Of a DNA stretch of 64,000 nt, positions 1 to 64,000 are shown one piece after another. The position numbers and the translations under genes were made by a program. Below the pieces are notes generated by a model. It made no database searches and was not told the origin of the DNA. It was given only the letters and a program-made list of their open reading frames with translations. Each line of letters starts with the position of its first letter. Positions within the stretch are counted from its first letter, which is position 1. The stretch comes from Advenella alkanexedens (GTDB lineage Bacteria; Pseudomonadota; Gammaproteobacteria; Burkholderiales; Burkholderiaceae_B), in NCBI RefSeq assembly GCF_019132845.1, contig NZ_JAHSPR010000008.1:62001-126000 (forward strand). Direction: 5' to 3'.

Positions 1-412
1 CACGTCCGTATGCGGACAAGTGTGCACACACGATTTTTTCATTGTATTGTTTCAGGTCTTCGTAGGTGAGACCCAGTTTTTCGGGCAAATCACCACGCAG
101 GTTATTGAACACGATATCGGCATTTTTCAGCAAACGATGAAAAATTTCCTTACCTTGTTCAGACTTCAAATTAAGCGTAATGCTTTTTTTGTTCCGGTTG
201 AAGGCCTGGTAAAAATGACTGTCATTTTCCCCAAAATAATAGGGGCCGACATGACGGCCAACATCACCGCCATCCGCCTGGTTTTCGATCTTGATGACTT
301 CGGCGCCCAGATCCGCCAAGTGCTGGGTACCGAATGGACCTGCCCCGTATTGCTCGACCGCAATAATGCGCACGCCCTTCAGGGGCAAACTGTTTAATGC
401 GTTCTGGTTCAT
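1..412 (-). CDS. CaiB/BaiF family III CoA-transferase, N-terminal part (runs off the window)
   Basis: The minus strand encodes about 137 residues from an ATG at 412, starting MNQNALNSLPLKGVRIIAVE and open to the window edge. The stretch GPFGTQHLADLGAEVIKIE followed by NRNKKSITLNLKSEQGKE is the nucleotide-binding N-terminus of formyl-CoA transferase-like enzymes, which move CoA between carboxylic acids in the cytoplasm. The catalytic Asp lies beyond the edge, so it cannot be checked. The ATG overlaps the stop of the upstream acyl-CoA dehydrogenase gene (ATGA, 409-412), so the two are probably translationally coupled. It is the last visible gene of the operon that begins with the MaoC gene. The substrate is unknown; itaconate or a related C5 dicarboxylate is possible from context. 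Confidence 0.9.
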   Translation of the reverse strand, partial: MNQNALNSLPLKGVRIIAVEQYGAGPFGTQHLADLGAEVIKIENQADGGDVGRHVGPYYFGENDSHFYQAFNRNKKSITLNLKSEQGKEIFHRLLKNADIVFNNLRGDLPEKLGLTYEDLKQYNEKIVCAHLSAYGR

Positions 413-1575
413 ACCTTGTTTCTCTCTATCATTTGTTTGGCGATAATAATGCGCTGCATTTCATTGGTGCCTTCACCAATCAGCAACAAAGGCGCATCCC
501 GATACAGGCGCTCAACGTTATATTCTTTGGAATAACCGTAACCGCCAAAAATACGCATGGCTTCCAGCGAGTTCTCCATGCCGGCCTCGGTGGCAAAGTA
601 CTTGGCCATTCCGGCTTCGGCATCACAGCGTTCGCCACGGTCATAAGCGGCGGCAGCGGCATACACCAGCAAACGGGCGGCTTCGGTACGTGTGGCCATC
701 TCGCCCAGCTTCAGCTGGATAGCCTGGTGCTCACAAATGGGCTTGCCGAATGTTTTACGAATTTGTGAATACTGCAACGCTTCTTCCAGTGCCGCCTGTG
801 CCACGCCCAATCCACGGGCAGCCACGTTAATGCGACCCAGCTCCAGCCCGTTCAGGACATACTGCAATCCCTTACCCTCCACACCGCCAATCAGGCATGA
901 CTCATCCACTTCATAGTCGTCAAAATTCAGCGAACAGGTATCAATACCCTTGTAGCCCAGTTTGGGCAGTTTCCGGTTAACAATAAAGCCTTTGCCCTTC
1001 TCGGCAATGAAAAGGCTCATGCCTTTATGCCTTGGGGTGGCATCCGGATCGGTTTTAACCAGCAATGCCAGGCAGTTGCCATACATGCTGTTGGTGATCC
1101 ACATTTTTGAACCGTTAATAATATATTTATTGCCCTGTTTGCGTGCAACCGTACGAATGGCCTGCAAATCGGTACCGCAATCCGGCTCGGTCAAGCCAAC
1201 ACCCCCACGCAACTCACCGGTGGCAAAGCGCGGCAGGTATTTACGCTTTTGTTCTTCGGTCCCGTTTTTCTGCACGGCCATGGCCATGATCAGGTGCGAG
1301 TTGATAATGCCTGAAATGGACATCCACACCTTGGACATTCGCTCAATGATCTTGGCGTAGGTCTGGGTCGACAAACCCAGGCCACCATATTCCTGGTCAA
1401 TGATGCAGCCAAACAGCCCCATCTCTTTCATTTTCTCAACAATTTCTTCCGGATAAATATCATCATGCTCCAGCTGGTGCACATGCGGGGCAACCTCAGA
1501 GGCCAGAAATTTATCCAGCATATCCAGAATCAGCGTTTCCTGTTCAACATCGTAGTTATTGCTATCTTTACTCAT
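409..1575 (-). CDS. acyl-CoA dehydrogenase
   Basis: A 388-residue FAD-dependent acyl-CoA dehydrogenase, the usual length for the family, which introduces an alpha,beta double bond into an acyl-CoA and passes electrons to ETF. Visible signatures are GLTEPDCGTD at about residues 127-136 (flavin/substrate loop) and the C-terminal IGEGTNEMQ, where Glu368 occupies the catalytic-base position of medium-chain-type enzymes. The helix motif FGGYGYSKEYNVERLYRDA precedes it. The gene lies 15 bases after MmgE/PrpD and overlaps the CoA-transferase start by 4 bases. The acyl substrate is not readable from sequence. Glutaryl-CoA or methylsuccinyl-CoA-like branched C5 esters would fit the operon, but this is inference. 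Confidence 0.95.
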   Translation of the reverse strand: MSKDSNNYDVEQETLILDMLDKFLASEVAPHVHQLEHDDIYPEEIVEKMKEMGLFGCIIDQEYGGLGLSTQTYAKIIERMSKVWMSISGIINSHLIMAMAVQKNGTEEQKRKYLPRFATGELRGGVGLTEPDCGTDLQAIRTVARKQGNKYIINGSKMWITNSMYGNCLALLVKTDPDATPRHKGMSLFIAEKGKGFIVNRKLPKLGYKGIDTCSLNFDDYEVDESCLIGGVEGKGLQYVLNGLELGRINVAARGLGVAQAALEEALQYSQIRKTFGKPICEHQAIQLKLGEMATRTEAARLLVYAAAAAYDRGERCDAEAGMAKYFATEAGMENSLEAMRIFGGYGYSKEYNVERLYRDAPLLLIGEGTNEMQRIIIAKQMIERNKV

Positions 1576-1590
1576 CTTATTCTCACTTGC

Positions 1591-2973
1591 TTATTGGGTA
1601 CTTAATAAATTCATCAATTGGCTGGCACTTTGATTCTCAAGACCTTTAAGGGCTGAAGAAATTTGTGCAATTTTTCCGGCATCCAGCAGATTACCGGTGT
1701 TTTCCACGTATTTGGCCTCCACCTCGCCATTGGTAATCGGGCGGACATCGGCGCCACGGTTGATGGCCTCACGATGGGAAATGACCTTGCCGTCGTTCAG
1801 TGTCACCACGACTTCGCCCGAATAATATCTGGGGAAGTCGGCATCGGGATCGGGCACGCTAATAACTTTGGCTGCCAGCGCCAGGGTTTCGGGGTCGGTA
1901 TAAGCTTTCTCATCCAGGGCATCCAAAGAGAAGCGGCCAAACCGCAAACCGGTGGCAACAGAGTAAGGAATACTGAACTGGGCTTCATAGGAATTGGCCG
2001 GTTTTTGCTTGTTTTCAGCAGGTTCGCAAACGGTTTTCATGACACCCGCTGGCACTTTGGCTTCAATCTTGAGAATATCTTCAAGATTGAACTGTTTGGC
2101 AATAATCGCAGCTGCATCGGTACATGCATGCGTGAAGTGGCAGGCCGGAATCGGTTTAACCGCAATATTCATCAGCTCCCATTCCTGACCAATCGTGCTG
2201 ATGCTTTCTTCCAGACCTTCCAGTTTGAAGTCGGCGCCCAGGTGGCTGGCGTATAAACCGAAACGGCCCTCATAGGTTTCTTTGGGCCCAAGGAAGCCAT
2301 GTTTGGCCAGGGAAGCAGAGGTAATGGCGGCATTGGCCGCCCAGCCAGGATGCACACGCTTGGTCCAGGCGCCATCTTGCAAGAACTCAAGGCTGCCCGA
2401 AGCCAGTGACAGGGTAATACCCTGGGCATGGGTCATTTGACCTGCATCCAGCTTATCCAGCCATGCAGCGGCCAGGGTCGCCCCAAACGCGCCAATCAAA
2501 CCGGTTGGATGAAAACCCACTTGATGGAAACCACCCTTGGCAGCCGCCCCCAAACGGGTGGCCACTTCAATACCCACAATATAAGCGGTCAACAAGTCTT
2601 CACCCGATTTTTGCAGGCGGTGCGACTGGGACAGGACGGCAGCCAGCACTGGTGCCGTTGCATGAATCACGCCTTTAGGGTGTGTATCATCATAATCCAG
2701 TCCATGAATCAGCAAACCATTCACAATCGCCGCATCACGGGCAGGCAAAGACACATTCATGCCAATCACCGGTACGCCATTGGGCGTGGGTTCAGAAATG
2801 GCCAGGATGCCCGCCAGGGTTTTTTCAGCAAAGTCGTACTGGGTTGACGCATACGCAATACCCAGCGCATCCATAATCAGATACTTTGCCCTTTCCCTGA
2901 CCTGTTCAGGAATGGCATTAAAGTTGATGCTTGAAATTTTATCGCTGATGAGCGAGGAAATGGTTTGGTTCAT
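1591..2973 (-). CDS. MmgE/PrpD family protein
   Basis: A 460-residue protein of the MmgE/PrpD superfamily, which includes 2-methylcitrate dehydratase and cis-aconitate decarboxylase (the enzyme that makes itaconate). Recognisable family features are an N-terminal all-alpha lobe with MDALGIAYAS and HGLDYDDTHP, then PVLAAVLSQSHR, GFHPTGLIGAFGA, and VKPIPACHFTHACTDAA in the second half. It sits between the Bug receptor gene (17 bases upstream) and the acyl-CoA dehydrogenase gene. Family members in such operons often act on small di- or tricarboxylates. Whether this one is a dehydratase, decarboxylase or isomerase cannot be decided here. Confidence 0.9.
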   Translation of the reverse strand: MNQTISSLISDKISSINFNAIPEQVRERAKYLIMDALGIAYASTQYDFAEKTLAGILAISEPTPNGVPVIGMNVSLPARDAAIVNGLLIHGLDYDDTHPKGVIHATAPVLAAVLSQSHRLQKSGEDLLTAYIVGIEVATRLGAAAKGGFHQVGFHPTGLIGAFGATLAAAWLDKLDAGQMTHAQGITLSLASGSLEFLQDGAWTKRVHPGWAANAAITSASLAKHGFLGPKETYEGRFGLYASHLGADFKLEGLEESISTIGQEWELMNIAVKPIPACHFTHACTDAAAIIAKQFNLEDILKIEAKVPAGVMKTVCEPAENKQKPANSYEAQFSIPYSVATGLRFGRFSLDALDEKAYTDPETLALAAKVISVPDPDADFPRYYSGEVVVTLNDGKVISHREAINRGADVRPITNGEVEAKYVENTGNLLDAGKIAQISSALKGLENQSASQLMNLLSTQ

Positions 2974-2990
2974 TGTCTCTACACCTTTAC

Positions 2991-3968
2991 TTAATTGACT
3001 TTAGCGCCGGATAGTTCTACGGCAACTTTCCACTTTTTAATTTCAGATTCGATATAACGGGTGAATTCCTCTGGACTGTTCAGGACAGACAACGATCCAA
3101 GACCATTCAGGACTTTATCCACGTCTTCACTTTGCCAGTTATTTTGCAACGACTGGTACAACGTTTGAAGCACCTCATCGGGTGTGCCTTTGGGAGCGGC
3201 CAATCCAACCCAGGCAGTCGCCAGCACATCACCCAAGCCAGCTTCCTTCAATGTGGGTACGTCAGGCTGTGCGGGCACCCGCTTATCACTTAACACGGCC
3301 AATATTTTGATATGTCCTTTCTGGGCCATCGGAATCAGTGCGGGCCCGGTATCCACCATGGCTGTCACCCTGCCCCCTACCAAATCCGTCACGGCAGCCG
3401 GACTTCCCTTGTAGGGAATATGATCCATTTCCAGGCCAAGATCATGCTTCAGAAGCTCCATGGCCAAATGGCTGGTCACACCACTGCCTGCAGAACCATA
3501 GTTGTATTTTGTGGGATCGGCTTTCACCATTTCAACAAATTCTTTGGCGTTATTCACGGGTACGTTGGCATTCACCGCCAGAAACAGCGGCACTTCAGAA
3601 AGCTCGGCAATTGGGCTCAAGTCTTTCAGGGGGTCATAGGCCAAATCGCCATACAGGCTGGGATTAATGGAAAGCGTGCCGCTTGAACCGACCAGCAGGG
3701 TATAACCGTCTGGCTTGGCCCTTACCACATCCATGGTGCCAATAATGCCAGCTGCACCCGGTTTGTTTTCAACAATAACCGGCTGATTAAGACCTTCTTC
3801 CAGTTTCTTGGCGGCCAGACGCGCAATAATGTCCGTTGCCTGCCCCGGAGGAAAACCCACTACGATTCTGATGGGTTTTTCCGGATAAGCCGCCTGTGCA
3901 CAAAATGAGAAAGCCATCATTCCCAATGTGCAGGCGCTGATAATATGTCTACGAATGGTATGTCTCAC
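2991..3968 (-). CDS. Bug family tripartite tricarboxylate transporter receptor
   Basis: A 325-residue periplasmic solute-binding protein of the Bug (Bordetella uptake gene) family. Residues 1-26 form a signal peptide ending CAQA. The mature protein begins AYPEKPIRIVVGFPPGQATD, the classic Bug N-terminus, followed by VENKPGAAGIIG and YNYGSAGSGVTSHLAMELL. The start is a GTG at 3966-3968 with AAGGAG seven bases upstream. No TctA/TctB membrane partner is nearby, so it is an orphan receptor that must share a membrane complex encoded elsewhere or act as a sensor. Its place between MaoC and MmgE/PrpD suggests its ligand is the operon's substrate, a small carboxylate. Confidence 0.93.
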   Translation of the reverse strand: MRHTIRRHIISACTLGMMAFSFCAQAAYPEKPIRIVVGFPPGQATDIIARLAAKKLEEGLNQPVIVENKPGAAGIIGTMDVVRAKPDGYTLLVGSSGTLSINPSLYGDLAYDPLKDLSPIAELSEVPLFLAVNANVPVNNAKEFVEMVKADPTKYNYGSAGSGVTSHLAMELLKHDLGLEMDHIPYKGSPAAVTDLVGGRVTAMVDTGPALIPMAQKGHIKILAVLSDKRVPAQPDVPTLKEAGLGDVLATAWVGLAAPKGTPDEVLQTLYQSLQNNWQSEDVDKVLNGLGSLSVLNSPEEFTRYIESEIKKWKVAVELSGAKVN

Positions 3969-4069
3969 TCCTGTACTCCTTTAATTATCGTCATTTTTAA
4001 ATTATTGATATCTTTGATGCTTCATCGCTCTTGGTGGCGACTTATACGGGCATTTCTTGCACCGATTAT

Positions 4070-4576
4070 TTATTTATCACCCACACCGTGCCCCTCTTTG
4101 GCTACCAGGAAGGTACGCTCAAACACCATGATCTGCTCATTTTTTTGGTTGAAGGCTTTGGTTCTGACGGTCACAATACCTTGCGTTGGCCGTGATTTGG
4201 ATTCACGCTTGTCCAGCACTTCAGACTCGGCATACAAGGTATCACCCGCAAAAACCGGGTTGGTCAACGCAATGTCTTTCCAGCCCAGGTTGGCAATCGC
4301 CTGGCCACTGACATCATTGACGGTCATACCCAGCACAACAGCCAGTGTCAGCCCGCTATTGACCAGCAGTTTGCCAAATTCACTTTTTTCCGCATGCGCC
4401 TTGTCGCAGTGCATGGGATGGTAATTCATGGTCATTAATGAAAACTGAATGTTATCCGCATCGGTAATAGTTCGGCCAGGACGGTGCTCATAAATATCGC
4501 CAATATTGAACTCTTCGAAGTAACGGCCGTAACGGGCACGGTAACGGTTTTCACCCACTTTTTGAGGGAATAACAT
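4070..4576 (-). CDS. MaoC family hot-dog acyl-CoA hydratase
   Basis: A 168-residue single hot-dog protein of the MaoC family, which hydrates enoyl-CoA esters or dehydrates the corresponding hydroxyacyl-CoAs. The active-site loop reads MTMNYHPMHCD. The GDxNPxH of (R)-hydratases is altered to an Asn-x-His-Pro-x-His version that I associate with mesaconyl/itaconyl-CoA-type hydratases. AEKSEFGKLLVNSGLT and NPVFAGDTLYAESEVL are also typical. AAGGAGA lies a few bases before the ATG. It is the first gene of its operon, behind a strong sigma-70 promoter and a palindrome at 4629-4642. Itaconyl-CoA hydratase is the most attractive specific guess, unproven. Confidence 0.88.
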   Translation of the reverse strand: MLFPQKVGENRYRARYGRYFEEFNIGDIYEHRPGRTITDADNIQFSLMTMNYHPMHCDKAHAEKSEFGKLLVNSGLTLAVVLGMTVNDVSGQAIANLGWKDIALTNPVFAGDTLYAESEVLDKRESKSRPTQGIVTVRTKAFNQKNEQIMVFERTFLVAKEGHGVGDK

Positions 4577-4608
4577 TTTCTATCTCCTTGTATTTACTTG
4601 TTTGTCTA

Positions 4609-4642
4609 TTTGTACGCCCATTTGTTTGTTTGTCCGTACAAA
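4609..4642. promoter_or_regulatory. tandem operator, probable GntR binding site
   Basis: TTTGTCCGTACAAA at 4629-4642 has perfect 5-base arms (TTTGT/ACAAA) around a CG-centred core. A degenerate second copy, TTTGTACGCCCATT, starts 20 bases away at 4609, about two helical turns. The minus-strand reading TTTGTACGGACAAA matches 12 of 14 bases of the site at 10424-10437. It covers the predicted transcription start, as expected for a repressor site. Confidence 0.65.
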
Positions 4643-4651
4643 TTAAAGAAA

Positions 4652-4680
4652 ATGATAAATAGTAATTGAGAGACTGTCAA
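4652..4680 (-). promoter_or_regulatory. sigma-70 promoter of the MaoC-CoA-transferase operon
   Basis: On the minus strand a perfect -35 TTGACA (4675-4680) and a -10 TATCAT (4652-4657) are separated by exactly 17 bases. Transcription would start near 4645, just before the operator at 4629-4642. A leader of about 70 bases reaches the MaoC start at 4576. Confidence 0.75.
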
Positions 4681-4908
4681 GCAAAAAATAGGGCAATATC
4701 CGGAAAATAAAATACCGTCCACCCGGGTGCGGCACGGTGTTGTGATGAACGGGATTTACAATGGGAGGAACGCTGAAGACAACCGTCATGCCAGCCGTTT
4801 CAACGGCCGGCAAATGCTTGGCATGGGACAGAAATTTGAGGTCTGAAATAAAGCCGGGCTGGCATCAACCTGATAAACCAGTCCTGCCAGAGGCTTTTAA
4901 TACAGATA

Positions 4909-5682
4909 CTATGCTGGAATATTGTTTTTCACAAAGACCGAGTTATAACTGAACCGAGTCTCGGGATGATGGCTGATGGACAGTTCGATCAGTTCACCCT
5001 TGCGATTGCGGTATTTGCGGGCAATACACAGGCTTGGACTGCCGCTTTTAACCTGTAAGGCATTGGCCTGTTTTTTAGTCAGCGAAGTTGCCGTAATGGT
5101 TTGCTCGACTTTAACCACGGTTTCTCCAAACTGCTTTTCAATTTCCGAATGAATGGCCTCACTGCGTTTACCCATAATCCCCTTAATGGCGCGAAAAGCC
5201 GGATTGATCCAGATTTCGGTATAGCTGATGGGCAGTTCGCTTTTTTCCGAGAAACGGTTTCCGATTAAAAACAACCAGGTTTCACCGGCCGAACCCTCTA
5301 GCATATCGGCCTGCTCAGCCGTAATCGTAATGATTTCGCTGCTTTGGATAACCAGCGAAGTATCGGTGGCATAACGATAAAAGTCGGAAATATCCATGAT
5401 ATTCTGGCTATAGGCCGTTGTCATCTGGGTTGAGATGACTTTTGAGCCAACGCCGGGCTGACGGGTAACCAGCCCGGATTGCACCAGTTTTTTCAGGGCT
5501 TCCCTTACCGTAAAACGACTGACACCAAATTGCACACACATATCCTGCTCGGTAGGCAGTAAATCACCAATTTGATATTTGCCATCGGTAATTTCATTGA
5601 TGAGCGTGTTGGCCAATTGAACATACCGTGGCTGATTGCCTCTGATAAAAGCATCTCTATCTATTTCATGATTTGTATACAT
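4909..5682 (-). CDS. GntR family regulator, HutC/UTRA subfamily
   Basis: A 257-residue transcription factor. Residues about 17-85 form a winged helix (PTEQDMCVQFGVSRFTVREALKKL, with a wing near QPGVGSKV). Residues about 100-250 form a UTRA ligand domain (PISYTEIWINPAF, then SLCIARKYRN and ELSISHHPETRFSYNS). UTRA proteins bind small metabolites and usually repress the adjacent catabolic genes. The gene is 49 bases downstream of dctM and is probably the last gene of the amidase-TRAP operon, with a possible own promoter (TATAAT at 5713-5718, minus strand). Matching palindromes at both operon promoters make it the likely regulator of the whole 1-10389 locus. Confidence 0.92.
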   Translation of the reverse strand: MYTNHEIDRDAFIRGNQPRYVQLANTLINEITDGKYQIGDLLPTEQDMCVQFGVSRFTVREALKKLVQSGLVTRQPGVGSKVISTQMTTAYSQNIMDISDFYRYATDTSLVIQSSEIITITAEQADMLEGSAGETWLFLIGNRFSEKSELPISYTEIWINPAFRAIKGIMGKRSEAIHSEIEKQFGETVVKVEQTITATSLTKKQANALQVKSGSPSLCIARKYRNRKGELIELSISHHPETRFSYNSVFVKNNIPA

Positions 5683-5704
5683 ATTTTTGCAGTCTTGGTA
5701 AGCG

Positions 5705-5718
5705 TTGTACGCATTATA
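5705..5718 (-). promoter_or_regulatory. possible internal promoter and half-operator before the GntR gene
   Basis: On the minus strand a perfect -10-like TATAAT (5713-5718) is followed at once by CGTACAA (5705-5711), the same half-site seen in the operators at 4629 and 10424. No good -35 is visible. This could give GntR autoregulation. Confidence 0.35.
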
Positions 5719-5731
5719 AACTTACATTAAG

Positions 5732-7003
5732 TTACTTAAGCAGGATTAAGGAAATTGCCGGCACAAAGGTAATCAGGCCCAGAGCAGCAACCCTGGTCAA
5801 GTAATAGGGCATTACCCCTTTTGCCACCGACTCAACCGGAATCTTGGCTATACCGCTCATGACAAACAAATTCAGGCCAATCGGTGGTGTCAATGTGGCT
5901 ATTTCAACGTTGGCCACCATAATAACCGCAAAATGAATAGGGTCAATTCCCAAATGCGTTGCCATGGGAAACAGCAAGGGTGCCGTCAATACAATCATGG
6001 CCACCCCATCCAGAAACATACCCAGCACCAGCAGCACGGCATTGGCCAGGAGCAGAAACTGCCAGGGCTCCATATCCAGCCGTTCCATAAAACCAATCAG
6101 CTGCGCGGTTGCCCCCATCCTGGCCAGGATAAAGCCAATCAGGCTGCCTCCCAACACAACCGCAAAAATCATGGTTGCCTGCAGCAGGGAATCTTTGGAA
6201 ATGCTCCAGATGTCTTTCCACTTCAGGGTCTGGTACACAAACACACACAGGACAATGGCATAACCCGCAGCAACGGCAGACACCTCGGTCGGTGTAAAAA
6301 TACCCAGGTAAATACTACCCAAGACCAGCACGGGCATTGTAATGGCACCGGCCGCTTTGGGCGTACTCCGCACAAACCCCTTAAGATCGGCTTTTGAGGC
6401 CACTTCACCGTAACCGTTTTTTCTAACGACAAAAATGGTGGTCAGCAGTAGCATGGTTGCTTCCATCAGGCCAGGAACGATGCCGGCAATAAACAGCTTG
6501 TCTACCGGAATACCCACAATCGAGCCAATCAGAATGAATCCCAGGGAAGGCGGAATCATCAGGCCCAGTGTGCTGCCTACGGCCACCAATGCCGCAGAAA
6601 ATTTTACCGGATATTTTTCCCGCTTCAGGCCCTCGATGGTTGCCGAACCAATGGCAGCGGCAGAGCCCACACTGGAGCCTGAAACCGCGGCAAAGAATAT
6701 GCACGACAGCATCACCGTAATCGCCAGCCCGCCACGAATACAGCGGACGATACTGCCGATCAGCTCAATCAGAACACCCACAATATTGCCCCGGGTCATG
6801 ACATTACCCATCAGGATAAACATGGGAATCGCCATCAGGGGATAACTGTTGATGGATTGGAAAGCGGTTTGGGCAATAACAGTCACCGGCACACTGGGCA
6901 TGGACAGCACCAGCGCACTGGATACCAGCCCCATCGTGACGGCAATATGAAAGCCCAGCGCCAGCATACCCAGCAAACCGGCAAGCGCGACGAACAAAGT
7001 CAT
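5732..7003 (-). CDS. dctM: TRAP transporter large permease (DctM family)
   Basis: A 423-residue, very hydrophobic protein of the DctM family, the sodium-coupled channel subunit of tripartite ATP-independent periplasmic transporters in the inner membrane. Family motifs include AIPMFILMGNVMTRG, SGSSVGSAAAIGSATIEG, IPPSLGFILIGSI, LGMFLDGVAMIVLTAPLLFP and TPPIGLNLFVMSGI; about a dozen membrane helices are expected. Length is normal. It overlaps dctQ by 4 bases, which indicates coupled translation. Together with dctQ and dctP it forms a complete TRAP system, probably for a C4-C6 dicarboxylate or a related acid. Confidence 0.95.
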   Translation of the reverse strand: MTLFVALAGLLGMLALGFHIAVTMGLVSSALVLSMPSVPVTVIAQTAFQSINSYPLMAIPMFILMGNVMTRGNIVGVLIELIGSIVRCIRGGLAITVMLSCIFFAAVSGSSVGSAAAIGSATIEGLKREKYPVKFSAALVAVGSTLGLMIPPSLGFILIGSIVGIPVDKLFIAGIVPGLMEATMLLLTTIFVVRKNGYGEVASKADLKGFVRSTPKAAGAITMPVLVLGSIYLGIFTPTEVSAVAAGYAIVLCVFVYQTLKWKDIWSISKDSLLQATMIFAVVLGGSLIGFILARMGATAQLIGFMERLDMEPWQFLLLANAVLLVLGMFLDGVAMIVLTAPLLFPMATHLGIDPIHFAVIMVANVEIATLTPPIGLNLFVMSGIAKIPVESVAKGVMPYYLTRVAALGLITFVPAISLILLK

Positions 7004-7626
7004 AATTGTGCTCCTTTGGAAACCGCATTCAGCACGTTCTCATCAATCCCTTCCTCTGGTTCATCCGAAACAAAAGGATCAATCCCTTTCAATGCATAGA
7101 CAGCCACCATGAAGTAATACATGAACAACGCCAGGGCACCGACCGGAACCGCCAGGGAAACAATCCATAAAGGAATTTCCAGATTGGACTCTGAAACCAT
7201 CCCCATCTTATGCAGACGCATTACCTGAAAAATTGAGGAGTAAAACAGAATGCCGGCAAAAGTCATTCCGGCCACACCGGCAAGCAACCAGGTCACTTTC
7301 TGCACTCCTGCAGAAAGTCGCTGCACCAGCAGCTCAGTACGGATATGGTAAAACCGGAAGCCTGCAATGCCCAATGTCAGGAAAAACGCCCATACCATCA
7401 GGAATCGCACCAATTCTTCAGCCCAGAAATAACTCACGTTGAAGAAAAACCGGCTAAGTCCTTCCACAATCATGATGGATGTAGAGAGCAATAAAAACAG
7501 CGTGGCCACCGACCAGATGATTTTGCCCAGGACATTCAAGTGTGAAATGGATTTTTTTTCCGCCTGCTTCCTGATCATTTTTTGCTCGCCGATAAAAACA
7601 TCAGATTTAGCCAGAATGTTATCCAT
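7000..7626 (-). CDS. dctQ: TRAP transporter small permease (DctQ family)
   Basis: A 208-residue DctQ subunit with four predicted membrane helices: VATLFLLLSTSIMIVEGLS, FLMVWAFFLTLGIAGF, VTWLLAGVAGMTFAGILF and IVSLAVPVGALALFMYYF. The motif YFWAEELVRFLMVWAFFLTLG is characteristic of the family. It has a charged cytoplasmic N-terminus of about 30 residues and an acidic C-terminal tail. The start overlaps the dctP stop by 8 bases (7619-7626) and its stop overlaps dctM by 4. DctQ binds the large permease in the inner membrane. Confidence 0.93.
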   Translation of the reverse strand: MDNILAKSDVFIGEQKMIRKQAEKKSISHLNVLGKIIWSVATLFLLLSTSIMIVEGLSRFFFNVSYFWAEELVRFLMVWAFFLTLGIAGFRFYHIRTELLVQRLSAGVQKVTWLLAGVAGMTFAGILFYSSIFQVMRLHKMGMVSESNLEIPLWIVSLAVPVGALALFMYYFMVAVYALKGIDPFVSDEPEEGIDENVLNAVSKGAQL

Positions 7627-8608
7627 TTAGTTTGCACTCCTTTTTCACCTGGGCCAGCTCCTCGACAGCCTTGGCATTTTTTTCCACGAACTTCTGGTTG
7701 GCACGGGTAAAGCTGGCTTTCAGCTTTTCAACTTCAGCCGGGTCCATTTCACGGTATGTCGCCCCTTGCTGAACCATTTTCTGAATCAGCTCCTCATCTT
7801 TCACAATAGAGCTCTTCCACTGATCAACAATGATTTCCTGAAGAACCGTTCTGATCACGTCACTGTGCTCTTTGGGCAAGCTGTCCAGCCAGGCCTTATC
7901 GGTCACCACGGCAGAGGTGGTAAGCGCCATGCCAGGCACCGAAGTACCAAATTTGGCAGTGCTGCCCAGCACATCCGCCCATCCGGCCGGAGAGCTTAAT
8001 ACCCCGTCAATCGCACCTTGTGACAACGCCGCTGACATTTCGGAAGCCGCCATGGAAACCGGACTTGCCCCTATCGACTTCATCGGGTCCAGCATGATCT
8101 GTCCACCAATCACCCTGATCTTCAAGCCTGAAACATCTTCCTGTTTCTGGATATCCTTGTCTTTCATTAAAAACATCAAATCAGCGGTACGCAAAAAGCC
8201 TAAAACCGTCACACCCTTGGGCTCGATGTAGGAGTTAACCTGTTTGGTCAGTCCTTCAACAAAACAGTTATTGGTCATTTCCTGGGTGGTTAATGAAAAT
8301 GGCAGGCTGACAATGCCGATACGGGGATCAAGCGCTTCCAGACGCGAAGTCACCGGCCAGACCATATGGACCGACCCGGTACCAATGGCGGCAATCCCGT
8401 TAATATCGTTATACAGTTGTGAAGCAGGAAAATACTTGCCCTTGACCTCCCCATTGGTTCGTTTTTCCACTTCTTCAATGAATTTCATGATGGAAGGGCT
8501 GGGGTTGGTGGTAATGGGAATTTCACCCGTAATGATCATTTCTGTTGCCGCGTGTGCGTTAACAGCCAAAAGGGTGGCAAGCAGTCCGGTAAATTGAATC
8601 GCTTTCAT
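7619..8608 (-). CDS. dctP: TRAP transporter solute-binding protein (DctP family)
   Basis: A 329-residue periplasmic binding protein with a signal peptide (hydrophobic stretch FTGLLATLLAVNAHAA, cleavage near residue 21). The DctP fold shows in SIMKFIEEVEKRTNGEVKGKYFPASQLY, the ligand-binding strand GLKIRVIGGQIMLDPMKSIGASPV (its Arg normally salt-bridges the ligand carboxylate) and SQGAIDGVLSSPAGWADV. It delivers an organic acid to DctQM. A 155-base gap with a hexamer repeat separates it from the amidase gene upstream. Confidence 0.93.
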   Translation of the reverse strand: MKAIQFTGLLATLLAVNAHAATEMIITGEIPITTNPSPSIMKFIEEVEKRTNGEVKGKYFPASQLYNDINGIAAIGTGSVHMVWPVTSRLEALDPRIGIVSLPFSLTTQEMTNNCFVEGLTKQVNSYIEPKGVTVLGFLRTADLMFLMKDKDIQKQEDVSGLKIRVIGGQIMLDPMKSIGASPVSMAASEMSAALSQGAIDGVLSSPAGWADVLGSTAKFGTSVPGMALTTSAVVTDKAWLDSLPKEHSDVIRTVLQEIIVDQWKSSIVKDEELIQKMVQQGATYREMDPAEVEKLKASFTRANQKFVEKNAKAVEELAQVKKECKLNG

Positions 8609-8626
8609 TAAATGTCTCCTGAAGTA

Positions 8627-8656
8627 TTAATATTGATGTTGATGTTAATGTTGATG
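8627..8656. repeat. short hexamer array between dctP and the amidase gene
   Basis: Five hexamers in a row read TTAATA, TTGATG, TTGATG, TTAATG, TTGATG. The array lies about 20 bases upstream of the dctP start in a non-coding gap, so changes in copy number could alter the spacing or structure of the dctP leader. Confidence 0.55.
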
Positions 8657-8763
8657 TTGCCGAGGCAAGACTTGAATTTTCCAAAACCGGTTCAGCACTC
8701 CGGCTTATCCGGTTTTGGCCTCCTTTACTGTTTTTCTTTCTGTACCGCTTTGTTTTTGTACTG

Positions 8764-10389
8764 CTATTTCTTTGGCCAGCCTGTCTGCATTTCAAACTGA
8801 TGGGCCATAGACAGAATCCTGTCTTCACCCAAAGGACGACCAATTAATTGAACGCCCAGAGGCAAGCCCTGCGCGCCCCTCCCTGCCGGGAAACTGATGC
8901 CGGGCACACCCAGATAGTTGATCCCTCTGGTCCAGTACGACAAGGCTGAAAACCTTTTCTCAAGGATAGTCTCATCTGAACCAATCGTATCTGTGATTTT
9001 GGGCGCTTCACCCGGTGTGGTTGGCAATAAAAACGCATCCGCGCCTGGCATGGACTCTTCAAGAAAACGCTTGAGGAATACTGGACGCAAACGCAATACA
9101 TCGTAATAATCCATGCCGGAAACAAAGAACCCGCGTGACAAACGGCGTCTTACCTGACGGCCGTATTTCTCGGGCTGGGTCATCAGCCAGTGCCGGTGAA
9201 CCGCGGCAGATTCTGCCGCGAGCATGACCGAGGCCAGTTGACCCAGCAGGTCCAGATCGGGCAGTTTTGTTTTAACAAGCGTAAAACCCATTTCCTTGAA
9301 AGTCGCCAGGGTTGCCTTGAAGGCATTGAGCATTTCCTCAGTTAACAGGCTGCCAGCCTCAAGAACCGGATAAGCGATGGTCATGTTGGTATTGGGCGTA
9401 TCCCAGTCAGGCAAGTTTGGCTTGACCGGCAGGCAAGACAAATCAACTCCGTCCGGGCCGGCAATGGCTGCATAGGCCTCCCCCACCAGCCGGACCGTTT
9501 GCGCCAGAGGACCCACACCATCAAGATTGGGAGACAATGGCATCACACCATGCAGGCTGGTTCTGTACTGGGTGGCTTTCAAACCCACCACGCCACACAA
9601 GGCGGCCGGCAAACGAACTGATCCGCCCGTATCAGAACCCAAGGCCAAGGGCACATGCCCTGCCCCCACCGACATACCGGCTCCGCTGGAGCTTCCGCCA
9701 CTGACATGGGCAGTGTTCCAGGGGTTTTGACCGGGTCCGTAAGTTGCATTCAGGCCGGTCGGCGACATGGCAAATTCAGCCATATGCTGGGTACCCAGAA
9801 TAAGGGCACCGGCCTGCTTCAGGCGGGTAATCATGGTGGCCTCTTGCGTGGCCACGGCCTCTGACTGTCTTAGGGTACCGCCCCAGCCAGCCCGTTTTCC
9901 TGTCTGATCAAACATGTCTTTGACGCCAACAGGAATGCCGTGCAACGCACTGGCCGATTTGCCTTCGGATGTTTCCTTATCTGCCCTGATGGCATCCTGC
10001 AAGGCCTCATCGGCATAAATATCATGCCAGGCCAACTTGCCGGGTGCCACATTGGCAATTTTTTCCAGGGAATCTCTGACCCACTGCTCGCTGCCCGCAA
10101 TCCCCTCAGGCAATTGCCGCTCATGCCTGGAGGTTTGACTGGTCGGGCCCAAGGGTTCTGATGCATACTTCAGCAACACTTCCTGAAACGGCACATCAAT
10201 TTCATTTATCCCCAATCCGGCACTCGCTTTGGAAACGGAGCGGGATAATCCCAACGCTGCCTGGCGGATATCCAGGATATCCGCTACCGGTGCTGAAAAA
10301 CCATTATTTGCACAATATTGCAAAAGCACATCTGCATTAATCAAATCCGTTTTTTGTGCCTCCTTACCCAACTCGATACTTCTGTCCAT
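8764..10389 (-). CDS. amidase signature family hydrolase with an N-terminal extension
   Basis: A 541-residue amidase-signature enzyme, hydrolysing a C-N bond of an amide or ureide in the cytoplasm. The Ser-cisSer-Lys triad is present: Lys157 in HGIPVGVKD, Ser233 in GGSSSGAG, and Ser257 in DTGGSVRLPA, with the usual 24-residue spacing between the two serines. Lys157 lies much later than in simple amidases because of an extra helical N-terminus (residues 1 to about 85, containing FSAPVADILDIRQAALGL and INEIDVPFQ). That segment looks like a GatC/AtzG-type adaptor fused to the catalytic chain. It is the first gene of the TRAP-GntR operon, behind an operator at 10424-10437. The substrate may be an amide of the transported acid. 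Confidence 0.9.
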   Translation of the reverse strand: MDRSIELGKEAQKTDLINADVLLQYCANNGFSAPVADILDIRQAALGLSRSVSKASAGLGINEIDVPFQEVLLKYASEPLGPTSQTSRHERQLPEGIAGSEQWVRDSLEKIANVAPGKLAWHDIYADEALQDAIRADKETSEGKSASALHGIPVGVKDMFDQTGKRAGWGGTLRQSEAVATQEATMITRLKQAGALILGTQHMAEFAMSPTGLNATYGPGQNPWNTAHVSGGSSSGAGMSVGAGHVPLALGSDTGGSVRLPAALCGVVGLKATQYRTSLHGVMPLSPNLDGVGPLAQTVRLVGEAYAAIAGPDGVDLSCLPVKPNLPDWDTPNTNMTIAYPVLEAGSLLTEEMLNAFKATLATFKEMGFTLVKTKLPDLDLLGQLASVMLAAESAAVHRHWLMTQPEKYGRQVRRRLSRGFFVSGMDYYDVLRLRPVFLKRFLEESMPGADAFLLPTTPGEAPKITDTIGSDETILEKRFSALSYWTRGINYLGVPGISFPAGRGAQGLPLGVQLIGRPLGEDRILSMAHQFEMQTGWPKK

Positions 10390-10423
10390 TTGATCCAGTG
10401 CCTCCGATAAGTTCTTAAATTAG

Positions 10424-10470
10424 TTTGTACGGACATTATCACTTTATCAACAATCCAAGCAACTGGTCAA
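10424..10470 (-). promoter_or_regulatory. promoter and GntR-type operator of the amidase-TRAP operon
   Basis: On the minus strand a -35 TTGACC (10465-10470) and a -10 GATAAA (10443-10448) are 16 bases apart. The palindromic word TTTGTACGGACATT (10424-10437, plus strand) begins five bases beyond the -10 and so covers the start site. The same operator and the same geometry are found at the MaoC promoter. Confidence 0.6.
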
Positions 10471-10531
10471 ATGAAATTTTCTACGGGATTACCTGTAGAC
10501 TGGCAAATAATATCGGTGTGAAAGCAGTACT

Positions 10532-10618
10532 CGTTCCCACGCTCCCGCGTGGTAACGCCTCCCCCCACCAACCAGCAACACAAACCAAAAACGGCTCCCA
10601 CGCGGGAGCGTGGGAGCC
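10532..10618. repeat. REP doublet (REPIN-like)
   Basis: Two GC-rich hairpins stand in opposite orientation. The first (10532-10557) has arms CGTTCCCACGC and GCGTGGTAACG around TCCC. The second (10593-10618) has arms GGCTCCCACGC and GCGTGGGAGCC around GGGA. Such inverted REP pairs are spread by RAYT transposases and sit between genes. They can also act as transcription stops or mRNA stabilisers. Confidence 0.7.
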
Positions 10619-10680
10619 AGAGAAAAAAACGCAGGAGCGGGGGGGAGCCAGAAAAAGTCCAGAAGAACCAGAATTCTCCT

Positions 10681-11463
10681 TTATGCAGGAAGCACGCCCT
10701 CGTAAGCATTCTGAAGCAATTGCCGCAATGCGTTCTTTTCAATCTTCCTGGGGTTGGGATATTCTTTTTGCAACGCCAGTTCACAGGCCACATCCAGGTC
10801 TTGTTCCTGCATGCCCAGTTCTCGCAAGGAAACACTTGCACCATGCCTTGCCGAAAACGCATGGATGGTTTGCGCAAGATCCGTCACGCCCAACGCCTCG
10901 TTCAGTTTTTGCAACTGGCCAAAAGCCGCAAATTGATTATAGGCAATCGCATGTGGCAATATGACGGTATGCAACCGGGCATGCGGCAAGTTGAAACTGC
11001 CGCCCAGCACATGACATAATTTATGGTGCAGCCCCATACTGGTACTGCCCAACACCGCGCCACACATCCAGGCTCCATATAAGGCCTGGGAACGCGCATC
11101 CACATAAGCCTTGGTGGAAACGGTTCCCTCTGACAGACACTGTTCAATAATCGGAATCGCCTTCATTAAGGCCACTACACCCTGAATGGCGAATGACTCG
11201 GTAATTGGGCTGCGATCATGGGCATACAAGCCTTCAACCGCATGTGCGATTGCATTGATCCCACTCACCACCGTCAAATCCAGCGGCAAATCAAGACTTA
11301 GCAGAGGGTCATAAATCACCACTTTGGGCAATACGGCGGGTGATTTCCCGGTTGTCTTGATACCCGCTTCGGTCAGGCCATAAATCTGTGTCATTTCCGA
11401 ACCTGCATAAGTCACCGGTATGGCCATCACGGGAATGTGAACTGACCCCAAAAAGTTGGACAC
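10681..11463 (-). pseudogene. maleylacetate reductase / iron-type alcohol dehydrogenase, N-terminus missing
   Basis: The frame matches the C-terminal 250 or so residues of maleylacetate reductases (normally about 350), starting at IPVMAIPVTYAGSEMTQIYGLTE. Metal-site regions remain: NAIAHAVEGLYAHD, then MGLHHKLCHVLGG and LPHARLHTVILPH. The NAD-binding N-terminal domain, about 100 residues, is absent. The coding sequence runs into an insertion-sequence-like inverted repeat at 11437-11490, and the apparent start (GTG at 11461) with the first ten residues comes from that repeat. The enzyme normally reduces maleylacetate in (chloro)aromatic breakdown. I regard this copy as a non-functional remnant. 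Confidence 0.85.
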
Positions 11464-11490
11464 CTATTCAACTTTTTGGGGTCAGTTCAC
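11437..11490. mobile_element. abutted insertion-sequence ends (solo inverted repeat)
   Basis: A perfect 22-base inverted repeat (11437-11458 and 11469-11490) flanks only 10 bases. The arms begin GTGAACTGACCCC and continue through AAAAAGTTG, which resembles IS3-family termini. No transposase lies between them. The left arm cuts the truncated dehydrogenase gene. This looks like two IS ends left after deletion or excision of the body, or a minimal MITE. Confidence 0.6.
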
Positions 11491-11530
11491 TCCAGCTTAG
11501 GAGCCAGAAGCCAGAGAAAAAAACAGCCCG

Positions 11531-12589
11531 TTATTTCACCGCCGATGAAACAACAGCGCCCTCCCCAACCTCCTCAACCTCCTCAAGAAATTCAAGCTCT
11601 TCCTTGCGCCCGGACAGCCGGGCGGCAATAAAAGCGCATACCATTAACTGAATCTGGTGAAAAATCATCAAGGGCAACACAATTGCCCCCACTGCCTGTC
11701 CAGCAAACAGGACCTGCGCCATAGGTAAGCCACTGGCCAGGCTTTTTTTCGATCCACAAAAGACCAGGGTAATACGGTCTTCAAGAGAAAACCCCATCAG
11801 CTTGCCAATCAAAGCCGTCAACAACAGCACAATAGCCAGTAACACAACACTAACCAGAACAAGCAACAACAAAGCCACCAAGGGCGTCTGGCTCCACAAG
11901 CCTTCATTTACCGCTGCAGAAAACGCCACATACACCACCAGCAGAATCGACCCCTGATCCACAAACTTCATGAGAAAACCATGACGGCTTATAAAACCGG
12001 CGGTGAAAGGACGGCTGAAATGCCCCAGTGCAAACGGAATCAGCAGTTGTTGGGTAATTTCCCAGATTGCTTCAAGGGCCAACTGCGAATCACTGGCGGC
12101 CGCACCATCGGTTATCAGCAAGCTGACCAGCATGGGCGTAATGAAAATACCCAAAATGCTGGATGAAGAAGCACTGCAAATGGCAGCGGGAATATTTCCA
12201 CGTGCAACCGACGTAAAGGCAATAGCCGATTGCACGGTTGCAGGCAGCACGCACAAATACAGGATTCCTTTGTACAAATCAGGCGTAAACAGGGGTTCAA
12301 GAATGGGCCTGGACATCACGCCAAGCACGGGAAAGAGAATGAATGTAAAAGAAAAAATCAGTAAATGCAGGCGCCAATGGGTAGCACCCGCAATGATGGC
12401 CTGTCGTGACAAACGAGCCCCATGCAGGAAAAACAGCAGCGCAATGGCCAGGCTGGTCACCATTTGCGCCACCGGCATCCCACGGCCAGAGGCTGGCAAG
12501 ACCGTGGCAACCAAAACAGCTACCACCAACAAAAAAGTGAAACGGTCAATTTTAAGAAAACGAAGCAGTGACTGAAACATGGGATGCAC
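11531..12589 (-). CDS. bile acid:sodium symporter (BASS) family transporter, YfeH-like
   Basis: A 352-residue inner-membrane protein with about ten hydrophobic segments, for example LLVVAVLVATVLPASGRG, SLAIALLFFLHGARLS and ALLLLVLVSVVLLAIVLLLTAL. Motifs FFLHGARLSRQAI, CVLPATVQSAIAFTSVARGN and LVFCGSKKSLASGLPMA are typical of the SBF-like subgroup (YfeH). Related proteins move organic anions with sodium; the substrate here is unknown. The C-terminus is acidic (EELEFLEEVEEVGEGAV). It is a single gene with no obvious operon partner, since the upstream nagB is 65 bases away and functionally unrelated. Confidence 0.88.
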   Translation of the reverse strand: MHPMFQSLLRFLKIDRFTFLLVVAVLVATVLPASGRGMPVAQMVTSLAIALLFFLHGARLSRQAIIAGATHWRLHLLIFSFTFILFPVLGVMSRPILEPLFTPDLYKGILYLCVLPATVQSAIAFTSVARGNIPAAICSASSSSILGIFITPMLVSLLITDGAAASDSQLALEAIWEITQQLLIPFALGHFSRPFTAGFISRHGFLMKFVDQGSILLVVYVAFSAAVNEGLWSQTPLVALLLLVLVSVVLLAIVLLLTALIGKLMGFSLEDRITLVFCGSKKSLASGLPMAQVLFAGQAVGAIVLPLMIFHQIQLMVCAFIAARLSGRKEELEFLEEVEEVGEGAVVSSAVK

Positions 12590-12654
12590 TTATGTTTAGG
12601 GGTTAATACGTTGTGTAACTGCCAGCCATATTACCCCATACAAGCCTTGGTTTC

Positions 12655-13407
12655 TTAGCTCTCCACCGCATCACGCAATTCGGCAGGTAAAAATTGCGCC
12701 GCCTGTTCATCAAGCAAGATCATCGCATTCGGATGAGCCTTAACCACCGAAGCCGGCAGCTGCTCGGTAACAGGGCTTTCATAAAGCTTTGCCATGATTT
12801 GCGCCTTGTTGGTGCCTGTGGCAATAAGAATAATTTGTTTTGATTCCATAATATCCTGTAAACCCAGCGTAATCGCCTGGGTGGGAACTTCATCCAAAGA
12901 ATCAAAAAAACGACTGTTATCAATTCGGGTTTGTTCAGTAAGTGGCACTACATGCGTGCGGCTGCCAAATGAGGTGCCCGGCTCGTTAAAGCCGATATGA
13001 CCGTTATTGCCAATACCGAGCAATTGCAAGTCGATGTGGCCCGCCTGCTGGATTTGACCTGAGTATTGTTCGCATTGTTTTACCGGATCCGCACACAAAC
13101 CGTCTGGCAGGAAGGTGCGATGCTGCGCAAAAGCCAGGCGATTGAACAAATGCTGCCGCATATAGTAACGATAGCTTTGTGGATGCTCGCTGCCCAACCC
13201 GATATATTCATCCAGGTTGAAGGTGGTTAAGCCCGACACATCCACATTTAACCGTGCAACCTGCTCACACAATTTTTCATAGACAGGCTCCATGGTACTG
13301 CCTGTGGCCAGCCCCAATACCGAATCATTTTTCTTCTGGATTTGTGCAATAAGCAATTCACTTACATGTTCTGCAATTGCCTGGGGGTTGGAGAAAACAT
13401 AAAACAT
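12655..13407 (-). CDS. nagB: glucosamine-6-phosphate deaminase
   Basis: A 250-residue cytosolic enzyme converting glucosamine 6-phosphate to fructose 6-phosphate and ammonia, the step that sends amino sugars into glycolysis. Diagnostic segments are LGLATGSTMEPVYEKL (sugar-phosphate loop), FNLDEYIGLGSEHPQSYRYYM (catalytic Asp region) and LLGIGNNGHIGFNEPG (catalytic acid/His region). I place the start at the ATG of MFYVFSN (13407); an in-frame TTG seven codons upstream lacks support. No nagA or PTS genes are adjacent. A long AT-rich gap lies upstream. Confidence 0.92.
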   Translation of the reverse strand: MFYVFSNPQAIAEHVSELLIAQIQKKNDSVLGLATGSTMEPVYEKLCEQVARLNVDVSGLTTFNLDEYIGLGSEHPQSYRYYMRQHLFNRLAFAQHRTFLPDGLCADPVKQCEQYSGQIQQAGHIDLQLLGIGNNGHIGFNEPGTSFGSRTHVVPLTEQTRIDNSRFFDSLDEVPTQAITLGLQDIMESKQIILIATGTNKAQIMAKLYESPVTEQLPASVVKAHPNAMILLDEQAAQFLPAELRDAVES

Positions 13408-13885
13408 AGTCGGTCCGGTAATGATCAATAAAAACGGTACTTACTGCTGATAAACAACCGGAATTATCCTCCTATTTTTTGATTCATGTTTTGTTTTTGT
13501 TCGGCTTTTTAAAAATTTACTCCCCAAGTGTTGCAAAACCATCCTTTTGCTTTGCTTGTTTGCCTGAATGGCTCATTTATCATTAATCACTGAATTGCCA
13601 ATTTTGGATGGCTGCCTCTTACACTAAAATTAATAACTGCATTCACAATTAATGATTGTTCCATCAACCATATTTATTAATGAAAATTTTTGTTTTTAAT
13701 AAATAAAAACTTAAATACCCTATGCCAGGCAGCCATTTAAATAATTTTTATAATAAACAGTAGCATATAAATGCTGCCTTATCTATAATTAAGTCCAGTT
13801 TTCTAGCTTGATTAATCGTTTTTCTATTAATCATTCACAAGAAACCAATTATTTATCATAAGTTAATTTTAAAGGCTATAAAAAC
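13408..13885. other. AT-rich non-coding region between nagB and the H-NS gene
   Basis: About 480 bases of strongly AT-rich DNA that should carry both divergent promoters. A heptamer inverted repeat GATTAAT/ATTAATC (13810-13816, 13826-13832) lies just before the H-NS gene. The word AGGCAGC or its complement occurs three times (13608-13617, 13727-13736 and near 13772), the first two as a 10-base inverted pair. No open frame looks real. Curved AT-rich DNA here would fit H-NS autoregulation. Confidence 0.6.
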
Positions 13886-14329
13886 ATGTCTCGCTCTATA
13901 GCATTGGAATCCGTTAAAGAAGAACACAAAGCACTTATTGGTTCTTTTAATGAATTAATCAATAAACACAATGTTTCAACCAGCCAGTTTCTGGAAGCCC
14001 TCGTTTCCAACCTCCCTTCCGCCTCAGACATCGTAGCGGTACAAAACCTGCTGGAAAAACGTGTTAATGAAATCCGTACGGAAGAACTGAACCGTTATAT
14101 TCAGGAAGGCAAAAAAATGGCACAGGCGCTGGGTATAGACCCTGCCATTATTGCTGAAGGTTTAACCGGCAAACAGGCAAAAATCTCAAAACCGGTTAAA
14201 GCCAAATATCGCAGCAAAGAGAATCCGGAAGAAACCTGGTCTGGCCGTGGCAAAAGACCGGCATTTATTGCCAACTATCTGGCCGCCAACCCCAACAACC
14301 AACTGGAAGATTTGTTAATTAACGATTAA
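13886..14329 (+). CDS. H-NS family nucleoid protein
   Basis: A 147-residue histone-like silencer. Residues 1 to about 70 are helical and charged (oligomerisation region), followed by a linker with lysines (KQAKISKPVKAKY). The C-terminal DNA-binding domain reads YRSKENPEETWSGRGKRPAF, containing the GRGKRP hook that enters the minor groove of AT-rich DNA. This is the betaproteobacterial H-NS type and somewhat longer than the common 95-110 residues. A clear terminator follows at 14364-14395. It probably silences AT-rich, horizontally acquired genes such as those nearby. Confidence 0.93.
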   Translation: MSRSIALESVKEEHKALIGSFNELINKHNVSTSQFLEALVSNLPSASDIVAVQNLLEKRVNEIRTEELNRYIQEGKKMAQALGIDPAIIAEGLTGKQAKISKPVKAKYRSKENPEETWSGRGKRPAFIANYLAANPNNQLEDLLIND

Positions 14330-14363
14330 CGCCAGTTAATGCCTGTTATTTAACAGCATCAAC

Positions 14364-14395
14364 AAAGACGCCACTGTAATCATGTGGCGTCTTTT
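14364..14395 (+). terminator. terminator after the H-NS gene
   Basis: An 11-base stem, AAAGACGCCAC with GTGGCGTCTTT (14364-14374, 14384-14394), has a 9-base loop and ends in TTTT. Confidence 0.85.
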
Positions 14396-14554
14396 ATAAA
14401 AACCATTAATATATGCCATTCAAACAAAAGTGCCTTGTGACTTTCAAATGGTGATATTATCTGCTCAGCTTTTTTTGCATACTGGCCTCATTTAAAATCG
14501 TCATTCATGCGCTAAAACTCATCTACTATTACAACTCTTCAACAAAGAACCTGC

Positions 14555-14824
14555 ATGAAAAAAACTGATTTGGAAAAACAAAAAGCCCTTAAAACAGTAG
14601 GAAAAATGAAACAGGAAGGTATCCCCAACCGTTTTTCAACCGATTCAGGCGCACAACTTGACCGACGCGAGCAACGCAAACTGGACCAGGCACAAGGCTT
14701 GGTCTCATTCCCGATAAAAATCAAACAAACATTGATAGAAGAAATTCGTGCCCAGGCAATTGCGCAAAATACCAATACTAATGATGTGGTTAATGCCTTA
14801 CTGGAAAAAGCCCTGAAAAACTGA
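14555..14824 (+). CDS. small charged protein of unknown function, ribbon-helix-helix-like C-terminus
   Basis: An 89-residue protein starting MKKTDLEKQKALKTVGKMKQ. The N-terminal half is highly charged. The C-terminal half (residues about 50-87) reads VSFPIKIKQTLIEEIRAQAI and then TNDVVNALLEKALKN. This strand-helix-helix pattern resembles ribbon-helix-helix DNA-binding proteins and antitoxins. There is no toxin-like partner beside it. It has its own terminator at 14857-14890. I do not recognise a named family; the coding call rests on its composition, clean frame and flanking terminators. Confidence 0.7.
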   Translation: MKKTDLEKQKALKTVGKMKQEGIPNRFSTDSGAQLDRREQRKLDQAQGLVSFPIKIKQTLIEEIRAQAIAQNTNTNDVVNALLEKALKN

Positions 14825-14856
14825 AAGTGAGCGGTTTTTTCCCACTCTCGAATATA

Positions 14857-14890
14857 AAAGTAATGCCCATTTCACTAAGGGCATTACTTT
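14857..14890. terminator. bidirectional terminator
   Basis: A perfect 12-base stem, AAAGTAATGCCC with GGGCATTACTTT (14857-14868, 14879-14890), has a 10-base loop. It serves the small plus-strand gene and the convergent Bug operon. Confidence 0.85.
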
Positions 14891-14946
14891 TCAAAAACAG
14901 CTAAATTTATCACTTACCACAAGAAAGAAATTTTTTATTAATTTCT

Positions 14947-15945
14947 CTAGTCTGCCTTCGCACCTGAAAGCTTAACAATCTTGCCCCACTTTTCAAATTC
15001 GGTTTCATTGAATTTTTTGAATGTGGCCGGATCAGATGCAACGGGCTCTGCACCCAATTGCGCATACTGCTCAATCACCTTGGGTTCTTTCAACGCTTCG
15101 CTGGCTGCTTTCCACAATGTTTGCACTACCTCATCAGGTGTATTCTTGGGTGCCCACAAACCATACCAGGTACTCACATCAAACTCGGGCAGGTTAGCCG
15201 AGTCCGCCACAGTGGGAACACCAGGCAAGGCATCAACCGGTTTTTTTACCGTCACGGCCAGTGCTTTTAATTGCCCGGATTTAATAAACGGCATGGCCGA
15301 AGGCATGGAGTCAAACATGAAATCCAGCTGATTTCCGATTAAATCGGTCAGGGCAGGCGAGCTGCCACGATAGGGAATATGCTGCATATCCACTTCGGCC
15401 AGAATTTTCAATAATTCACCCGATAATTGCTGGGAAGAGGCATTGCCGGCCGAACCAAAATTCAGCTTTGCAGGGTTCTTTTTCGCAAAATCAATAATAT
15501 CCTGCACGCTATTAAATGGAGAATCCTTGGGAACGACCAGCACCAAAGGCACTGACACCAGCTGGGTGATGGGTGTAAAGTCATTCAAGGCATCATATTT
15601 CATGCTTGGGTACACACTGGGATTAATCACATGCAAAGACGCATTGGCCAAATAAGTATACCCGTCAGGTTTGGCTTTACTGACAAACTCCGCAGCAATC
15701 ATGCCGCTTGCGCCAGAACGGTTATCAACAACAATGGATTGTTTTAATACTTTGGACATTTCAGCAGCGGCAATCCGGGCCACAATATCCGTAGGCCCTC
15801 CGGGCGGATAGCCCACCACCATCTGCAGGGAATGGTCGGGGAATTTGTCTGAAGCGGCCAAGGCTTGCATATTGAAAATACCGCAAGCGGTCACTAAACC
15901 GATGCCAATAAATTTACTAATATTCGTTCGTTTCATAATATTCAT
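14947..15945 (-). CDS. Bug family tripartite tricarboxylate transporter receptor
   Basis: A 332-residue periplasmic binding protein. The signal peptide covers about residues 1-30 (GIGLVTACGIFNMQALAA), followed by DKFPDHSLQMVVGYPPGGPTD, the Bug signature. VVDNRSGASGMIAAEFVSKA and LNFGSAGNASSQQLSGELL follow. It is the last gene of the LysR-controlled operon, 16 bases after the MDR reductase gene. No membrane subunits lie nearby. The ligand is presumably the acid activated by the operon's CoA-transferase. Confidence 0.93.
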   Translation of the reverse strand: MNIMKRTNISKFIGIGLVTACGIFNMQALAASDKFPDHSLQMVVGYPPGGPTDIVARIAAAEMSKVLKQSIVVDNRSGASGMIAAEFVSKAKPDGYTYLANASLHVINPSVYPSMKYDALNDFTPITQLVSVPLVLVVPKDSPFNSVQDIIDFAKKNPAKLNFGSAGNASSQQLSGELLKILAEVDMQHIPYRGSSPALTDLIGNQLDFMFDSMPSAMPFIKSGQLKALAVTVKKPVDALPGVPTVADSANLPEFDVSTWYGLWAPKNTPDEVVQTLWKAASEALKEPKVIEQYAQLGAEPVASDPATFKKFNETEFEKWGKIVKLSGAKAD

Positions 15946-15961
15946 CTCCTAGTTGATTTTT

Positions 15962-16966
15962 TTAATCTATTTTTACTGCCAGTTTCCCTGTCACACTTCT
16001 ACCGTGCAGGGTTTCAATCGCTTCAGGCACCTGATCCAAAGAAAATACTTTCTGGACATCCGGATTCAGTTTTTTCTCCTTCACCCATCTAAATAAAACC
16101 GCCATAACCCTGGACATCATGCCTGCATGAATGCTGCGTTCATCCGCTGGTGTCCAACCGGTATATTGGCCAAAAAAGAAACCATGAAGAGTCAGGTTTT
16201 TAACCAACACAATATTCATGGCTACCTCGGGCAATTGACCGCTGGCAAAGCCGATACTGATTAACTGGGCATTCTGTGCGGCTGCCCTGAGCGCTGAAGC
16301 AAAAAGCGATCCGCCAACCGGGTCAAAAATAATATCAACCCCCTTGCCTCCCGTAAGCTGCTTGACCTGTGCAGCCAATTGATCACTACCTGTCAAGGTA
16401 TCACTGGCACCCGCCTTTTGCGCCACCTCACACTTTGTCGCCGTGCTGGCACAGGCAATGACCCGACACCCCATATTTGAGGCAATTTCAACGGCGGCCA
16501 GCCCCACACCAGAGCCCGCCCCCAGAACAAGAACGGTCTGATCCGGTGTAAGTCGACAACGCTGTACCAGACCCAAATAGGCCGTACCGTATGAAATGGG
16601 AATGGGCAAGGCTGACAAATATTCAATCCCATCCGGAATGGGATAAACCGTATAGGCCGGCAATTTCAGATATTCCGCATAGGCGCCCCAATCACAAATG
16701 CAGGCCACTCTTTGACCAACAGATAAATGGGTGACTGCACTGCCTTTTTGCTCAACAATCCCGACTGCTTCGGTTCCCGGAGAAAAAGGAAATGGGGGTT
16801 TGCGTTGATATTTTCCTTCAATCATCAACCCGGTAGCATGACTGACACTGGCGTAATGCACCCTGACAATAACTTCATCGGGCCGGGTTATTTCCGGCAT
16901 GGGTGCATCTTCAACAGAAAGCACCTCTCGTGGTGCCCCAAACGTTTTGCAATGCAATACTTTCAT
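15962..16966 (-). CDS. zinc-independent MDR oxidoreductase (NADPH:quinone reductase-like)
   Basis: A 334-residue medium-chain dehydrogenase/reductase. The N-terminal GroES-like part contains PFPFSPGTEAVGIVEQKG. The Rossmann loop VLGAGSGVGLAAVEIASNMG (about residue 145) binds NAD(P)H, and structural or catalytic zinc ligands are missing, as in quinone or enoyl reductases. The ATG follows the stop of the CoA-transferase gene without a gap (TAA then ATG at 16966). In this setting an enoyl-CoA reductase (acrylyl-CoA reductase-like) role is as plausible as quinone reduction; the sequence alone does not decide. Confidence 0.88.
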   Translation of the reverse strand: MKVLHCKTFGAPREVLSVEDAPMPEITRPDEVIVRVHYASVSHATGLMIEGKYQRKPPFPFSPGTEAVGIVEQKGSAVTHLSVGQRVACICDWGAYAEYLKLPAYTVYPIPDGIEYLSALPIPISYGTAYLGLVQRCRLTPDQTVLVLGAGSGVGLAAVEIASNMGCRVIACASTATKCEVAQKAGASDTLTGSDQLAAQVKQLTGGKGVDIIFDPVGGSLFASALRAAAQNAQLISIGFASGQLPEVAMNIVLVKNLTLHGFFFGQYTGWTPADERSIHAGMMSRVMAVLFRWVKEKKLNPDVQKVFSLDQVPEAIETLHGRSVTGKLAVKID

Positions 16967-18163
16967 TTATATTTCTTCCTTCTTGATTTGTCGAATCGCC
17001 TGTGCCGCGATCAAGGCATCAATCTGTTCCTGGCTGAAATTGAATTTTTGCAGTACCTCAATCGTGTGTTCCCCAATATCCGGTGCCCTGTTCAATATCG
17101 GTTTCTGTAACAATCCGGGTATGAACACATAGGGAAGCGACAGCCCGGGAGACTGTTCAAAATAATCCACCGTCTGGTTGAATTCCGCCTGAGGGTGTTG
17201 CATGACCTGATCATAATTGCGCACAGGTGCGTGCAAGACTTCATATTGACGAAAAACATCCTGCCATTCTTCACTCGTTCTTGCTGCAAGCATCGTGTCC
17301 AGCTCACCGTGTAGCACAGCCCGATGTTTCATGCGCTCCGTATTATTAACAAAACGGGCATCTTCCAGCCAGTCCTGCCTGCTCAACGCCTTGCACAAAC
17401 GTTCAAACTGATCGTTATTCAAAGCCAGGACATTCAACTTGCCATTTTGTGTATCAAAAACACCATTGGGCGCGCTGACTGCCGTTTTGATTTTCACTGG
17501 ATTCAACGTGTGCTCAATCAGGTTCGATTGCTGGAAAGCGGCACAGGCATCAAACAGATTCAATTGAATATGTTCTCCTTGCCTGGCAGTAGAGCATTGA
17601 CGACGGTAAATCGCCGCCAAAGCCTGCTGGGCGGCAAACATGCCTGACAAAACGTCCACCATCAGAATCCCGATTTTTTGTGGATTACCTTCCTGATCAT
17701 AATTGGCCGACATAATACCGGTTTCCGCCTGCATGACGGAGTCTGTGGCAGGGGCAAACGCGTAAGGTCCCGAAGGTCCATAACCACTGATGGAAATATA
17801 AATAATTCCCGGATTTGTTATTTTCAGATCCTCGTAACTCAGGCCCAGCTTTTCAACGATTCCAGGCCTGAAGTTTTGCACGAACACATCACATTCAGCG
17901 GCCATCTTTCGAATTGCCTCGCGCCCAGCCTCCTGCTTGGCATCAATGCATACACTCTGTTTACCCACGTTATAGCTGATAGACAACGCACTTTGTCCGA
18001 AAACGGTTGTACCCACATGGCGCCCCCAATCCCCGGCTGGCGGTTCAATCTTGATCACCTCGGCACCATATTGCCAAAGCATATTGGCACAGTAAGGTCC
18101 GGCTACACCCTGGCTGATATCAAGTACTTTCAAATCGGCAAAGCAGTTTTTTTCGTTCATCAT
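16967..18163 (-). CDS. CaiB/BaiF family III CoA-transferase
   Basis: A 398-residue CoA-transferase of formyl-CoA transferase type. The N-terminus has LDISQGVAGPYCANMLWQYGAEVIKIEPPAGDWGRHVG. The catalytic Asp is expected in PATDSVMQAETG, and SISGYGPSGPYA precedes it. The enzyme forms a CoA thioester by a covalent Asp-CoA mechanism. I chose the ATG at 18163 because GGAAGA precedes it and the predicted transcript starts near 18182; in-frame ATGs farther upstream would leave no room for a ribosome site. It heads the operon continuing with the MDR and Bug genes and is divergent from the LysR gene. Confidence 0.92.
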   Translation of the reverse strand: MMNEKNCFADLKVLDISQGVAGPYCANMLWQYGAEVIKIEPPAGDWGRHVGTTVFGQSALSISYNVGKQSVCIDAKQEAGREAIRKMAAECDVFVQNFRPGIVEKLGLSYEDLKITNPGIIYISISGYGPSGPYAFAPATDSVMQAETGIMSANYDQEGNPQKIGILMVDVLSGMFAAQQALAAIYRRQCSTARQGEHIQLNLFDACAAFQQSNLIEHTLNPVKIKTAVSAPNGVFDTQNGKLNVLALNNDQFERLCKALSRQDWLEDARFVNNTERMKHRAVLHGELDTMLAARTSEEWQDVFRQYEVLHAPVRNYDQVMQHPQAEFNQTVDYFEQSPGLSLPYVFIPGLLQKPILNRAPDIGEHTIEVLQKFNFSQEQIDALIAAQAIRQIKKEEI

Positions 18164-18188
18164 TTCGTCTTCCATCCACAACAGCCCC

Positions 18189-18218
18189 ATCCTAAGACAA
18201 AGCGAATTGTGCGACAAT
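18189..18218 (-). promoter_or_regulatory. promoter of the CoA-transferase operon with LysR-type box
   Basis: On the minus strand a -35 TTGTCG (18212-18217) and a -10 TAGGAT (18189-18194) are exactly 17 bases apart. The palindrome ATTGT-GCG-ACAAT (18206-18218) overlaps the -35. It lies 30 bases upstream of the divergent LysR start, a usual place for a LysR recognition site. Confidence 0.45.
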
Positions 18219-18247
18219 ACGCTAAAACTACCCCTCAGTGTTCAATT

Positions 18248-19177
18248 ATGATTAACAATAATCTGGATCTAAACCTTCTGAAGCTGTTTGTTGAAATTGT
18301 GGAAGCCAAATCTTTGGCAGAGGCCGCCCGCCGAACGGGCATGACACGATCCAATGTTTCCATGCGGCTGAAAAAACTGGAAAAAACGCTTGAAACCCAG
18401 CTTTTCAGAAGAAACACCCGAAGTATTGAACTGACCCAGCAAGGTGAGTTGCTATATGACAAAAGCCAGAAAATCCTGGAGGAAATAGCGTCGGTCAGTT
18501 CGGACATCCATCATCTTTCAAAAAGCATGAAAGGCTATATCCGCGTTCGTATTCCAACCGGGTTTGGTCATTTGTATTTATCAGACATCTTTATTGACTT
18601 TATTCGAGAGTATCCTGAAATAGACTTGAAAATTCTTATCAATGACCGGCTGGATGACCTGATTGAGTCCGAGGTGGACTTCGCCATCAAAATCACCTCA
18701 AACCCCAATAACGAATATGTCGCAAAAAAAATATGTGATGTCCAGTGGTGTTTGTCGGCATCTCCTGACTACTTAAAAGACAATCCTGTTCTGCTGCCTT
18801 CAGACTTGCTGCATCATAAGTTGGTCGTGCCAGCAGCCATGGGCAAGCGTTTTTTTCTGAAACTGGTTCATGAGCGAAGCCTGATTCGACAGCGCGTGTC
18901 TTGCAGTCTTCAATCGGGCAGCTATACTTTTTTACTGGATGCGGCCCTCAAAGGAGTGGGAATTACGCTCTTGCCCCGTTACGCGGTTCACCAGGAACTG
19001 AAACAAGGAAAACTGGTGGAAGTGCTTGAGGACTACATGCCCGAAGGAGTGGGCAATGCCATGTATTTCCTGACCATTCCCAATAAATTCACAACGACCG
19101 CAACGCACCAGTTAATGAACTTCTTACAGGAACGCATTATGGCCTTGGTGGATTCATGGAACCACACGACTTTGTAG
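18248..19177 (+). CDS. LysR family transcriptional regulator
   Basis: A 309-residue LysR-type regulator. The helix-turn-helix lies in residues about 8-65 (LLKLFVEIVEAKSLAEAARR, then SNVSMRLKKLEKTLETQLFR), followed by a periplasmic-binding-protein-like effector domain. I start it at the ATG at 18248 because MINNNLDLNLLKLF is the expected LysR beginning, although the frame is open for 190 codons upstream. It is divergent from the CoA-transferase/MDR/Bug operon and very likely controls it. Its last 24 bases overlap the 3' end of the convergent ydcF-like gene. Confidence 0.93.
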   Translation: MINNNLDLNLLKLFVEIVEAKSLAEAARRTGMTRSNVSMRLKKLEKTLETQLFRRNTRSIELTQQGELLYDKSQKILEEIASVSSDIHHLSKSMKGYIRVRIPTGFGHLYLSDIFIDFIREYPEIDLKILINDRLDDLIESEVDFAIKITSNPNNEYVAKKICDVQWCLSASPDYLKDNPVLLPSDLLHHKLVVPAAMGKRFFLKLVHERSLIRQRVSCSLQSGSYTFLLDAALKGVGITLLPRYAVHQELKQGKLVEVLEDYMPEGVGNAMYFLTIPNKFTTTATHQLMNFLQERIMALVDSWNHTTL

Positions 19178-19912
19178 CCAATACCACGCCATCCCGATCC
19201 ATTCATGCAGTACGCTACCGGAAATACGCAAGGCATCAGCCCGGGGAATATATTTAAGAAAATTAGGCGGATAATCGGGCCTGACGGTAGGGGCTGCAAT
19301 CACATTGAAACCGGCCCGTTCAAACGTTATTTTGGCGCGTTTCATATGCACGGTATTGGTCACCAGCAAAATAGTATTGATCCCTTCCCGGGTCAGTGAA
19401 TCCCTTGAATATCGGGCTTCTTCAGCCGTCGTGGCCGGTTCAGGCAACACCCATCTAACCGGTGTATGAAACAGGGTTTCCAGCTCTCTTTGCATTACCT
19501 GGGCAACCGGTTCTTCCCCCGGCCACCCGCCCCCGCTAACCTGAATAGGCAGGCCGGTTTCCCGGTGCAAGTAAGCGGCATAGCGAATACGTTCCAGCGT
19601 GGAAGATGCGGCGGAACTGCCACCAAACTCTGGCTGATCGTGGTTAACCCCACCCCCCAGAACAACAATCGCCTGCGCCTGCATGGCCTGACTCAGGGAC
19701 AAGACAGGCTCATCGTATAAGGATTTAACCAGTGCCGTGGCAACTACTGGCATACTGGCTACTGTCAGGGCCACAATCCCAAACAACAACACGGCTCGCC
19801 CCCACTTCTTGAACCGGCTTTCCAGCAAGGCCCAGCCCATCAAAAACAGAATAATAAAGTTAAAGGGAATTAACAGGGTGGAAGAAATAATTTTGCTGGC
19901 AAAAAAGCTCAT
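19154..19912 (-). CDS. YdcF/SanA-like (DUF218) membrane protein
   Basis: A 252-residue protein with two N-terminal membrane segments (STLLIPFNFIILFLMGWALL and AVLLFGIVALTVASMPVVA) and a DUF218 domain. Visible family elements are AIVVLGGGVNHDQPEF, ERIRYAAYLHRETGLPIQVSGG, ATTAEEARYSRD and LLVTNTVHMKRA. Members are linked to envelope integrity and cell-wall precursor handling, with a Rossmann-like fold. It probably faces the periplasm. It is convergent with and overlaps the LysR gene. Confidence 0.88.
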   Translation of the reverse strand: MSFFASKIISSTLLIPFNFIILFLMGWALLESRFKKWGRAVLLFGIVALTVASMPVVATALVKSLYDEPVLSLSQAMQAQAIVVLGGGVNHDQPEFGGSSAASSTLERIRYAAYLHRETGLPIQVSGGGWPGEEPVAQVMQRELETLFHTPVRWVLPEPATTAEEARYSRDSLTREGINTILLVTNTVHMKRAKITFERAGFNVIAAPTVRPDYPPNFLKYIPRADALRISGSVLHEWIGMAWYWLQSRVVP

Positions 19913-19968
19913 GACGGGTTGCTTGGTTTAAGCACAAAAAAAGTGGCACAAACCGTATATTAAGCATT

Positions 19969-20463
19969 TTATTGCGCATTGGCGATCATGGCATTCTGTT
20001 GCACATTAACGACCATGGCATTCAACTGATGGCCGTCAACCATGAACAGATTACGGTTATATTTTGCCATTTCAGTCGCTTCTTTATCAAACTTTCCCAT
20101 TGTAAAAATGTAGTTGTAATGACTGTTATGCTGATTCATGCCAATCACTTCCTGGGAAATATCGCTAACCCCCACCTTGTCCGCTCTCCAGTGACGTGTG
20201 GAAACAAAACCACGGTTTCCTTCTTTTTCAATCATGAAATCGGCAATATCCTGCAACTCACCACTTGCCTTTTGTACCTGATACCCCTTGGATTGAAAAA
20301 TATCGGTAACCAATGCCGCGATCTTTTCTTCTGAAAAACTTTTTACTTCTGACAAGGATACGCGCTGATTGTTAAGGTTAATATATGAAACGGAAGGCTT
20401 CTGCCTCTTCCAGACAAGGTACACAACCACCGCTACCAGTAATAGAAAAATGTAAGTACTCAT
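19969..20463 (-). CDS. membrane-anchored Mrr-like (restriction endonuclease-fold) protein, altered active site
   Basis: A 164-residue protein with one N-terminal membrane helix (YIFLLLVAVVVYLVW). A restriction-endonuclease-like domain follows: VTDIFQSKGYQVQKASGELQ, DIADFMIEKEG, FVSTRHWRADKVGVSDISQE. In Mrr proteins the second active-site strand is usually (V)QCKRW. Here it is VSTRHW, so Gln is replaced by Ser and the catalytic Lys by Arg, while the preceding Asp remains. Cleavage activity is therefore doubtful. GAGG lies six bases before the ATG. It is transcribed alone and its role is unknown. Confidence 0.8.
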   Translation of the reverse strand: MSTYIFLLLVAVVVYLVWKRQKPSVSYINLNNQRVSLSEVKSFSEEKIAALVTDIFQSKGYQVQKASGELQDIADFMIEKEGNRGFVSTRHWRADKVGVSDISQEVIGMNQHNSHYNYIFTMGKFDKEATEMAKYNRNLFMVDGHQLNAMVVNVQQNAMIANAQ

Positions 20464-20791
20464 CTCAAGCCTCAGTTAGCAGATATATTTATAATGTTGA
20501 GGACTGCGCGGCGCAAACCATTTGATTCCCCTCGTTTTTTAAAATTCGCAGTAAAAATTTCTGTTTTTCCAGCATTATAATACCTAAAGTATCTTAAAAT
20601 TACCAAAAAGAAACAATATGTAAAAAACATAAGCACATAAGTAAACAACAAACCTGTCTGAAGAGGTCAACCTGTTATTTGCATTTTTTTTCAATTTCTT
20701 GTTTTTAATAATAATTAAACCAATATGTACTACCTTTATAAAACACAATAGTACAATCACGGCAAGTCAATCCCACAAGGTTTTCAACAGC
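20464..20791. other. non-coding region upstream of galE
   Basis: 328 bases, mostly AT-rich. A perfect TATAAT (20576-20581) is present but lacks a good -35 at normal spacing. I see no gene, hairpin with T-run or repeat that I would defend. It presumably holds the divergent promoters of galE and the Mrr-like gene. Confidence 0.5.
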
Positions 20792-21826
20792 ATGAGTCTT
20801 CATTACCTCGTCACCGGCGGTGCCGGATATATCGGTTCCCACACGCTTATAGAAATGCTGCAGGCAGGTTATACACCTGTTGTGCTGGATAACTTTTCCA
20901 ATAGCAGCAACAAGGTTTTTGATCGTTTAAAAACCATTACCGGGACAGGCATTAAAGTCATCAATGGAGACATCCGCGACCGTAAACTGCTGGATGATAT
21001 TTTTGCAGAACACGACGCCCGGAATACACCCATCCAAGGGGTAATTCATTTTGCGGCCCTGAAAGCCGTGGGCGATTCAGTCAAACGCCCGCTTGAGTAT
21101 TACGAAAACAATGTCGCCGGTACCGTTACCCTGCTACAGGCCATGCTGGCCGCTGGTGTAAACCGCATCGTCTTCAGCTCATCCGCCACTGTTTACGGCG
21201 AACCCGAATTCCTGCCCTATACCGAATCCCATCGAATTGGCGCCACCAACCCTTACGGCTGGACCAAGGTTCAGGTAGAACAAATATTAAAAGACACCTG
21301 CGTGGCCCATCAGGAATTTTCGGCCATTGCATTACGCTATTTCAACCCGATTGGCGCCCATGAAAGTGGCCTGATCGGTGAAAACCCACGAGATATTCCC
21401 AACAACCTTTTCCCCTTCATTACCCAGGTAGCCGTTGGCCGTTTAGAAAAACTGAATGTTTTCGGCGACGATTACGATACGGTCGATGGCACCGGTGTAC
21501 GTGACTACCTGCACGTGAGTGACCTGGCACTGGGGCATGTCAAAGCCGTGAATTACGTTAATGAAAGCGCCCATAGCGGCTTTACCGCCATTAACCTGGG
21601 CACCGGCACCGGCACCAGTGTCCTGCAAATGGTTAGCGCTTTTGAACGGGTCAACAATATTAAAGTGCCCTATATTATTCAGGCCAGAAGGGAGGGAGAC
21701 ATTGCCTCTGCCTGGGCCAACCCCGAACGGGCAGAATCACTGTTGGGCTGGAAAACCACCCGCAGTATCGATGACATGTGCCGGGATGGCTGGAACTGGC
21801 AAAGCAAGAATCCTGAAGGGTATTGA
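20792..21826 (+). CDS. galE: UDP-glucose 4-epimerase
   Basis: A 344-residue short-chain dehydrogenase-type epimerase interconverting UDP-glucose and UDP-galactose with bound NAD, used for surface polysaccharide sugars. Visible are the NAD loop VTGGAGYIGSHTLIEML, VIHFAALKAVGDSV, the catalytic pair in NPYGWTKVQVE (Tyr and Lys) and YFNPIGAHESGLIGE. I chose the ATG at 20792 (MSLHYLVTGG), since the 31 codons before it are not family-like. Length matches the usual 338 or so. Confidence 0.95.
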   Translation: MSLHYLVTGGAGYIGSHTLIEMLQAGYTPVVLDNFSNSSNKVFDRLKTITGTGIKVINGDIRDRKLLDDIFAEHDARNTPIQGVIHFAALKAVGDSVKRPLEYYENNVAGTVTLLQAMLAAGVNRIVFSSSATVYGEPEFLPYTESHRIGATNPYGWTKVQVEQILKDTCVAHQEFSAIALRYFNPIGAHESGLIGENPRDIPNNLFPFITQVAVGRLEKLNVFGDDYDTVDGTGVRDYLHVSDLALGHVKAVNYVNESAHSGFTAINLGTGTGTSVLQMVSAFERVNNIKVPYIIQARREGDIASAWANPERAESLLGWKTTRSIDDMCRDGWNWQSKNPEGY

Positions 21827-21944
21827 TCAACAATCAATCGAGACTTTCAACCATATATATATAACAAAATATTTCTATCAACCTTAAGTCTCATATGGTT
21901 AAATCATTTTTCGGATTTGTACTTAATACAGAAAATGATTCGCC

Positions 21945-22727
21945 ATGAACAATACGCTTTTTAAGGGTCTCCAAATACTGGAAATGCTTGCTTACAGCAG
22001 TCAGCCCATGAGGCTGACTGATATTGCCAACAACCTCAACCTGTTCAAAAGCGGTACCCACCGCTTGCTTCAGGCACTGGTTGACTCAAAATATGTCGTT
22101 CAGGACAAAGAGTCCGGCAAATACAGCACAACCTGTAAACTCATTGAACTTGGCTCTGCCGTACTTCCCCACCTGGCCTTAAAACAGCAGGCAGAAGGCG
22201 TCATGCAACAGTTAATGCGCGACACAGAAGAAAGTGTTCATTTATCCATCCAGGATCAACATGATGTGGTGTATCTGCACAAAGTGGATGGTCCTGCCCC
22301 TATCCCCTTTTACACCCATATCGGTGGGCGGGCACCCCTATACTGTGTGGCCACTGGCAAAGCCCTTCTTGCCTATAAAAACGATTATTTTATTGAAAAA
22401 ATAAAGCAAAACCTGAACCCCAGAACCGACAATACCATTATCAACTCCCAACAACTTGAAATGGAACTTCAGGAAATCAAGGAAAGAGGGTATAGCATTA
22501 ATAAAGGTGAACTAAAAGCAGGGGTTTACGGCGTTGCCGCTCCCATTATCGACAACAAGGGAAATATTATTGCGGCTATCGGACTTTCCGGAGATAGTAA
22601 GCGTTTTACGACCAAAACGATTAACAAGTATGCTGACCTGCTCATGCAAGCTGCCCAACGTATTACAGGCCTGCATAATGGGCATGATCAATCGGCAAAC
22701 CTGCAACGACTTATTCTTTCCTGGTAA
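21945..22727 (+). CDS. IclR family regulator (copy 1 of a paralogous pair)
   Basis: A 260-residue IclR protein with an N-terminal winged helix (residues about 5-60, LTDIANNLNLFKSGTHRLLQ) and a C-terminal GAF-like effector domain (GRAPLYCVATGKALLAY, GYSINKGELKAGVYGVAAPI, IAAIGLSGDSKRF). It is closely similar along its whole length to the IclR protein at 29278-30060, including the start MNNTLxKGxQILEML and the C-terminal NLQRxxxxW. No clear ribosome site precedes the ATG. It converges on the catabolic operon whose last gene, the Bug receptor, ends 80 bases away. Confidence 0.92.
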   Translation: MNNTLFKGLQILEMLAYSSQPMRLTDIANNLNLFKSGTHRLLQALVDSKYVVQDKESGKYSTTCKLIELGSAVLPHLALKQQAEGVMQQLMRDTEESVHLSIQDQHDVVYLHKVDGPAPIPFYTHIGGRAPLYCVATGKALLAYKNDYFIEKIKQNLNPRTDNTIINSQQLEMELQEIKERGYSINKGELKAGVYGVAAPIIDNKGNIIAAIGLSGDSKRFTTKTINKYADLLMQAAQRITGLHNGHDQSANLQRLILSW

Positions 22728-22775
22728 AAACGATATCACAGCAAAACAGGATTGCAGGTTATAAAGTCAAGACAA

Positions 22776-22808
22776 AACAACCGCCATAATGAAGGCGGTT
22801 GTTTTTTT
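22776..22808. terminator. terminator between IclR copy 1 and the Bug operon
   Basis: A 10-base stem, AACAACCGCC with GGCGGTTGTT (22776-22785, 22794-22803), has an 8-base loop and a T-run on the plus strand. The minus strand also reads GTTGTTTTG after the stem, so it can work in both directions. Confidence 0.85.
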
Positions 22809-23778
22809 AATTCAGGCCAATATTGTTTTCCTTGATGATATTTTCATAAAGCAAAATATCATCATTACTCTGACTGATAAAGTCTTTCGTGCCCAAGTAT
22901 GCCGGTATTTGACCAAATTGCAAAAGACGCTCACTCATACCTGGTTTACTCATGACTTTTTGTGCAGCCTTTTCATATTCTTCAATCAAGCTCTGTGGCG
23001 TATTTGCCGGTGCAAAGACACCGAACCAGCTGGACGTTTTCAAGTCAATACCCTGCTGTGAAAATGTGGGAACATTTTTCAATTCAGGCAGTTTTAGTGA
23101 ATCCGGAATGGCCAACGCCTTCAGATTACCATTGACGACATTCGACAGGGCAACGCTATCATATTGATAATCAATTCTTCCTCCTAACAGATCGTTAAGT
23201 GCTTCAATTGAACCTTTATAAGGAATATGTAAAGCGCCTATACCCAGTTTTTTTGCCAGAATCAGCGCCTGTAAATGCGTTAATGTTCCCTGCCCTGCAG
23301 AACCGTAAGTTATTTTACCGGGATTCTGCCTGCCATACTCAACCAAATCCTGCAACGTTGAGCCAGGAAAGTCCTTACGCACAGCCACAATGCCAATTGA
23401 TTCAGATAATTTTGCAATTGGTTCAAAATCCGTAAAAGGGTTGTAATTAACCTGACGCAGGAAAGGTGTAATCGTCATGACACCTGCCGGCGCCAACAAC
23501 AAAGTAGCGCCATCTGCCTTACTGCGAGCTACCTGCTGGGCACCTATGGCACCCGCTGCCCCACCTTTATTCTCAACAACAAAACTCTTTTTCATTTCTT
23601 TGCCCATTTCATCAGCAAAGACACGCGCCAAACTATCCGCATTACCACCGGCAGGATAAGGAACAACCAGCTTCACCGATGAAATATCCGGCAAATCCGC
23701 TGCCATGGATAAGGGTATGACAGCCAAAACACCAAATATACTTAAAGTGTCTATTATTTTTTTTACAGAAATCTTCAT
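22807..23778 (-). CDS. Bug family tripartite tricarboxylate transporter receptor
   Basis: A 323-residue periplasmic binding protein. The signal peptide covers about residues 1-27 (IFGVLAVIPLSMAA). The mature part contains VKLVVPYPAGGNADSLARVFA, VVENKGGAAGAIGAQQVARS and ITYGSAGQGTLTHLQALILA. It is the final gene of the thiol-dioxygenase operon, 37 bases after the crotonase gene. It is the third orphan Bug gene in the window and again has no membrane partner nearby. The ligand is probably the acid degraded by this operon. Confidence 0.92.
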   Translation of the reverse strand: MKISVKKIIDTLSIFGVLAVIPLSMAADLPDISSVKLVVPYPAGGNADSLARVFADEMGKEMKKSFVVENKGGAAGAIGAQQVARSKADGATLLLAPAGVMTITPFLRQVNYNPFTDFEPIAKLSESIGIVAVRKDFPGSTLQDLVEYGRQNPGKITYGSAGQGTLTHLQALILAKKLGIGALHIPYKGSIEALNDLLGGRIDYQYDSVALSNVVNGNLKALAIPDSLKLPELKNVPTFSQQGIDLKTSSWFGVFAPANTPQSLIEEYEKAAQKVMSKPGMSERLLQFGQIPAYLGTKDFISQSNDDILLYENIIKENNIGLN

Positions 23779-23815
23779 TGATTTACCCCACCATTACATC
23801 TATGAATACTATTGC

Positions 23816-24553
23816 TCACTTGCCGCTGTAAACGGGCTCGCGTTTTTCCCTGAAGGCCTGCACACCCTCCTTCTGATCATCACTTTCCCGGACAACGTTC
23901 AATTCCCTAATGGTACGGGCCATTAGTTCAGAAGGGCCCTGCGGCAATACATCACGCGTAATAAAACGCTTGAGGGTCTTTAATACCAAAGGCGAAGCCT
24001 TTGACAGTTTTTGGGCTTTTTCAAGTGCAATTTCCACCTGTTGCCCCAATGGCACCACCTGGTTAACCAAACCAACTTCATAAGCCCGCTGGGCATCCAG
24101 TATCTCACCGCACAAAATCACATCCATGGCCACCTTATGCGGAATACGGGCAGCCAATCCTGCAATCATGCCCCCGGTAAAGCCCAATTTGGCTTCCGGA
24201 TATGAGAAGCGGGTATTGTCAGCAGCAATCGCCAAATCGCACATCATATGCAGGACCATAGAACCGCCTACCACCCAGCCTGCCGTAGCTGCAATAATGG
24301 GTTTTTCAGTTTGTATGCCTACTGTTGGAATGCAACGCCACAACTCAGGCAGGTTCGTCACGTCAGCACCAGCAGAAAATGCTTTTTCCCCTGCACCGGT
24401 GATAACGGCAACACGCTGGTCCGATAAATCAAACTCCTCAAAGCCCTGTTGAAGCGCCAGGGCCGTCTCCTTACAAATGGCATTATGTTTTTCGGGACGA
24501 TTAATCGTAAACAGCGTCACTTTCTCAAACTGCTCGATTTTTACAACACTCAT
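23816..24553 (-). CDS. enoyl-CoA hydratase/isomerase (crotonase) family protein
   Basis: A 245-residue crotonase-fold protein. INRPEKHNAI, the oxyanion-hole segment GEKAFSAGADVTNL and GWVVGGSMVLHMMCDLAIAA are present. The first catalytic Glu position (YPEAKLGF) is kept, but the second (AMDVILCGE) is Asp instead of the usual AME Glu, so hydratase chemistry may differ. I start it at the ATG at 24553 because GGAG lies seven bases upstream, although the frame is open further. It sits 20 bases after the acyl-CoA ligase gene. The substrate is unknown. Confidence 0.9.
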   Translation of the reverse strand: MSVVKIEQFEKVTLFTINRPEKHNAICKETALALQQGFEEFDLSDQRVAVITGAGEKAFSAGADVTNLPELWRCIPTVGIQTEKPIIAATAGWVVGGSMVLHMMCDLAIAADNTRFSYPEAKLGFTGGMIAGLAARIPHKVAMDVILCGEILDAQRAYEVGLVNQVVPLGQQVEIALEKAQKLSKASPLVLKTLKRFITRDVLPQGPSELMARTIRELNVVRESDDQKEGVQAFREKREPVYSGK

Positions 24554-24573
24554 TTTGATCTCCTGAATTATCT

Positions 24574-26679
24574 TTAATTGATTTGTGCCCTGGCATCCAC
24601 TGCCACACACCCGTTACCCTGTTGTTTCACTTTAAGTGGATTAATCTCTATTTCAAAAGGACTGTCTTTAAGACTGCAGGCAAGCAGACTCAAACGATGA
24701 ATGGTCTGTGCCACCGCTTCCACATCCAGAGCAGGCCTGCCGCGATAGATTTTTAACAAAGGGGCTATCTTCAGTTCGTCAAGCGCCTGTTTGGCCGCTT
24801 CCACATGCACGGGCGCTGGCAGCACCAGCGTGTCTTTCAATAGCTCAACCAGAATGCCACCACTGCCTATAATGACCTGCGGACCAAACTGGGCATCATT
24901 TCTGGCTCCCACGATCAACTCCAGTTCCCCTGATTCCATACTCTGCAAGGAGAATCCCTCAATCCGGGCAGACGGTAAAACCTGGTTGATATGACTAACC
25001 ATAGCCGTCAGTCGCTGCTCCAGTTCTTTGGTCGACTGGATATTAAGCAACACCCCGCCCACATCGGATTTATGAACGATCTGGCTGGAAACCACCTTGG
25101 CAACCATAGGAAAACCAATGTCACCCGCTGCCTTTATGGCAGCTGCAATATCGGCAGCAATGATCTCTTTATTCACTGGAATCCCGAACGAAGCCATTAA
25201 CTTCTTGGTTTCAGACTCATTAAGAACGCCTTTTACATGACTAACATCAGGCAAACCATCCGGCAAAACCACCTCTGGTGAAGCGGTAAAATCAGACCAT
25301 GCTTTCCAGCTTTTCAGTGCGGCTACCGCTTCATTGAGAGTATTAGTAAAAGGAATATTATTGGCAACCAAATACTCTCTGGCCGCATTGGCCGCCTGAC
25401 CCGGCAACATCACCGCAATAAACGGTTTCGACGTTTTTTCCGCCCCTGTGACCAGGCTTGTCGTCGTATTCAATACAGAGGGCGCAGTCGTCAGCACAAA
25501 CAAACCGGCATCAACACACGCATCTTTCATGACAATTTCTGCTGTCAACGCTGAAATCCTGTCGGTATCCAGCACATCATGTCTGCGTCCACCCAGATCA
25601 ATCGGATTGAAAGCCTGACCGGGCGTAAACAACTCGGCAAGAGATGTCTTCGTTTGTTCAGCAAACGCTGAAAAAGGGATGTCCTGTTCTGACATCGCAT
25701 CAGCAGTCAGTGCACCACCACCGCCAGAGGTGGTGATAATAGTCGCATTACCCACTTTCTGGCCAGGAAATTTGGCCATGCTCAACGCCAACAGGAACAT
25801 GGCCATCGGGTCGTCCATCAGAATAATATTCTGACTTCTGCAAATGGCTTTTAAGGACTCATAATCACCGGCAAGACTGGCTGTATGGGAAAACGCAGCC
25901 TTGCTGCCCGCTTCCGTTTTCCCGGCCTTGACGGCCAGAATCGGCTTGTTTTTCAAACGAGCCAGTTTTGCCAATTCAATGAAACGCCGGGGTGATTTCA
26001 GGCCCTCAATATAGGCACAAATAATAGAAGTTTCATCATCATCAATCAGCATTTCAAGAAAGTCACACAGTTCAAGATCCGCCTGATTACCAATTGAAAA
26101 ACAGTGACTGAAACCAATACCCTGTGAGTGCGCCTTGTCGAAAAGTGTTCCCATCAGGGCACCACTCTGACTGATAAAGCCAATCGGACTTTTAATGAGG
26201 GCATCCACATTCAGGGCCGGTGAAGAGCACAAAACCAGCTCATTGGCTGGACTGATCAACCCCAGGCAATTGGGGCCAATAAGACGCATATTGTATTGCC
26301 TGGCTATTTCAACGATTTCACGCTCTAAGACAGCTCCCTCCGGACCTGCATCGGAAAACTTGGACGTAATGATAATGGCGCATTTGACCCCCTTCTCAGC
26401 ACATTTTCTAATTTCCTCTTTGACTTTTGCAGTAGGCAATGCCATGACAACCATGTCAGGGGCCTCTGGCGTTGCTGTAATATCAGGAAAAGTTTTTATG
26501 CCAAACAAGGACTCACGCCCCGGATTGATGGGGTAAACAGTTCCCTTGTAACCATGACGGATGAGTGTTTTATAAAGACGTCCGCCAAACTTTGTCTGGT
26601 CTTCGGATGCGCCAATAACGGCCACAGAACGCGGGTTCATAAGTGCCGCCAGACTGGCAGCATTAGTGATAGAAGTCAT
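24574..26679 (-). CDS. NDP-forming acyl-CoA synthetase (acetate--CoA ligase family)
   Basis: A 701-residue fusion of alpha and beta subunits of the ADP-forming acetyl-CoA synthetase type, coupling acyl-CoA and ATP interconversion. A CoA-binding domain comes first (SVAVIGASEDQTKFGGRLYK, residues about 18-37), then a succinyl-CoA ligase-like domain with the phospho-accepting His265 in AAFSHTASLAGDYES. A C-terminal ATP-grasp domain follows (residues about 485-690, GFPMVAKVVSSQIVHKSDVGGV). It lies between two crotonase genes, 14 bases after the upstream one. It may activate the substrate or recover ATP from the product thioester. Confidence 0.92.
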   Translation of the reverse strand: MTSITNAASLAALMNPRSVAVIGASEDQTKFGGRLYKTLIRHGYKGTVYPINPGRESLFGIKTFPDITATPEAPDMVVMALPTAKVKEEIRKCAEKGVKCAIIITSKFSDAGPEGAVLEREIVEIARQYNMRLIGPNCLGLISPANELVLCSSPALNVDALIKSPIGFISQSGALMGTLFDKAHSQGIGFSHCFSIGNQADLELCDFLEMLIDDDETSIICAYIEGLKSPRRFIELAKLARLKNKPILAVKAGKTEAGSKAAFSHTASLAGDYESLKAICRSQNIILMDDPMAMFLLALSMAKFPGQKVGNATIITTSGGGGALTADAMSEQDIPFSAFAEQTKTSLAELFTPGQAFNPIDLGGRRHDVLDTDRISALTAEIVMKDACVDAGLFVLTTAPSVLNTTTSLVTGAEKTSKPFIAVMLPGQAANAAREYLVANNIPFTNTLNEAVAALKSWKAWSDFTASPEVVLPDGLPDVSHVKGVLNESETKKLMASFGIPVNKEIIAADIAAAIKAAGDIGFPMVAKVVSSQIVHKSDVGGVLLNIQSTKELEQRLTAMVSHINQVLPSARIEGFSLQSMESGELELIVGARNDAQFGPQVIIGSGGILVELLKDTLVLPAPVHVEAAKQALDELKIAPLLKIYRGRPALDVEAVAQTIHRLSLLACSLKDSPFEIEINPLKVKQQGNGCVAVDARAQIN

Positions 26680-26693
26680 GTCTCAAATTCCAT

Positions 26694-27425
26694 TTATTGA
26701 TTTATATATTCGCTTATCCGTTGTTTGATACTGCCCGGCATGATGGACAATATTAATGACTGCAAATCGGCCGCCTGATGCCCCTCATCGAGTGCCGTTA
26801 CCCGATAAATCTGTTGCTGGGTATACCGGGACAAACATTGTGCCTGCAGCAGTTCTGTGATCAAACTTTCCTGCTCTTCAAAACGGCATACATGAGTAAC
26901 CAGCCCACTGGACAATGCATCGGCCGCACTTATTTTTCTTCCGGCGTTGATCCAGTCCCTCGCCATTGAAGTCCCTACGCGCGCAGCCAGTCTACGGCTA
27001 CCCAGCACCAGGCCAAATTTTGCCCCCGGAAAAGTAAATGAAGAGGTATCCAGTGCAATGCGGTAGGTACAGGAGGCAAAAATATCTGCACCGGCGCCAA
27101 TGACTTTGCCCTGTCCCAGGACTAAAGTGACAAAAGGTGCCCAGTAAATTTTCTGCAGCAACATTTCAATTTCAATAAATCTGGCCAACAGACTGTCATC
27201 GGATTCCGACTCAAGATTGGACAAATCAAACCCGGTGCAAAAGTGCTTGCCTTCAGCACGTATGAGCAATGCTTTTGTTTTGTTTTCCAGGCATTGATCC
27301 AACACCCCGTTTAATTGCCTGACCAGTTCCCGGGAAAGACAATTCCCTTTATGTGCACGCTTTAAGACAATGGTACTGATATTTTCATGCTGAATTAATT
27401 CAAATTCCTGGCTCATTCTTTGCAT
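26694..27425 (-). CDS. crotonase-fold protein with degenerate catalytic residues
   Basis: A 243-residue enoyl-CoA hydratase/isomerase homologue. HFCTGFDLSNLE forms the CoA/oxyanion segment, and QGKVIGAGADIFASCTYRIA and FPGAKFGLVLGSRRLAARVG follow. The usual first catalytic Glu (PEx) is replaced by Gly in FPGAKFG, and the second region reads MARDW. It may therefore be an isomerase, hydrolase or non-catalytic member. It starts 4 bases after the dioxygenase stop. The first ATG is at 27425; an alternative ATG three codons on (27416) has a more usual AGG spacing. Confidence 0.85.
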   Translation of the reverse strand: MQRMSQEFELIQHENISTIVLKRAHKGNCLSRELVRQLNGVLDQCLENKTKALLIRAEGKHFCTGFDLSNLESESDDSLLARFIEIEMLLQKIYWAPFVTLVLGQGKVIGAGADIFASCTYRIALDTSSFTFPGAKFGLVLGSRRLAARVGTSMARDWINAGRKISAADALSSGLVTHVCRFEEQESLITELLQAQCLSRYTQQQIYRVTALDEGHQAADLQSLILSIMPGSIKQRISEYINQ

Positions 27426-27429
27426 TGCC

Positions 27430-28011
27430 TCATTTAACCCATAGATTGGCTGTCACGTTGGATGAATATCCGGAAATGAACGATTTCCTTTCCGGGGTTC
27501 CCGGATAAAAAACATGCCGCTGGATTTTTCCTATATTGCCACCATATAAATGAATACTGATGGATGTCTGGTCCTGAAACGCATTACTGACCTGATGAAT
27601 ATCCCCAATTGAAGGCGACACACAAGCAACATCTCCCTGAGACAGGGTGGTAACCTTGCCAGTCTCCTGAAGAATATTCTCCTCATTGAAGGCAAAGTGT
27701 TTTTCGGTTTCTGCCCCCCTGAGCATACCAATTACTCCCCAGACCGTATGATCATGAACCGGTGTGTTCTGCCCGCCTGCCCAGACAAAACTGACCAGTG
27801 AAAAACGATCCAATGGATCTCCATAGAGCAAGTACTGCTGGTAATATTCGGGATGCGGTCTTGCAAAGGTTTCATCAAGCCAATCATCCTGACTGACAAG
27901 ATCGCGCATGATTTCTTTTGCCTGTAACAAAATTTCAGGCTCTTTCAATTCTTTTTTTTCCACCAGCCTTATCAATCGCTGTACTGCTTCCAATAATCGT
28001 GCCTGACTCAT
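27430..28011 (-). CDS. cupin thiol dioxygenase, 3-mercaptopropionate dioxygenase type
   Basis: A 193-residue cysteine-dioxygenase-family cupin. The three iron ligands are His86 and His88 in TPVHDHTVWG and His139 in GDIHQVSN; Tyr156 (IHLYGG) matches the active-site Tyr. The segment YYQQYLLYGD places Gln59 where cysteine dioxygenases have the carboxylate-binding Arg60. A Gln there marks 3-mercaptopropionate dioxygenases, which oxidise the thiol to 3-sulfinopropionate with O2. It is 1 base after the CoA-transferase gene and 4 bases before a crotonase gene, so it is firmly inside a CoA-thioester operon. Mercaptosuccinate or cysteine remain possible substrates. Confidence 0.88.
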   Translation of the reverse strand: MSQARLLEAVQRLIRLVEKKELKEPEILLQAKEIMRDLVSQDDWLDETFARPHPEYYQQYLLYGDPLDRFSLVSFVWAGGQNTPVHDHTVWGVIGMLRGAETEKHFAFNEENILQETGKVTTLSQGDVACVSPSIGDIHQVSNAFQDQTSISIHLYGGNIGKIQRHVFYPGTPERKSFISGYSSNVTANLWVK

Positions 28012-28012
28012 A

Positions 28013-29173
28013 CTAAGCCTCCTCTTTCAATAAGCCACTCACAAAACGGTGATTATCCGCCCCCTTTTCAGGAGGAGGCAAGCGGACAGGTAAATTATTA
28101 TTATCAATACGAATAGGTGAAATAAATGTTTTGGTTTGAGCCCCATTCGGCAACGTTATCTCCTGCACCCATCCCATGTGCTGTACCTGGGGATCACTCA
28201 AGGCAGTCTCGTAATCATTAATCCGACTATGCGGTACAGCTGCCTCCTTGAAGACACGGATCCAATAGTCCGTATCCTGAGTAACAAACTTTTCTTCCAG
28301 CAAGACCTTGAGTATCTTCTGATTTTTTGCCCTGTCCAGGGTGGTGGCAAAACGCGGATCATTGAACAGTTCCGGCAGATCGGTTACATCACACACAGAC
28401 TTCCATAACTTCTGATTGCCGGCAGCGATTACAAAATAACCATCCCGCGACTTGAAAGCCTCATAAGGTGCATTTCGTGGATGAGCCGCACCCAATTTAA
28501 TGGGATTAATACCCGTACCGAAAAATTCGCTGGTTTGCAAAGCGGCAATACCCAATGTGCAACCAAGCATGGAAATATCGATCCGACTGCCACCCAGGCC
28601 GTTTTTCACCTTCATCAGCGCTGAACTGATGGAAAAAGCCGCATATAAGCCTGAAGCAAAATCAGAAATTGGAACACCGCACTTTACCGGACCCCCATCG
28701 GCTTCTCCGGTGACACTCATCACACCCGAAGCCGCCTGTATCGTGACATCAAATCCCCCCTCATTTGCCCGAGGGCCATCTTGGCCAAATGCCGAGATAG
28801 AGCAATAAACCAGATCCGGATGCTCTTTCTTGAAAGACTCCGCCCCCAAATTCAATCTATCCATCACACCGGGACGGTTATTCTCTACCAGAACATCCGC
28901 AGACAATACCAGCTTTCTCGCCAGTTGCTGATCAGCCTCATTTTTCAAGTCCAGCACAAGAGAGTGTTTATTACGGTTCAGTGAGGCAAAATTTTCGCTA
29001 AACCCTTCATTGATAGGCGGCCATTGCCGTAGTGTATCGCCGGCGGGTGGTTCTATTTTAATAACCTCGGCGCCCATATCAGCCAACAGCATGCCACAAA
29101 AAGGCCCCGCCGCAACACTGCAAAACTCAATCACCTTGACACCGGAAAGAGGAAGATTAGGGTAAATAGGCAT
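28013..29173 (-). CDS. CaiB/BaiF family III CoA-transferase
   Basis: A 386-residue CoA-transferase. The N-terminus has VKVIEFCSVAAGPFCGMLLADMGAEVIKIEPPAGD. The catalytic Asp is expected in GGFDVTIQAASGVMSVTG, preceded by SISAFGQDGPRA. I use the ATG at 29173 (MPIYPNLPLSG) with AGGA six bases upstream; the longer frame begins with Cys-rich sequence unlike the family. It is the first gene of the operon that includes the thiol dioxygenase. By analogy with the family III transferase that activates 3-sulfinopropionate in Advenella mimigardefordensis, it could make a sulfinyl-acyl-CoA; this is inference. Confidence 0.92.
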   Translation of the reverse strand: MPIYPNLPLSGVKVIEFCSVAAGPFCGMLLADMGAEVIKIEPPAGDTLRQWPPINEGFSENFASLNRNKHSLVLDLKNEADQQLARKLVLSADVLVENNRPGVMDRLNLGAESFKKEHPDLVYCSISAFGQDGPRANEGGFDVTIQAASGVMSVTGEADGGPVKCGVPISDFASGLYAAFSISSALMKVKNGLGGSRIDISMLGCTLGIAALQTSEFFGTGINPIKLGAAHPRNAPYEAFKSRDGYFVIAAGNQKLWKSVCDVTDLPELFNDPRFATTLDRAKNQKILKVLLEEKFVTQDTDYWIRVFKEAAVPHSRINDYETALSDPQVQHMGWVQEITLPNGAQTKTFISPIRIDNNNLPVRLPPPEKGADNHRFVSGLLKEEA

Positions 29174-29254
29174 ATATTTTCCTGACGATAATAATAAGCT
29201 GACACATGAAAGACATGAGCAAAGTCTAGCTCTTTCCATTTAAAGATCCTACTT

Positions 29255-29272
29255 TTCTATTTTGTGGAACTT
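29255..29272. promoter_or_regulatory. conserved box in the divergent IclR / CoA-transferase promoter region
   Basis: TTCTATTTTGTGGAACTT lies between the divergent genes, directly before the IclR start. Nearly the same word occurs at 30125-30143 upstream of the aminotransferase gene. TTC and GAA form a short inverted pair 9 bases apart, so it is a candidate IclR operator. Confidence 0.45.
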
Positions 29273-29277
29273 CAAGG

Positions 29278-30060
29278 ATGAACAACACACTGATCAAAGG
29301 CATACAAATCCTAGAGATGCTATGCCACAGCGACCGACCGTTACGCTTGACTGATATCGCCAATGAATTGGGACTGATGAAAAGCAACGTGCACCGTTTA
29401 CTCCATGCCCTCGTTGCACAAAATTACATTATTAAAGATGAAAGAACCGGCGAATACTCTGCCTCCATCAAGCTGTGGGAGCTTGGCTCAGCCGTACTTT
29501 CCAAACTGGATTTACGTAAATATTCAGAAAAATGGATGGACAGTCTGACCCAACTCACTTCAGAAAGCTCACACCTTTCCGTGATAGATAATATGCAGGT
29601 CGTCTATGTCCACAAAATAGACAGTTCAAGCCCTATCAGGGCCTATACGCAAATCGGTGGCAGAGTGCCCTTGTATTGTGTGGCAACCGGAAAAATCATG
29701 CTGGCCTATCAATCAGATGTATTCATCGAGCGGGTTTCCAAAAACCTGGAACAACACACACCCAACACCATTACGAACCCCAAAAAACTCCTGTTGGAAG
29801 TGGAGAAAATTCGCAAACAGGGATATGCCGTCAATAAAGGTGAATGGCGTGAAGGCGTTTATGGCGTCGCCACACCCATCTCCGATGGTTCTGGTAATGT
29901 CATTGCCGCCATCGGACTGTCCGGACCGGCCAACCGGTTCAAACCCCAGAAAATAAAAGAATTTGCCCAATTGCTGACACAAGCTTCTTCGGCCATCACA
30001 TTTGCCTTGGGAGGGGGCAACGGCCATTTGAACTTACAAAGAATCACACACCTGTGGTAA
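29278..30060 (+). CDS. IclR family regulator (copy 2 of a paralogous pair)
   Basis: A 260-residue IclR regulator, paralogue of the one at 21945-22727. The winged helix contains LTDIANELGLMKSNVHRLLHAL, and the effector domain GGRVPLYCVATGKIMLAYQS and GYAVNKGEWREGVYGVATPI. AAGG touches the ATG with no spacing, so the transcript may have a very short leader; the start is supported by the identical beginning of the paralogue. It is divergent from the CoA-transferase/dioxygenase operon and upstream of the aminotransferase/ABC operon, both with the same conserved box, so it may control both. Confidence 0.92.
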   Translation: MNNTLIKGIQILEMLCHSDRPLRLTDIANELGLMKSNVHRLLHALVAQNYIIKDERTGEYSASIKLWELGSAVLSKLDLRKYSEKWMDSLTQLTSESSHLSVIDNMQVVYVHKIDSSSPIRAYTQIGGRVPLYCVATGKIMLAYQSDVFIERVSKNLEQHTPNTITNPKKLLLEVEKIRKQGYAVNKGEWREGVYGVATPISDGSGNVIAAIGLSGPANRFKPQKIKEFAQLLTQASSAITFALGGGNGHLNLQRITHLW

Positions 30061-30124
30061 GTAAAAACCCTGATTTTTTCGTATCAAGGGAAAACAAATG
30101 TGCAGGCCATGAGCAAGAGACAAG

Positions 30125-30171
30125 TTCTATTATGTGGAAACTTTGTTGTTTAAAAAAAATAAATTCATAAT
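30125..30171 (+). promoter_or_regulatory. candidate promoter of the aminotransferase-ABC operon with IclR box
   Basis: The box TTCTATTATGTGGAAACTT (30125-30143) sits directly upstream of and touches a -35-like TTGTTG (30143-30148). A -10 CATAAT follows 17 bases later (30166-30171). This geometry suits an activator site. A hairpin (30183-30192 with 30199-30208) would lie at the start of the leader. Confidence 0.4.
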
Positions 30172-30262
30172 GTACTGAAACAGGTAAAACACATTCACGT
30201 GTTTTGCCCCATTCAAACAAACATCTACTTATTGATGGATACCATCCACCCGGGAGGATTAA

Positions 30263-31645
30263 ATGAGCAGTGAAACCTTAAGTTCCGCCACTGATGTCAA
30301 AAATCTTGTACACCCTTACACCAATTTGGGCGACCACCTTAACAAAGGTCCCATGATTATAGAGCGCGGGGAAGGCGTTTATATTTATGACAATCATGGC
30401 AAACGTTATCTTGAAGGCATGTCCGGCCTATGGTGCACCTCACTGGGTTTTTCTGAAGAGCGCCTGGTCAATGCAGCGATTGAGCAATTCAAAAAACTGC
30501 CTTATTACCATTTATTCAACTCCCGTTCCAATACACCGGCTATCGAGCTTTCTGAAAAACTGCTGGAAATAGCCCCTAAAAGTCTGGCTAAAGTCCTGTA
30601 TGCCAATTCGGGCTCGGAAGCCAATGATGCAGCAGTAAAACTGGTCTGGTTTTACCATAACGCCCTTGGCAAACCCGCGAAAAAGAAAATCATTTCCCGC
30701 TTGCGGGGCTATCATGGTGTCACAGTTGCCTCTGGCAGCCTGACTGGATTGCCTGCCAATCATCAATTCTTTGACCTCCCCATCGATCGCATTCTTCACA
30801 CTGACTGCCCCAGTTACTATCATGGTGCCAATCCAGGTGAGTCAGAAGAGGCATTCACACAACGCCTGATCAACAATCTCGAGCAGCTTATTCTCAAAGA
30901 AGGCCCTGATACCGTTGGGGCATTTATTGCCGAGCCCGTCATGGGAGCCGGTGGGGTTATTGTGCCACCCAAGGGATACTTCGAGGGGGTACAAAAAATC
31001 CTGAAAAAATATAACATCCTGTTCATTGTTGATGAGGTTATTTGCGGCTTTGGCCGGACAGGCAACATGTTCGGCAGTGATACCTTCAATCTGCAGCCGG
31101 ATATCATGTCAGTGGCAAAAGCCCTGTCTTCTTCCTATCTGCCCATTTCTGCCACGCTGATTAGCCAGCCCATCTATGAAAAGATAGCGGAACAAAGTGA
31201 TGAGGTCGGTGTTTTTGCACATGGCGTCACGTACTCTGGCCATCCGATTTGTGCCGCCGTCGCATTGGAAACACTGAAAATTTATCAGGATAAAAATATC
31301 GTTTCCCATGTGCAGGAGGTAGCGCCTTATTTCCTGAGTAAGCTGCACAGTCTGAGCGCGCATCCGTTAGTAGGTGAAACACGTGGTATTGGCTTAATTG
31401 GTGCCATTGAATTAACACAGGACAAGGCCAGCAAAAAACCTTTTGACCCCTCAGTGAAAATTGAAAAACTGGTTCAGGAAAACGCGGCCAAACACGGGGT
31501 TCTGGTACGTGGCATCCGTAATGCCATTGCCCTTTGCCCTCCACTCATCATTACAAAAGAACAAATTGACGAACTGTTTAACGGTGTTGAAGCAGGCCTT
31601 AATGCAGCGCTGGAAACCGTTGAAGCGTCCAAAGCATCTGCTTAA
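30263..31645 (+). CDS. class III pyridoxal-phosphate aminotransferase (omega-amino acid type)
   Basis: A 460-residue class III aminotransferase, which typically moves the omega-amino group of beta-alanine, taurine, GABA or amines to pyruvate or a keto acid. Motifs are YANSGSEANDAAVKLVWFY (phosphate cup), GYHGVTVASGSLTG, FIVDEVICGFGRTG (cofactor-ring Asp) and SVAKALSSSYLPISA with the Schiff-base Lys. GGGAGGA is an excellent ribosome site before the ATG. It heads an operon with a family 5 binding-protein ABC transporter, so its amino substrate is probably what that transporter imports. Confidence 0.93.
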   Translation: MSSETLSSATDVKNLVHPYTNLGDHLNKGPMIIERGEGVYIYDNHGKRYLEGMSGLWCTSLGFSEERLVNAAIEQFKKLPYYHLFNSRSNTPAIELSEKLLEIAPKSLAKVLYANSGSEANDAAVKLVWFYHNALGKPAKKKIISRLRGYHGVTVASGSLTGLPANHQFFDLPIDRILHTDCPSYYHGANPGESEEAFTQRLINNLEQLILKEGPDTVGAFIAEPVMGAGGVIVPPKGYFEGVQKILKKYNILFIVDEVICGFGRTGNMFGSDTFNLQPDIMSVAKALSSSYLPISATLISQPIYEKIAEQSDEVGVFAHGVTYSGHPICAAVALETLKIYQDKNIVSHVQEVAPYFLSKLHSLSAHPLVGETRGIGLIGAIELTQDKASKKPFDPSVKIEKLVQENAAKHGVLVRGIRNAIALCPPLIITKEQIDELFNGVEAGLNAALETVEASKASA

Positions 31646-31683
31646 GAAGCATGATCCCAACATGATCCAAAATAAACCAAAAG

Positions 31684-31737
31684 AAAAATATAAATTTTAA
31701 TCATATATGAATTCATTGAATTAAAAATTATATTTTT
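31684..31737 (+). promoter_or_regulatory. AT-rich hairpin between the aminotransferase and binding-protein genes
   Basis: Two 17-base arms (31684-31700 and 31721-31737) pair with a single mismatch around a 20-base loop that contains the palindrome TCATATATGA. The hairpin ends just before the AAAGGAAAG ribosome site of the binding-protein gene. It could protect mRNA and raise binding-protein yield, or act as a weak attenuator. Confidence 0.5.
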
Positions 31738-31749
31738 AAAGGAAAGAAA

Positions 31750-33351
31750 ATGAATAAACTTAAAATCAAGGGAATTTTCAAATCCCTGGTCATCAGCTTT
31801 TCACTGGGATTTGCCTTGCCAGCCTTAAGTGCAACACCCAAAGATACCATCATCATGGCGAGAAAAATTGATGACATTAAAGTCTTGGATCCCGCCGAAG
31901 TATTTGAATGGGGCAGCGGAGAAATCATCAACAATCTCTATACCCGTCTGGTCACGCTCGATCCCAATGACTTTACCAAATTAGTCGGCGGCGTTGCTGA
32001 AAGCTGGAAAGTTTCGGATGATGGCCTGACCTATGAATTTAAAATCCGTCCAGGCCTGAAATTTCATTCCGGCAATCCGGTTACCGCAAAAGATGCCGAA
32101 TTTTCACTCAGACGTGTTGTCCACCTCAGCAAGACACCGGTCTTTATTTTCAACCAGCTTGGCTGGAAACCGGATACCGTTGACGATATGGTCAAGGCCG
32201 TTGATGATTCAACTTTGGTCCTGAAAATTGCCCAACCCTATGCCAACTCGCTGGTTATCAATATCCTTTCAGCCGGCGTCGCCTCTATTGTTGATAGTGT
32301 GGAAGTATCCAAACACATCAAAGACAATGACTACGGCTACAACTGGCTCAAAACCAATTCAGCCGGTTCCGGTCCCTATAAACTGGTTGTATGGAAACCC
32401 AAGGATGCCGTCGTTTTGGAAGCCAACCCCGACTTTTATCTGGGCGCACCCAAATCGAAACGATTCATTATTCGCCATGTTGCAGAGTCTTCTGCACAAA
32501 AACTGTTGCTCACGGCGGGTGATATTGATATTGCCAGGGATTTAAGCGCGGACCAAATCAAGCAGGCCCGCTCTGATGATAAAGTTAAAGTTGCCACTAC
32601 CGAGAAACTGAGCACCTATTATCTGGGGCTGAATTCGGCCAAAAACGAAATTCTGGCAAAACCAAAAGTATGGGAAGCTTTGCGCTGGCTGATTGACTAC
32701 CAAACCATGGCCAACACCTTTCTGGATGGTTACTACAAAGTACACCAATCTTTCCTGACCGGTCAGGACGGTTTGCAGGAAACCCCCTACAAACTGGATG
32801 TGGAAAAAGGCAAGGCCTTATTGGCTGAAGCCGGTTATCCAGATGGTTTCAGCATCACCATGGATTTGTACAATACCGCTCCACAAACAGATATCGCCCA
32901 ATCGATTCAATCCACTTTTGCCCAAGCAGGCATCAAACTTAACCTGACACAAAGTGATAAAGCACAGGGTTTGACCAAGTATCGTTCACGCGGACACGAC
33001 ATCATGCTGGCTGCATGGTCTCCCGACTATCTTGATGCGCACTCGACGGCAGAGTTTTTTGTAAGAAACACCGACAACTCGGACAACTCCAAAAACAAGA
33101 CTGCAGCATGGCGTAATGGCTGGGAAATCCCCGATTTATCCGTCCTGACTGAAAAAGCGATGATGGAGCAGGATGCTGAAAAACGCCGCAACATTTATCT
33201 TGAACAGCAAAGAGTTGTCCAGCAAAATTCTCCCATGATCATGATGTTTCAACTGATTGAAAGTTCAGTTTTACAAAAAAATGTGAATGATTTCATTTCA
33301 GGACCCGGCTTTGATACGGCCCTCTACTGGAAAATCGAAAAAACCCAATAA
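31750..33351 (+). CDS. ABC transporter substrate-binding protein, family 5 (peptide/opine type)
   Basis: A 533-residue extracytoplasmic binding protein. The signal peptide covers about residues 1-26 (SLVISFSLGFALPALSA). Family 5 features are LDPAEVFEWGSGEIINNLYTRL, VAESWKVSDDGLTYEFKIRPGLKFHSGNPVTAKD, SAGSGPYKL and EALRWLIDYQTMANTFLDG. Such proteins bind peptides, opines, glutathione or similar amino compounds. AAAGGAAAG precedes the ATG. It belongs with the two permease and two ATPase genes that follow, and the linked aminotransferase suggests an amino acid-like ligand. Confidence 0.93.
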   Translation: MNKLKIKGIFKSLVISFSLGFALPALSATPKDTIIMARKIDDIKVLDPAEVFEWGSGEIINNLYTRLVTLDPNDFTKLVGGVAESWKVSDDGLTYEFKIRPGLKFHSGNPVTAKDAEFSLRRVVHLSKTPVFIFNQLGWKPDTVDDMVKAVDDSTLVLKIAQPYANSLVINILSAGVASIVDSVEVSKHIKDNDYGYNWLKTNSAGSGPYKLVVWKPKDAVVLEANPDFYLGAPKSKRFIIRHVAESSAQKLLLTAGDIDIARDLSADQIKQARSDDKVKVATTEKLSTYYLGLNSAKNEILAKPKVWEALRWLIDYQTMANTFLDGYYKVHQSFLTGQDGLQETPYKLDVEKGKALLAEAGYPDGFSITMDLYNTAPQTDIAQSIQSTFAQAGIKLNLTQSDKAQGLTKYRSRGHDIMLAAWSPDYLDAHSTAEFFVRNTDNSDNSKNKTAAWRNGWEIPDLSVLTEKAMMEQDAEKRRNIYLEQQRVVQQNSPMIMMFQLIESSVLQKNVNDFISGPGFDTALYWKIEKTQ

Positions 33352-33382
33352 ACCAACCAATTAAATTGACAGGAATTGCATT

Positions 33383-34432
33383 TTGTCTAACACACTCAAT
33401 TTAAAACGCATTGGTACATACTTCAGGATAGCAGGCGACCAGACACTCACTTTACTGATTACGGTGCTTGGCCTGCTACTCATCACCTTCCTTATCGGAC
33501 GAGTGATCCCGATTGACCCGGTTTTAGCGATCACAGGAGACCGGGTCAGTCCTGAAGTTTATGCAAAAGTCAGGGATGAATTGGGGTTAGATCTGCCACT
33601 TTGGCAGCAATTCCTCAATTACCTAGGCAATGTCCTGCACGGCGACTTTGGCACCTCGGTACTGACGTCACAAACGGTCCTGCACGACATTGCCATTTAT
33701 TTTCCTGCCACCATTGAGCTGGCAGTAGCAGGCACCTTTATTGGTGTCATTTTCGGTATCCCGATGGGTATTGTTTCAGCCGTTTATAAAAACAGCTGGC
33801 TGGATCAGGTCATCCGCGTCATATCCCTGGTCGGCTATTCAATCCCCATTTTCTGGCTAGGCCTGGTTGGCCTGCTTATTTTTTATGTCAAACTGGGTTG
33901 GGTTGCCGGCGTTGGACGCCTGGACGTTGCCTATGAGTACACCATTGAACGGGAAACCGGCTTTATCATGTTGGATGCCATCATACACGGACAGTGGGAT
34001 ATTCTTGCCAATTTCCTGTCACACCTGATCCTGCCCGCCAGTCTGCTCGGTTATCTCTCCATGGCATATATTGCACGCATGACCCGCTCTTTCATGCTGG
34101 AACAGTTAAGCCAGGAATATATTACAACCGCGCGCGTTAAAGGCTTAAGCGAGTTTAGGGTCATTCATCATGCCTTCAAAAATACATTGACGCAATTAGT
34201 GACCGTCGTGTCACTGACATTTGCACACCTGCTTGAGGGAGCTGTCCTGACAGAGACCGTTTTTGCCTGGCCCGGTATTGGTCTTTATATTACCAACTCT
34301 TTATTTTCTGCTGACATGAACGCGGTACTGGGAGGAACGACGGTTATCGGCATTTGTTTTGTTGTCATCAATATATCGTCTGATGCACTTGGACGATTTT
34401 TTGATCCACGCTTTAACAGGGGCTCAACATGA
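33383..34432 (+). CDS. ABC transporter permease, DppB type
   Basis: A 349-residue inner-membrane permease of the DppB/OppB family, somewhat longer than usual. The beginning of the family domain reads LITFLIGRVIPIDPVLAITGDRVSPEVYAKVRDELGLDLPL. The coupling-helix motif EYITTARVKGLSEFRVIHHAFKNTL contacts the ATPases. The start is a TTG (33383) with AGGA nine bases upstream; no ATG is available near it. The stop overlaps the next permease start by 4 bases. Confidence 0.93.
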   Translation: MSNTLNLKRIGTYFRIAGDQTLTLLITVLGLLLITFLIGRVIPIDPVLAITGDRVSPEVYAKVRDELGLDLPLWQQFLNYLGNVLHGDFGTSVLTSQTVLHDIAIYFPATIELAVAGTFIGVIFGIPMGIVSAVYKNSWLDQVIRVISLVGYSIPIFWLGLVGLLIFYVKLGWVAGVGRLDVAYEYTIERETGFIMLDAIIHGQWDILANFLSHLILPASLLGYLSMAYIARMTRSFMLEQLSQEYITTARVKGLSEFRVIHHAFKNTLTQLVTVVSLTFAHLLEGAVLTETVFAWPGIGLYITNSLFSADMNAVLGGTTVIGICFVVINISSDALGRFFDPRFNRGST

Positions 34433-35316
34433 ATTCATGGCTCTTATCCGAAACACCCGCTTCCCGCTTTCAGGCCACATGTGGGCAACTCTATGTGATT
34501 TTCCTGTCATTCATCCGCAATCCACTTGCTGTCATTGGGCTGCTGATTGTTTTGACCCTGGTTATATGTGCATTCGCCGCCCCCTACATTGCCACTCATG
34601 ATCCTTATACGCAGTCGCTTAACGATCGTCTGCTGGCGCCCAGTAGCGAACACTGGCTGGGTACGGACCATCTGGGACGGGATATCTGGAGCAGAATTGT
34701 ATATGGTTCTCGTTCAACCCTAACAGTTATTGTTACCGTGGCCATTATTGTTGGCCCTATCGGTTTACTCGTCGGAATTCTGGCCGGTTTTTCAGGTGGC
34801 CTGATTGACCGTATCCTGATGCGCATAACGGATATTTTTCTGGCCTTTCCCCGTCTTATCCTTGCTCTTGCCTTTACCGCCGTGCTGGAACCCGGTCTGT
34901 ACAGTGCCATTATTGCCATTGCCATTACCTCTTGGCCAGCTTATGCCAGGCTTGCACGTGCCGAAACCATGATTCACAAGAACGCCGACTTCATCCAGGC
35001 CATCAAGCTGCAGGGGGCCTCTACCCTGCGCATTCTGTACGGTCATATCGCGCCGCTTTGCTTACCTTCCATCATTGTCCGTCTTACACTGGATATGGCC
35101 GGCATTATTCTTATTGCCGCCGGTCTGGGTTTTCTTGGACTGGGCGCCCAACCTCCATTGGCCGAATGGGGCAGCATGATTGCCAGCGGCAGGGATTATC
35201 TGCTTGATCACTGGTGGATAGCCACGATACCGGGTATCGCAATATGTATTGTCAGTCTGGGCTTCAACATTCTGGGCGACGGTTTAAGGGATGTCCTTGA
35301 TCCCAAGACGAGGTAG
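34429..35316 (+). CDS. ABC transporter permease, DppC type
   Basis: A 295-residue DppC/OppC-type permease. The N-terminal segment LAVIGLLIVLTLVICAFAAP is the first membrane helix, followed by SSEHWLGTDHLGRDIWSRIVYGSRSTL, the family hallmark. The EAA-like loop reads HKNADFIQAIKLQGASTLRI. It pairs with the DppB-type subunit in the membrane. ATGA overlap with the preceding gene, and 3 bases to the ATPase gene that follows. Confidence 0.95.
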   Translation: MNSWLLSETPASRFQATCGQLYVIFLSFIRNPLAVIGLLIVLTLVICAFAAPYIATHDPYTQSLNDRLLAPSSEHWLGTDHLGRDIWSRIVYGSRSTLTVIVTVAIIVGPIGLLVGILAGFSGGLIDRILMRITDIFLAFPRLILALAFTAVLEPGLYSAIIAIAITSWPAYARLARAETMIHKNADFIQAIKLQGASTLRILYGHIAPLCLPSIIVRLTLDMAGIILIAAGLGFLGLGAQPPLAEWGSMIASGRDYLLDHWWIATIPGIAICIVSLGFNILGDGLRDVLDPKTR

Positions 35317-35319
35317 AAC

Positions 35320-36159
35320 ATGCAAAAAAAAATTTTAACCATCAAAAACCTTAATGTGACTTTTTCTACCCCAAAAGGTCCCTTCCACGCTGTCAAGGAC
35401 ATCAATTTCAGCATGGGAGTGGAAAAAGTCGGTGTTGTGGGAGAATCAGGGTCAGGCAAATCCATTACCAGCAAATCAGTCCTTGGTTTATTAAGAAAAC
35501 CCACGCGTGTTGAAGCGGATGAAATATCATTTCATGACATCGATTTGCGCAATCTGGACAACAAACAATGGCGCAAAATCCGAGGCCGAAAAATATCCAT
35601 GATCATGCAAGACCCGCATTACTCACTTAACCCGATCATGAGCGTGGGCAAACAGATTATGGAGTCTTACCTGACTCATCATAAAGTCAGTAAAGCCGAA
35701 GCCAAGGCCAGAACGCTGGAAATGCTGGAATTGGTCAGAATCAATAACCCCGAACGTGTCTTTGATGCTTATCCACATGAAATCAGTGGTGGCATGGGAC
35801 AAAGGATCATGATTGCCATGATGCTGATACCTCAGCCGGAGTTATTGATTGCCGATGAACCGACCTCTGCCCTGGATGTATCGGTACAGAACCAGATTCT
35901 GTCACTCATCAATGAAATGGTCACCCGGCGAAATATGGGATTGATTTTCATCAGTCACGACCTGAACCTGGTTTCCCGATTTTGCGACCGGGTGCTTATC
36001 ATGTATCGCGGGCGCATTGTAGACGAATGCCTGGCTTCTGAATTGCATGCATCAAAACACCCTTATACACAAGGTCTTCTTAACTGCGTACCCAGCCTTG
36101 ATCATAAGAAGCCACGACTTGAAGTGCTTAATCGCGAAAAATTGAGGAGTTTTGAATGA
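35320..36159 (+). CDS. ABC transporter ATP-binding protein, DppD type
   Basis: A 279-residue ATPase. Walker A is GESGSGKSIT, the signature EISGGMGQRIMIAMML, and Walker B LLIADEPTSALD followed by the H-loop FISHDLNL. In the signature motif Met replaces the Gln of the common LSGGQxQR form. The C-terminal region typical of peptide-type ATPases is short (HPYTQGLLNCVPSL) and lacks the Cys cluster of DppD. It overlaps the next ATPase gene by 4 bases. Confidence 0.93.
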   Translation: MQKKILTIKNLNVTFSTPKGPFHAVKDINFSMGVEKVGVVGESGSGKSITSKSVLGLLRKPTRVEADEISFHDIDLRNLDNKQWRKIRGRKISMIMQDPHYSLNPIMSVGKQIMESYLTHHKVSKAEAKARTLEMLELVRINNPERVFDAYPHEISGGMGQRIMIAMMLIPQPELLIADEPTSALDVSVQNQILSLINEMVTRRNMGLIFISHDLNLVSRFCDRVLIMYRGRIVDECLASELHASKHPYTQGLLNCVPSLDHKKPRLEVLNREKLRSFE

Positions 36160-36917
36160 GTCAGGTAATGATTAATGTGTCAAACCTGAATGTGTCTTTT
36201 GGTGCCAATCAGGTATTGCATAATATTAATTTCAAGGTTGCTGCCGGTGAATGTTACGGTCTGGTCGGAGAGTCCGGTTCAGGAAAATCCACCATCCTGA
36301 AAGCCATTATGGGACTGAACAAGCACACGGGAACAATTGAAATTGAAAACACCCCATTAGTCAATCATAAACGTGACAAAGCCTTTTATCGTAAAGTCCA
36401 AATGGTATTCCAGGATCCTTATGGATCCATCCACCCCAAACACTCCATCGACCGGATTTTATCTGAACCGCTATACATTCAAAAATTCACGGATATTGAA
36501 GCCAGAGTATGTAAAAGCCTTGAAGAAGTCGGCCTGAACCGGAGCTTTCGCTACCGTTTTCCTCATCAATTGTCAGGAGGGCAACGCCAGCGTGTTGCTA
36601 TCGCCCGGGCCTTAATTACCGAACCGCAAATTCTGGTCATGGATGAACCAACTTCAGCCCTTGATGTGTCCGTGCAGTCAGAAATATTGAACCTGCTTGA
36701 CGATTTGCGCAAGGAACGCAATCTTACTTATATTCTGGTCAGTCATAATCTGGCGGTCATTGCCCATATGTGTGACAAGCTGGCAGTCATGAACCGGGGT
36801 GTCATCATAGAAGAAATGACGCCCGACGTACTATTTACCAAATCAGCCAAAGCGCCCTATTCAAGGGAATTGATCCAGGCCAGCCATGGTTATGAAGCCG
36901 TTGAAAAGGCAGCCTGA
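36156..36917 (+). CDS. ABC transporter ATP-binding protein, DppF type
   Basis: A 253-residue ATPase, shorter than standard DppF (about 330) because the C-terminal extension is reduced. Walker A is GESGSGKSTI, the Q-loop lies in MVFQDPYGSIHP, the signature is LSGGQRQRVAIARAL, Walker B LVMDEPTSALD and the H-loop LVSHNLAV. It forms the heterodimeric motor with the preceding gene product. It is the last gene of the operon, followed by a strong terminator at 36971-37034. Confidence 0.93.
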   Translation: MSQVMINVSNLNVSFGANQVLHNINFKVAAGECYGLVGESGSGKSTILKAIMGLNKHTGTIEIENTPLVNHKRDKAFYRKVQMVFQDPYGSIHPKHSIDRILSEPLYIQKFTDIEARVCKSLEEVGLNRSFRYRFPHQLSGGQRQRVAIARALITEPQILVMDEPTSALDVSVQSEILNLLDDLRKERNLTYILVSHNLAVIAHMCDKLAVMNRGVIIEEMTPDVLFTKSAKAPYSRELIQASHGYEAVEKAA

Positions 36918-36970
36918 CCGATAAAACATTATTGATACAAAAAACCCATTGCAAAACACTAAAAACCAGG

Positions 36971-37034
36971 TTTGGCAAACGGTTCTCGAACACATTCAAA
37001 CCGTTTGCCAATAGCCCTTTTTTTCTACGACCCC
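36971..37034 (+). terminator. terminator of the aminotransferase-ABC operon
   Basis: A perfect 13-base stem, TTGGCAAACGGTT with AACCGTTTGCCAA (36971-36983, 37008-37020), is followed by TAGCCC and a run of eight T. Confidence 0.85.
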
Positions 37035-37052
37035 AAAAGCGTGATAGCGCTT

Positions 37053-37829
37053 TCAAGCGGCATGCCGCACTTCACCCACCCGGTTTTCTTCATGATTTAA
37101 AAACGCATCGGAAAGTTGCTGGACACTTTCCTGATCATTCACGATACGCAACAACATATTGGCCACGTATTTCGGACTGATCACCTGCATGAAATGCCCT
37201 GAAGGAATAATCAGGGCTTGCGCAGCAGGACAAAGGCCAGACAGCCTTCTGATTTCGGCGGGTGGACGCAACGCGTCGAACTCGCCCCCGATAAACACCA
37301 CGTTGCCGGATAATTTAGCCAGTGCTTCGGATAAATCCAGACCCGCCAGCATTTTATAAATTGCCCCCAAACTTCTTGAATCGGATGCCAGCCAGGCACA
37401 ACGATAATCATGATATTTCTGTTTGTCTGTTTGCAGGCTTTCAGGAAAAGCAAGATCAAAAATCGCCTGGCCTTCAGCACGAATGCCTTTCTGGGCAATC
37501 TCGCTAGCTTTGAGTACCGCATTGTCACGTTTTTCTGCGGCAATACCACAAGCCGGAGCAAACGCCACCAAGTGGCTGACCCGCTCGGGATAACGCGCGG
37601 CAAAGCCGATCGCAATACCCGCGCCTACCGCTACCCCTGCAAGCACCACTGGTTGCGCTATACCCAACTTATCCAGCAGCATGGCCAGATCCTGAATATG
37701 CTGATCAATGCTGACCTCACCAACTATCTTTTCAGACAAGCCAAACCCACGCTGATCATATCGTAATACCTGTGCCGATGCCGGAAAATATGAAACTGTC
37801 TGCGTCCAGCTTTCCAGTGTCCCACCCAT
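37053..37829 (-). pseudogene. alpha/beta hydrolase homologue, 5' end deleted
   Basis: The frame gives 258 residues of an alpha/beta-hydrolase. The protein begins at MGGTLESWTQ, which in homologues is preceded by a strand and the HE/HG oxyanion segment; roughly 25-30 residues are missing. The nucleophile elbow reads AGVAVGAG with Ala67 instead of Ser, while the acid (GGEFDALRPP) and His (PSGHFMQV) remain, so the intact ancestor may not have been a Ser hydrolase. The deleted end abuts the equally truncated cyclase gene at about 37830, on the opposite strand. It may still be translated from the ATG at 37829. Confidence 0.75.
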
Positions 37830-38852
37830 TTATCCAATTGGGGCGATTACGGGCCCGATGACCAACTGGGCAGATTAAATTTACTCACTGAAGAAGTCGT
37901 CCTGAAAGCGGCAGCCGAAATAAAAACCGGCAAAACCTTTTGCCTTTCCCTTCCGCTGGATTATCCGGGTGGCAATATACTTAACCCCCGCCGTACTCCG
38001 CCACAACTTCAGCCCACCGAGCGCGAAGGCCATCCCTACTTCAACTTCCCCATGGCAATGCTGATTCCAGGTGCCCACGACGTGCTTAGCGACGACAAAG
38101 TCACCCTTTGCCTGCAATACTCTTCACAGTGGGACAGTCTTAGCCATGTCGGTGCCCTTTTTGATGCCGACGGTGACGGTCACGCCGAACGGGTTTATTA
38201 CAACGGCTTCAAGCCCAACCAGGATATCCAGGGACCTGCCGATTACGATGAAAGAAACAACTTTGCCCAAAGTGATACCGGCCTGAAACACTCTTCAGCC
38301 AAGGCGCTGGACATTGCCAACTTTGCCGTCAAAGGCATTCAGGGCCGGGGCGTTATGGTCGATTTGGCGGCCCATTATGGCCGTGAACCCAAAATCATTG
38401 GCTACGATGATTTAATGCGTGTCATGGAAAAAGACAAGGTAGTCGTAGAGCAAGGCGATATTCTTGTGCTGCACACGGAATTTGCCCAATACCTGCTGGA
38501 AGCCGGTAAAAACCCTGATCCGCATACCGTACATAATATCTGCACGACCCTGAATGGCCAGGACGAAAAACTGCTTCAATGGATCAGTGATTCTGGCATT
38601 GCCGCGATTGCCGCAGACAATTATGGGGTTGAATACCCGGGGGGCTCTTTAACCGACCGGTGCTGCGCCCTGCTGCCATTGCATCATCACTGCATTTTCA
38701 AGCTGGGCATGCCTTTGGCGGAGCTATGGTATCTAAGCGACCTGGCCAAATGGCTGCGGGAAAACAAGCGTTCACGTTTTATGCTAACCGCGCCCCCTTT
38801 ACGATTGCCCGGCGCAGTCGGCTCACCCGTTACCCCCATTGCCACGGTTTAA
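37830..38852 (+). pseudogene. cyclase (kynurenine formamidase-like) family gene without a start
   Basis: The plus-strand frame from about 37830 reads SNWGDYGPDDQLGRLNLLTE, the standard beginning of cyclase-family metal hydrolases, and continues through QYSSQWDSLSHVGALFDADG, GRGVMVDLAAHYG, GDILVLHTEF, GIAAIAADNYGVE and PLHHHCIFKLGMPLAELWYL to a stop at 38852. No ATG, GTG or TTG starts this frame upstream before a stop at 37791, so the first 10-20 residues and the promoter are gone. Translation from an internal ATG at 38052 would lose 70 more residues. I treat it as a remnant. Confidence 0.75.
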
Positions 38853-38891
38853 CCAGCGCAGACAGGTAATGATATTTTTTATTGATTGACT

Positions 38892-38947
38892 CCCGTCCAG
38901 GTGAACTGCTCATTGTCAGACTATTCACCTGGACGGGTCTGCGTGCA
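38892..38947. repeat. long perfect hairpin between convergent genes
   Basis: Fourteen-base arms, CCCGTCCAGGTGAA and TTCACCTGGACGGG (38892-38905, 38934-38947), enclose 28 bases. There is no T-run on either side, so it is an atypical terminator or another structured element between the cyclase remnant and the IclR gene. Confidence 0.55.
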
Positions 38948-38968
38948 CTACGCCATACTTTACATACT

Positions 38969-39733
38969 TTAATTACCAACCCCCAGCACCATGCTGATTT
39001 TCCTGGCGGCATCTCTTAACACTGGAAGAAACTGGTTTTCCATTTGCTCAAGTGACGTTCTGGCAGCCAGGGTAGCCACATTAATGGCGGCAATCACTTT
39101 CTGCTCCCTGTCCAGAATTGGTACAGAAATGGAGCGCACACCAATTTCCAGCCCGCCATCATTAATGGCATAGCCGTCTTTACGAATCTGGGTAATCAGG
39201 CGCTTTAGCTTGCGTTTATCGGTGATGGAGTTTTTGGTGAATTTGGTCAAGTGGCATTTTTCAAGCCAGCGCTCAAACTCATCTTCACTTAACCCCGCCA
39301 ATAACACCAATCCCATTGAGGTGGTATGAACCGGCAAACGAGTCCCCACTTCAATGCTGTTGGAATAAACACTTTGTTTTTCCACCCGGGCAACATAGAC
39401 AATCTCATCGCCATCCAGTACGGCCATGGAGGAGGACTCATTGAGCGTATCGGTGACTTTCTGGATAATAGCGTTAGCGGCTTCCCCCAGACCAAAGGTT
39501 GACAGGTAGTCACTGCTGAATTTTAGTACCTTTGGTGTGAGCCAGAAAAGCTTGCCATCCGTGGCCACAAAACCCAACGTGCACAATGTAAGCAAAAACC
39601 TTCGTGCCGTACCCCGGGTAAGGTCTGTTCTGGCTGCAACCTGGGTCAGGGTCATTTTCTGGTGACCCTTTTCGAAACAGCCCAGTACGTTTAATCCCCG
39701 TGCCAGTGAATTAACAAAGTCCGGCTCACTCAT
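38969..39733 (-). CDS. IclR family regulator, PcaR/PobR type
   Basis: A 254-residue IclR regulator of the group that controls aromatic-acid pathways. It starts FVNSLARGLNVLGCFEKGHQ and has TRTDLTRG-like helix-turn-helix sequence (AARTDLTRGTARRFLLTL), typical of PcaR, PcaU and PobR. The effector domain contains VGTRLPVHTTSMGLVLLAGL and GYAINDGGLEIGVRSISVPI. I use the ATG at 39733 (MSEPDFVNS); a TTG four codons upstream is less likely. Its natural targets may be the adjacent hydrolase and cyclase remnants, which would leave it an orphan. Confidence 0.9.
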   Translation of the reverse strand: MSEPDFVNSLARGLNVLGCFEKGHQKMTLTQVAARTDLTRGTARRFLLTLCTLGFVATDGKLFWLTPKVLKFSSDYLSTFGLGEAANAIIQKVTDTLNESSSMAVLDGDEIVYVARVEKQSVYSNSIEVGTRLPVHTTSMGLVLLAGLSEDEFERWLEKCHLTKFTKNSITDKRKLKRLITQIRKDGYAINDGGLEIGVRSISVPILDREQKVIAAINVATLAARTSLEQMENQFLPVLRDAARKISMVLGVGN

Positions 39734-40049
39734 TTGAAATACCAATCCTGAAAAATTATATAAAGTGCTGTCCCGATTATTTGCACAGAGACAATTTTTT
39801 GAAGCACACTACAGAAAAATAACGCAAGCGTGAATTATAGGAAATTTGCAACCACTTGTATCAAAAATGACACCCTCCTGCACAATATAACCACCACGGG
39901 TAGTGTTTTTACAGCATTAAGACCACAATACTAATTGCCCGGCCATTTTGTCCGAATAACAAACATTTGTTCGTATTATAAAAAATATCGCAGCAATGTC
40001 AATATAAAAAAGGGGTGGTAACCCACCCCTCTTTCACCAGCACTGAACT
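39734..40049. other. non-coding region between IclR and macro-domain genes
   Basis: 316 bases, AT-rich. It contains the palindrome AACAAA-CA-TTTGTT (39958-39971), a possible regulator site, and the terminator of the macro-domain gene (40004-40030). No coding frame is convincing. Confidence 0.5.
40004..40030 (-). terminator. terminator of the macro-domain gene
   Basis: On the minus strand AGGGGTGG pairs with CCACCCCT (8 bases, 4-base loop), followed by a run of T. Confidence 0.8.
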
Positions 40050-40553
40050 TTACAGGCCTTCTTGCGCCGCTTCACCCTGACGATAGGTTTCGTACACAAT
40101 CACCGGGATCTTCAGGTCAGCCAGGTGTTTTTCCACCAATGGCTTGACCTCAGACCACTCCAAACCACCCACACCAGTGGCCAGACGTGGGATTGCCAGG
40201 CTTTCAATTCCTTCGGACTCTACAAAACGCGCCAATTCTTTCAGGGCACGGCTTACGTTTTCCGTATTTGCCTTGCCTGGACGCGCTGCAGGACCTTCTC
40301 CCAGCATGTCCTGTGTCAACAGATTGACAATACGACGAACGCTGCCATCTTCATTAACACCTCCCCATGCCCATATTTCTCCGGGTTTGAGCGGGTGCAC
40401 ATGCGTCGACTGGCGGTAGTCGCGAACCAGTGATGGCCAGCGTTCGCGCAGACTGCGAGCCAGACCGGTATCAAAATGCTCCTGTGGCGCGATGCCATGA
40501 GCGATTAACTGTGCCTTGCTTAACAGGATGTCACCTTCAACTTCACGGATCAT
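40050..40553 (-). CDS. stand-alone macro-domain protein
   Basis: A 167-residue single macro domain. MIREVEGDILLSKAQLIAHGI is the ADP-ribose-binding first strand and loop, DTGLARSLRERWPSL the following helix, and LAIPRLATGVGGLEWSEVKPLVE the phosphate-binding loop and helix. Such proteins bind ADP-ribose or remove it from proteins, nucleic acids or O-acetyl-ADP-ribose. No DarT-like toxin or sirtuin gene is adjacent, so a toxin-antitoxin role has no support. It is transcribed alone with its own terminator. Confidence 0.88.
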   Translation of the reverse strand: MIREVEGDILLSKAQLIAHGIAPQEHFDTGLARSLRERWPSLVRDYRQSTHVHPLKPGEIWAWGGVNEDGSVRRIVNLLTQDMLGEGPAARPGKANTENVSRALKELARFVESEGIESLAIPRLATGVGGLEWSEVKPLVEKHLADLKIPVIVYETYRQGEAAQEGL

Positions 40554-41153
40554 AGATAGTTCCTTTTTTACTTCAGGTTATGGGGCTGGAGCCTTGACCA
40601 ACCCTTCACTATCAGTGTACGGAGCAAGTTGTTTTTTATCAATGACGAAAATCAATGAGCCTGCTGAATAAAATTGGTGTTTTTCAGCTTGGTGAAGATG
40701 ATGATTTTGCCAGATTTACTGTACCGGGTTCCTGAATCCGGTTTTATCGGAAAATGTGTATTCTATCGGGAAGTATATATATTCCGCCAGCAGTGCTGTC
40801 CGGACCGGGCGAGAGAAAAACACCGGCAGTGACCGGTTTATTAAGCGGGCTTTCGCCGCTTCAGCGGGATTGAGGCGATCTCAATCTACCGTTCAACAAA
40901 CAGGCATAACGATCATTCTATGTGACCTGTTACCCTGAGACTGCACATTTTTACCAAATGGCCAACAGCAGCGCGCCCTGCGCAGCTTTGCCGGCTCCTG
41001 TCGGTATGTGTATAACCAGGCATTGCACTTGCAGCAGGAACCCACCGAGGCGAGTTAGCCCCTGTGGGCTAAACACGGCAGGAATCGCCTTCCCTGGCAC
41101 CTTGGGGCCGAGCGTTAGCGAGAGGAATGGGAGGATGTCAAAAATAAGTCGCT
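40554..41153. other. 600-base region without an intact gene, mostly mobile-element debris
   Basis: The left half (40554-40860) shows no coding frame I trust. From about 40868 the sequence has an inverted repeat GATTGAG/CTCAATC (40868-40886), then the TnpB relic and the right end described separately. Confidence 0.5.
40928..41142 (+). mobile_element. TnpB (IS200/IS605 OrfB) deletion relic with right end
   Basis: The frame from about 40939 reads FLPNGQQQRALRSFAGSCRY and then VYNQALHLQQEPTEAS before a TAG at 41056. The first part matches the N-terminus of TnpB proteins (YPxxxQxxxLxxFAGxCRxVYNxAL). The end, QEPTEAS, is the typical TnpB C-terminal tail, so some 330 residues are missing between them. 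About 80 bases later GGGAGGATGTCAA (near 41129-41142) matches the common right end of these elements, where the 3' scaffold of the omega/reRNA lies. CCTTCCC (41088-41094) can pair with GGGAGG there, and TTAGCCC/GGGCTAA forms another hairpin at 41055-41072. Confidence 0.6.
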
Positions 41154-41381
41154 TTACAGCCAGTAACCGCCAACATGCTGGCTGGACTCTTCAACTTCGG
41201 CAATGTTTTCTTTGGTGTCTTCAAACATTTCAACAAAAAAACGAACCGCTGAATAAACAGAAACAGCCACCGCGGCAAAGGGGGCAACGATACTTTCCAA
41301 TCTAACCTCACGGGCTTCCTGTTTCATCAACTCACGTTTCACTTCATCTGACAATACAATTTGATTACTGTAATTTCGCAT
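41154..41381 (-). CDS. small protein of unknown function with one hydrophobic segment
   Basis: A 75-residue protein from the ATG at 41381 (MRNYSNQIVLSDEVKRELMK), chosen because AGGGAG lies about six bases upstream; a second in-frame ATG lies six codons before it. The N-terminus is charged and helical. The middle segment SIVAPFAAVAVSVYSAVRFF could be a membrane or amphipathic helix, and the C-terminus is acidic. An inverted repeat at 41422-41435 precedes it. It sits beside the right end of the TnpB relic. I recognise no family. Confidence 0.6.
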   Translation of the reverse strand: MRNYSNQIVLSDEVKRELMKQEAREVRLESIVAPFAAVAVSVYSAVRFFVEMFEDTKENIAEVEESSQHVGGYWL

Positions 41382-41421
41382 CACAAACTCCCTTTTCATA
41401 TTATGGAATATATGTACATTA

Positions 41422-41435
41422 TAGGGTAAACCCTA
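41422..41435. promoter_or_regulatory. palindrome upstream of the small unknown gene
   Basis: TAGGGT-AA-ACCCTA is a perfect 6-base inverted repeat 41 bases upstream of the chosen start, with a further ACCCTT half-site nearby (about 41451). It is a candidate operator. Confidence 0.35.
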
Positions 41436-41637
41436 GAAAATTACAAGCAAACCCTTATAAACAATTGAATTATCTATATATTTTATGATGATAAAACCAC
41501 GAATTTATTATTCACCTGAACTTTTAATCGTGCGATCATATTGTTTTTTTTGCAACATCATGTTTTTTAGAAGCCTAAAAAGCGAAATTGCAAGCAACAA
41601 GACACACAAGTAACAATTTTGAAAGCCTTGCAATACC

Positions 41638-42125
41638 TCACTCATTCCCCACGTTCACCGCAACCGCACCAAGGACGCTCACCAGTACCTGCGGATCAAT
41701 TTCCACCAAATAACCCCGTCTTCCACCATTAATATAAATAAGCGGCAAATCAAGAATACTGGCTTCCACCCACACGGGCATTTGCTTGCGGGTACCAAAG
41801 GGTGAGGTGCCCCCCACCTGATACCCCGAATGCCGCGAAGCTACATCAGGCCGGCAGGGTTGCATTTTTTTGGTCCCGATTTGCCGCGCCAGGTTTTTGA
41901 GCGAGACTTCACGGTCCCCATGCATCAGCACAATATGCGGTTTAGCCTGCTCATCTTCCATAATCAGGGTTTTGATGACGGCATGCTCTGCCACCTTCAA
42001 TTGCCGGGCCGACTCAGCCGTGCCACCATGATCCACATACTCATAAACATGCCCAATGTGGGGAATCTTGTTTTTTTCAGGAACTGGGTTGCCGGTGTTT
42101 CAGATACGTGTTTTGCTTTAGCCAT
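41638..42125 (-). pseudogene. ybaK: YbaK-type aminoacyl-tRNA deacylase, frameshifted in an A7 tract
   Basis: Two frames together make a complete Cys-tRNA(Pro)/aminoacyl-tRNA deacylase (about 160 residues). The first starts at the ATG at 42125 (MAKAKHVSETPATQFLKK). After a run of seven A (42071-42077) the reading must shift to give NKIPHIGHVYEYVDHGGTAE and the rest, including LMHGDREVSLKNLA and YQVGGTSPFG, to the stop at 41638. One more A would restore the frame. This may be a true mutation, a switchable homopolymer, a slippage site or a sequencing error. The start is 6 bases after the xerD stop, so the two form an operon. Confidence 0.8.
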
Positions 42126-42131
42126 AATTAA

Positions 42132-43025
42132 TCAAGCTCTTGGGTGATGTTGTGCATGCAGGGCTTTAAGCCGTTCTCGGGCTACATGCGTGTAAATTTG
42201 GGTGGTGGAAATATCGGAATGCCCCAGCAACAGCTGCACCACCCGCAAGTCGGCCCCATGATTCAACAGGTGCGTGGCAAATGCATGACGTAATACATGG
42301 GGGGACAGCGGGGCATTGATATCCGCCAGCAGGGCATATTTTTTAATTAATTGCCAAAACGCCTGACGGCTCATGGCACTACCCCGTCGGGTTACAAACA
42401 GGTCATCGGATGGCCGATTACCCAATAACAGGCTGCGGCTGTTTTTCAGGTAGGCCTCCAACCAATGCACGGCTTCCGCGCCCAGCGGCACCAGACGGTC
42501 TTTGCCTCCCTTACCCATTTCCACCCGCACGATGCCCTCATTCAGGCTTAAATGCAGTACTTTAAGCGTAACCAGCTCTGTCACCCTCAACCCGGTCGCA
42601 TAAAGCGTTTCCAGCATGGCCCTGTCACGCAGGCCACCCGGGGTTTCAATATCGGGGGATTCCAGCAATTCCATCACCTGACTCTCCGTCAGGGTTTTGG
42701 GGGTACGCGGGGGCTGTTTGGCAGATTGCAGTTCCAGGCATGGGTCTTTTTGTATCAAGCCCGCATCAAGGGCCCAGGCAAAATACCGTTTAAGCGAGGC
42801 CAGACGCCGATTGGCCGTACTTGCCTTGCTGCTGTCATGTTTGCTGCCAAACCAGTCCTGAATATCATTGCTACCGGCATCGATTAATGATTTGGCGGGA
42901 CCCTGCTTACCCAGAAAATCCGCAAATCCGTTCAGGTCCTGCCGGTAAGCCGCCAGGGTATTGTCCGACAGCCCGTCTTCCAGCCATATTGAATCGATAA
43001 ATGCATCTATGTCAGCCTGTTTCAT
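42132..43025 (-). CDS. xerD: site-specific tyrosine recombinase
   Basis: A 297-residue tyrosine recombinase that with XerC resolves chromosome dimers at dif. The N-terminal SAM-like domain contains DGLSDNTLAAYRQDLNGFADFL. The catalytic residues lie in ATGLRVTELVTL (Arg), HVLRHAFATHLLNHGADLRVVQ (His-x-x-Arg) and GHSDISTTQIYTHV (His and Tyr). Sequence and length fit XerD rather than phage integrases. It is followed at 6 bases by the frameshifted ybaK. Confidence 0.92.
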   Translation of the reverse strand: MKQADIDAFIDSIWLEDGLSDNTLAAYRQDLNGFADFLGKQGPAKSLIDAGSNDIQDWFGSKHDSSKASTANRRLASLKRYFAWALDAGLIQKDPCLELQSAKQPPRTPKTLTESQVMELLESPDIETPGGLRDRAMLETLYATGLRVTELVTLKVLHLSLNEGIVRVEMGKGGKDRLVPLGAEAVHWLEAYLKNSRSLLLGNRPSDDLFVTRRGSAMSRQAFWQLIKKYALLADINAPLSPHVLRHAFATHLLNHGADLRVVQLLLGHSDISTTQIYTHVARERLKALHAQHHPRA

Positions 43026-43164
43026 GTTTTATTCATACAGCCTTTAGGATTATTGAACATACCTGTTTGCAATGCAAAAGGCGTTACCCGCCTATTTTGT
43101 TCTATGATAGGCAGTTGCGCCCACTGGCACAGAACCCTTAACCTTTTTTATTGAAGTGTAGTAT

Positions 43165-44070
43165 ATGCAGATCGCCTTTCTTGTTTTACCCGATTGTCTG
43201 ATCGTCATTTTAGGCTGGATACTGTACAACAAACTACAATTTTCCAAAGAGTTTTTTTCAGGGCTTGAAAAACTGGTTTATTTCATTCTCTTCCCTGCCT
43301 TGCTGGTTCGCTCTATTGCCAGTACGCCCATGTCACTGGCTACCACCGGTAATTTCCTGCTGGCGACCACGGCCCTGGCCATGATAGCCAGTTTATGCGT
43401 GTGGCTGGCCAAGCCGATTTTAAATCCCCGTCCCATTGCCCTGGCATCGGTGGGGCAATGTGCTTACCGCTTCAATACCTATATCGGATTATCTTTAGCA
43501 CCCTCACTGGCCGGCCAGGAAGGTTTGGCCAGCATGGCCGTGATTGTGGGATTTGCCATTCCCTTTGTTAATCTACTGGCGGTCAAATCCCTGGCCAGTC
43601 ACCAGGGCAGCAACCTGTTCATGGAAATCCTTAAAAATCCACTGGTATTGGCCACTTTTGCCGGTCTTTTATTGAGTTTTAGCGGTTCTTCCCTGCCCAC
43701 TATCCTGGACACCACACTGCTCAAGCTAAGTCACAGCTCCATTCCGCTGGGACTGCTTTGCGTCGGTGCCAGCCTTTCGTTGCAGGGTGGCAGCCATGAC
43801 GGCAGGCTGGTGGGCTGGATCCTGGCCATCCGTCTGGGCCTGATGCCCGTATTTGCCATGATAATTGCGATGACGCTGGGCTTTAGCTTTATTGATACCC
43901 AAATGTTTGTACTGTTTGCCGCCCTTCCCACCGCTTCCGCAGCCTATATTCTGGCAATCCGCATGGGGGGTGACGGCCGCCTGGTGGCCTTTACCATTTC
44001 AGCAGGCACCATTCTGAGCGTCCTGACCATTCCATTCTGGGTTTATGTGACCCAGCAACTGTTCACTTAA
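43165..44070 (+). CDS. AEC family (auxin efflux carrier-like) transporter
   Basis: A 301-residue inner-membrane protein with about ten hydrophobic segments in two inverted halves. FPALLVRSIASTP, SVGQCAYRFNTYIGLSLAPS and LRLG/PTASAAYILAIRMGGD-like sequence near the C-terminus are typical of the bacterial AEC group related to malonate and malate carriers. The substrate is unknown, probably a small organic acid. It is transcribed alone and divergent from xerD. Confidence 0.88.
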   Translation: MQIAFLVLPDCLIVILGWILYNKLQFSKEFFSGLEKLVYFILFPALLVRSIASTPMSLATTGNFLLATTALAMIASLCVWLAKPILNPRPIALASVGQCAYRFNTYIGLSLAPSLAGQEGLASMAVIVGFAIPFVNLLAVKSLASHQGSNLFMEILKNPLVLATFAGLLLSFSGSSLPTILDTTLLKLSHSSIPLGLLCVGASLSLQGGSHDGRLVGWILAIRLGLMPVFAMIIAMTLGFSFIDTQMFVLFAALPTASAAYILAIRMGGDGRLVAFTISAGTILSVLTIPFWVYVTQQLFT

Positions 44071-44335
44071 GGCCAGACACTTCCTGAATGGAAGCTTCGC
44101 ATAACTGCGATACTGCCATGATTTCCGTTTTTCCCAAGAACCCGCATTTCTCATTGGAAAGACGGAAATCAGCCTGTCAATCCTGAAAAACACCACGACC
44201 AGCAAAACCAATCGTGAAAATGCATGAAAAAACAGCCATGAACTGTTGTTTTTAGACAATTTTTTGTTTTTTTCCAGAATTTACTTTAACTGAATTTATA
44301 ATAAAAGTATTAAAAAAACCACATTTTCAGGTCTT

Positions 44336-44878
44336 ATGTCCAGCGAACTTAACAATTTTATAACTGTTTATTTACCAGACGAAAGCGCTACCGATCGTCT
44401 GGCCCAACAGCTCGCGACCTTAATAAGCACTGAAATATCAAATGGTTGCCACCATGATCCCCACTTAAAAAAAGGGGGACACATCCACTTGAAAGGAGAT
44501 CTGGGAGCAGGAAAAACAAGTTTTGCAAGAGCTTTTTTAAGGGCAATGGGGGTAACCGGGCGCATCAAAAGCCCTACGTATACCCTGCTTGAAAGCTATA
44601 AAGTTTCTAGCTTATACTTGTATCACTTTGATTTTTATAGATTTAGTGACACAAACGAATGGCAGGACGCAGGGTTCCGTGAGAATTTGCTTGAAGATGC
44701 CATCGTCCTCATCGAGTGGGCCGAAAAAGCGGGTTCAAGCCTGCCTCCCCCCGATATTGAACTGTCACTCAATTACGCTTCCTCAGGTCGCGATGCAAAA
44801 ATACAAGCGTTTTCGGAAAAGGGTCAATCATGGATAAAACAGCTACAACAAATGAATATACAAACACTCGTCCAATGA
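44336..44878 (+). CDS. tsaE: tRNA threonylcarbamoyladenosine biosynthesis ATPase TsaE
   Basis: A 180-residue P-loop ATPase that cooperates with TsaB and TsaD to form t6A37 in ANN-decoding tRNAs. Walker A is LKGDLGAGKTSFARAFL, followed by IKSPTYTLLESYK (switch region), LYHFDFYRF and the Walker B-like AIVLIEWAEKAG. AGG lies five bases before the ATG. The gene for the AmiC-type amidase begins within its 3' part (49-base overlap from 44830), an arrangement common in betaproteobacteria. Confidence 0.95.
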   Translation: MSSELNNFITVYLPDESATDRLAQQLATLISTEISNGCHHDPHLKKGGHIHLKGDLGAGKTSFARAFLRAMGVTGRIKSPTYTLLESYKVSSLYLYHFDFYRFSDTNEWQDAGFRENLLEDAIVLIEWAEKAGSSLPPPDIELSLNYASSGRDAKIQAFSEKGQSWIKQLQQMNIQTLVQ

Positions 44879-46164
44879 CGCGTCGTCGTATTCTGGCAAC
44901 AGCTGCTACTCTGTTGTCACTTCCCGTCATTTCCAAAGTAGCCCAGGCAGCCACCAGCCAGATTCTGGCCGTGCGCACTTGGCCGGCCGATGAATACACG
45001 CGAGTTACCCTGGAATTGAACGCTCCTCTCAAGGCCGAGCATTTCACCCTGTCCAACCCCAATCGTCTGGTGGTTGACTTGCAGGGTCTCACCATGAGTA
45101 CAGCCCTTAACTCGCTCATTTCCAAAATCAAACCCAATGACCCTTATATTTCTACCGTACGGGTCGCCCAAAACCGTGCCGACGTTGTTCGTCTCGTCCT
45201 GGATTTAAAACAAGCCATTGCCCCCCAGGTCTTTACCCTCAAACCCATTGGCGATTACCAATACCGTCTGGTTCTGGATTTATACCCCAAGGTAGCCAAA
45301 GACCCCTTGCTGGCGCTCAGCTCGAACATGGCCGGTGACGACCCCTTGGCCAGCGTCCTGGATAAACTTGCCCAAAACCGCAACAACGCTCCTGTACCCT
45401 CCGTCAACGGTCAGGTACAACCGCGCCAGCCTGCTAATACCGGAAATCGTGGCGGTGCCAACCGTCCGATTCTTATCGCCATTGATCCGGGGCATGGTGG
45501 AGAAGATCCTGGCGCCATTGGCGGCATGGGCACCAAAGAAAAAGATATTGTCCTGGCTATTGGCCGTCGCCTGCGCAATCTTATTAATGCACAGCCCAAT
45601 ATGCGTGCCTACATGACCCGCGATGCCGATTTTTTTGTACCATTGCATGTTCGTGTCCAGAAAGCCCGCCGGGTCAAGGCAGACCTTTTCATTTCCATTC
45701 ACGCCGATGCCTTCACCAACAAATCAGCCCGAGGCACATCAGTTTTTGCGCTTTCCCGCGGTGGCGCATCCAGTGCCGCCGCCCGCTGGCTGGCCAAAAA
45801 AGAGAATGCAGCCGACCTGATAGGCGGAATCGACATTGGTGACCATGACAGAAACACCGCCAGCGTGTTACTGGATATGTCAACCACGGCACAAATCAAA
45901 GACTCCCTGGATATCGGTCACCGCGTGCTTAACTCTTTGGCCAAGGTTAACGGCATCCAGAGCCGGCGCGTTGAACAGGCCGGTTTTGCGGTCTTAAGGG
46001 CGCCAGACATCCCTTCCATCCTGGTTGAAACCGCCTTCATTTCCAATCCGCAAGAAGAACGCTTCCTAAGAAACACTAACAACCAGCAACAAATTGCCAG
46101 CGCGATTTTATCTGGGGTCAAGGGTTATTTTGCAACAAACCCCCCACTTGCCCGTATAGGGTAG
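44830..46164 (+). CDS. amiC: N-acetylmuramoyl-L-alanine amidase, AmiC type
   Basis: A 444-residue periplasmic amidase that splits septal peptidoglycan at cell separation. The N-terminus has a twin-arginine signal (TRRRILATAATLLSLPVISK, ending VAQAA). An AMIN domain follows (residues about 50-150), then a proline/asparagine-rich linker, and the Amidase_3 zinc domain (about 215-440) with AIDPGHGGEDPGAIG, the HADA motif and the catalytic Glu in LVETAFISNPQEE. I use the ATG at 44830, with AAGGG upstream, although one at 44875 forms ATGA with the tsaE stop. Confidence 0.93.
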   Translation: MDKTATTNEYTNTRPMTRRRILATAATLLSLPVISKVAQAATSQILAVRTWPADEYTRVTLELNAPLKAEHFTLSNPNRLVVDLQGLTMSTALNSLISKIKPNDPYISTVRVAQNRADVVRLVLDLKQAIAPQVFTLKPIGDYQYRLVLDLYPKVAKDPLLALSSNMAGDDPLASVLDKLAQNRNNAPVPSVNGQVQPRQPANTGNRGGANRPILIAIDPGHGGEDPGAIGGMGTKEKDIVLAIGRRLRNLINAQPNMRAYMTRDADFFVPLHVRVQKARRVKADLFISIHADAFTNKSARGTSVFALSRGGASSAAARWLAKKENAADLIGGIDIGDHDRNTASVLLDMSTTAQIKDSLDIGHRVLNSLAKVNGIQSRRVEQAGFAVLRAPDIPSILVETAFISNPQEERFLRNTNNQQQIASAILSGVKGYFATNPPLARIG

Positions 46165-46191
46165 ACACATTGTTGCTTTTAAGGCAAAATG

Positions 46192-46264
46192 AAAATGCAT
46201 GCGATAGTAGCGCATGCATTTTGCTGCAGTACCTTTACGGAGCCGTTTACGGCTCCCTTTTTTA
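46192..46264 (+). terminator. double hairpin and terminator between amiC and mutL
   Basis: The first hairpin pairs AAAATGCATGCG with CGCATGCATTTT (46192-46203, 46211-46222). The second, GGAGCCGT-TT-ACGGCTCC (46239-46256), is followed by a T-run and is a standard terminator. Confidence 0.75.
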
Positions 46265-46291
46265 TTTAGCTGAAATTTTCCTTTAGGCAAA

Positions 46292-48217
46292 ATGCCAAGA
46301 CGCCATATTTCCCCCCTTCCCGATCAACTCATCAGCCAGATCGCAGCCGGTGAAGTCATCGAGCGCCCGGCTTCAGTCCTTAAAGAACTGCTTGAAAACG
46401 CTATCGATGCTCAGGCTCGCGCCATTGAAATCCGCCTTGAAGGCGGAGGAATCAAGCGGATTTGCATTACCGATGACGGTACCGGCATACCCAAAGAAGA
46501 ATTACCTCTGGCCCTCATGCGCCATGCCACCAGCAAAATCACCTCACTTGAGGAACTGGAATCGGTCAACTCCATGGGTTTCCGTGGCGAGGCACTGGCC
46601 TCGATTGCCTCGGTGTCACGGCTTGTCATCACATCACGTACACAGGCAGATGATCACGCCTGGCAAATAGATGCGGCTAACAATGAGGTGACACCGGCGT
46701 CTGGCAGTTATGGCACCACCATAGACATGCGTCAGCTGTTTGACCAGATCCCGGCCCGCCGCAAATTCCTGAAATCGGAAACCACCGAACTGGGACACTG
46801 CCTGGATGCCATGGAAAGAATTGCCATGGCTTTTCCAGAAGTGGCTTTTCGCCTTTTTCATAACGACAAGGCCTACCGGCAATGGGTAAGCACCGATTCG
46901 TTTCAGCGCATCCGTGATGTACTGGGCGCCGAGTTTATCGATGCCGGCATTCCCTTAAATGCCGAAGTTGGCCTGGCCAGTCTGCATGGTCTGATCACCC
47001 AACCCAATGCCGCCCGCAGCCGTGCCGATAAACAATACCTGTATGTGAATGGCCGTTATGTTCGCGACCGCACCGTGTCCCATGCCATTCGAACGGCTTA
47101 TGCCGATGTCTTGCACGGTGACCGCCAGCCTGCCTATGTCCTGTTCCTGAATATAGATCCCAATACGGTCGATGTCAACGTTCATCCCGCCAAACATGAA
47201 GTACGGTTTAGAGATGGTGGTGCGGTTTACCGTTTTGTTTCACAAACCGTTGCCGCTGCACTGGCCAGTGCAGGCGGTCAACAAGACGCCATGAACCGGC
47301 TGCCCACTCAAATGCCCGCCGGGCTTGCGCCTGCCGCCTTACCAGACACAGCGGTGACTGCCAGTGACAGTGGTGGCGCTTCCCCTGCCAACCAGCCAGC
47401 CTCCCGCTTCAACCCCTATCAGCGGCAAACACCTTTGAGCCTGGACCATCAACAGGCCTGGACCCAGGCTTACCGTCCACTAGCATCTTCCGACCAGCTG
47501 CCGGCCAGCCACTTCAATGAAAACGCACCGGGAAACAATACAACCGGCACGGTGGGAGCCGTTTTCAATCCCCCTGCTTACCCGGCCAGCACAGCCGGTA
47601 AAACACCTCCCGCTTCCCTGCCCGAAGAAGATACATTTCCACTGGGCATGGCACTGGGCCAGTTGCATGGTATCTATATCCTGGCTCAAAACTCCAGGGG
47701 ACTGGTGCTGGTAGACATGCATGCCGCCCACGAAAGGGTGGTTTATGAAAAGCTGAAAACCGCCCTGGACACGCACAGCATGCCCAGACAAGACCTGCTG
47801 GTGCCGGTTGTTTTTCATTGCTCTGAAAAAGAAGTGGCCTTGCTGGAGGAACACCACGAAGCCTTGCATGCGCTGGGACTTAACCTGACGGCTGCCGGCC
47901 CACGTGCCATTACCGTGCGCTCGGTACCCGCTTTGCTGGCCCATGGCGATATTGAATCCCTGGTACTGCATGTTTTGAAAGACTTGAGCCAGGCCGGTGT
48001 ATCCAGACACCTGACCGAACAGCGCAATGAGTTGCTCTCCACCATGGCCTGCCACGGCTCCGTCAGGGCCAATCGCCGTTTAAGCCTGGAAGAAATGAAT
48101 GCCCTGCTGCGCCAAATGGAACAGACCGAAAGGGCCAACCAGTGCAACCATGGCCGCCCCACCTGGTTCCAATGGACCATGAACGACCTGGATAAACTGT
48201 TCATGCGCGGGCAATAA
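46292..48217 (+). CDS. mutL: DNA mismatch repair protein MutL with endonuclease motif
   Basis: A 641-residue MutL. The N-terminal GHKL ATPase has [22 protein letters not shown] and [16 protein letters not shown] disordered Ala/Pro/Gln-rich linker spans about residues 330-445. The C-terminal dimerisation domain contains [12 protein letters not shown], which fits the metal-dependent endonuclease motif DxHA-x2-E-x4-E, and CNHGRPTWF near the end as a zinc-site element. So this MutL probably nicks DNA itself, as in bacteria without MutH. miaA follows, as in many proteobacteria. Confidence 0.96.
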
Positions 48218-48349
48218 AGCAGCAAAAAGCATCGGGGTTCCCAATAATCAGGCTTCGGCTAATGCTAAACTACCCCTTGAACGGGCAGAAAACTCACTGC
48301 CTGTTATTTTTTGTGTTTTTTTCATAACAGCCCATTACCATCCAAGACC

Positions 48350-49312
48350 ATGCCAACTCAGGACACCAGGCACCCAGCCATTATTTGTATTGCAGGCCCC
48401 ACCGCATCCGGTAAAAGCGCCAGTGTACTGGCCATTGCCCAACGCTGGCCCATTGAAATCATTAATGTGGACTCGGCCACTATTTATAAAGGCATGGATA
48501 TTGGCACCGCCAAGCCATCCCGGGAAGAACAGGCACAAACCCCCCAGCACCTGCTGGACATCCGTGATCCGGCACAAACCTACAGTGCCGCCGAATTCAC
48601 CCGGGATGCCGCAGAACTTATTTCCGCCATTCAGGCGCGGGGCCGGATTCCAATCCTGGCCGGTGGCACCATGATGTATTACAAGGCACTGCGCGAAGGG
48701 CTTAATGAATTGCCGGCTGCCCATGAGGATATTCGCCAGGAGCTGGAGGATTTTTCCCGTCAGCACGGCTGGCCCGCCCTGCATGCTGAATTGGCCAAGG
48801 TCGATCCCGTTACCGCTGCCCGCCTGGCTCCCAATGACAGCCAGCGGGTACAACGTGCAATGGAAATTTATCGCATTTCCGGCAAGCCCATGTCTGTACT
48901 GCTTGAGCAGCCGGCAGAAAAAGCCGGTGATTTTCTGTACAAAACCATCAGCCTTGAGCCAGCCAACCGCCTGGATCTGCACGAGCGCATCGCCGCCCGG
49001 TTTGATCAGATGCTTGAAAAGGGGTTTGTTGAGGAAGTCCAACAGCTTAAACAACGCCCCGAGCTGCACGCTGACCTGCCATCCATTCGCTGCGTGGGAT
49101 ACCGGCAAATATGGTCACACTTGAATGGCGACTATGATTTGCCAGAGGCCCGTGAAAAAGCCATTGCCGCCACGCGCCAGCTGGCAAAACGCCAAATTAC
49201 CTGGTTGCGCGCCCAACCCGACCGAATCCGGATTGATTGCATGGCCCATAACGTGGCAGTGCAGGTCATAGACGCCATTGCCCATGACCTGGAGACCTCC
49301 CTCCAACAATAA
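48350..49312 (+). CDS. miaA: tRNA dimethylallyltransferase
   Basis: A 320-residue enzyme that prenylates A37 of tRNAs reading U-starting codons. The P-loop is [15 protein letters not shown], followed by [34 protein letters not shown] and the catalytic/tRNA region [19 protein letters not shown]. The C-terminal part includes [12 protein letters not shown] and [14 protein letters not shown]. The ATG at 48350 (MPTQDTRH) is preferred over a TTG 13 codons upstream. A strong terminator follows. Confidence 0.95.
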
Positions 49313-49315
49313 AAC

Positions 49316-49350
49316 AAGGGCTTGCCACGGCAAGCCCTTATTGCTTTTTT
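49316..49350. terminator. terminator between miaA and purM
   Basis: An 11-base stem, AAGGGCTTGCC with GGCAAGCCCTT and a 2-base loop, is followed by ATTGC and six T. It is shared by the convergent genes. Confidence 0.85.
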
Positions 49351-49365
49351 GCGTTGTTTTATAAC

Positions 49366-50415
49366 TTAAACAACGACGGTCTGTTCCATGCCATCTTCCT
49401 GCGGAACGATTTCACCCAGCTGATAAACGGTTTCACCCTGCTCCTGCAAGGTGGCAGTAATGTCCGCGGCCTGGCTGGCGGAAACCACCAGCACCATGCC
49501 AATACCACAGTTGAATACACGATGCATTTCGGTGTCTTCAACATTACCCTCTTGTTGCAGCCACTTGAACAGTTCAGGCAATTCCCAGGCGTCTTTGCTT
49601 AAACGGGCGGACAGACCAGGTTGCAAAATACGGGGTACGTTGTCTAACAGGCCACCACCGGTAATGTGGGCCAGGCCCTTGATATCGGTACCATGCTTGG
49701 CCAGTGCAGCCAGCACCTGTTTAACATAAATACGGGTCGGCGCCATGACAACATCAACCAGGGGTTGACCGTGGAAGTCGTCATTGGGCTGGGCGCCGGC
49801 ACGTTCAATAATTTTACGGATCAGGGAAAAACCGTTTGAGTGTGCACCGCTGGATGCCAGGCCCAGAATACGGTCACCGACCTGAATGGACTTGCCATTG
49901 ATGATCCTGGATTTTTCAACCGCACCCACGGCAAAACCGGCCAGGTCATATTCACCGTCCGGATACATGCCGGGCATTTCCGCGGTTTCACCACCAATCA
50001 GGGCGCAGCCGGAAAGCTCACAACCCTTGGCAATACCTCCTACCACGCTGGCAGCGGTATCCACGGACAGTTTTCCGCAGGCAAAGTAGTCAAGGAAAAA
50101 CAATGGCTCGGCCCCTTGCACCAGGATATCGTTTACACTCATGGCTACCAGGTCGATACCTACCGTATCGTGGCGATTCCACTCAAACGCGAGACGCAAT
50201 TTGGTACCCACACCATCGGTGCCGGAAACAAGAACGGGTTCCTGGTATTTTTTGGGTACTTCAAACAAAGCCCCAAAACCGCCGATCCCGGCCATCACAC
50301 CTTCGCGCATGGTTTTGGCAGCCAATGGCTTGATGCGATCAACCAATGCGTCGCCAGCATCAATATCCACACCTGCATCACGATAGGTCAAAGAGGATTT
50401 TGTTGAATTTGTCAT
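49366..50415 (-). CDS. purM: phosphoribosylformylglycinamidine cyclo-ligase (AIR synthetase)
   Basis: A 349-residue enzyme closing the imidazole ring in purine synthesis with [23 protein letters not shown] is the invariant start. [53 protein letters not shown] and [15 protein letters not shown] complete the signature. I use the ATG at 50415 (MTNSTKSS) because the 18 codons before it are not family-like. It is divergent from the perM-like gene across about 60 bases. Confidence 0.96.
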
Positions 50416-50476
50416 GAGAAACGAGCCTAAATATGTAAAAATGTCATAAATCAAATGGAGTAAACGCAATTTTACG

Positions 50477-51544
50477 ATGAATGAGAAAAATTTACGTAGA
50501 AATCAGACACTTTTGTGGTCAGGAGTTGGAATATGCCTGCTAATTCTACTTTATATCCTGTCTCCGGTGCTGACTCCGTTCATGCTGGCACTGGCGCTGG
50601 CCTATATTCTGGCCCCCGGTGTAGAGTTGCTGGTCCGTTTACATCTGCCACGCTGGCTGGCCGTGTTCTTCATGGTGTTTTTACTGTTTGCCGTCCTTCT
50701 GGGCATCATGTTGATCATTATTCCGCTGTTACGTCGGGAAATCAATCTGGTTATCGGGCAATTGCCAATATGGGTTCATCAATACAATACCCAACTGGCT
50801 CCCAACATTGATGAATGGCTTGGCGTAGACAGCAAACTGGATATCTCCCGCATCCGCCTGCTCCTGCAAGATGCCGTCACCGGCACCGACAGCCTTTTCA
50901 CGACGGCACTCAATTATCTGAAAGCCAGTGGCTCCACCCTGGTTTTCTATATTGCCAGTGGCATGCTCACCCCGGTTGTGCTGGTTTACCTGTTATTTGA
51001 CTGGAACACTTTCCTCCACCGTTTCAGTGAAATCATTCCACGCCGCTTTCTGAATACCGCCCTTGATATCGGCAATGAAATAGACAAACTGCTGTCCAGT
51101 TTCCTGCGCGGACAAATTCTGGTCATGCTGATTCTGGCGGTTTATTACAGCGTTGGCCTGTCCATTGCCGATTTTGACAGTGCGATTCCCATTGGCGTCA
51201 TTACCGGATTACTGGTTTTTATCCCTTATTTGGGCTTCGGACTGGGATTATTGCTCGCAATCCTCTCGGCTCTATTACAATTCGAGGGTTACTACGGTCT
51301 TATTGCCGTTGCTATTGTGTTCGGCATAGGTCAGGTTTTCGAAAGCTTATATTTAACCCCCAAGATTATGGGTGACCGAATTGGCTTGCATCCACTGGTC
51401 ATCATTTTTGCCCTGTTTGTATTTGGCGAAATTTTTGGCTTTTTTGGTGTTCTGCTTGCCCTGCCGATCAGTGCAGCCCTGTCGGTATTGGTCCGTCGCG
51501 TTTATGGTCAATACCTGAATAGTACTTTTTATAAAAATGAATGA
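50477..51544 (+). CDS. AI-2E family (PerM-like) transporter
   Basis: A 355-residue inner-membrane protein with about eight membrane segments and the family pattern [28 protein letters not shown], then [26 protein letters not shown] and [23 protein letters not shown]. Members are described as exporters of autoinducer-2 or permeases of unknown substrate, some with sodium-proton activity. The gene overlaps hda by 8 bases, a conserved pairing in betaproteobacteria. Confidence 0.92.
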
Positions 51545-52214
51545 ACAATTAACGCTTGAAGTCTCTCCGGTTCCCGAGCCCACCCTTGACAATTTCATCG
51601 TGGGGCAAAACGCTGAAGCCATTACCACGCTGCGTCACCTCCAGCCGGGGCAATCACTCTATCTTTGGGGAAGCAACGGCTGTGGCAAAACCCATTTACT
51701 CAAAGCGATGGCTGCCTGCCACCAGGGCACTTATTTCAATCATGAAAGCCACCCCTTTCTGGCATCCATTACTTTCCAGAATACCCCACCCCTGGTGGCC
51801 ATTGATGACATTGAATCCTTAAACGAAGACCAACAGGCCGAACTGTTCAGTCTGTATAATGAATGGAAACTGCGCAAGAACACGCCCGATGCCTTCATAC
51901 TGCTGGTTTCCGGCAATGTATCTCCGCTGGCCATGCCTATCCGTGAAGATCTGCGAACCCGACTTGGTTGGGAACTGGTCTATCGGCTCGAACAACTCAG
52001 TGACGAGCAACGCCTTACCGCTTTGCAACATCGTGCCCGCGAAAAAGGCTTGCAATTAAGCCACGAAGTCACGCATTGGATTTTCACCCATTATTCGCGT
52101 GATATTGCCGCCCTTTTCAACCTGCTCGATGCCCTGGACACCTATTCACTGTCTACAAGACGCCCTATTACCGTCCCTTTACTTAAAGCTTTTTTCATTA
52201 AAACAAAATCATGA
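51537..52214 (+). CDS. hda: DnaA regulatory inactivator Hda
   Basis: A 225-residue AAA+ protein that with the DNA clamp stimulates ATP hydrolysis by DnaA and prevents re-initiation. The N-terminus [12 protein letters not shown] contains the clamp-binding QLxL motif. The Walker A region is LWGSNGCGKTHLLKAM, the Walker B VAIDDIESLN, and a DnaA-like arginine-finger helix reads REDLRTRLGWELVYRL. The stop overlaps the HAD gene by 4 bases. Confidence 0.94.
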   Translation: MNEQLTLEVSPVPEPTLDNFIVGQNAEAITTLRHLQPGQSLYLWGSNGCGKTHLLKAMAACHQGTYFNHESHPFLASITFQNTPPLVAIDDIESLNEDQQAELFSLYNEWKLRKNTPDAFILLVSGNVSPLAMPIREDLRTRLGWELVYRLEQLSDEQRLTALQHRAREKGLQLSHEVTHWIFTHYSRDIAALFNLLDALDTYSLSTRRPITVPLLKAFFIKTKS

Positions 52215-52894
52215 CATCTACCAATCTGGCCCTTTTCGATCTTGACCATACGCTGCTCCCCATTGACACTGATCGCGAATGGGTTGATTTTTTAGCTCGC
52301 AACAATCTGGCCGGTGATCCTGTCGCCATCCAGCAAAAAAACCATGAACTGATGGAAAAATACACGGCAGGTATTCTGAAAATAGAGGAATCTGCCGAGT
52401 TCATGCTGAGCTTTCTTAAAATGCACAGCCCTTATGACCTGGCCCGGTTCCATGAGCAATTCATGTGTGAGGTGGTGCGTCCCACCATTCAGGCCAGTGC
52501 CATCGACCTGGTTCGCCAGCACCAGGAAAACGGTGATCTGTGCTGCATTGTGACGGCCACCAACTCTTTCGTCACATCCCCGGTAGCCCGTGCGTTTGGT
52601 ATCGAACATTTAATCGGCACCCTGCCCGAATATGTCAACGGCCGCTTTACCGGCCGGGTGCAAGGCGTCCCCAGTTACAAGGAAGGCAAGGTAACCCGCG
52701 TTAACATGTGGCTTGAGTCCATGGGCAAAAAACTGGACGATTTTACCGAGTCCTATTTTTATAGCGACTCGCAAAATGACCTGCCCCTGCTTGAAGTTGT
52801 CAGTAACCCGGTTGCCACCAACCCCAATGAGTTCCTGCGTAAAACAGCACATGAAAACGGCTGGCCAGTTCTTGATCTGTTTGCTTTAAAATAA
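52211..52894 (+). CDS. HAD-IB family phosphatase (SerB-like)
   Basis: A 227-residue HAD hydrolase. Motif I is LFDLDHTLLPIDTDREW (nucleophile Asp and acid Asp), motif II includes CCIVTATNSFVTSPVA, and motifs III/IV include YKEGKVTR and FYSDSQNDLPLLE. The helical cap of subclass IB lies between. Relatives dephosphorylate small phosphomonoesters such as phosphoserine, histidinol phosphate or phosphoethanolamine; the substrate here is not known. It sits between hda and pcnB. Confidence 0.92.
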   Translation: MTSTNLALFDLDHTLLPIDTDREWVDFLARNNLAGDPVAIQQKNHELMEKYTAGILKIEESAEFMLSFLKMHSPYDLARFHEQFMCEVVRPTIQASAIDLVRQHQENGDLCCIVTATNSFVTSPVARAFGIEHLIGTLPEYVNGRFTGRVQGVPSYKEGKVTRVNMWLESMGKKLDDFTESYFYSDSQNDLPLLEVVSNPVATNPNEFLRKTAHENGWPVLDLFALK

Positions 52895-52919
52895 CAATAT
52901 CTTCATTTATTTCGTCCCT

Positions 52920-54308
52920 ATGATCAAAAGCACCATTAAAAGCTTCGTCAGCCGCCTGTTCAATTCCCCGGCCAGCGACACAAAAAAAACCAAAGCCCGG
53001 ATTTACCACCAGGAGCAACACGGCATTGATCGCCGGCTTGTCTCGCGCAACGCCATCAAGGTCTGCGAGGTATTAAACCAGAAAGGGTTCCAGGCCTTTA
53101 TCGTAGGAGGTGCCGTGCGCGATCTTATCCTGGGCCTGGAGCCCAAGGATTTTGATGTGGCCACCAATGCCACCCCCGAAGAGGTCCGTGCCTCTTTCCG
53201 GCGAGCCCGCATTATTGGCCGGCGCTTTCAATTGGTGCACGTGGTTTTTGGCCCCGAAATCATTGAAACCTCAACTTTCAGGGCCAATAGCAATGGCCAG
53301 AACAAAACCGATGAACACGGCCGCATCCTCAACGACAACGTCTTCGGCACCCAGGAAGAAGATGCCGCCCGACGCGATTTCACCCTTAACGCCCTGTATT
53401 ACGACCCGCTTACCGAGCAGGTGATCGACTACCATAATGGCCTGTCAGATCTTCGCAAGCACATCGTACGCATTATTGGCGACCCTGAAACCCGTTACCG
53501 CGAAGATCCGGTCCGCATGTTGCGGGCGGTACGCTTTGCCGCCAAACTGAATGGCACTATCGAGCCCCACACCAAGGAACCCATCAAACGACTGGCCGAT
53601 CTCATTTCCAATGTGCCCGACTCGCGCCTGTTTGATGAAACCCTTAAACTCATGACCTGCGGCAATGCCCTGGCCTGTCTGAAACAGCTTCGCGAAGAAG
53701 GCCTGCACGAAGGAACCCTGCCCCTGCTGGATGTGGTCCTGAAGCAGCCAGGTGGCCAGAAATTTGTCGAACTGACTCTTGACCGCACCGATCACCGGGT
53801 CCGTCAGGGCAAGTCGGTCAGCCCCAGTTTCCTTTATGCCGCGCTGTTATGGCGCCTGGTGGATGTGTACTGGAAACGTAATATTGCGCAAAAAGAACCG
53901 CCCATGCAGGCACTGATTCATGCGGCAGACCAGGTGCTTGAAGACCAGGTTCACAAACTGGCCATCCAGCGGCGTCACACCACCGATATGCGTGAAATCT
54001 GGTTCATGCAGCCCCGCTTTGAACATCCCGTTCCACGCCAGATCTGGAAAATGACCGAGCAGCCCCGTTTTCGGGCCGCCTGTGATTTTCTGCAATTGCG
54101 TGCAGCCAGCGGTGAATTCGATAGCGTTCAGGCTCAATGGTGGATGGATCTGGCAGATACCGATGCGGCTGGCAAAACCCGGATGATTGAAGAACTGACG
54201 CAAAAACTGAAAGGCACCCCCGGTTCGGCGGGTACCGCACGCAAACGTCGCAAGCGTCGTTCGCCTGCCCGCAAGAAAGCCGCTTTGCCACAGCAGGACA
54301 TTTCATGA
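52920..54308 (+). CDS. pcnB: poly(A) polymerase I
   Basis: A 462-residue class II nucleotidyltransferase adding poly(A) tails that mark RNAs for decay. The catalytic head has AFIVGGAVRDLILGLEPKDFDVATNATPEEV with the paired Asp, and ARRDFTLNALYYDP and EDPVRMLRAVRFAAKL follow (nucleotide binding and neck). The C-terminus ends with a basic tail, ARKRRKRRSPARKKAA. Family features favour PcnB over CCA-adding enzyme by length and the basic tail. It overlaps folK by 4 bases. Confidence 0.94.
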   Translation: MIKSTIKSFVSRLFNSPASDTKKTKARIYHQEQHGIDRRLVSRNAIKVCEVLNQKGFQAFIVGGAVRDLILGLEPKDFDVATNATPEEVRASFRRARIIGRRFQLVHVVFGPEIIETSTFRANSNGQNKTDEHGRILNDNVFGTQEEDAARRDFTLNALYYDPLTEQVIDYHNGLSDLRKHIVRIIGDPETRYREDPVRMLRAVRFAAKLNGTIEPHTKEPIKRLADLISNVPDSRLFDETLKLMTCGNALACLKQLREEGLHEGTLPLLDVVLKQPGGQKFVELTLDRTDHRVRQGKSVSPSFLYAALLWRLVDVYWKRNIAQKEPPMQALIHAADQVLEDQVHKLAIQRRHTTDMREIWFMQPRFEHPVPRQIWKMTEQPRFRAACDFLQLRAASGEFDSVQAQWWMDLADTDAAGKTRMIEELTQKLKGTPGSAGTARKRRKRRSPARKKAALPQQDIS

Positions 54309-54775
54309 ACATCGCGTATATCGGCCTTGGCTCCAATCTGGGTGAAAGTCGCAGTATCCTGCAACAGGCACTGGTCAATCTGGCCGACCATCCGTCCATT
54401 CACCAGCTGGAGTGTTCCCGCTTTTACCGCAGCAGCCCGGTCGATTCATCAGGGCCCGACTATGTCAACGCGGTCGCCCGGCTTGAAACCTCATTAAGCT
54501 CATTGGCGCTGCTGCATCTGCTGCAAGAAATTGAAAACCGCTATGGCCGGGAACGGCCCTATATAAACGCGCCCCGCACACTGGATCTGGACATCCTGCT
54601 ATTCAACGATGAAATCAATCATTCGGCTGAACTGACCCTGCCGCATCCGCGCATGCACCAACGGGCCTTTGTGTTATTGCCCCTGCAAGACTTGGCACCA
54701 GACATTGTTCTGGCTCAAGGTACCCTTGACACCCTGCTGGAGCAGTGTAAAGACCAGGGCATTGAACTGCTTTAA
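54305..54775 (+). CDS. folK: HPPK, 2-amino-4-hydroxy-6-hydroxymethyldihydropteridine pyrophosphokinase
   Basis: A 156-residue enzyme transferring pyrophosphate from ATP to the pterin in folate synthesis. Signature parts are AYIGLGSNLGESRSIL, FYRSSPVDSSGPDYVNAVARLET, the ATP/Mg loop RYGRERPYINAPRTLDLDIL-like segment and LPHPRMHQRAFVLLPLQDLAP. It is translationally coupled to pcnB, a typical arrangement. A terminator follows at 54852-54890. Confidence 0.96.
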   Translation: MNIAYIGLGSNLGESRSILQQALVNLADHPSIHQLECSRFYRSSPVDSSGPDYVNAVARLETSLSSLALLHLLQEIENRYGRERPYINAPRTLDLDILLFNDEINHSAELTLPHPRMHQRAFVLLPLQDLAPDIVLAQGTLDTLLEQCKDQGIELL

Positions 54776-54851
54776 ACCTGAATCAACATATCTTTCATTA
54801 TCAAGGCATACGAACCGTTGCAAACGTGAAAACACCACATTAAGCACATAA

Positions 54852-54890
54852 AAAAACACCGGCGGATAATAAAACCCGACCGGTGTTTTT
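54852..54890. terminator. bidirectional terminator between folK and the fumarase gene
   Basis: An 11-base stem, AAAAACACCGG with CCGGTGTTTTT (54852-54862, 54880-54890), has a 17-base loop and A/T flanks working on both strands. Confidence 0.85.
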
Positions 54891-54911
54891 GTCTTCAACA
54901 ACAGAAACGGC

Positions 54912-56441
54912 TTACAACTCTTCTACCGCTACTGGAATTTTACCGATTTTGGCTTGCCATTCTCTGGGGCCTGTTTTATGGACAGATGTGCCTTCAGAAT
55001 CAACAGCCACGGTTACCGGCATGTCTTTCACTTCAAACTCGTAAATGGCTTCCATGCCCAGGTCCTCGAAGCCCACGACTTTAGCGCTACGAATCGCTTT
55101 GGACACCAGGTAAGCCGAACCACCCACCGCCATTAAATAAGCCGATTTGTGCTTGCGAATGGACTCGATCGCGACCGGTCCGCGCTCGGCCTTGCCGATC
55201 ATGGAAATCAGGCCGGTTTTTTCCAGCATCATATCGGTGAATTTGTCCATACGGGTTGCCGTGGTGGGGCCTGCAGGGCCAACCACTTCATCACGCACCG
55301 GATCAACCGGGCCAACATAATAAATAACACGATTGGTGAAATCAACCGGCAATGACTCGCCCTTGGCCAACATGTCCTGGATGCGCTTGTGGGCGGCATC
55401 ACGACCGGTCAGCATTTTGCCGGACAGCAACAGGGTTTGACCGGGTTTCCAGCTGGCCACTTCTTCTTTGGTCAGGGTATCCAGATTCACCTGTTTGGAC
55501 TTGTTGTAATCGGGTGCCCATTGCACATCTGGCCAATCAGACAAAGAAGGCGGTGTTAACACGGCAACGCCTGAACCATCCAGTACAAAGTGGGCATGAC
55601 GGGTTGCCGCACAGTTTGGAATCATGGCGATGGGTTTAGAGGCGGCATGGGTTGGGTAAGTATTGATTTTGACATCCAGCACGGTTGTCAGGCCACCCAA
55701 ACCCTGGGCACCAATTCCCAGGGCATTGACTTTTTCATACAGCTCGATACGCAACTCTTCGAGTTTGTTTTGCGGGCCACGGGCCAGCAACTCGTACATG
55801 TCGATGTCTTCCATCAGTGACTGCTTGGCCATTAACATGGCTTTTTCAGCGGTACCACCCACCCCTATACCCAACATGCCTGGAGGACACCAGCCGGCCC
55901 CCATTTGCGGAACGGTTTTCAGTACCCAGTCAACGATCGAGTCACTGGGGTTGAGCATGGCGAACTTGGTTTTGTTTTCTGAACCACCGCCTTTGGCCGC
56001 AACCTGAACGTCAACCTTGTCACCAGGAACCAGCTCAACGCTCAGGATACAGGGGGTATTATCTTTGGTATTCTTGCGCTCAAAAATGGGGTCAGCCAGC
56101 ACGGAAGCACGCAGCTTGTTGTCAGGATCCAGATAACCGCGACGAACGCCTTCATCACATGCCTCTTGCAGCGTACCTTTCAGATCAAACTTGACATCCA
56201 TACCCACTTTCAGGAAAACGTTCACAATGCCGGTATCCTGACAAATGGGGCGATGCCCTTCCGCGCACATGCGGGAGTTGGTCAGAATTTGGGCAATCGC
56301 ATCTTTAGCTGCCAGGCTTTCTTCGCGCTCATAGGCACGAGCCAGATGCTGAATATAGTCGGCAGGATGGTAAAAACTGATGAACTGGATCGCATCCGCG
56401 ATGGATTGGATCAGGTCCTCTTCTTTGATAATGGTAGTCAT
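54912..56441 (-). CDS. fumA: fumarate hydratase, class I (iron-sulfur)
   Basis: A 509-residue single-chain class I fumarase, interconverting fumarate and malate in the citric acid cycle with a labile [4Fe-4S] cluster. The cluster cysteines are expected in HRPICQDTGI, IPNCAATRHAHFVL and the third region; GAGWCPPGMLGIGVGGTAEK is also conserved. The C-terminal beta part includes RDAAHKRIQDMLAKGESLPV and VGPAGPTTATRMDKFTDMML. It lies 47 bases after a crotonase gene on the same strand and may share its transcript. Confidence 0.95.
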   Translation of the reverse strand: MTTIIKEEDLIQSIADAIQFISFYHPADYIQHLARAYEREESLAAKDAIAQILTNSRMCAEGHRPICQDTGIVNVFLKVGMDVKFDLKGTLQEACDEGVRRGYLDPDNKLRASVLADPIFERKNTKDNTPCILSVELVPGDKVDVQVAAKGGGSENKTKFAMLNPSDSIVDWVLKTVPQMGAGWCPPGMLGIGVGGTAEKAMLMAKQSLMEDIDMYELLARGPQNKLEELRIELYEKVNALGIGAQGLGGLTTVLDVKINTYPTHAASKPIAMIPNCAATRHAHFVLDGSGVAVLTPPSLSDWPDVQWAPDYNKSKQVNLDTLTKEEVASWKPGQTLLLSGKMLTGRDAAHKRIQDMLAKGESLPVDFTNRVIYYVGPVDPVRDEVVGPAGPTTATRMDKFTDMMLEKTGLISMIGKAERGPVAIESIRKHKSAYLMAVGGSAYLVSKAIRSAKVVGFEDLGMEAIYEFEVKDMPVTVAVDSEGTSVHKTGPREWQAKIGKIPVAVEEL

Positions 56442-56488
56442 TGTTCAATCAACTTTTTCAAAAAACTAACGGTTAACAACTTTACGGT

Positions 56489-57256
56489 TTATTTGCCTTT
56501 CCAGACCGGAGCCCGTTTTTCGGCGAATGCGGTAGCCCCTTCTTTGGCATCTTCTGAAACAAAGATATGCGCCATGCGTGGCTGTTGCAGGGCAAACATG
56601 TCTTCCTGGCGCCAGTCTTGTGACTGCACCACCACCTGCTTGACCGTACGTACGGCCAGAGGGCCATTCGCTGCAATCTTCTCAGCCAATTTTAGCGCAG
56701 CTTCCAGCGCTTTGCCCGGTTCTGTCAGTTGATTGACCAAACCAAGCTGGTGCGCACGCGTGGAGGGAATCATGTCACCGGTTAATAAGATCTCCATGGC
56801 AACGTGGTACGGCAGCCTTTGCGGCAGGCGCAGCATGCCACCCGAACCGGGCACCAGGCCACGTTTTACTTCAGGCAAGCCAAACTGGGCATTTTCAGCG
56901 GCCACGATCAAATCGCAGGCCAGCGCCAATTCACAGCCACCGGCCAACGCATAGCCCTCGATGGCGGCAATCAGGGGTTTTTGAGGCGGTGCCTCACACA
57001 AACCACCCAGACCGCGGCCCGGCACCACGGCACGGCGCTGGGTTTTGGCGAACTCTTTCAAATCCATGCCCGAACAAAACGTATTGCCTTGTCCGGTAAG
57101 AATGCCCACCGTCAGGTCATCATTGGCGTCAAGCTGGTCAAGCGCGGCAGCCAGCGCAAAAGAAGTATCGTAAGTAAGGGCGTTGCGGGCTTCAGGTCGG
57201 TTGATGGTAATGACCAATACCCGGCCAATGATTTCTGATTTCACCAATTCTGTCAC
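56489..57256 (-). CDS. enoyl-CoA hydratase
   Basis: A 255-residue crotonase with intact catalytic positions: Glu in FGLPEVKRGLVPGSGGMLRL and Glu in VAMEILLTGD. ITINRPEARNALT and the oxyanion segment GNTFCSGMDLKEFA are standard. It hydrates trans-2-enoyl-CoA esters in fatty or aromatic acid oxidation. Unlike the two crotonases at 23816-27425 it looks fully conventional. It is upstream of the fumarase gene and divergent from glyQ. Confidence 0.93.
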   Translation of the reverse strand: MTELVKSEIIGRVLVITINRPEARNALTYDTSFALAAALDQLDANDDLTVGILTGQGNTFCSGMDLKEFAKTQRRAVVPGRGLGGLCEAPPQKPLIAAIEGYALAGGCELALACDLIVAAENAQFGLPEVKRGLVPGSGGMLRLPQRLPYHVAMEILLTGDMIPSTRAHQLGLVNQLTEPGKALEAALKLAEKIAANGPLAVRTVKQVVVQSQDWRQEDMFALQQPRMAHIFVSEDAKEGATAFAEKRAPVWKGK

Positions 57257-57384
57257 AGTTGTCTCCTGTAGGTTCGGGGTTATTGAGGCATTTTACCCTT
57301 TCAAACCACAAATTATCCCTAGAACCGCAACAAATACCCTAAAATCCAAGGTTTGGTTATTCATCCGATGCTAGAGTCGAATTC

Positions 57385-58284
57385 ATGCTTACTTTTCAGC
57401 AAATTATCTTAAAACTTCAGGAATACTGGGACGCACAAGGTTGTGCGTTGCTCCAGCCTTACGACATGGAAGTGGGCGCGGGTACGTCCCATACAGCCAC
57501 TTTCCTGCGCGCCATCGGTCCCGAGCCCTGGCATGCCGCTTATGTGCAGCCATCACGCCGCCCCAAAGATGGCCGCTATGGCGAAAATCCCAACCGCCTG
57601 CAACACTATTACCAGTACCAGGTTGTGCTCAAGCCGGCTCCACCCGACATTCTTGATCTTTACATCGGTTCGCTGCAAGCGCTGGGCATCAACCCCCTGG
57701 AACACGATATCCGCTTCGTTGAAGATGACTGGGAAAACCCCACGCTGGGTGCCTGGGGCCTGGGCTGGGAAGTCTGGCTCAATGGCATGGAAGTCACGCA
57801 ATTCACTTACTTCCAGCAGGTAGGCGGCCTTGACTGCCCGGCCACCACCGGTGAAATCACCTACGGTCTTGAACGCCTGGCCATGTATCTGCAAAACGTG
57901 GAAAGTGTTTATGACCTTGTCTGGACCCGTCGTCCCAATGGCGATACCGTGTATTACCGTGACGTGTTTCACCAGAATGAAGTTGAACAATCCACCTACA
58001 ACTTTGAATACGCCTCAACAGAAATGCTGTTTGCGCATTTCAATGACTACGAAGCCGAAGCCAAAAAACTGGTCGAGATCCCATTGGCCCTGCCTGCCTA
58101 CGAGGTCGTCCTGAAAGCCGCCCATACTTTCAATATGCTTGATGCCCGGGGCGCCATTAGCGTTACCGAACGGGCCAGCTATATTGGCCGTATCCGCAAC
58201 CTGTCCCGTGCAGTTGCCCAGTGCTATTACGACTCCCGTGAACAGCTTGGCTTCCCGATGCTGAAAAAACAAGAGATTGCATAA
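57385..58284 (+). CDS. glyQ: glycine--tRNA ligase alpha subunit
   Basis: A 299-residue catalytic alpha subunit of the bacterial heterotetrameric glycyl-tRNA synthetase. Characteristic are [33 protein letters not shown], the class II motif region [27 protein letters not shown], and [20 protein letters not shown]. Its TAA is followed immediately by the glyS ATG (58284/58285). Confidence 0.97.
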
Positions 58285-60411
58285 ATGTCAACGAATCCTT
58301 TACTGATCGAATTACTTACCGAAGAACTGCCCCCCAAGGCATTGCAAAAGCTGGGCAAGGCATTTGCCCAAGGTGTTTACCAGTCCCTGAACAAACAACA
58401 CCTTCTGGGTGAACAGTGCGCGCTTGAGTCCTTTGCCACACCACGCCGGCTTGGTGTCCGCTTAAGCCAGGTATTGGCGCAGGCTCCCGAACAGGCCTTT
58501 GCAGAAAAACTCATGCCTGTGAAAATCGGCCTTGACGAAAACGGCAATGCCAGCCCCGCCCTGCAAAAAAAACTGGCCGCCAAAGGCCTGGAACACTTGA
58601 GTGTTGCTGACCTGACTCGCGAATCCGATGGCAAACAGGAATATTTAATCGCCAAAGGCACCGCCCCCGGCGCACAACTGGCCGCATTCCTGCAAACCGC
58701 CATTGATGAGGCGATTGCCAACCTGCCCATTCCCAAAGTCATGCGCTATCAACTGGCCGACGGACAAACCAGTGTCCGCTTCGTACGCCCCGTGCATGGT
58801 CTGGTTGTCCTGTTTGGTGACCAGGTCCTGCCAGTTAGCGTGCTGGGCATTTCATCCAGCCACGTAACCCGGGGACACCGCTTCCTTAGCCAGGCACCGG
58901 TTCAGTTAAACCATGCCAACACCTACGAGCAGCAACTGCGCGAAGAAGGTAAGGTCATTGCCTCGTATGAAGAACGTCGCGACATGATCAGTGCCCTGCT
59001 GGCTGAAAAAGCGGCCTCACTGGGTGCCACTATTGGCAACGATCCCGAGGTCACCGCGCTACTCGACGAAGTCACTTCACTGGTGGAATACCCAGCCGTG
59101 TATATCGGTCAGTTTGAGGAAAAATTCCTGGCCGTACCACCAGAATGCCTGATCCTGACCATGCGCCTGAACCAGAAATATTTCCCCCTGTTCGACCCGG
59201 CCACTGGCAAGCTGACACACCGCTTCCTGATTGTCAGCAACATGGACATCGAGAACCCACAACAGATTATCGAGGGCAACGAACGGGTCGTGCGCCCGCG
59301 CCTGGCCGATGCCGAATTTTTCTTCGATACCGACCGTAAAATGCCATTGGCCGCACGTGTCGAGCAACTGGCCACCATTGTTTACCACAACAAACTGGGC
59401 ACCCAGCTGGACCGCTCCGAACGGGTCCGGAAAATTGCCGCTTACATTGCCCAGCAGCTTGGCGCCAATGTCGCGCTGGCCGACCGTGCCGCCCTCTTGG
59501 CCAAAGCCGATTTAAGTTCCAACATGGTGGGTGAATTCCCTGAACTGCAGGGCATTATTGGCGCCTACTATGCCAAGGCCGATGGCGAGCCCGAAGAAAT
59601 CGTGACAGCCCTGGCAGACCAGTACCGCGTGCGTTACGACAAGCCCGTCAGCCAGGAAACCTTGACCTCGGCCATTTTGTTTATTGCCGAACGCGCCGAA
59701 ACCCTGGTTGGCATTTGGGGGATTGGTCTGGTTCCCACCGGTGAGCGTGACCCTTACGCCTTGCGCCGTGCCGCGCTGGGCCTGATCAGTGCGGTTGAGC
59801 AATTGGCCGCCGGCCAGTTCCTGAACCTGCAAACCAGGCTGTCCCTGAATGAATTGCTTGAATTTGCCGCTGGCACGTTTGAAAACATCAGCCTGAACCC
59901 GAACACGGTCACCGAAGTACAGGAATTCATTTACGAACGTTACCGCAATCAGCTCAATAACGAGTATGACCGCTCAGTTGTAGATGCTGTTATTGCTTTG
60001 GCACCGCCACTGAATGAAATTATCGACCGGGTCAAGGCCGTTACCGCCTTTGCACAATTACCCGAAGCCGAGAGTCTGGCTGCCGCCAACAAACGGATTG
60101 CCAACCTGCTGAAAAAAGTCGACGGATCACTGCCTGCGATTAATGCCGACATTCTGCTTGAGCCGGCAGAAAAAGCCCTGGCAGGCACGATTGAAACCAT
60201 CCAGCCGGTTGCTCTGGATCACTTTAACAAAGGTGAGTTTGAGACCAGCTTACGCAGCATTGCCAGCACACGTGAAGCGGTTGATGCCTTCTTCACCGAT
60301 GTCATGGTCATGGCTGAAGACCCGAACATCCGCAATAACCGTCTGGCTTTGCTTTCACAGTTACATGGCACCATGAACCTGGTGGCCGACATTTCCAGGC
60401 TGGCGCAATGA
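58285..60411 (+). CDS. glyS: glycine--tRNA ligase beta subunit
   Basis: A 708-residue beta subunit, which binds tRNA-Gly. It starts LLIELLTEELPPKALQKLG and includes SFATPRRLGVRL, GLDENGNASPALQKKLAAKG, HRFLIVSNMDIENPQQIIEGNERVVRPRLADAEFFF, and the C-terminal HD-like and anticodon-binding part with PTGERDPYALRRAALGLI. Its stop overlaps gmhB by 4 bases. Confidence 0.97.
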   Translation: MSTNPLLIELLTEELPPKALQKLGKAFAQGVYQSLNKQHLLGEQCALESFATPRRLGVRLSQVLAQAPEQAFAEKLMPVKIGLDENGNASPALQKKLAAKGLEHLSVADLTRESDGKQEYLIAKGTAPGAQLAAFLQTAIDEAIANLPIPKVMRYQLADGQTSVRFVRPVHGLVVLFGDQVLPVSVLGISSSHVTRGHRFLSQAPVQLNHANTYEQQLREEGKVIASYEERRDMISALLAEKAASLGATIGNDPEVTALLDEVTSLVEYPAVYIGQFEEKFLAVPPECLILTMRLNQKYFPLFDPATGKLTHRFLIVSNMDIENPQQIIEGNERVVRPRLADAEFFFDTDRKMPLAARVEQLATIVYHNKLGTQLDRSERVRKIAAYIAQQLGANVALADRAALLAKADLSSNMVGEFPELQGIIGAYYAKADGEPEEIVTALADQYRVRYDKPVSQETLTSAILFIAERAETLVGIWGIGLVPTGERDPYALRRAALGLISAVEQLAAGQFLNLQTRLSLNELLEFAAGTFENISLNPNTVTEVQEFIYERYRNQLNNEYDRSVVDAVIALAPPLNEIIDRVKAVTAFAQLPEAESLAAANKRIANLLKKVDGSLPAINADILLEPAEKALAGTIETIQPVALDHFNKGEFETSLRSIASTREAVDAFFTDVMVMAEDPNIRNNRLALLSQLHGTMNLVADISRLAQ

Positions 60412-60947
60412 AACTCGTGATTCTTGATCGGGACGGCGTCATCAACCAGGATCGTACCGATTTTGTTAAATCGGCCGATGAATGGGTTCCCCTGCCCGGC
60501 AGTCTCGAAGCCATTGCCCGCCTGTACCGGGCAGGCTGGAAAGTGGTGATTGCCAGCAACCAGTCCGGCCTGGGCCGGGGCCTGTTCAGCATGAGCGATC
60601 TGAATGCCATGCATGCCAAAATGAATCAGGAGCTCACTTTGCTGGGCGGGCAGGTGGATGCCATTTTCATTTGCCCGCACAAGCCGGAAGATGGCTGTAA
60701 TTGCCGAAAACCCTTGCCAGGCATGCTTCACGATATTATTCGCCGCTACGAGATAGATCCGGCACAGGTTCCAGTGATTGGTGATTCCCTGCGCGACCTG
60801 CAAGCCGCACAGATCGCAGGCATGAAGCCCTGGCTGGTGGAAACCGGCAATGGCCTTAAAACAAAAAATGACCCCAATCTGCCACCCGGCACGCAAATCC
60901 GTGCCAGCCTGGCGGATATTGTCAATGAATGGTTGCGGGAAAATTAA
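60408..60947 (+). CDS. gmhB: D,D-heptose 1,7-bisphosphate 7-phosphatase
   Basis: A 179-residue HAD phosphatase of the lipopolysaccharide heptose pathway. Motif I is VILDRDGVINQDRTDFV. The zinc-binding loop reads CPHKPEDGCNCRKPLPGML with the Cys/His ligands, and motif IV is VIGDSLRDLQAAQIAG. The conserved glyQ-glyS-gmhB-plsC order supports the assignment. The stop at 60947 lies 5 bases before the plsC start. Confidence 0.95.
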   Translation: MKLVILDRDGVINQDRTDFVKSADEWVPLPGSLEAIARLYRAGWKVVIASNQSGLGRGLFSMSDLNAMHAKMNQELTLLGGQVDAIFICPHKPEDGCNCRKPLPGMLHDIIRRYEIDPAQVPVIGDSLRDLQAAQIAGMKPWLVETGNGLKTKNDPNLPPGTQIRASLADIVNEWLREN

Positions 60948-60952
60948 TCATC

Positions 60953-61684
60953 ATGTCTTTTTTACGTGCCCTGCTGTTTCTGGTTTTTCAAGCCGTTACT
61001 CTCATTCCCTTCGCACTCGGGTGTTTCCTGCTGCTGCCTTTTCCCTTCAAATGGCGATACCGTTTCACGGTAGGCTGGCCCCATCTGCTTATGTGGGGAG
61101 CCAAATATATTCTTGGCATCAAATGGAAAATCAAGGGAAGGGAAAATATTCCCACTACACCGGTGGTATTTCTAAGCAAACACCAGTCTGCCTATGAAAC
61201 CCTGCTTTTCCCCTGGTTCTCACCCAAGCCGGCCTGTTTCATTTATAAAAAAGAACTGAACTACATCCCGTTTTTCGGTTGGGGGCTGGCCAGCCTGCGC
61301 AATATTCCCATCAACCGCTCCGACCGCAAGGGTGCCATGCAACAGGTATTGGACATTGGCAGCAAGCGCATCCGCGAAGGCCACAGCCCGGTTCTGTTCC
61401 CCGAAGGAACCCGGATACCCGTCGGACAAAAAGGCCGCTACCAATCAGGTGGGGCTCGTCTTGCCGTCCATGCCGGTGCCTCGGTCGTTCCGGTTGCGCA
61501 CAATGCCGGAGAAGTCTGGCCGCGCAATTCCTTCCTCAAAAAACCCGGTCTGGTGACCTTCTCGTTTGGCCCTCCCATTTCATCCGAAGGCCTTACCCAC
61601 GACCAACTTAACCGCAAAGTTGAAGAATGGATTGAAGGGGAAATGCGTGTACTGAGTCCACATCGTTACACCGACAAGACCTGA
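60953..61684 (+). CDS. plsC: 1-acyl-sn-glycerol-3-phosphate acyltransferase
   Basis: A 243-residue membrane acyltransferase making phosphatidic acid. The start has hydrophobic FLRALLFLVFQAVTLIPFAL. The catalytic block reads FLSKHQSAYETLLFPWF, an H-x4-E version of the usual H-x4-D, which I have seen in other betaproteobacterial members. The substrate-binding block is LFPEGTRIPVGQKGRYQSGG, and PVAHNAGEVWPRNSFLKKPG follows. I use the ATG at 60953; an upstream in-frame ATG lies inside gmhB. Confidence 0.93.
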   Translation: MSFLRALLFLVFQAVTLIPFALGCFLLLPFPFKWRYRFTVGWPHLLMWGAKYILGIKWKIKGRENIPTTPVVFLSKHQSAYETLLFPWFSPKPACFIYKKELNYIPFFGWGLASLRNIPINRSDRKGAMQQVLDIGSKRIREGHSPVLFPEGTRIPVGQKGRYQSGGARLAVHAGASVVPVAHNAGEVWPRNSFLKKPGLVTFSFGPPISSEGLTHDQLNRKVEEWIEGEMRVLSPHRYTDKT

Positions 61685-61739
61685 CGCTCCACAAAGGCAA
61701 TAATATCCATGAATCAACTATCCTTTATCAACACTACCC

Positions 61740-62441
61740 ATGGATAGAATTCCTTACACTCTTCAGCGTTCCAATCGGCAAAGCATTGGTTTTACGGTTA
61801 ACGCTGAAGGACTGAAAATTACCGCGCCAAAATGGGTCTCGCAAACCGTCATCGACCAGGCCATCCAGGCAAAAAGAACCTGGATCCAAAGCAAGTTGCT
61901 GCAGTGGCAACAAGAATCCCCCACCCCCATCCGCTGGCAAAATGGCATGCAATTGCCGTATATGGGCCGGCAAATTATTGTTCAACTTGACCCGCAGCTG
62001 GCTTCATGCCGCTATGAGGGCAATTACAATCTGGCACAAGATAACGATCTTCTCTATCTCAACCTGCCATCCACCGCCAATGCCCTGGCCATTAAAACAG
62101 CTTGCACCCAATGGTTTCAGGGGCGTGCCCTGGCCTGGTTTGAAACCCGTCTGAGACATTTCCAGCAAAGCAGCGGCACAAAACCCCAGTGCCTGCGCCT
62201 GTCCAGTGCCACAACCCGTTGGGGCTCCTGCAACGCCAATGGGCAGATTCGCCTGAACTGGCGCCTGATCCATCTGTGCCCGGATCTGATTGACTATGTC
62301 ATTGCCCATGAGCTTGCTCACCTGAAAGAAATGAATCACAGTCCCCGCTTCTGGGCTGAAGTCAAACGCATTTTGCCCACTTATGAAGCCGCCAAAAACA
62401 GGCTGAAACAAAAAAACCTGCGTACGCTCCCCATCCTTTAA
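61740..62441 (+). CDS. YgjP-type (DUF45) metallopeptidase-like protein
   Basis: A 233-residue protein with a C-terminal zinc-peptidase motif: DYVIAHELAHLKEMNHSPRFW contains HExxH with a third His downstream. TTRWGSCNANGQIRLNWRLI is the other family hallmark. The function of YgjP/DUF45 proteins is poorly known, with relations to SprT-like and M48 peptidases. It belongs to the conserved stretch gmhB-plsC-ygjP-gloA. Confidence 0.9.
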   Translation: MDRIPYTLQRSNRQSIGFTVNAEGLKITAPKWVSQTVIDQAIQAKRTWIQSKLLQWQQESPTPIRWQNGMQLPYMGRQIIVQLDPQLASCRYEGNYNLAQDNDLLYLNLPSTANALAIKTACTQWFQGRALAWFETRLRHFQQSSGTKPQCLRLSSATTRWGSCNANGQIRLNWRLIHLCPDLIDYVIAHELAHLKEMNHSPRFWAEVKRILPTYEAAKNRLKQKNLRTLPIL

Positions 62442-62600
62442 GATAGGTATGAAAGCGCTCACCCGCCTTCAGTTTTCATCTATATAATGCTGTTGTATCT
62501 TTCTTACAGTACCCGTCATTTAAATATACTGCACCCATCATTGGGTAAAGACAGGTTTGCTAAAATAGTCCGTTTGTAACCATTTCCACCAGGAGTCATC

Positions 62601-63020
<420 letters not shown>

Positions 63021-63057
63021 ATCCTGTTAAACAACCATAAAGTTAAAAAGGTACATT

Positions 63058-64000
63058 ATGAAAACAACAAATATTGTTATTGGCGCGCTTGTTGCTGCCG
63101 GTGTCGTATGGGGAGGCTCTACCTGGTACGTTGGCCAACAGGCCAAAGGTGAGATCGATAAATCCATCAGTAATCTCAATGAATTTCTGGCACACACCTC
63201 TCCCTATCTCAGTCTGAGTGAGGTCAGCTATGAAAAAGGCTTTCTTTCCTCTACCGGGATTTATAAGCTCAACATAGATGTACCTGATCTGCCCCAAGAA
63301 CTTTCCAATATTACGTTCCTGAACCAGGTTTTTCACGGCCCCCTGCCATTAATTCAGGAAGGTCGTTTTACGCCCGCCTTGGCCATTAGCAAAACCACGC
63401 TCATTAACAATGACAATACAAAAATACTGTTTGATGCCGCCAATGGACAGGAGCCGTTTACATCCAGCAGCGTGCTTTCTTTTGCCAAGGAAATTGCCAA
63501 TACGATTGAAACCGCACCACTGAAATTCGATGATCAGGATGTTGAAATCATGGTCGAACCGATACAGGCGATTACGCACACGAATCTTGATTACGCTTTT
63601 TTCAATACAGAAGCCATGGGTGGCGCGATGAAAGCAACGGGAAAAAGCACCAGCAGTCTGTCTACGGACGGCTTTAAGCTTAGCAATAAAACAACCCGAA
63701 CCGCCCACAAAAATTATATTGGTGATACTTCCTTAACATTTGGAAAATTCAATATTACCAGTTCGGACCAATCCATTGCCATCGACTCGGTCGACGTCAA
63801 TGCCAGCACGACTGAATCTTCCGCAGGCCTGCTCAATGGTGACATCACCTATTCCGTGAATAATATCAACGTCAACAAAATTGATTTTGGCACCACAGCC
63901 CTGAAGATGACCGTGAACAACCTGGACATGAAGGCGCTTAATGAGTTTAGCCGCGCAACAGCCAGCCTGGATCTGAGTTCTGCTTCATTCGAGGAAGAAG
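63058..64000 (+). CDS. DUF945 (YdgA-like) protein, N-terminal part (runs off the window)
   Basis: About 314 residues are visible from the ATG at 63058, with AAGG seven bases upstream, and the frame is open to the edge. The N-terminus KTTNIVIGALVAAGVVWGGS is a membrane anchor or signal, followed by WYVGQQAKGEIDKSISNLNE. The segment VSYEKGFLSSTGIYKLNI is the recognisable DUF945 pattern (YDRGxxxSxA-like). Family proteins are envelope-located, and their function is not established. Rich in Ser, Thr and Asn, as is usual for such secreted domains. Confidence 0.85.
   Translation, partial: MKTTNIVIGALVAAGVVWGGSTWYVGQQAKGEIDKSISNLNEFLAHTSPYLSLSEVSYEKGFLSSTGIYKLNIDVPDLPQELSNITFLNQVFHGPLPLIQEGRFTPALAISKTTLINNDNTKILFDAANGQEPFTSSSVLSFAKEIANTIETAPLKFDDQDVEIMVEPIQAITHTNLDYAFFNTEAMGGAMKATGKSTSSLSTDGFKLSNKTTRTAHKNYIGDTSLTFGKFNITSSDQSIAIDSVDVNASTTESSAGLLNGDITYSVNNINVNKIDFGTTALKMTVNNLDMKALNEFSRATASLDLSSASFEEE

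Follow-up and report, generated by a model that had tools for sequence, protein, structure and literature searches.

A Gln-type thiol dioxygenase gene between CoA-transferase and crotonase genes in Advenella alkanexedens: a candidate pathway for sulfur-containing acids

Three described systems resemble the locus examined here. In Advenella mimigardefordensis, the published account (PMC5373536) gives the gene order of the 3-mercaptopropionate (3MP) route, which also includes SucCD, as family III CoA-transferase, Acd, Mdo, and describes a DTDP route that employs Acd; the Acd encoded at the A. mimigardefordensis locus of our set (L196) is 100% identical to 5af7. In Variovorax paradoxus TBEA6, PMC6370202 lists a thiodipropionate cluster of mdo, act, acdA, ech-20, ech-30, the crotonase gene VPARA_05510 and caiD. 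The third system is a pair of genes, in the lineage that contains the solved 3MP dioxygenases (3MDOs) of Pseudomonas, Azotobacter and Ralstonia, in which a four-domain rhodanese is encoded downstream of the dioxygenase. According to one recent paper (PMC12947264), no thiol is more abundant than 3MP in fresh and marine water, and no enzyme other than 3MDO has been reported to break it down.

The A. alkanexedens locus lies within a window (the whole stretch of DNA analysed) of 64,000 nucleotides. Its six minus-strand genes form an operon (Table 1) with the order and place given in the initial annotation, and the intergenic gaps from COAT to the Bug receptor gene are 1, 4, 14, 20 and 37 bases. 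The tight spacing claimed for the dioxygenase gene, 1 base from COAT and 4 bases from CRO1, agrees with the coordinates, and the acyl-CoA ligase, second crotonase and Bug receptor claimed downstream were all found by Pfam domain search. The start codon of CRO2 is the ATG at 24553. Stem-loops of the kind seen at the operon end numbered 11 in the region, with 9.5 expected from shuffles.

Table 1. Operon genes and flanking elements, in coordinates of the window
Feature	Coordinates	Strand	Description
COAT	28013..29173	-	Family III CoA-transferase, succinate-glutarate CoA-transferase-like, 386 aa; operon gene 1
MDO	27430..28011	-	Gln-type thiol dioxygenase, 3MP dioxygenase type, 193 aa; Pfam CDO_I
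CRO1	26694..27425	-	Divergent small crotonase, 243 aa; Pfam ECH_1
ACL	24574..26679	-	ADP(NDP)-forming acyl-CoA ligase, 701 aa; Pfam CoA-binding + Succ_CoA_lig + ATP-grasp_5
CRO2	23816..24553	-	CaiD/EchA19-like crotonase, 245 aa; Pfam ECH_1
Bug/TctC-type extracytoplasmic receptor	22807..23778	-	323 aa; Pfam TctC; final operon gene
IclR regulator b	29278..30060	+	Divergent from COAT
IclR regulator a	21945..22727	+	Convergent with operon end; 54% identity to IclR b
Terminator-like stem-loop	22774..22805	+	12 pairs; between convergent ends of IclR a and operon

MDO matched the solved 3MP dioxygenases (3uss/4tlf, 4qma and 6xb9) with E values of 1e-55 to 1e-56; the best cysteine dioxygenase reached 6e-7 and mercaptosuccinate dioxygenase 3e-6. 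The MDO of A. faeciporci KCTC 23732 is 96% identical to it. Invariant in the alignment (n=16) were Gln59, the iron ligands His86, His88 and His139, the triad Ser152-His154-Tyr156, and Arg165. Gln59 stands at the place of the cysteine dioxygenase Arg and is kept in 153/154 homologues; Arg165 corresponds to Arg168 of the Azotobacter 3MDO, the binder of the substrate carboxylate. By these residues MDO is classed as a Gln-type (3MP) thiol dioxygenase, for which oxidation of 3MP to 3-sulfinopropionate (3SP) is predicted. When MDOs linked to CRO1 were compared in the alignment with those linked to rhodanese, seven positions had clearly different composition; none of the seven fell at an iron ligand, Gln59, the triad or Arg165, and specificity residues were rejected as the divider of the two groups.

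COAT matched PF02515 over its full length (386.5 bits, profile positions 1-366 of 366) and scored 297 bits against the NCBIfam model SucGlutTfsCaiB, under the cut-off of 750; its structural matches were PDB 9br7/4ed9. Its homologues adjoining MDO or CRO1 in other genomes were mostly 54-72% identical to it. CRO1 has the crotonase fold, with Asp114 (108/108 rows of the CRO1 alignment) and Gly134 (106/108) at the places of the two catalytic Glu of enoyl-CoA hydratase, which we take to be Glu144 and Glu164 in the numbering of the rat enzyme. It keeps the fold without the two Glu and is not a canonical enoyl-CoA hydratase; it retains one invariant Asp together with invariant or nearly invariant Arg residues, and by sequence we assign it to a distinct crotonase branch. 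The CRO1 tree and alignment showed the same active-site residues in every gene context, and the idea of sub-branches with context-dependent active sites was dropped. The closest solved protein by fold comparison, with which Foldseek concurred, was 3isa of Bordetella parapertussis, a structural-genomics crotonase titled putative enoyl-CoA hydratase/isomerase, the entry title giving no function; below it hydratases, isomerases, PksH, VirD, LnmF, RpfF and others were close in Z, and the comparison named no reaction. CRO2 has Val at the first catalytic place and Glu at the second (Glu122, counted from the ATC six bases before its ATG).

Linkage was assessed in a sample of 399 genomes of the order, chosen for neither MDO nor CRO1. 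MDO was present in 74, the CRO1 subfamily in 49, and both in 43 (Fisher p 5e-31); in 23 of these 43 the two genes lay no more than 300 bases apart. Across the collected CRO1 loci, a COAT at least 50% identical lay within 2 kb of CRO1 in 87/107, compared with an MDO within 10 kb in 71/107, and an IclR gene within 5 kb was found in 46/107. The trio COAT-MDO-CRO1 is present across many genera, so the operon neighbourhood is not due to chance; it forms the recurrent core, to which ACL, CRO2 and the Bug receptor are an optional extension. The CRO1 tree requires 10 changes in MDO adjacency, of which well-supported branches force no fewer than 7, so that the MDO-CRO1 link must have been repeatedly formed or broken. 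Other MDO genes were paired with the downstream four-domain rhodanese, and rhodanese and CRO1 occurred together in 0/153 loci. The initial annotation of a Gln-type dioxygenase embedded in a CoA-thioester operon is thus backed by the sequence, the active-site residues, the operon structure, and a conserved and repeatedly assembled trio.

The likeness to A. mimigardefordensis extends to a Gln-type dioxygenase gene beside a family III CoA-transferase gene, TctC receptors, and membership of the same genus; however, here there is no Acd orthologue, crotonases and an ADP-forming ligase are present, COAT and the Acd-linked transferase share just 32% identity, and IclR genes adjoin in place of LysR and Xre. 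With the V. paradoxus cluster the locus shares clustered mdo, CoA-transferase and several crotonase genes; that cluster differs in having acdA, and its Ech-20 and Ech-30 act en route to 3MP. From the rhodanese pairs it differs in having COAT and CRO1 in place of the rhodanese, the dioxygenase family and active site being shared. The parts are known; the arrangement was not found in print among the matches listed from the open-access PMC literature, none of which was a paper on the COAT-MDO-CRO1 module.

The desulfinase Acd had been noted as missing, and this is true of the locus and also of the host genome (99.5% complete), where no match to the 5af7 family was obtained at 1e-80 and the 22 acyl-CoA dehydrogenase (PF00441) matches reached at most 33% identity to Acd, the value of the best long match. 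Acd matches were found in 3/399 genomes of the order, one of the three having CRO1, and in 2/74 MDO genomes of that sample, one at 44% identity. Given this rarity and the absence from the host, most MDO carriers need another fate for 3SP. The further suggestion that crotonases stand in for the desulfinase held in part: CRO1 recurs with MDO, but CRO2 does not, and all seven of the 67 family genomes with Acd, A. mimigardefordensis included, carry CRO1 too. In four of the genomes (G445, G474, G477, G485) an MDO is found no more than 1.4 kb from Acd, and CRO1 is elsewhere without MDO; another (G501) has two gene sets, one with MDO and Acd separated by 4 kb, the other being COAT-MDO-CRO1 on another contig. 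A simple swap of Acd for CRO1 predicts mutual exclusion, which is absent in the family; the coexistence weakens the replacement hypothesis, which we keep at a lowered level.

We favor, with a probability of about 0.4, a catabolic operon for 3MP or a close thiol acid. The Bug receptor would aid uptake; MDO, judging from its family and active site, would oxidize the thiol to the sulfinic acid 3SP; COAT, as a succinyl-CoA-type CoA-transferase, would place CoA onto this succinate analogue; and CRO1 would act on the resulting acyl-CoA with its distal acid group, C-S cleavage being the expected and weakest step. ACL and CRO2 may be an optional module for the activation and subsequent cleavage or hydration of a second acid, for example a 3MP-yielding thioether precursor, or the C3 skeleton. 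The A. mimigardefordensis gene order, with the same kinds of end members, supports this pathway. That CRO1 is present in A. mimigardefordensis although the published DTDP route uses Acd counts against CRO1 as the 3SP-CoA step, and beta-elimination from a sulfinate is chemically unfavorable. Also counting against the pathway are the constancy of the CRO1 active site across gene contexts, the CRO1 genomes of the order sample without MDO (6/49) and the lack of a PF00174-type sulfite oxidoreductase in the host genome. No CRO1 locus had a sulfite exporter TauE within 9 kb. Propionyl-CoA would have an outlet in the host, where a type II citrate/2-methylcitrate synthase scored above its cut-off. The acrylyl-CoA reductase AcuI was found at E 1e-100 in 27/49 CRO1 genomes versus 22/31 MDO genomes without CRO1 (21/49 versus 18/31 over the curated cut-off), and is absent from the host genome; acryloyl-CoA as a general product was rejected on this lack of enrichment and the absence from the host.

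The crotonases might instead act upstream of MDO. A thioether or other 3-substituted propionate would be activated by COAT or ACL, a crotonase would free 3MP, either by elimination or through hydration followed by cleavage, and MDO would detoxify the thiol to 3SP, then excreted or handled by unlinked enzymes. We entertain this tentatively, since PMC6370202 reports that ech-20 and ech-30 mutants of V. paradoxus TBEA6 fail on thiodipropionate and grow on 3SP, and that Ech-20 is stabilized by TDP-CoA. A second MDO cluster of A. mimigardefordensis, with an AMP ligase, a CRO2-like crotonase and an AcuI over the cut-off, fits as well, as do the five loci (L245, L282, L287, L289, L290) where AcuI and COAT-CRO1 are encoded in one stretch, and the coexistence of CRO1 with Acd. 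The AcuI results for the host and for CRO1 genomes are contrary to it, and 3SP would be left without a fate in most carriers.

COAT and CRO1 might also process a dicarboxylyl-CoA, or the corresponding sulfinate, in a pathway with only a partial connection to 3MP; MDO would then have been recruited because 3MP or 3SP turns up there as a side product or inhibitor. The strong CRO1-MDO association in the order sample, with its closely spaced pairs, makes this unlikely, although CRO1 does occur without MDO, COAT resembles succinate-glutarate CoA-transferase and is near CRO1 at more loci than is MDO, and 25/108 CRO1 rows, 15 of them with MDO within 10 kb, have a glutaconate-CoA-transferase-like pair and an AMP ligase. 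Quite improbable, in our judgment, is that this MDO oxidizes a different thiol acid (e.g., a 3-mercaptopropionate carrying a substituent) that is degraded through a CoA route of its own, some genomes having a separate route with Acd for 3MP. The two gene sets of G501 would fit two substrates, and the MDO tree places the three solved 3MDOs together in a set of 25 rows that has good support and leaves out the window MDO; yet the 3MP-binding and conserved active-site positions are the same in CRO1-linked and rhodanese-linked MDOs.

Returning to the catabolic operon for 3MP or a close thiol acid, its most specific form, in which CRO1 has a new crotonase function, C-S cleavage of 3-sulfinopropionyl-CoA or a near analogue, and with COAT and MDO provides the main 3MP-sulfur route in many Burkholderiales-type bacteria without Acd, is doubtful. 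What happens to 3SP next is known only for bacteria with Acd, and the CRO1 subfamily, travelling with MDO and a CoA-transferase, is a named and testable candidate for that missing step; the link also offers a function to look for in the orphan structure 3isa. The sampled 3MDO genes split into two neighborhood types, rhodanese-linked and CoA-linked, and the COAT-MDO-CRO1 trio, most carriers of which are without Acd, may show where the oxidized sulfur acid goes next.

The six operon genes lie where the initial annotation had placed them, on one (minus) strand with inter-gene gaps of 1, 4, 14, 20 and 37 bases, and domain searches bore out the types proposed: COAT (family III CoA-transferase), MDO (Gln-type thiol dioxygenase), CRO1 and CRO2 (crotonases), ACL (ADP-forming acyl-CoA ligase) and a TctC (Bug) protein. 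ORFs were called mechanically. The operon is bordered by two IclR genes (54% mutual identity), and a terminator-like stem stands at its end; since the scan gave a total of 11 such sites versus 9.5 in shuffles, the stem is weak evidence taken alone. The host genome belongs to Advenella; the closest named records by MDO, in a single named-genome scan giving the best 80 of 563 relatives, are A. faeciporci (L113, 96%; L numbers denote DNA stretches from other genomes) and A. mandrilli (L114, 83%). The aminotransferase and binding protein downstream of IclR b are also beside the operon in these two, and L223 has the aminotransferase (59% identity); given this recurrence, both may be part of the operon's metabolism.

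Coordinates of features in the window and in related stretches
Feature	Stretch	Position	Remark
COAT	window	28013-29173	minus strand
MDO	window	27430-28011	minus strand
CRO1	window	26694-27425	minus strand
ACL	window	24574-26679	minus strand
CRO2	window	23816-24553	minus strand
Bug/TctC	window	22807-23778	minus strand
IclR a	window	21945-22727	plus strand, operon end
IclR b	window	29278-30060	plus strand, divergent from COAT
Class III aminotransferase, family 5 solute-binding protein, ABC permease	window	30263-36917	downstream of IclR b; permease 33383-34432; range includes three further ORFs
Three further ORFs	window	reaching 36917	downstream of IclR b
Acyl-CoA dehydrogenase, MmgE/PrpD, TctC in a row	window	409-3968	dehydrogenase 409-1575
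MDO next to four-domain rhodanese	L268	9436-11675	42 other MDO genes alike
Tandem of two different MDO genes	L270	8691-10309	
ACL and CRO2 frames in pieces	L119 (Polaromonas sp. P2-4)	11399-14309	apparently decayed or mis-sequenced
Second MDO cluster	L197	4572-12313	also L193, L200, L245
COAT-CRO1, glutaconate-CoA-transferase-like pair, AMP ligase	L273	8451-13406	24 other CRO1 loci alike
COAT-CRO1-MDO, then D-proline-reductase PrdB-like protein	L143	10537-11484	also L162, L295, L308, L309
PIG3-type quinone oxidoreductase	L233	7839-8834	directly after CRO1

MDO had been called a Gln-type 3-mercaptopropionate (3MP) dioxygenase, and its matches to solved 3MP dioxygenases do reach E 1e-55 to 1e-56, versus only 6e-7 and weaker for cysteine and mercaptosuccinate dioxygenases. 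The Gln59 and three His ligands claimed are all invariant across 16 aligned sequences, as are the Ser-His-Tyr triad and Arg165. The excerpted account of the Azotobacter structure (PMC8050391) describes a Gln without significant contact to the substrate analogue, the carboxylate of which is held by Arg168. On these grounds Arg165, absent from the initial annotation, is taken here as the more telling residue than Gln59. A record named Solitalea longa (L156; Solitalea is a Bacteroidota genus) carries an MDO with 54% identity to that of the window, possibly through contamination or transfer.

The genome sample covered one order and one family. Searches of the order, with CRO1 as query against 300 genomes and MDO against 399, gave matches of the two side by side. 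A profile built from 22 CRO1 sequences (threshold 1e-40; MDO threshold E 1e-20) matched in 49/399 genomes, one match per genome and the weakest 2e-66; MDO was found in 74/399 and both in 43/399 (Fisher p 5e-31, uncorrected for kinship). The 43 pairs are on one contig in 29 genomes and on different contigs in 14, with 23 pairs ≤300 bases and 28 ≤10 kb apart. In related loci a COAT mostly 54-72% identical to the window's adjoins MDO and CRO1, the carriers including records named Comamonas, Polaromonas, Cupriavidus and Lacisediminimonas, and one alphaproteobacterial bin. The complete order COAT-MDO-CRO1-ACL-CRO2-TctC is present in L114, L119, L212, L223 and L307; L113, the closest relative, has no TctC there (CRO2 to IclR a, 130 bases), and in L173 TctC sits between CRO1 and ACL. 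The conserved core is therefore COAT, MDO and CRO1, with ACL-CRO2-TctC an optional extension. The CRO1 tree requires 10 changes in MDO adjacency, at least 7 of which its starred branches make unavoidable, and the link is therefore a recurrent one; this and the MDO tree are quick trees.

The neighbourhoods of 153 distinct MDO genes were compared in a sample enriched by window-protein similarity and CRO1 matches, so that shares are not frequencies; these and the CRO1-tree loci were partly picked for MDO or CRO1 (29/107 CRO1 loci from MDO-selected named records). A four-domain rhodanese adjoins MDO in 43/153; CRO1 lies ≤700 bases away in 45/153 and ≤10 kb in a further 26/153; the remaining genes have Acd, the known 3-sulfinopropionyl-CoA desulfinase (1), a CRO2-like crotonase cluster (3), COAT alone (4) or none of these (31). 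Rhodanese and CRO1 occurred together at none of the 153 loci, nor at any distance in the fetched stretches, and a tree built from 154 MDOs accounts for the two labels with only 4 changes. The three solved 3MP dioxygenases fall with 21 rhodanese-linked rows and one unlabelled row in a 25-row set (support 98), outside which lie another 22 rhodanese-linked rows, the window MDO and A. mimigardefordensis Mdo.

That Acd is missing proved true of the host genome as a whole, where long matches among 22 acyl-CoA dehydrogenase matches are ≤33% identical to Acd (29% for the one in the window) and a direct Acd search found no match at 1e-80. Acd better than 1e-85 occurs in 3/399 order genomes (69%, 61% and 44% identity), MDO being in two of these and CRO1 in one. 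The reference with which the host's dehydrogenases were compared is the A. mimigardefordensis Acd (genome G445, L196), identical to PDB 5af7 over 401 residues. The proposal that crotonases take Acd's place is weakened as a simple swap. In a set of 67 family genomes, made up of the host and 66 hand-picked for variety, MDO is in 66/67, CRO1 in 55/67 and Acd in 7/67, and CRO1 is in 7/7 Acd genomes; since the two coexist, CRO1 is not simply a stand-in for Acd. Acd is ≤1.4 kb from an MDO in genomes G445, G474, G477 and G485, with COAT-CRO1 elsewhere without MDO; in G501 it is 4 kb from MDO, and a separate contig carries COAT-MDO-CRO1. The A. mimigardefordensis CRO1 (L273) stands with IclR, COAT, a glutaconate-CoA-transferase-like pair and an AMP ligase, and no MDO was found in the 20 kb read.

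MDO lies ≤10 kb away in 15 of the 25 loci with such a pair, the nearest PDB entries of which are 5mzw/5n00, a family that we take to be AibAB, with a decarboxylase role. The PrdB-like protein matched TIGR04483 below cut-off, with no Pfam match for L143's. The PIG3-type oxidoreductase was near CRO1 in 10/107 loci. The second MDO cluster, in A. mimigardefordensis and relatives, holds an enolase-superfamily enzyme, AhpD-like protein, TctC, AMP ligase, CRO2-like crotonase, MDO and IclR, to which L197 adds AcuI (acrylyl-CoA reductase, over the NCBIfam cut-off); this suggests conversion of a thioether or 3-substituted propionate to acryloyl-CoA and 3MP.

Excerpts of published work give the A. mimigardefordensis route as Mdo, SucCD and Acd, with acd adjoining a family III CoA-transferase gene (PMC5373536), and one Variovorax paradoxus TBEA6 cluster holding mdo, act, acdA and crotonases (PMC6370202). 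The mdo-CoA-transferase-crotonase cluster is thus already known as a general kind; among the matches listed from the open-access PMC literature there was no account of the Acd-less core trio or the CRO1 subfamily.

The operon joins these sequence families at tight spacing, with the recurrent trio, in a host without Acd. In the route that we propose, MDO would turn 3MP into 3-sulfinopropionate, COAT, akin to succinate-type transferases, would take this succinate analogue, and CRO1 would act on the CoA ester. The main rival has both crotonases working ahead of 3MP, upstream of MDO. The residue pattern of CRO1 appears compatible with a substrate bearing a distal acid group, and on the boldest reading CRO1 may be a crotonase that cleaves a sulfinyl acyl-CoA at its C-S bond.
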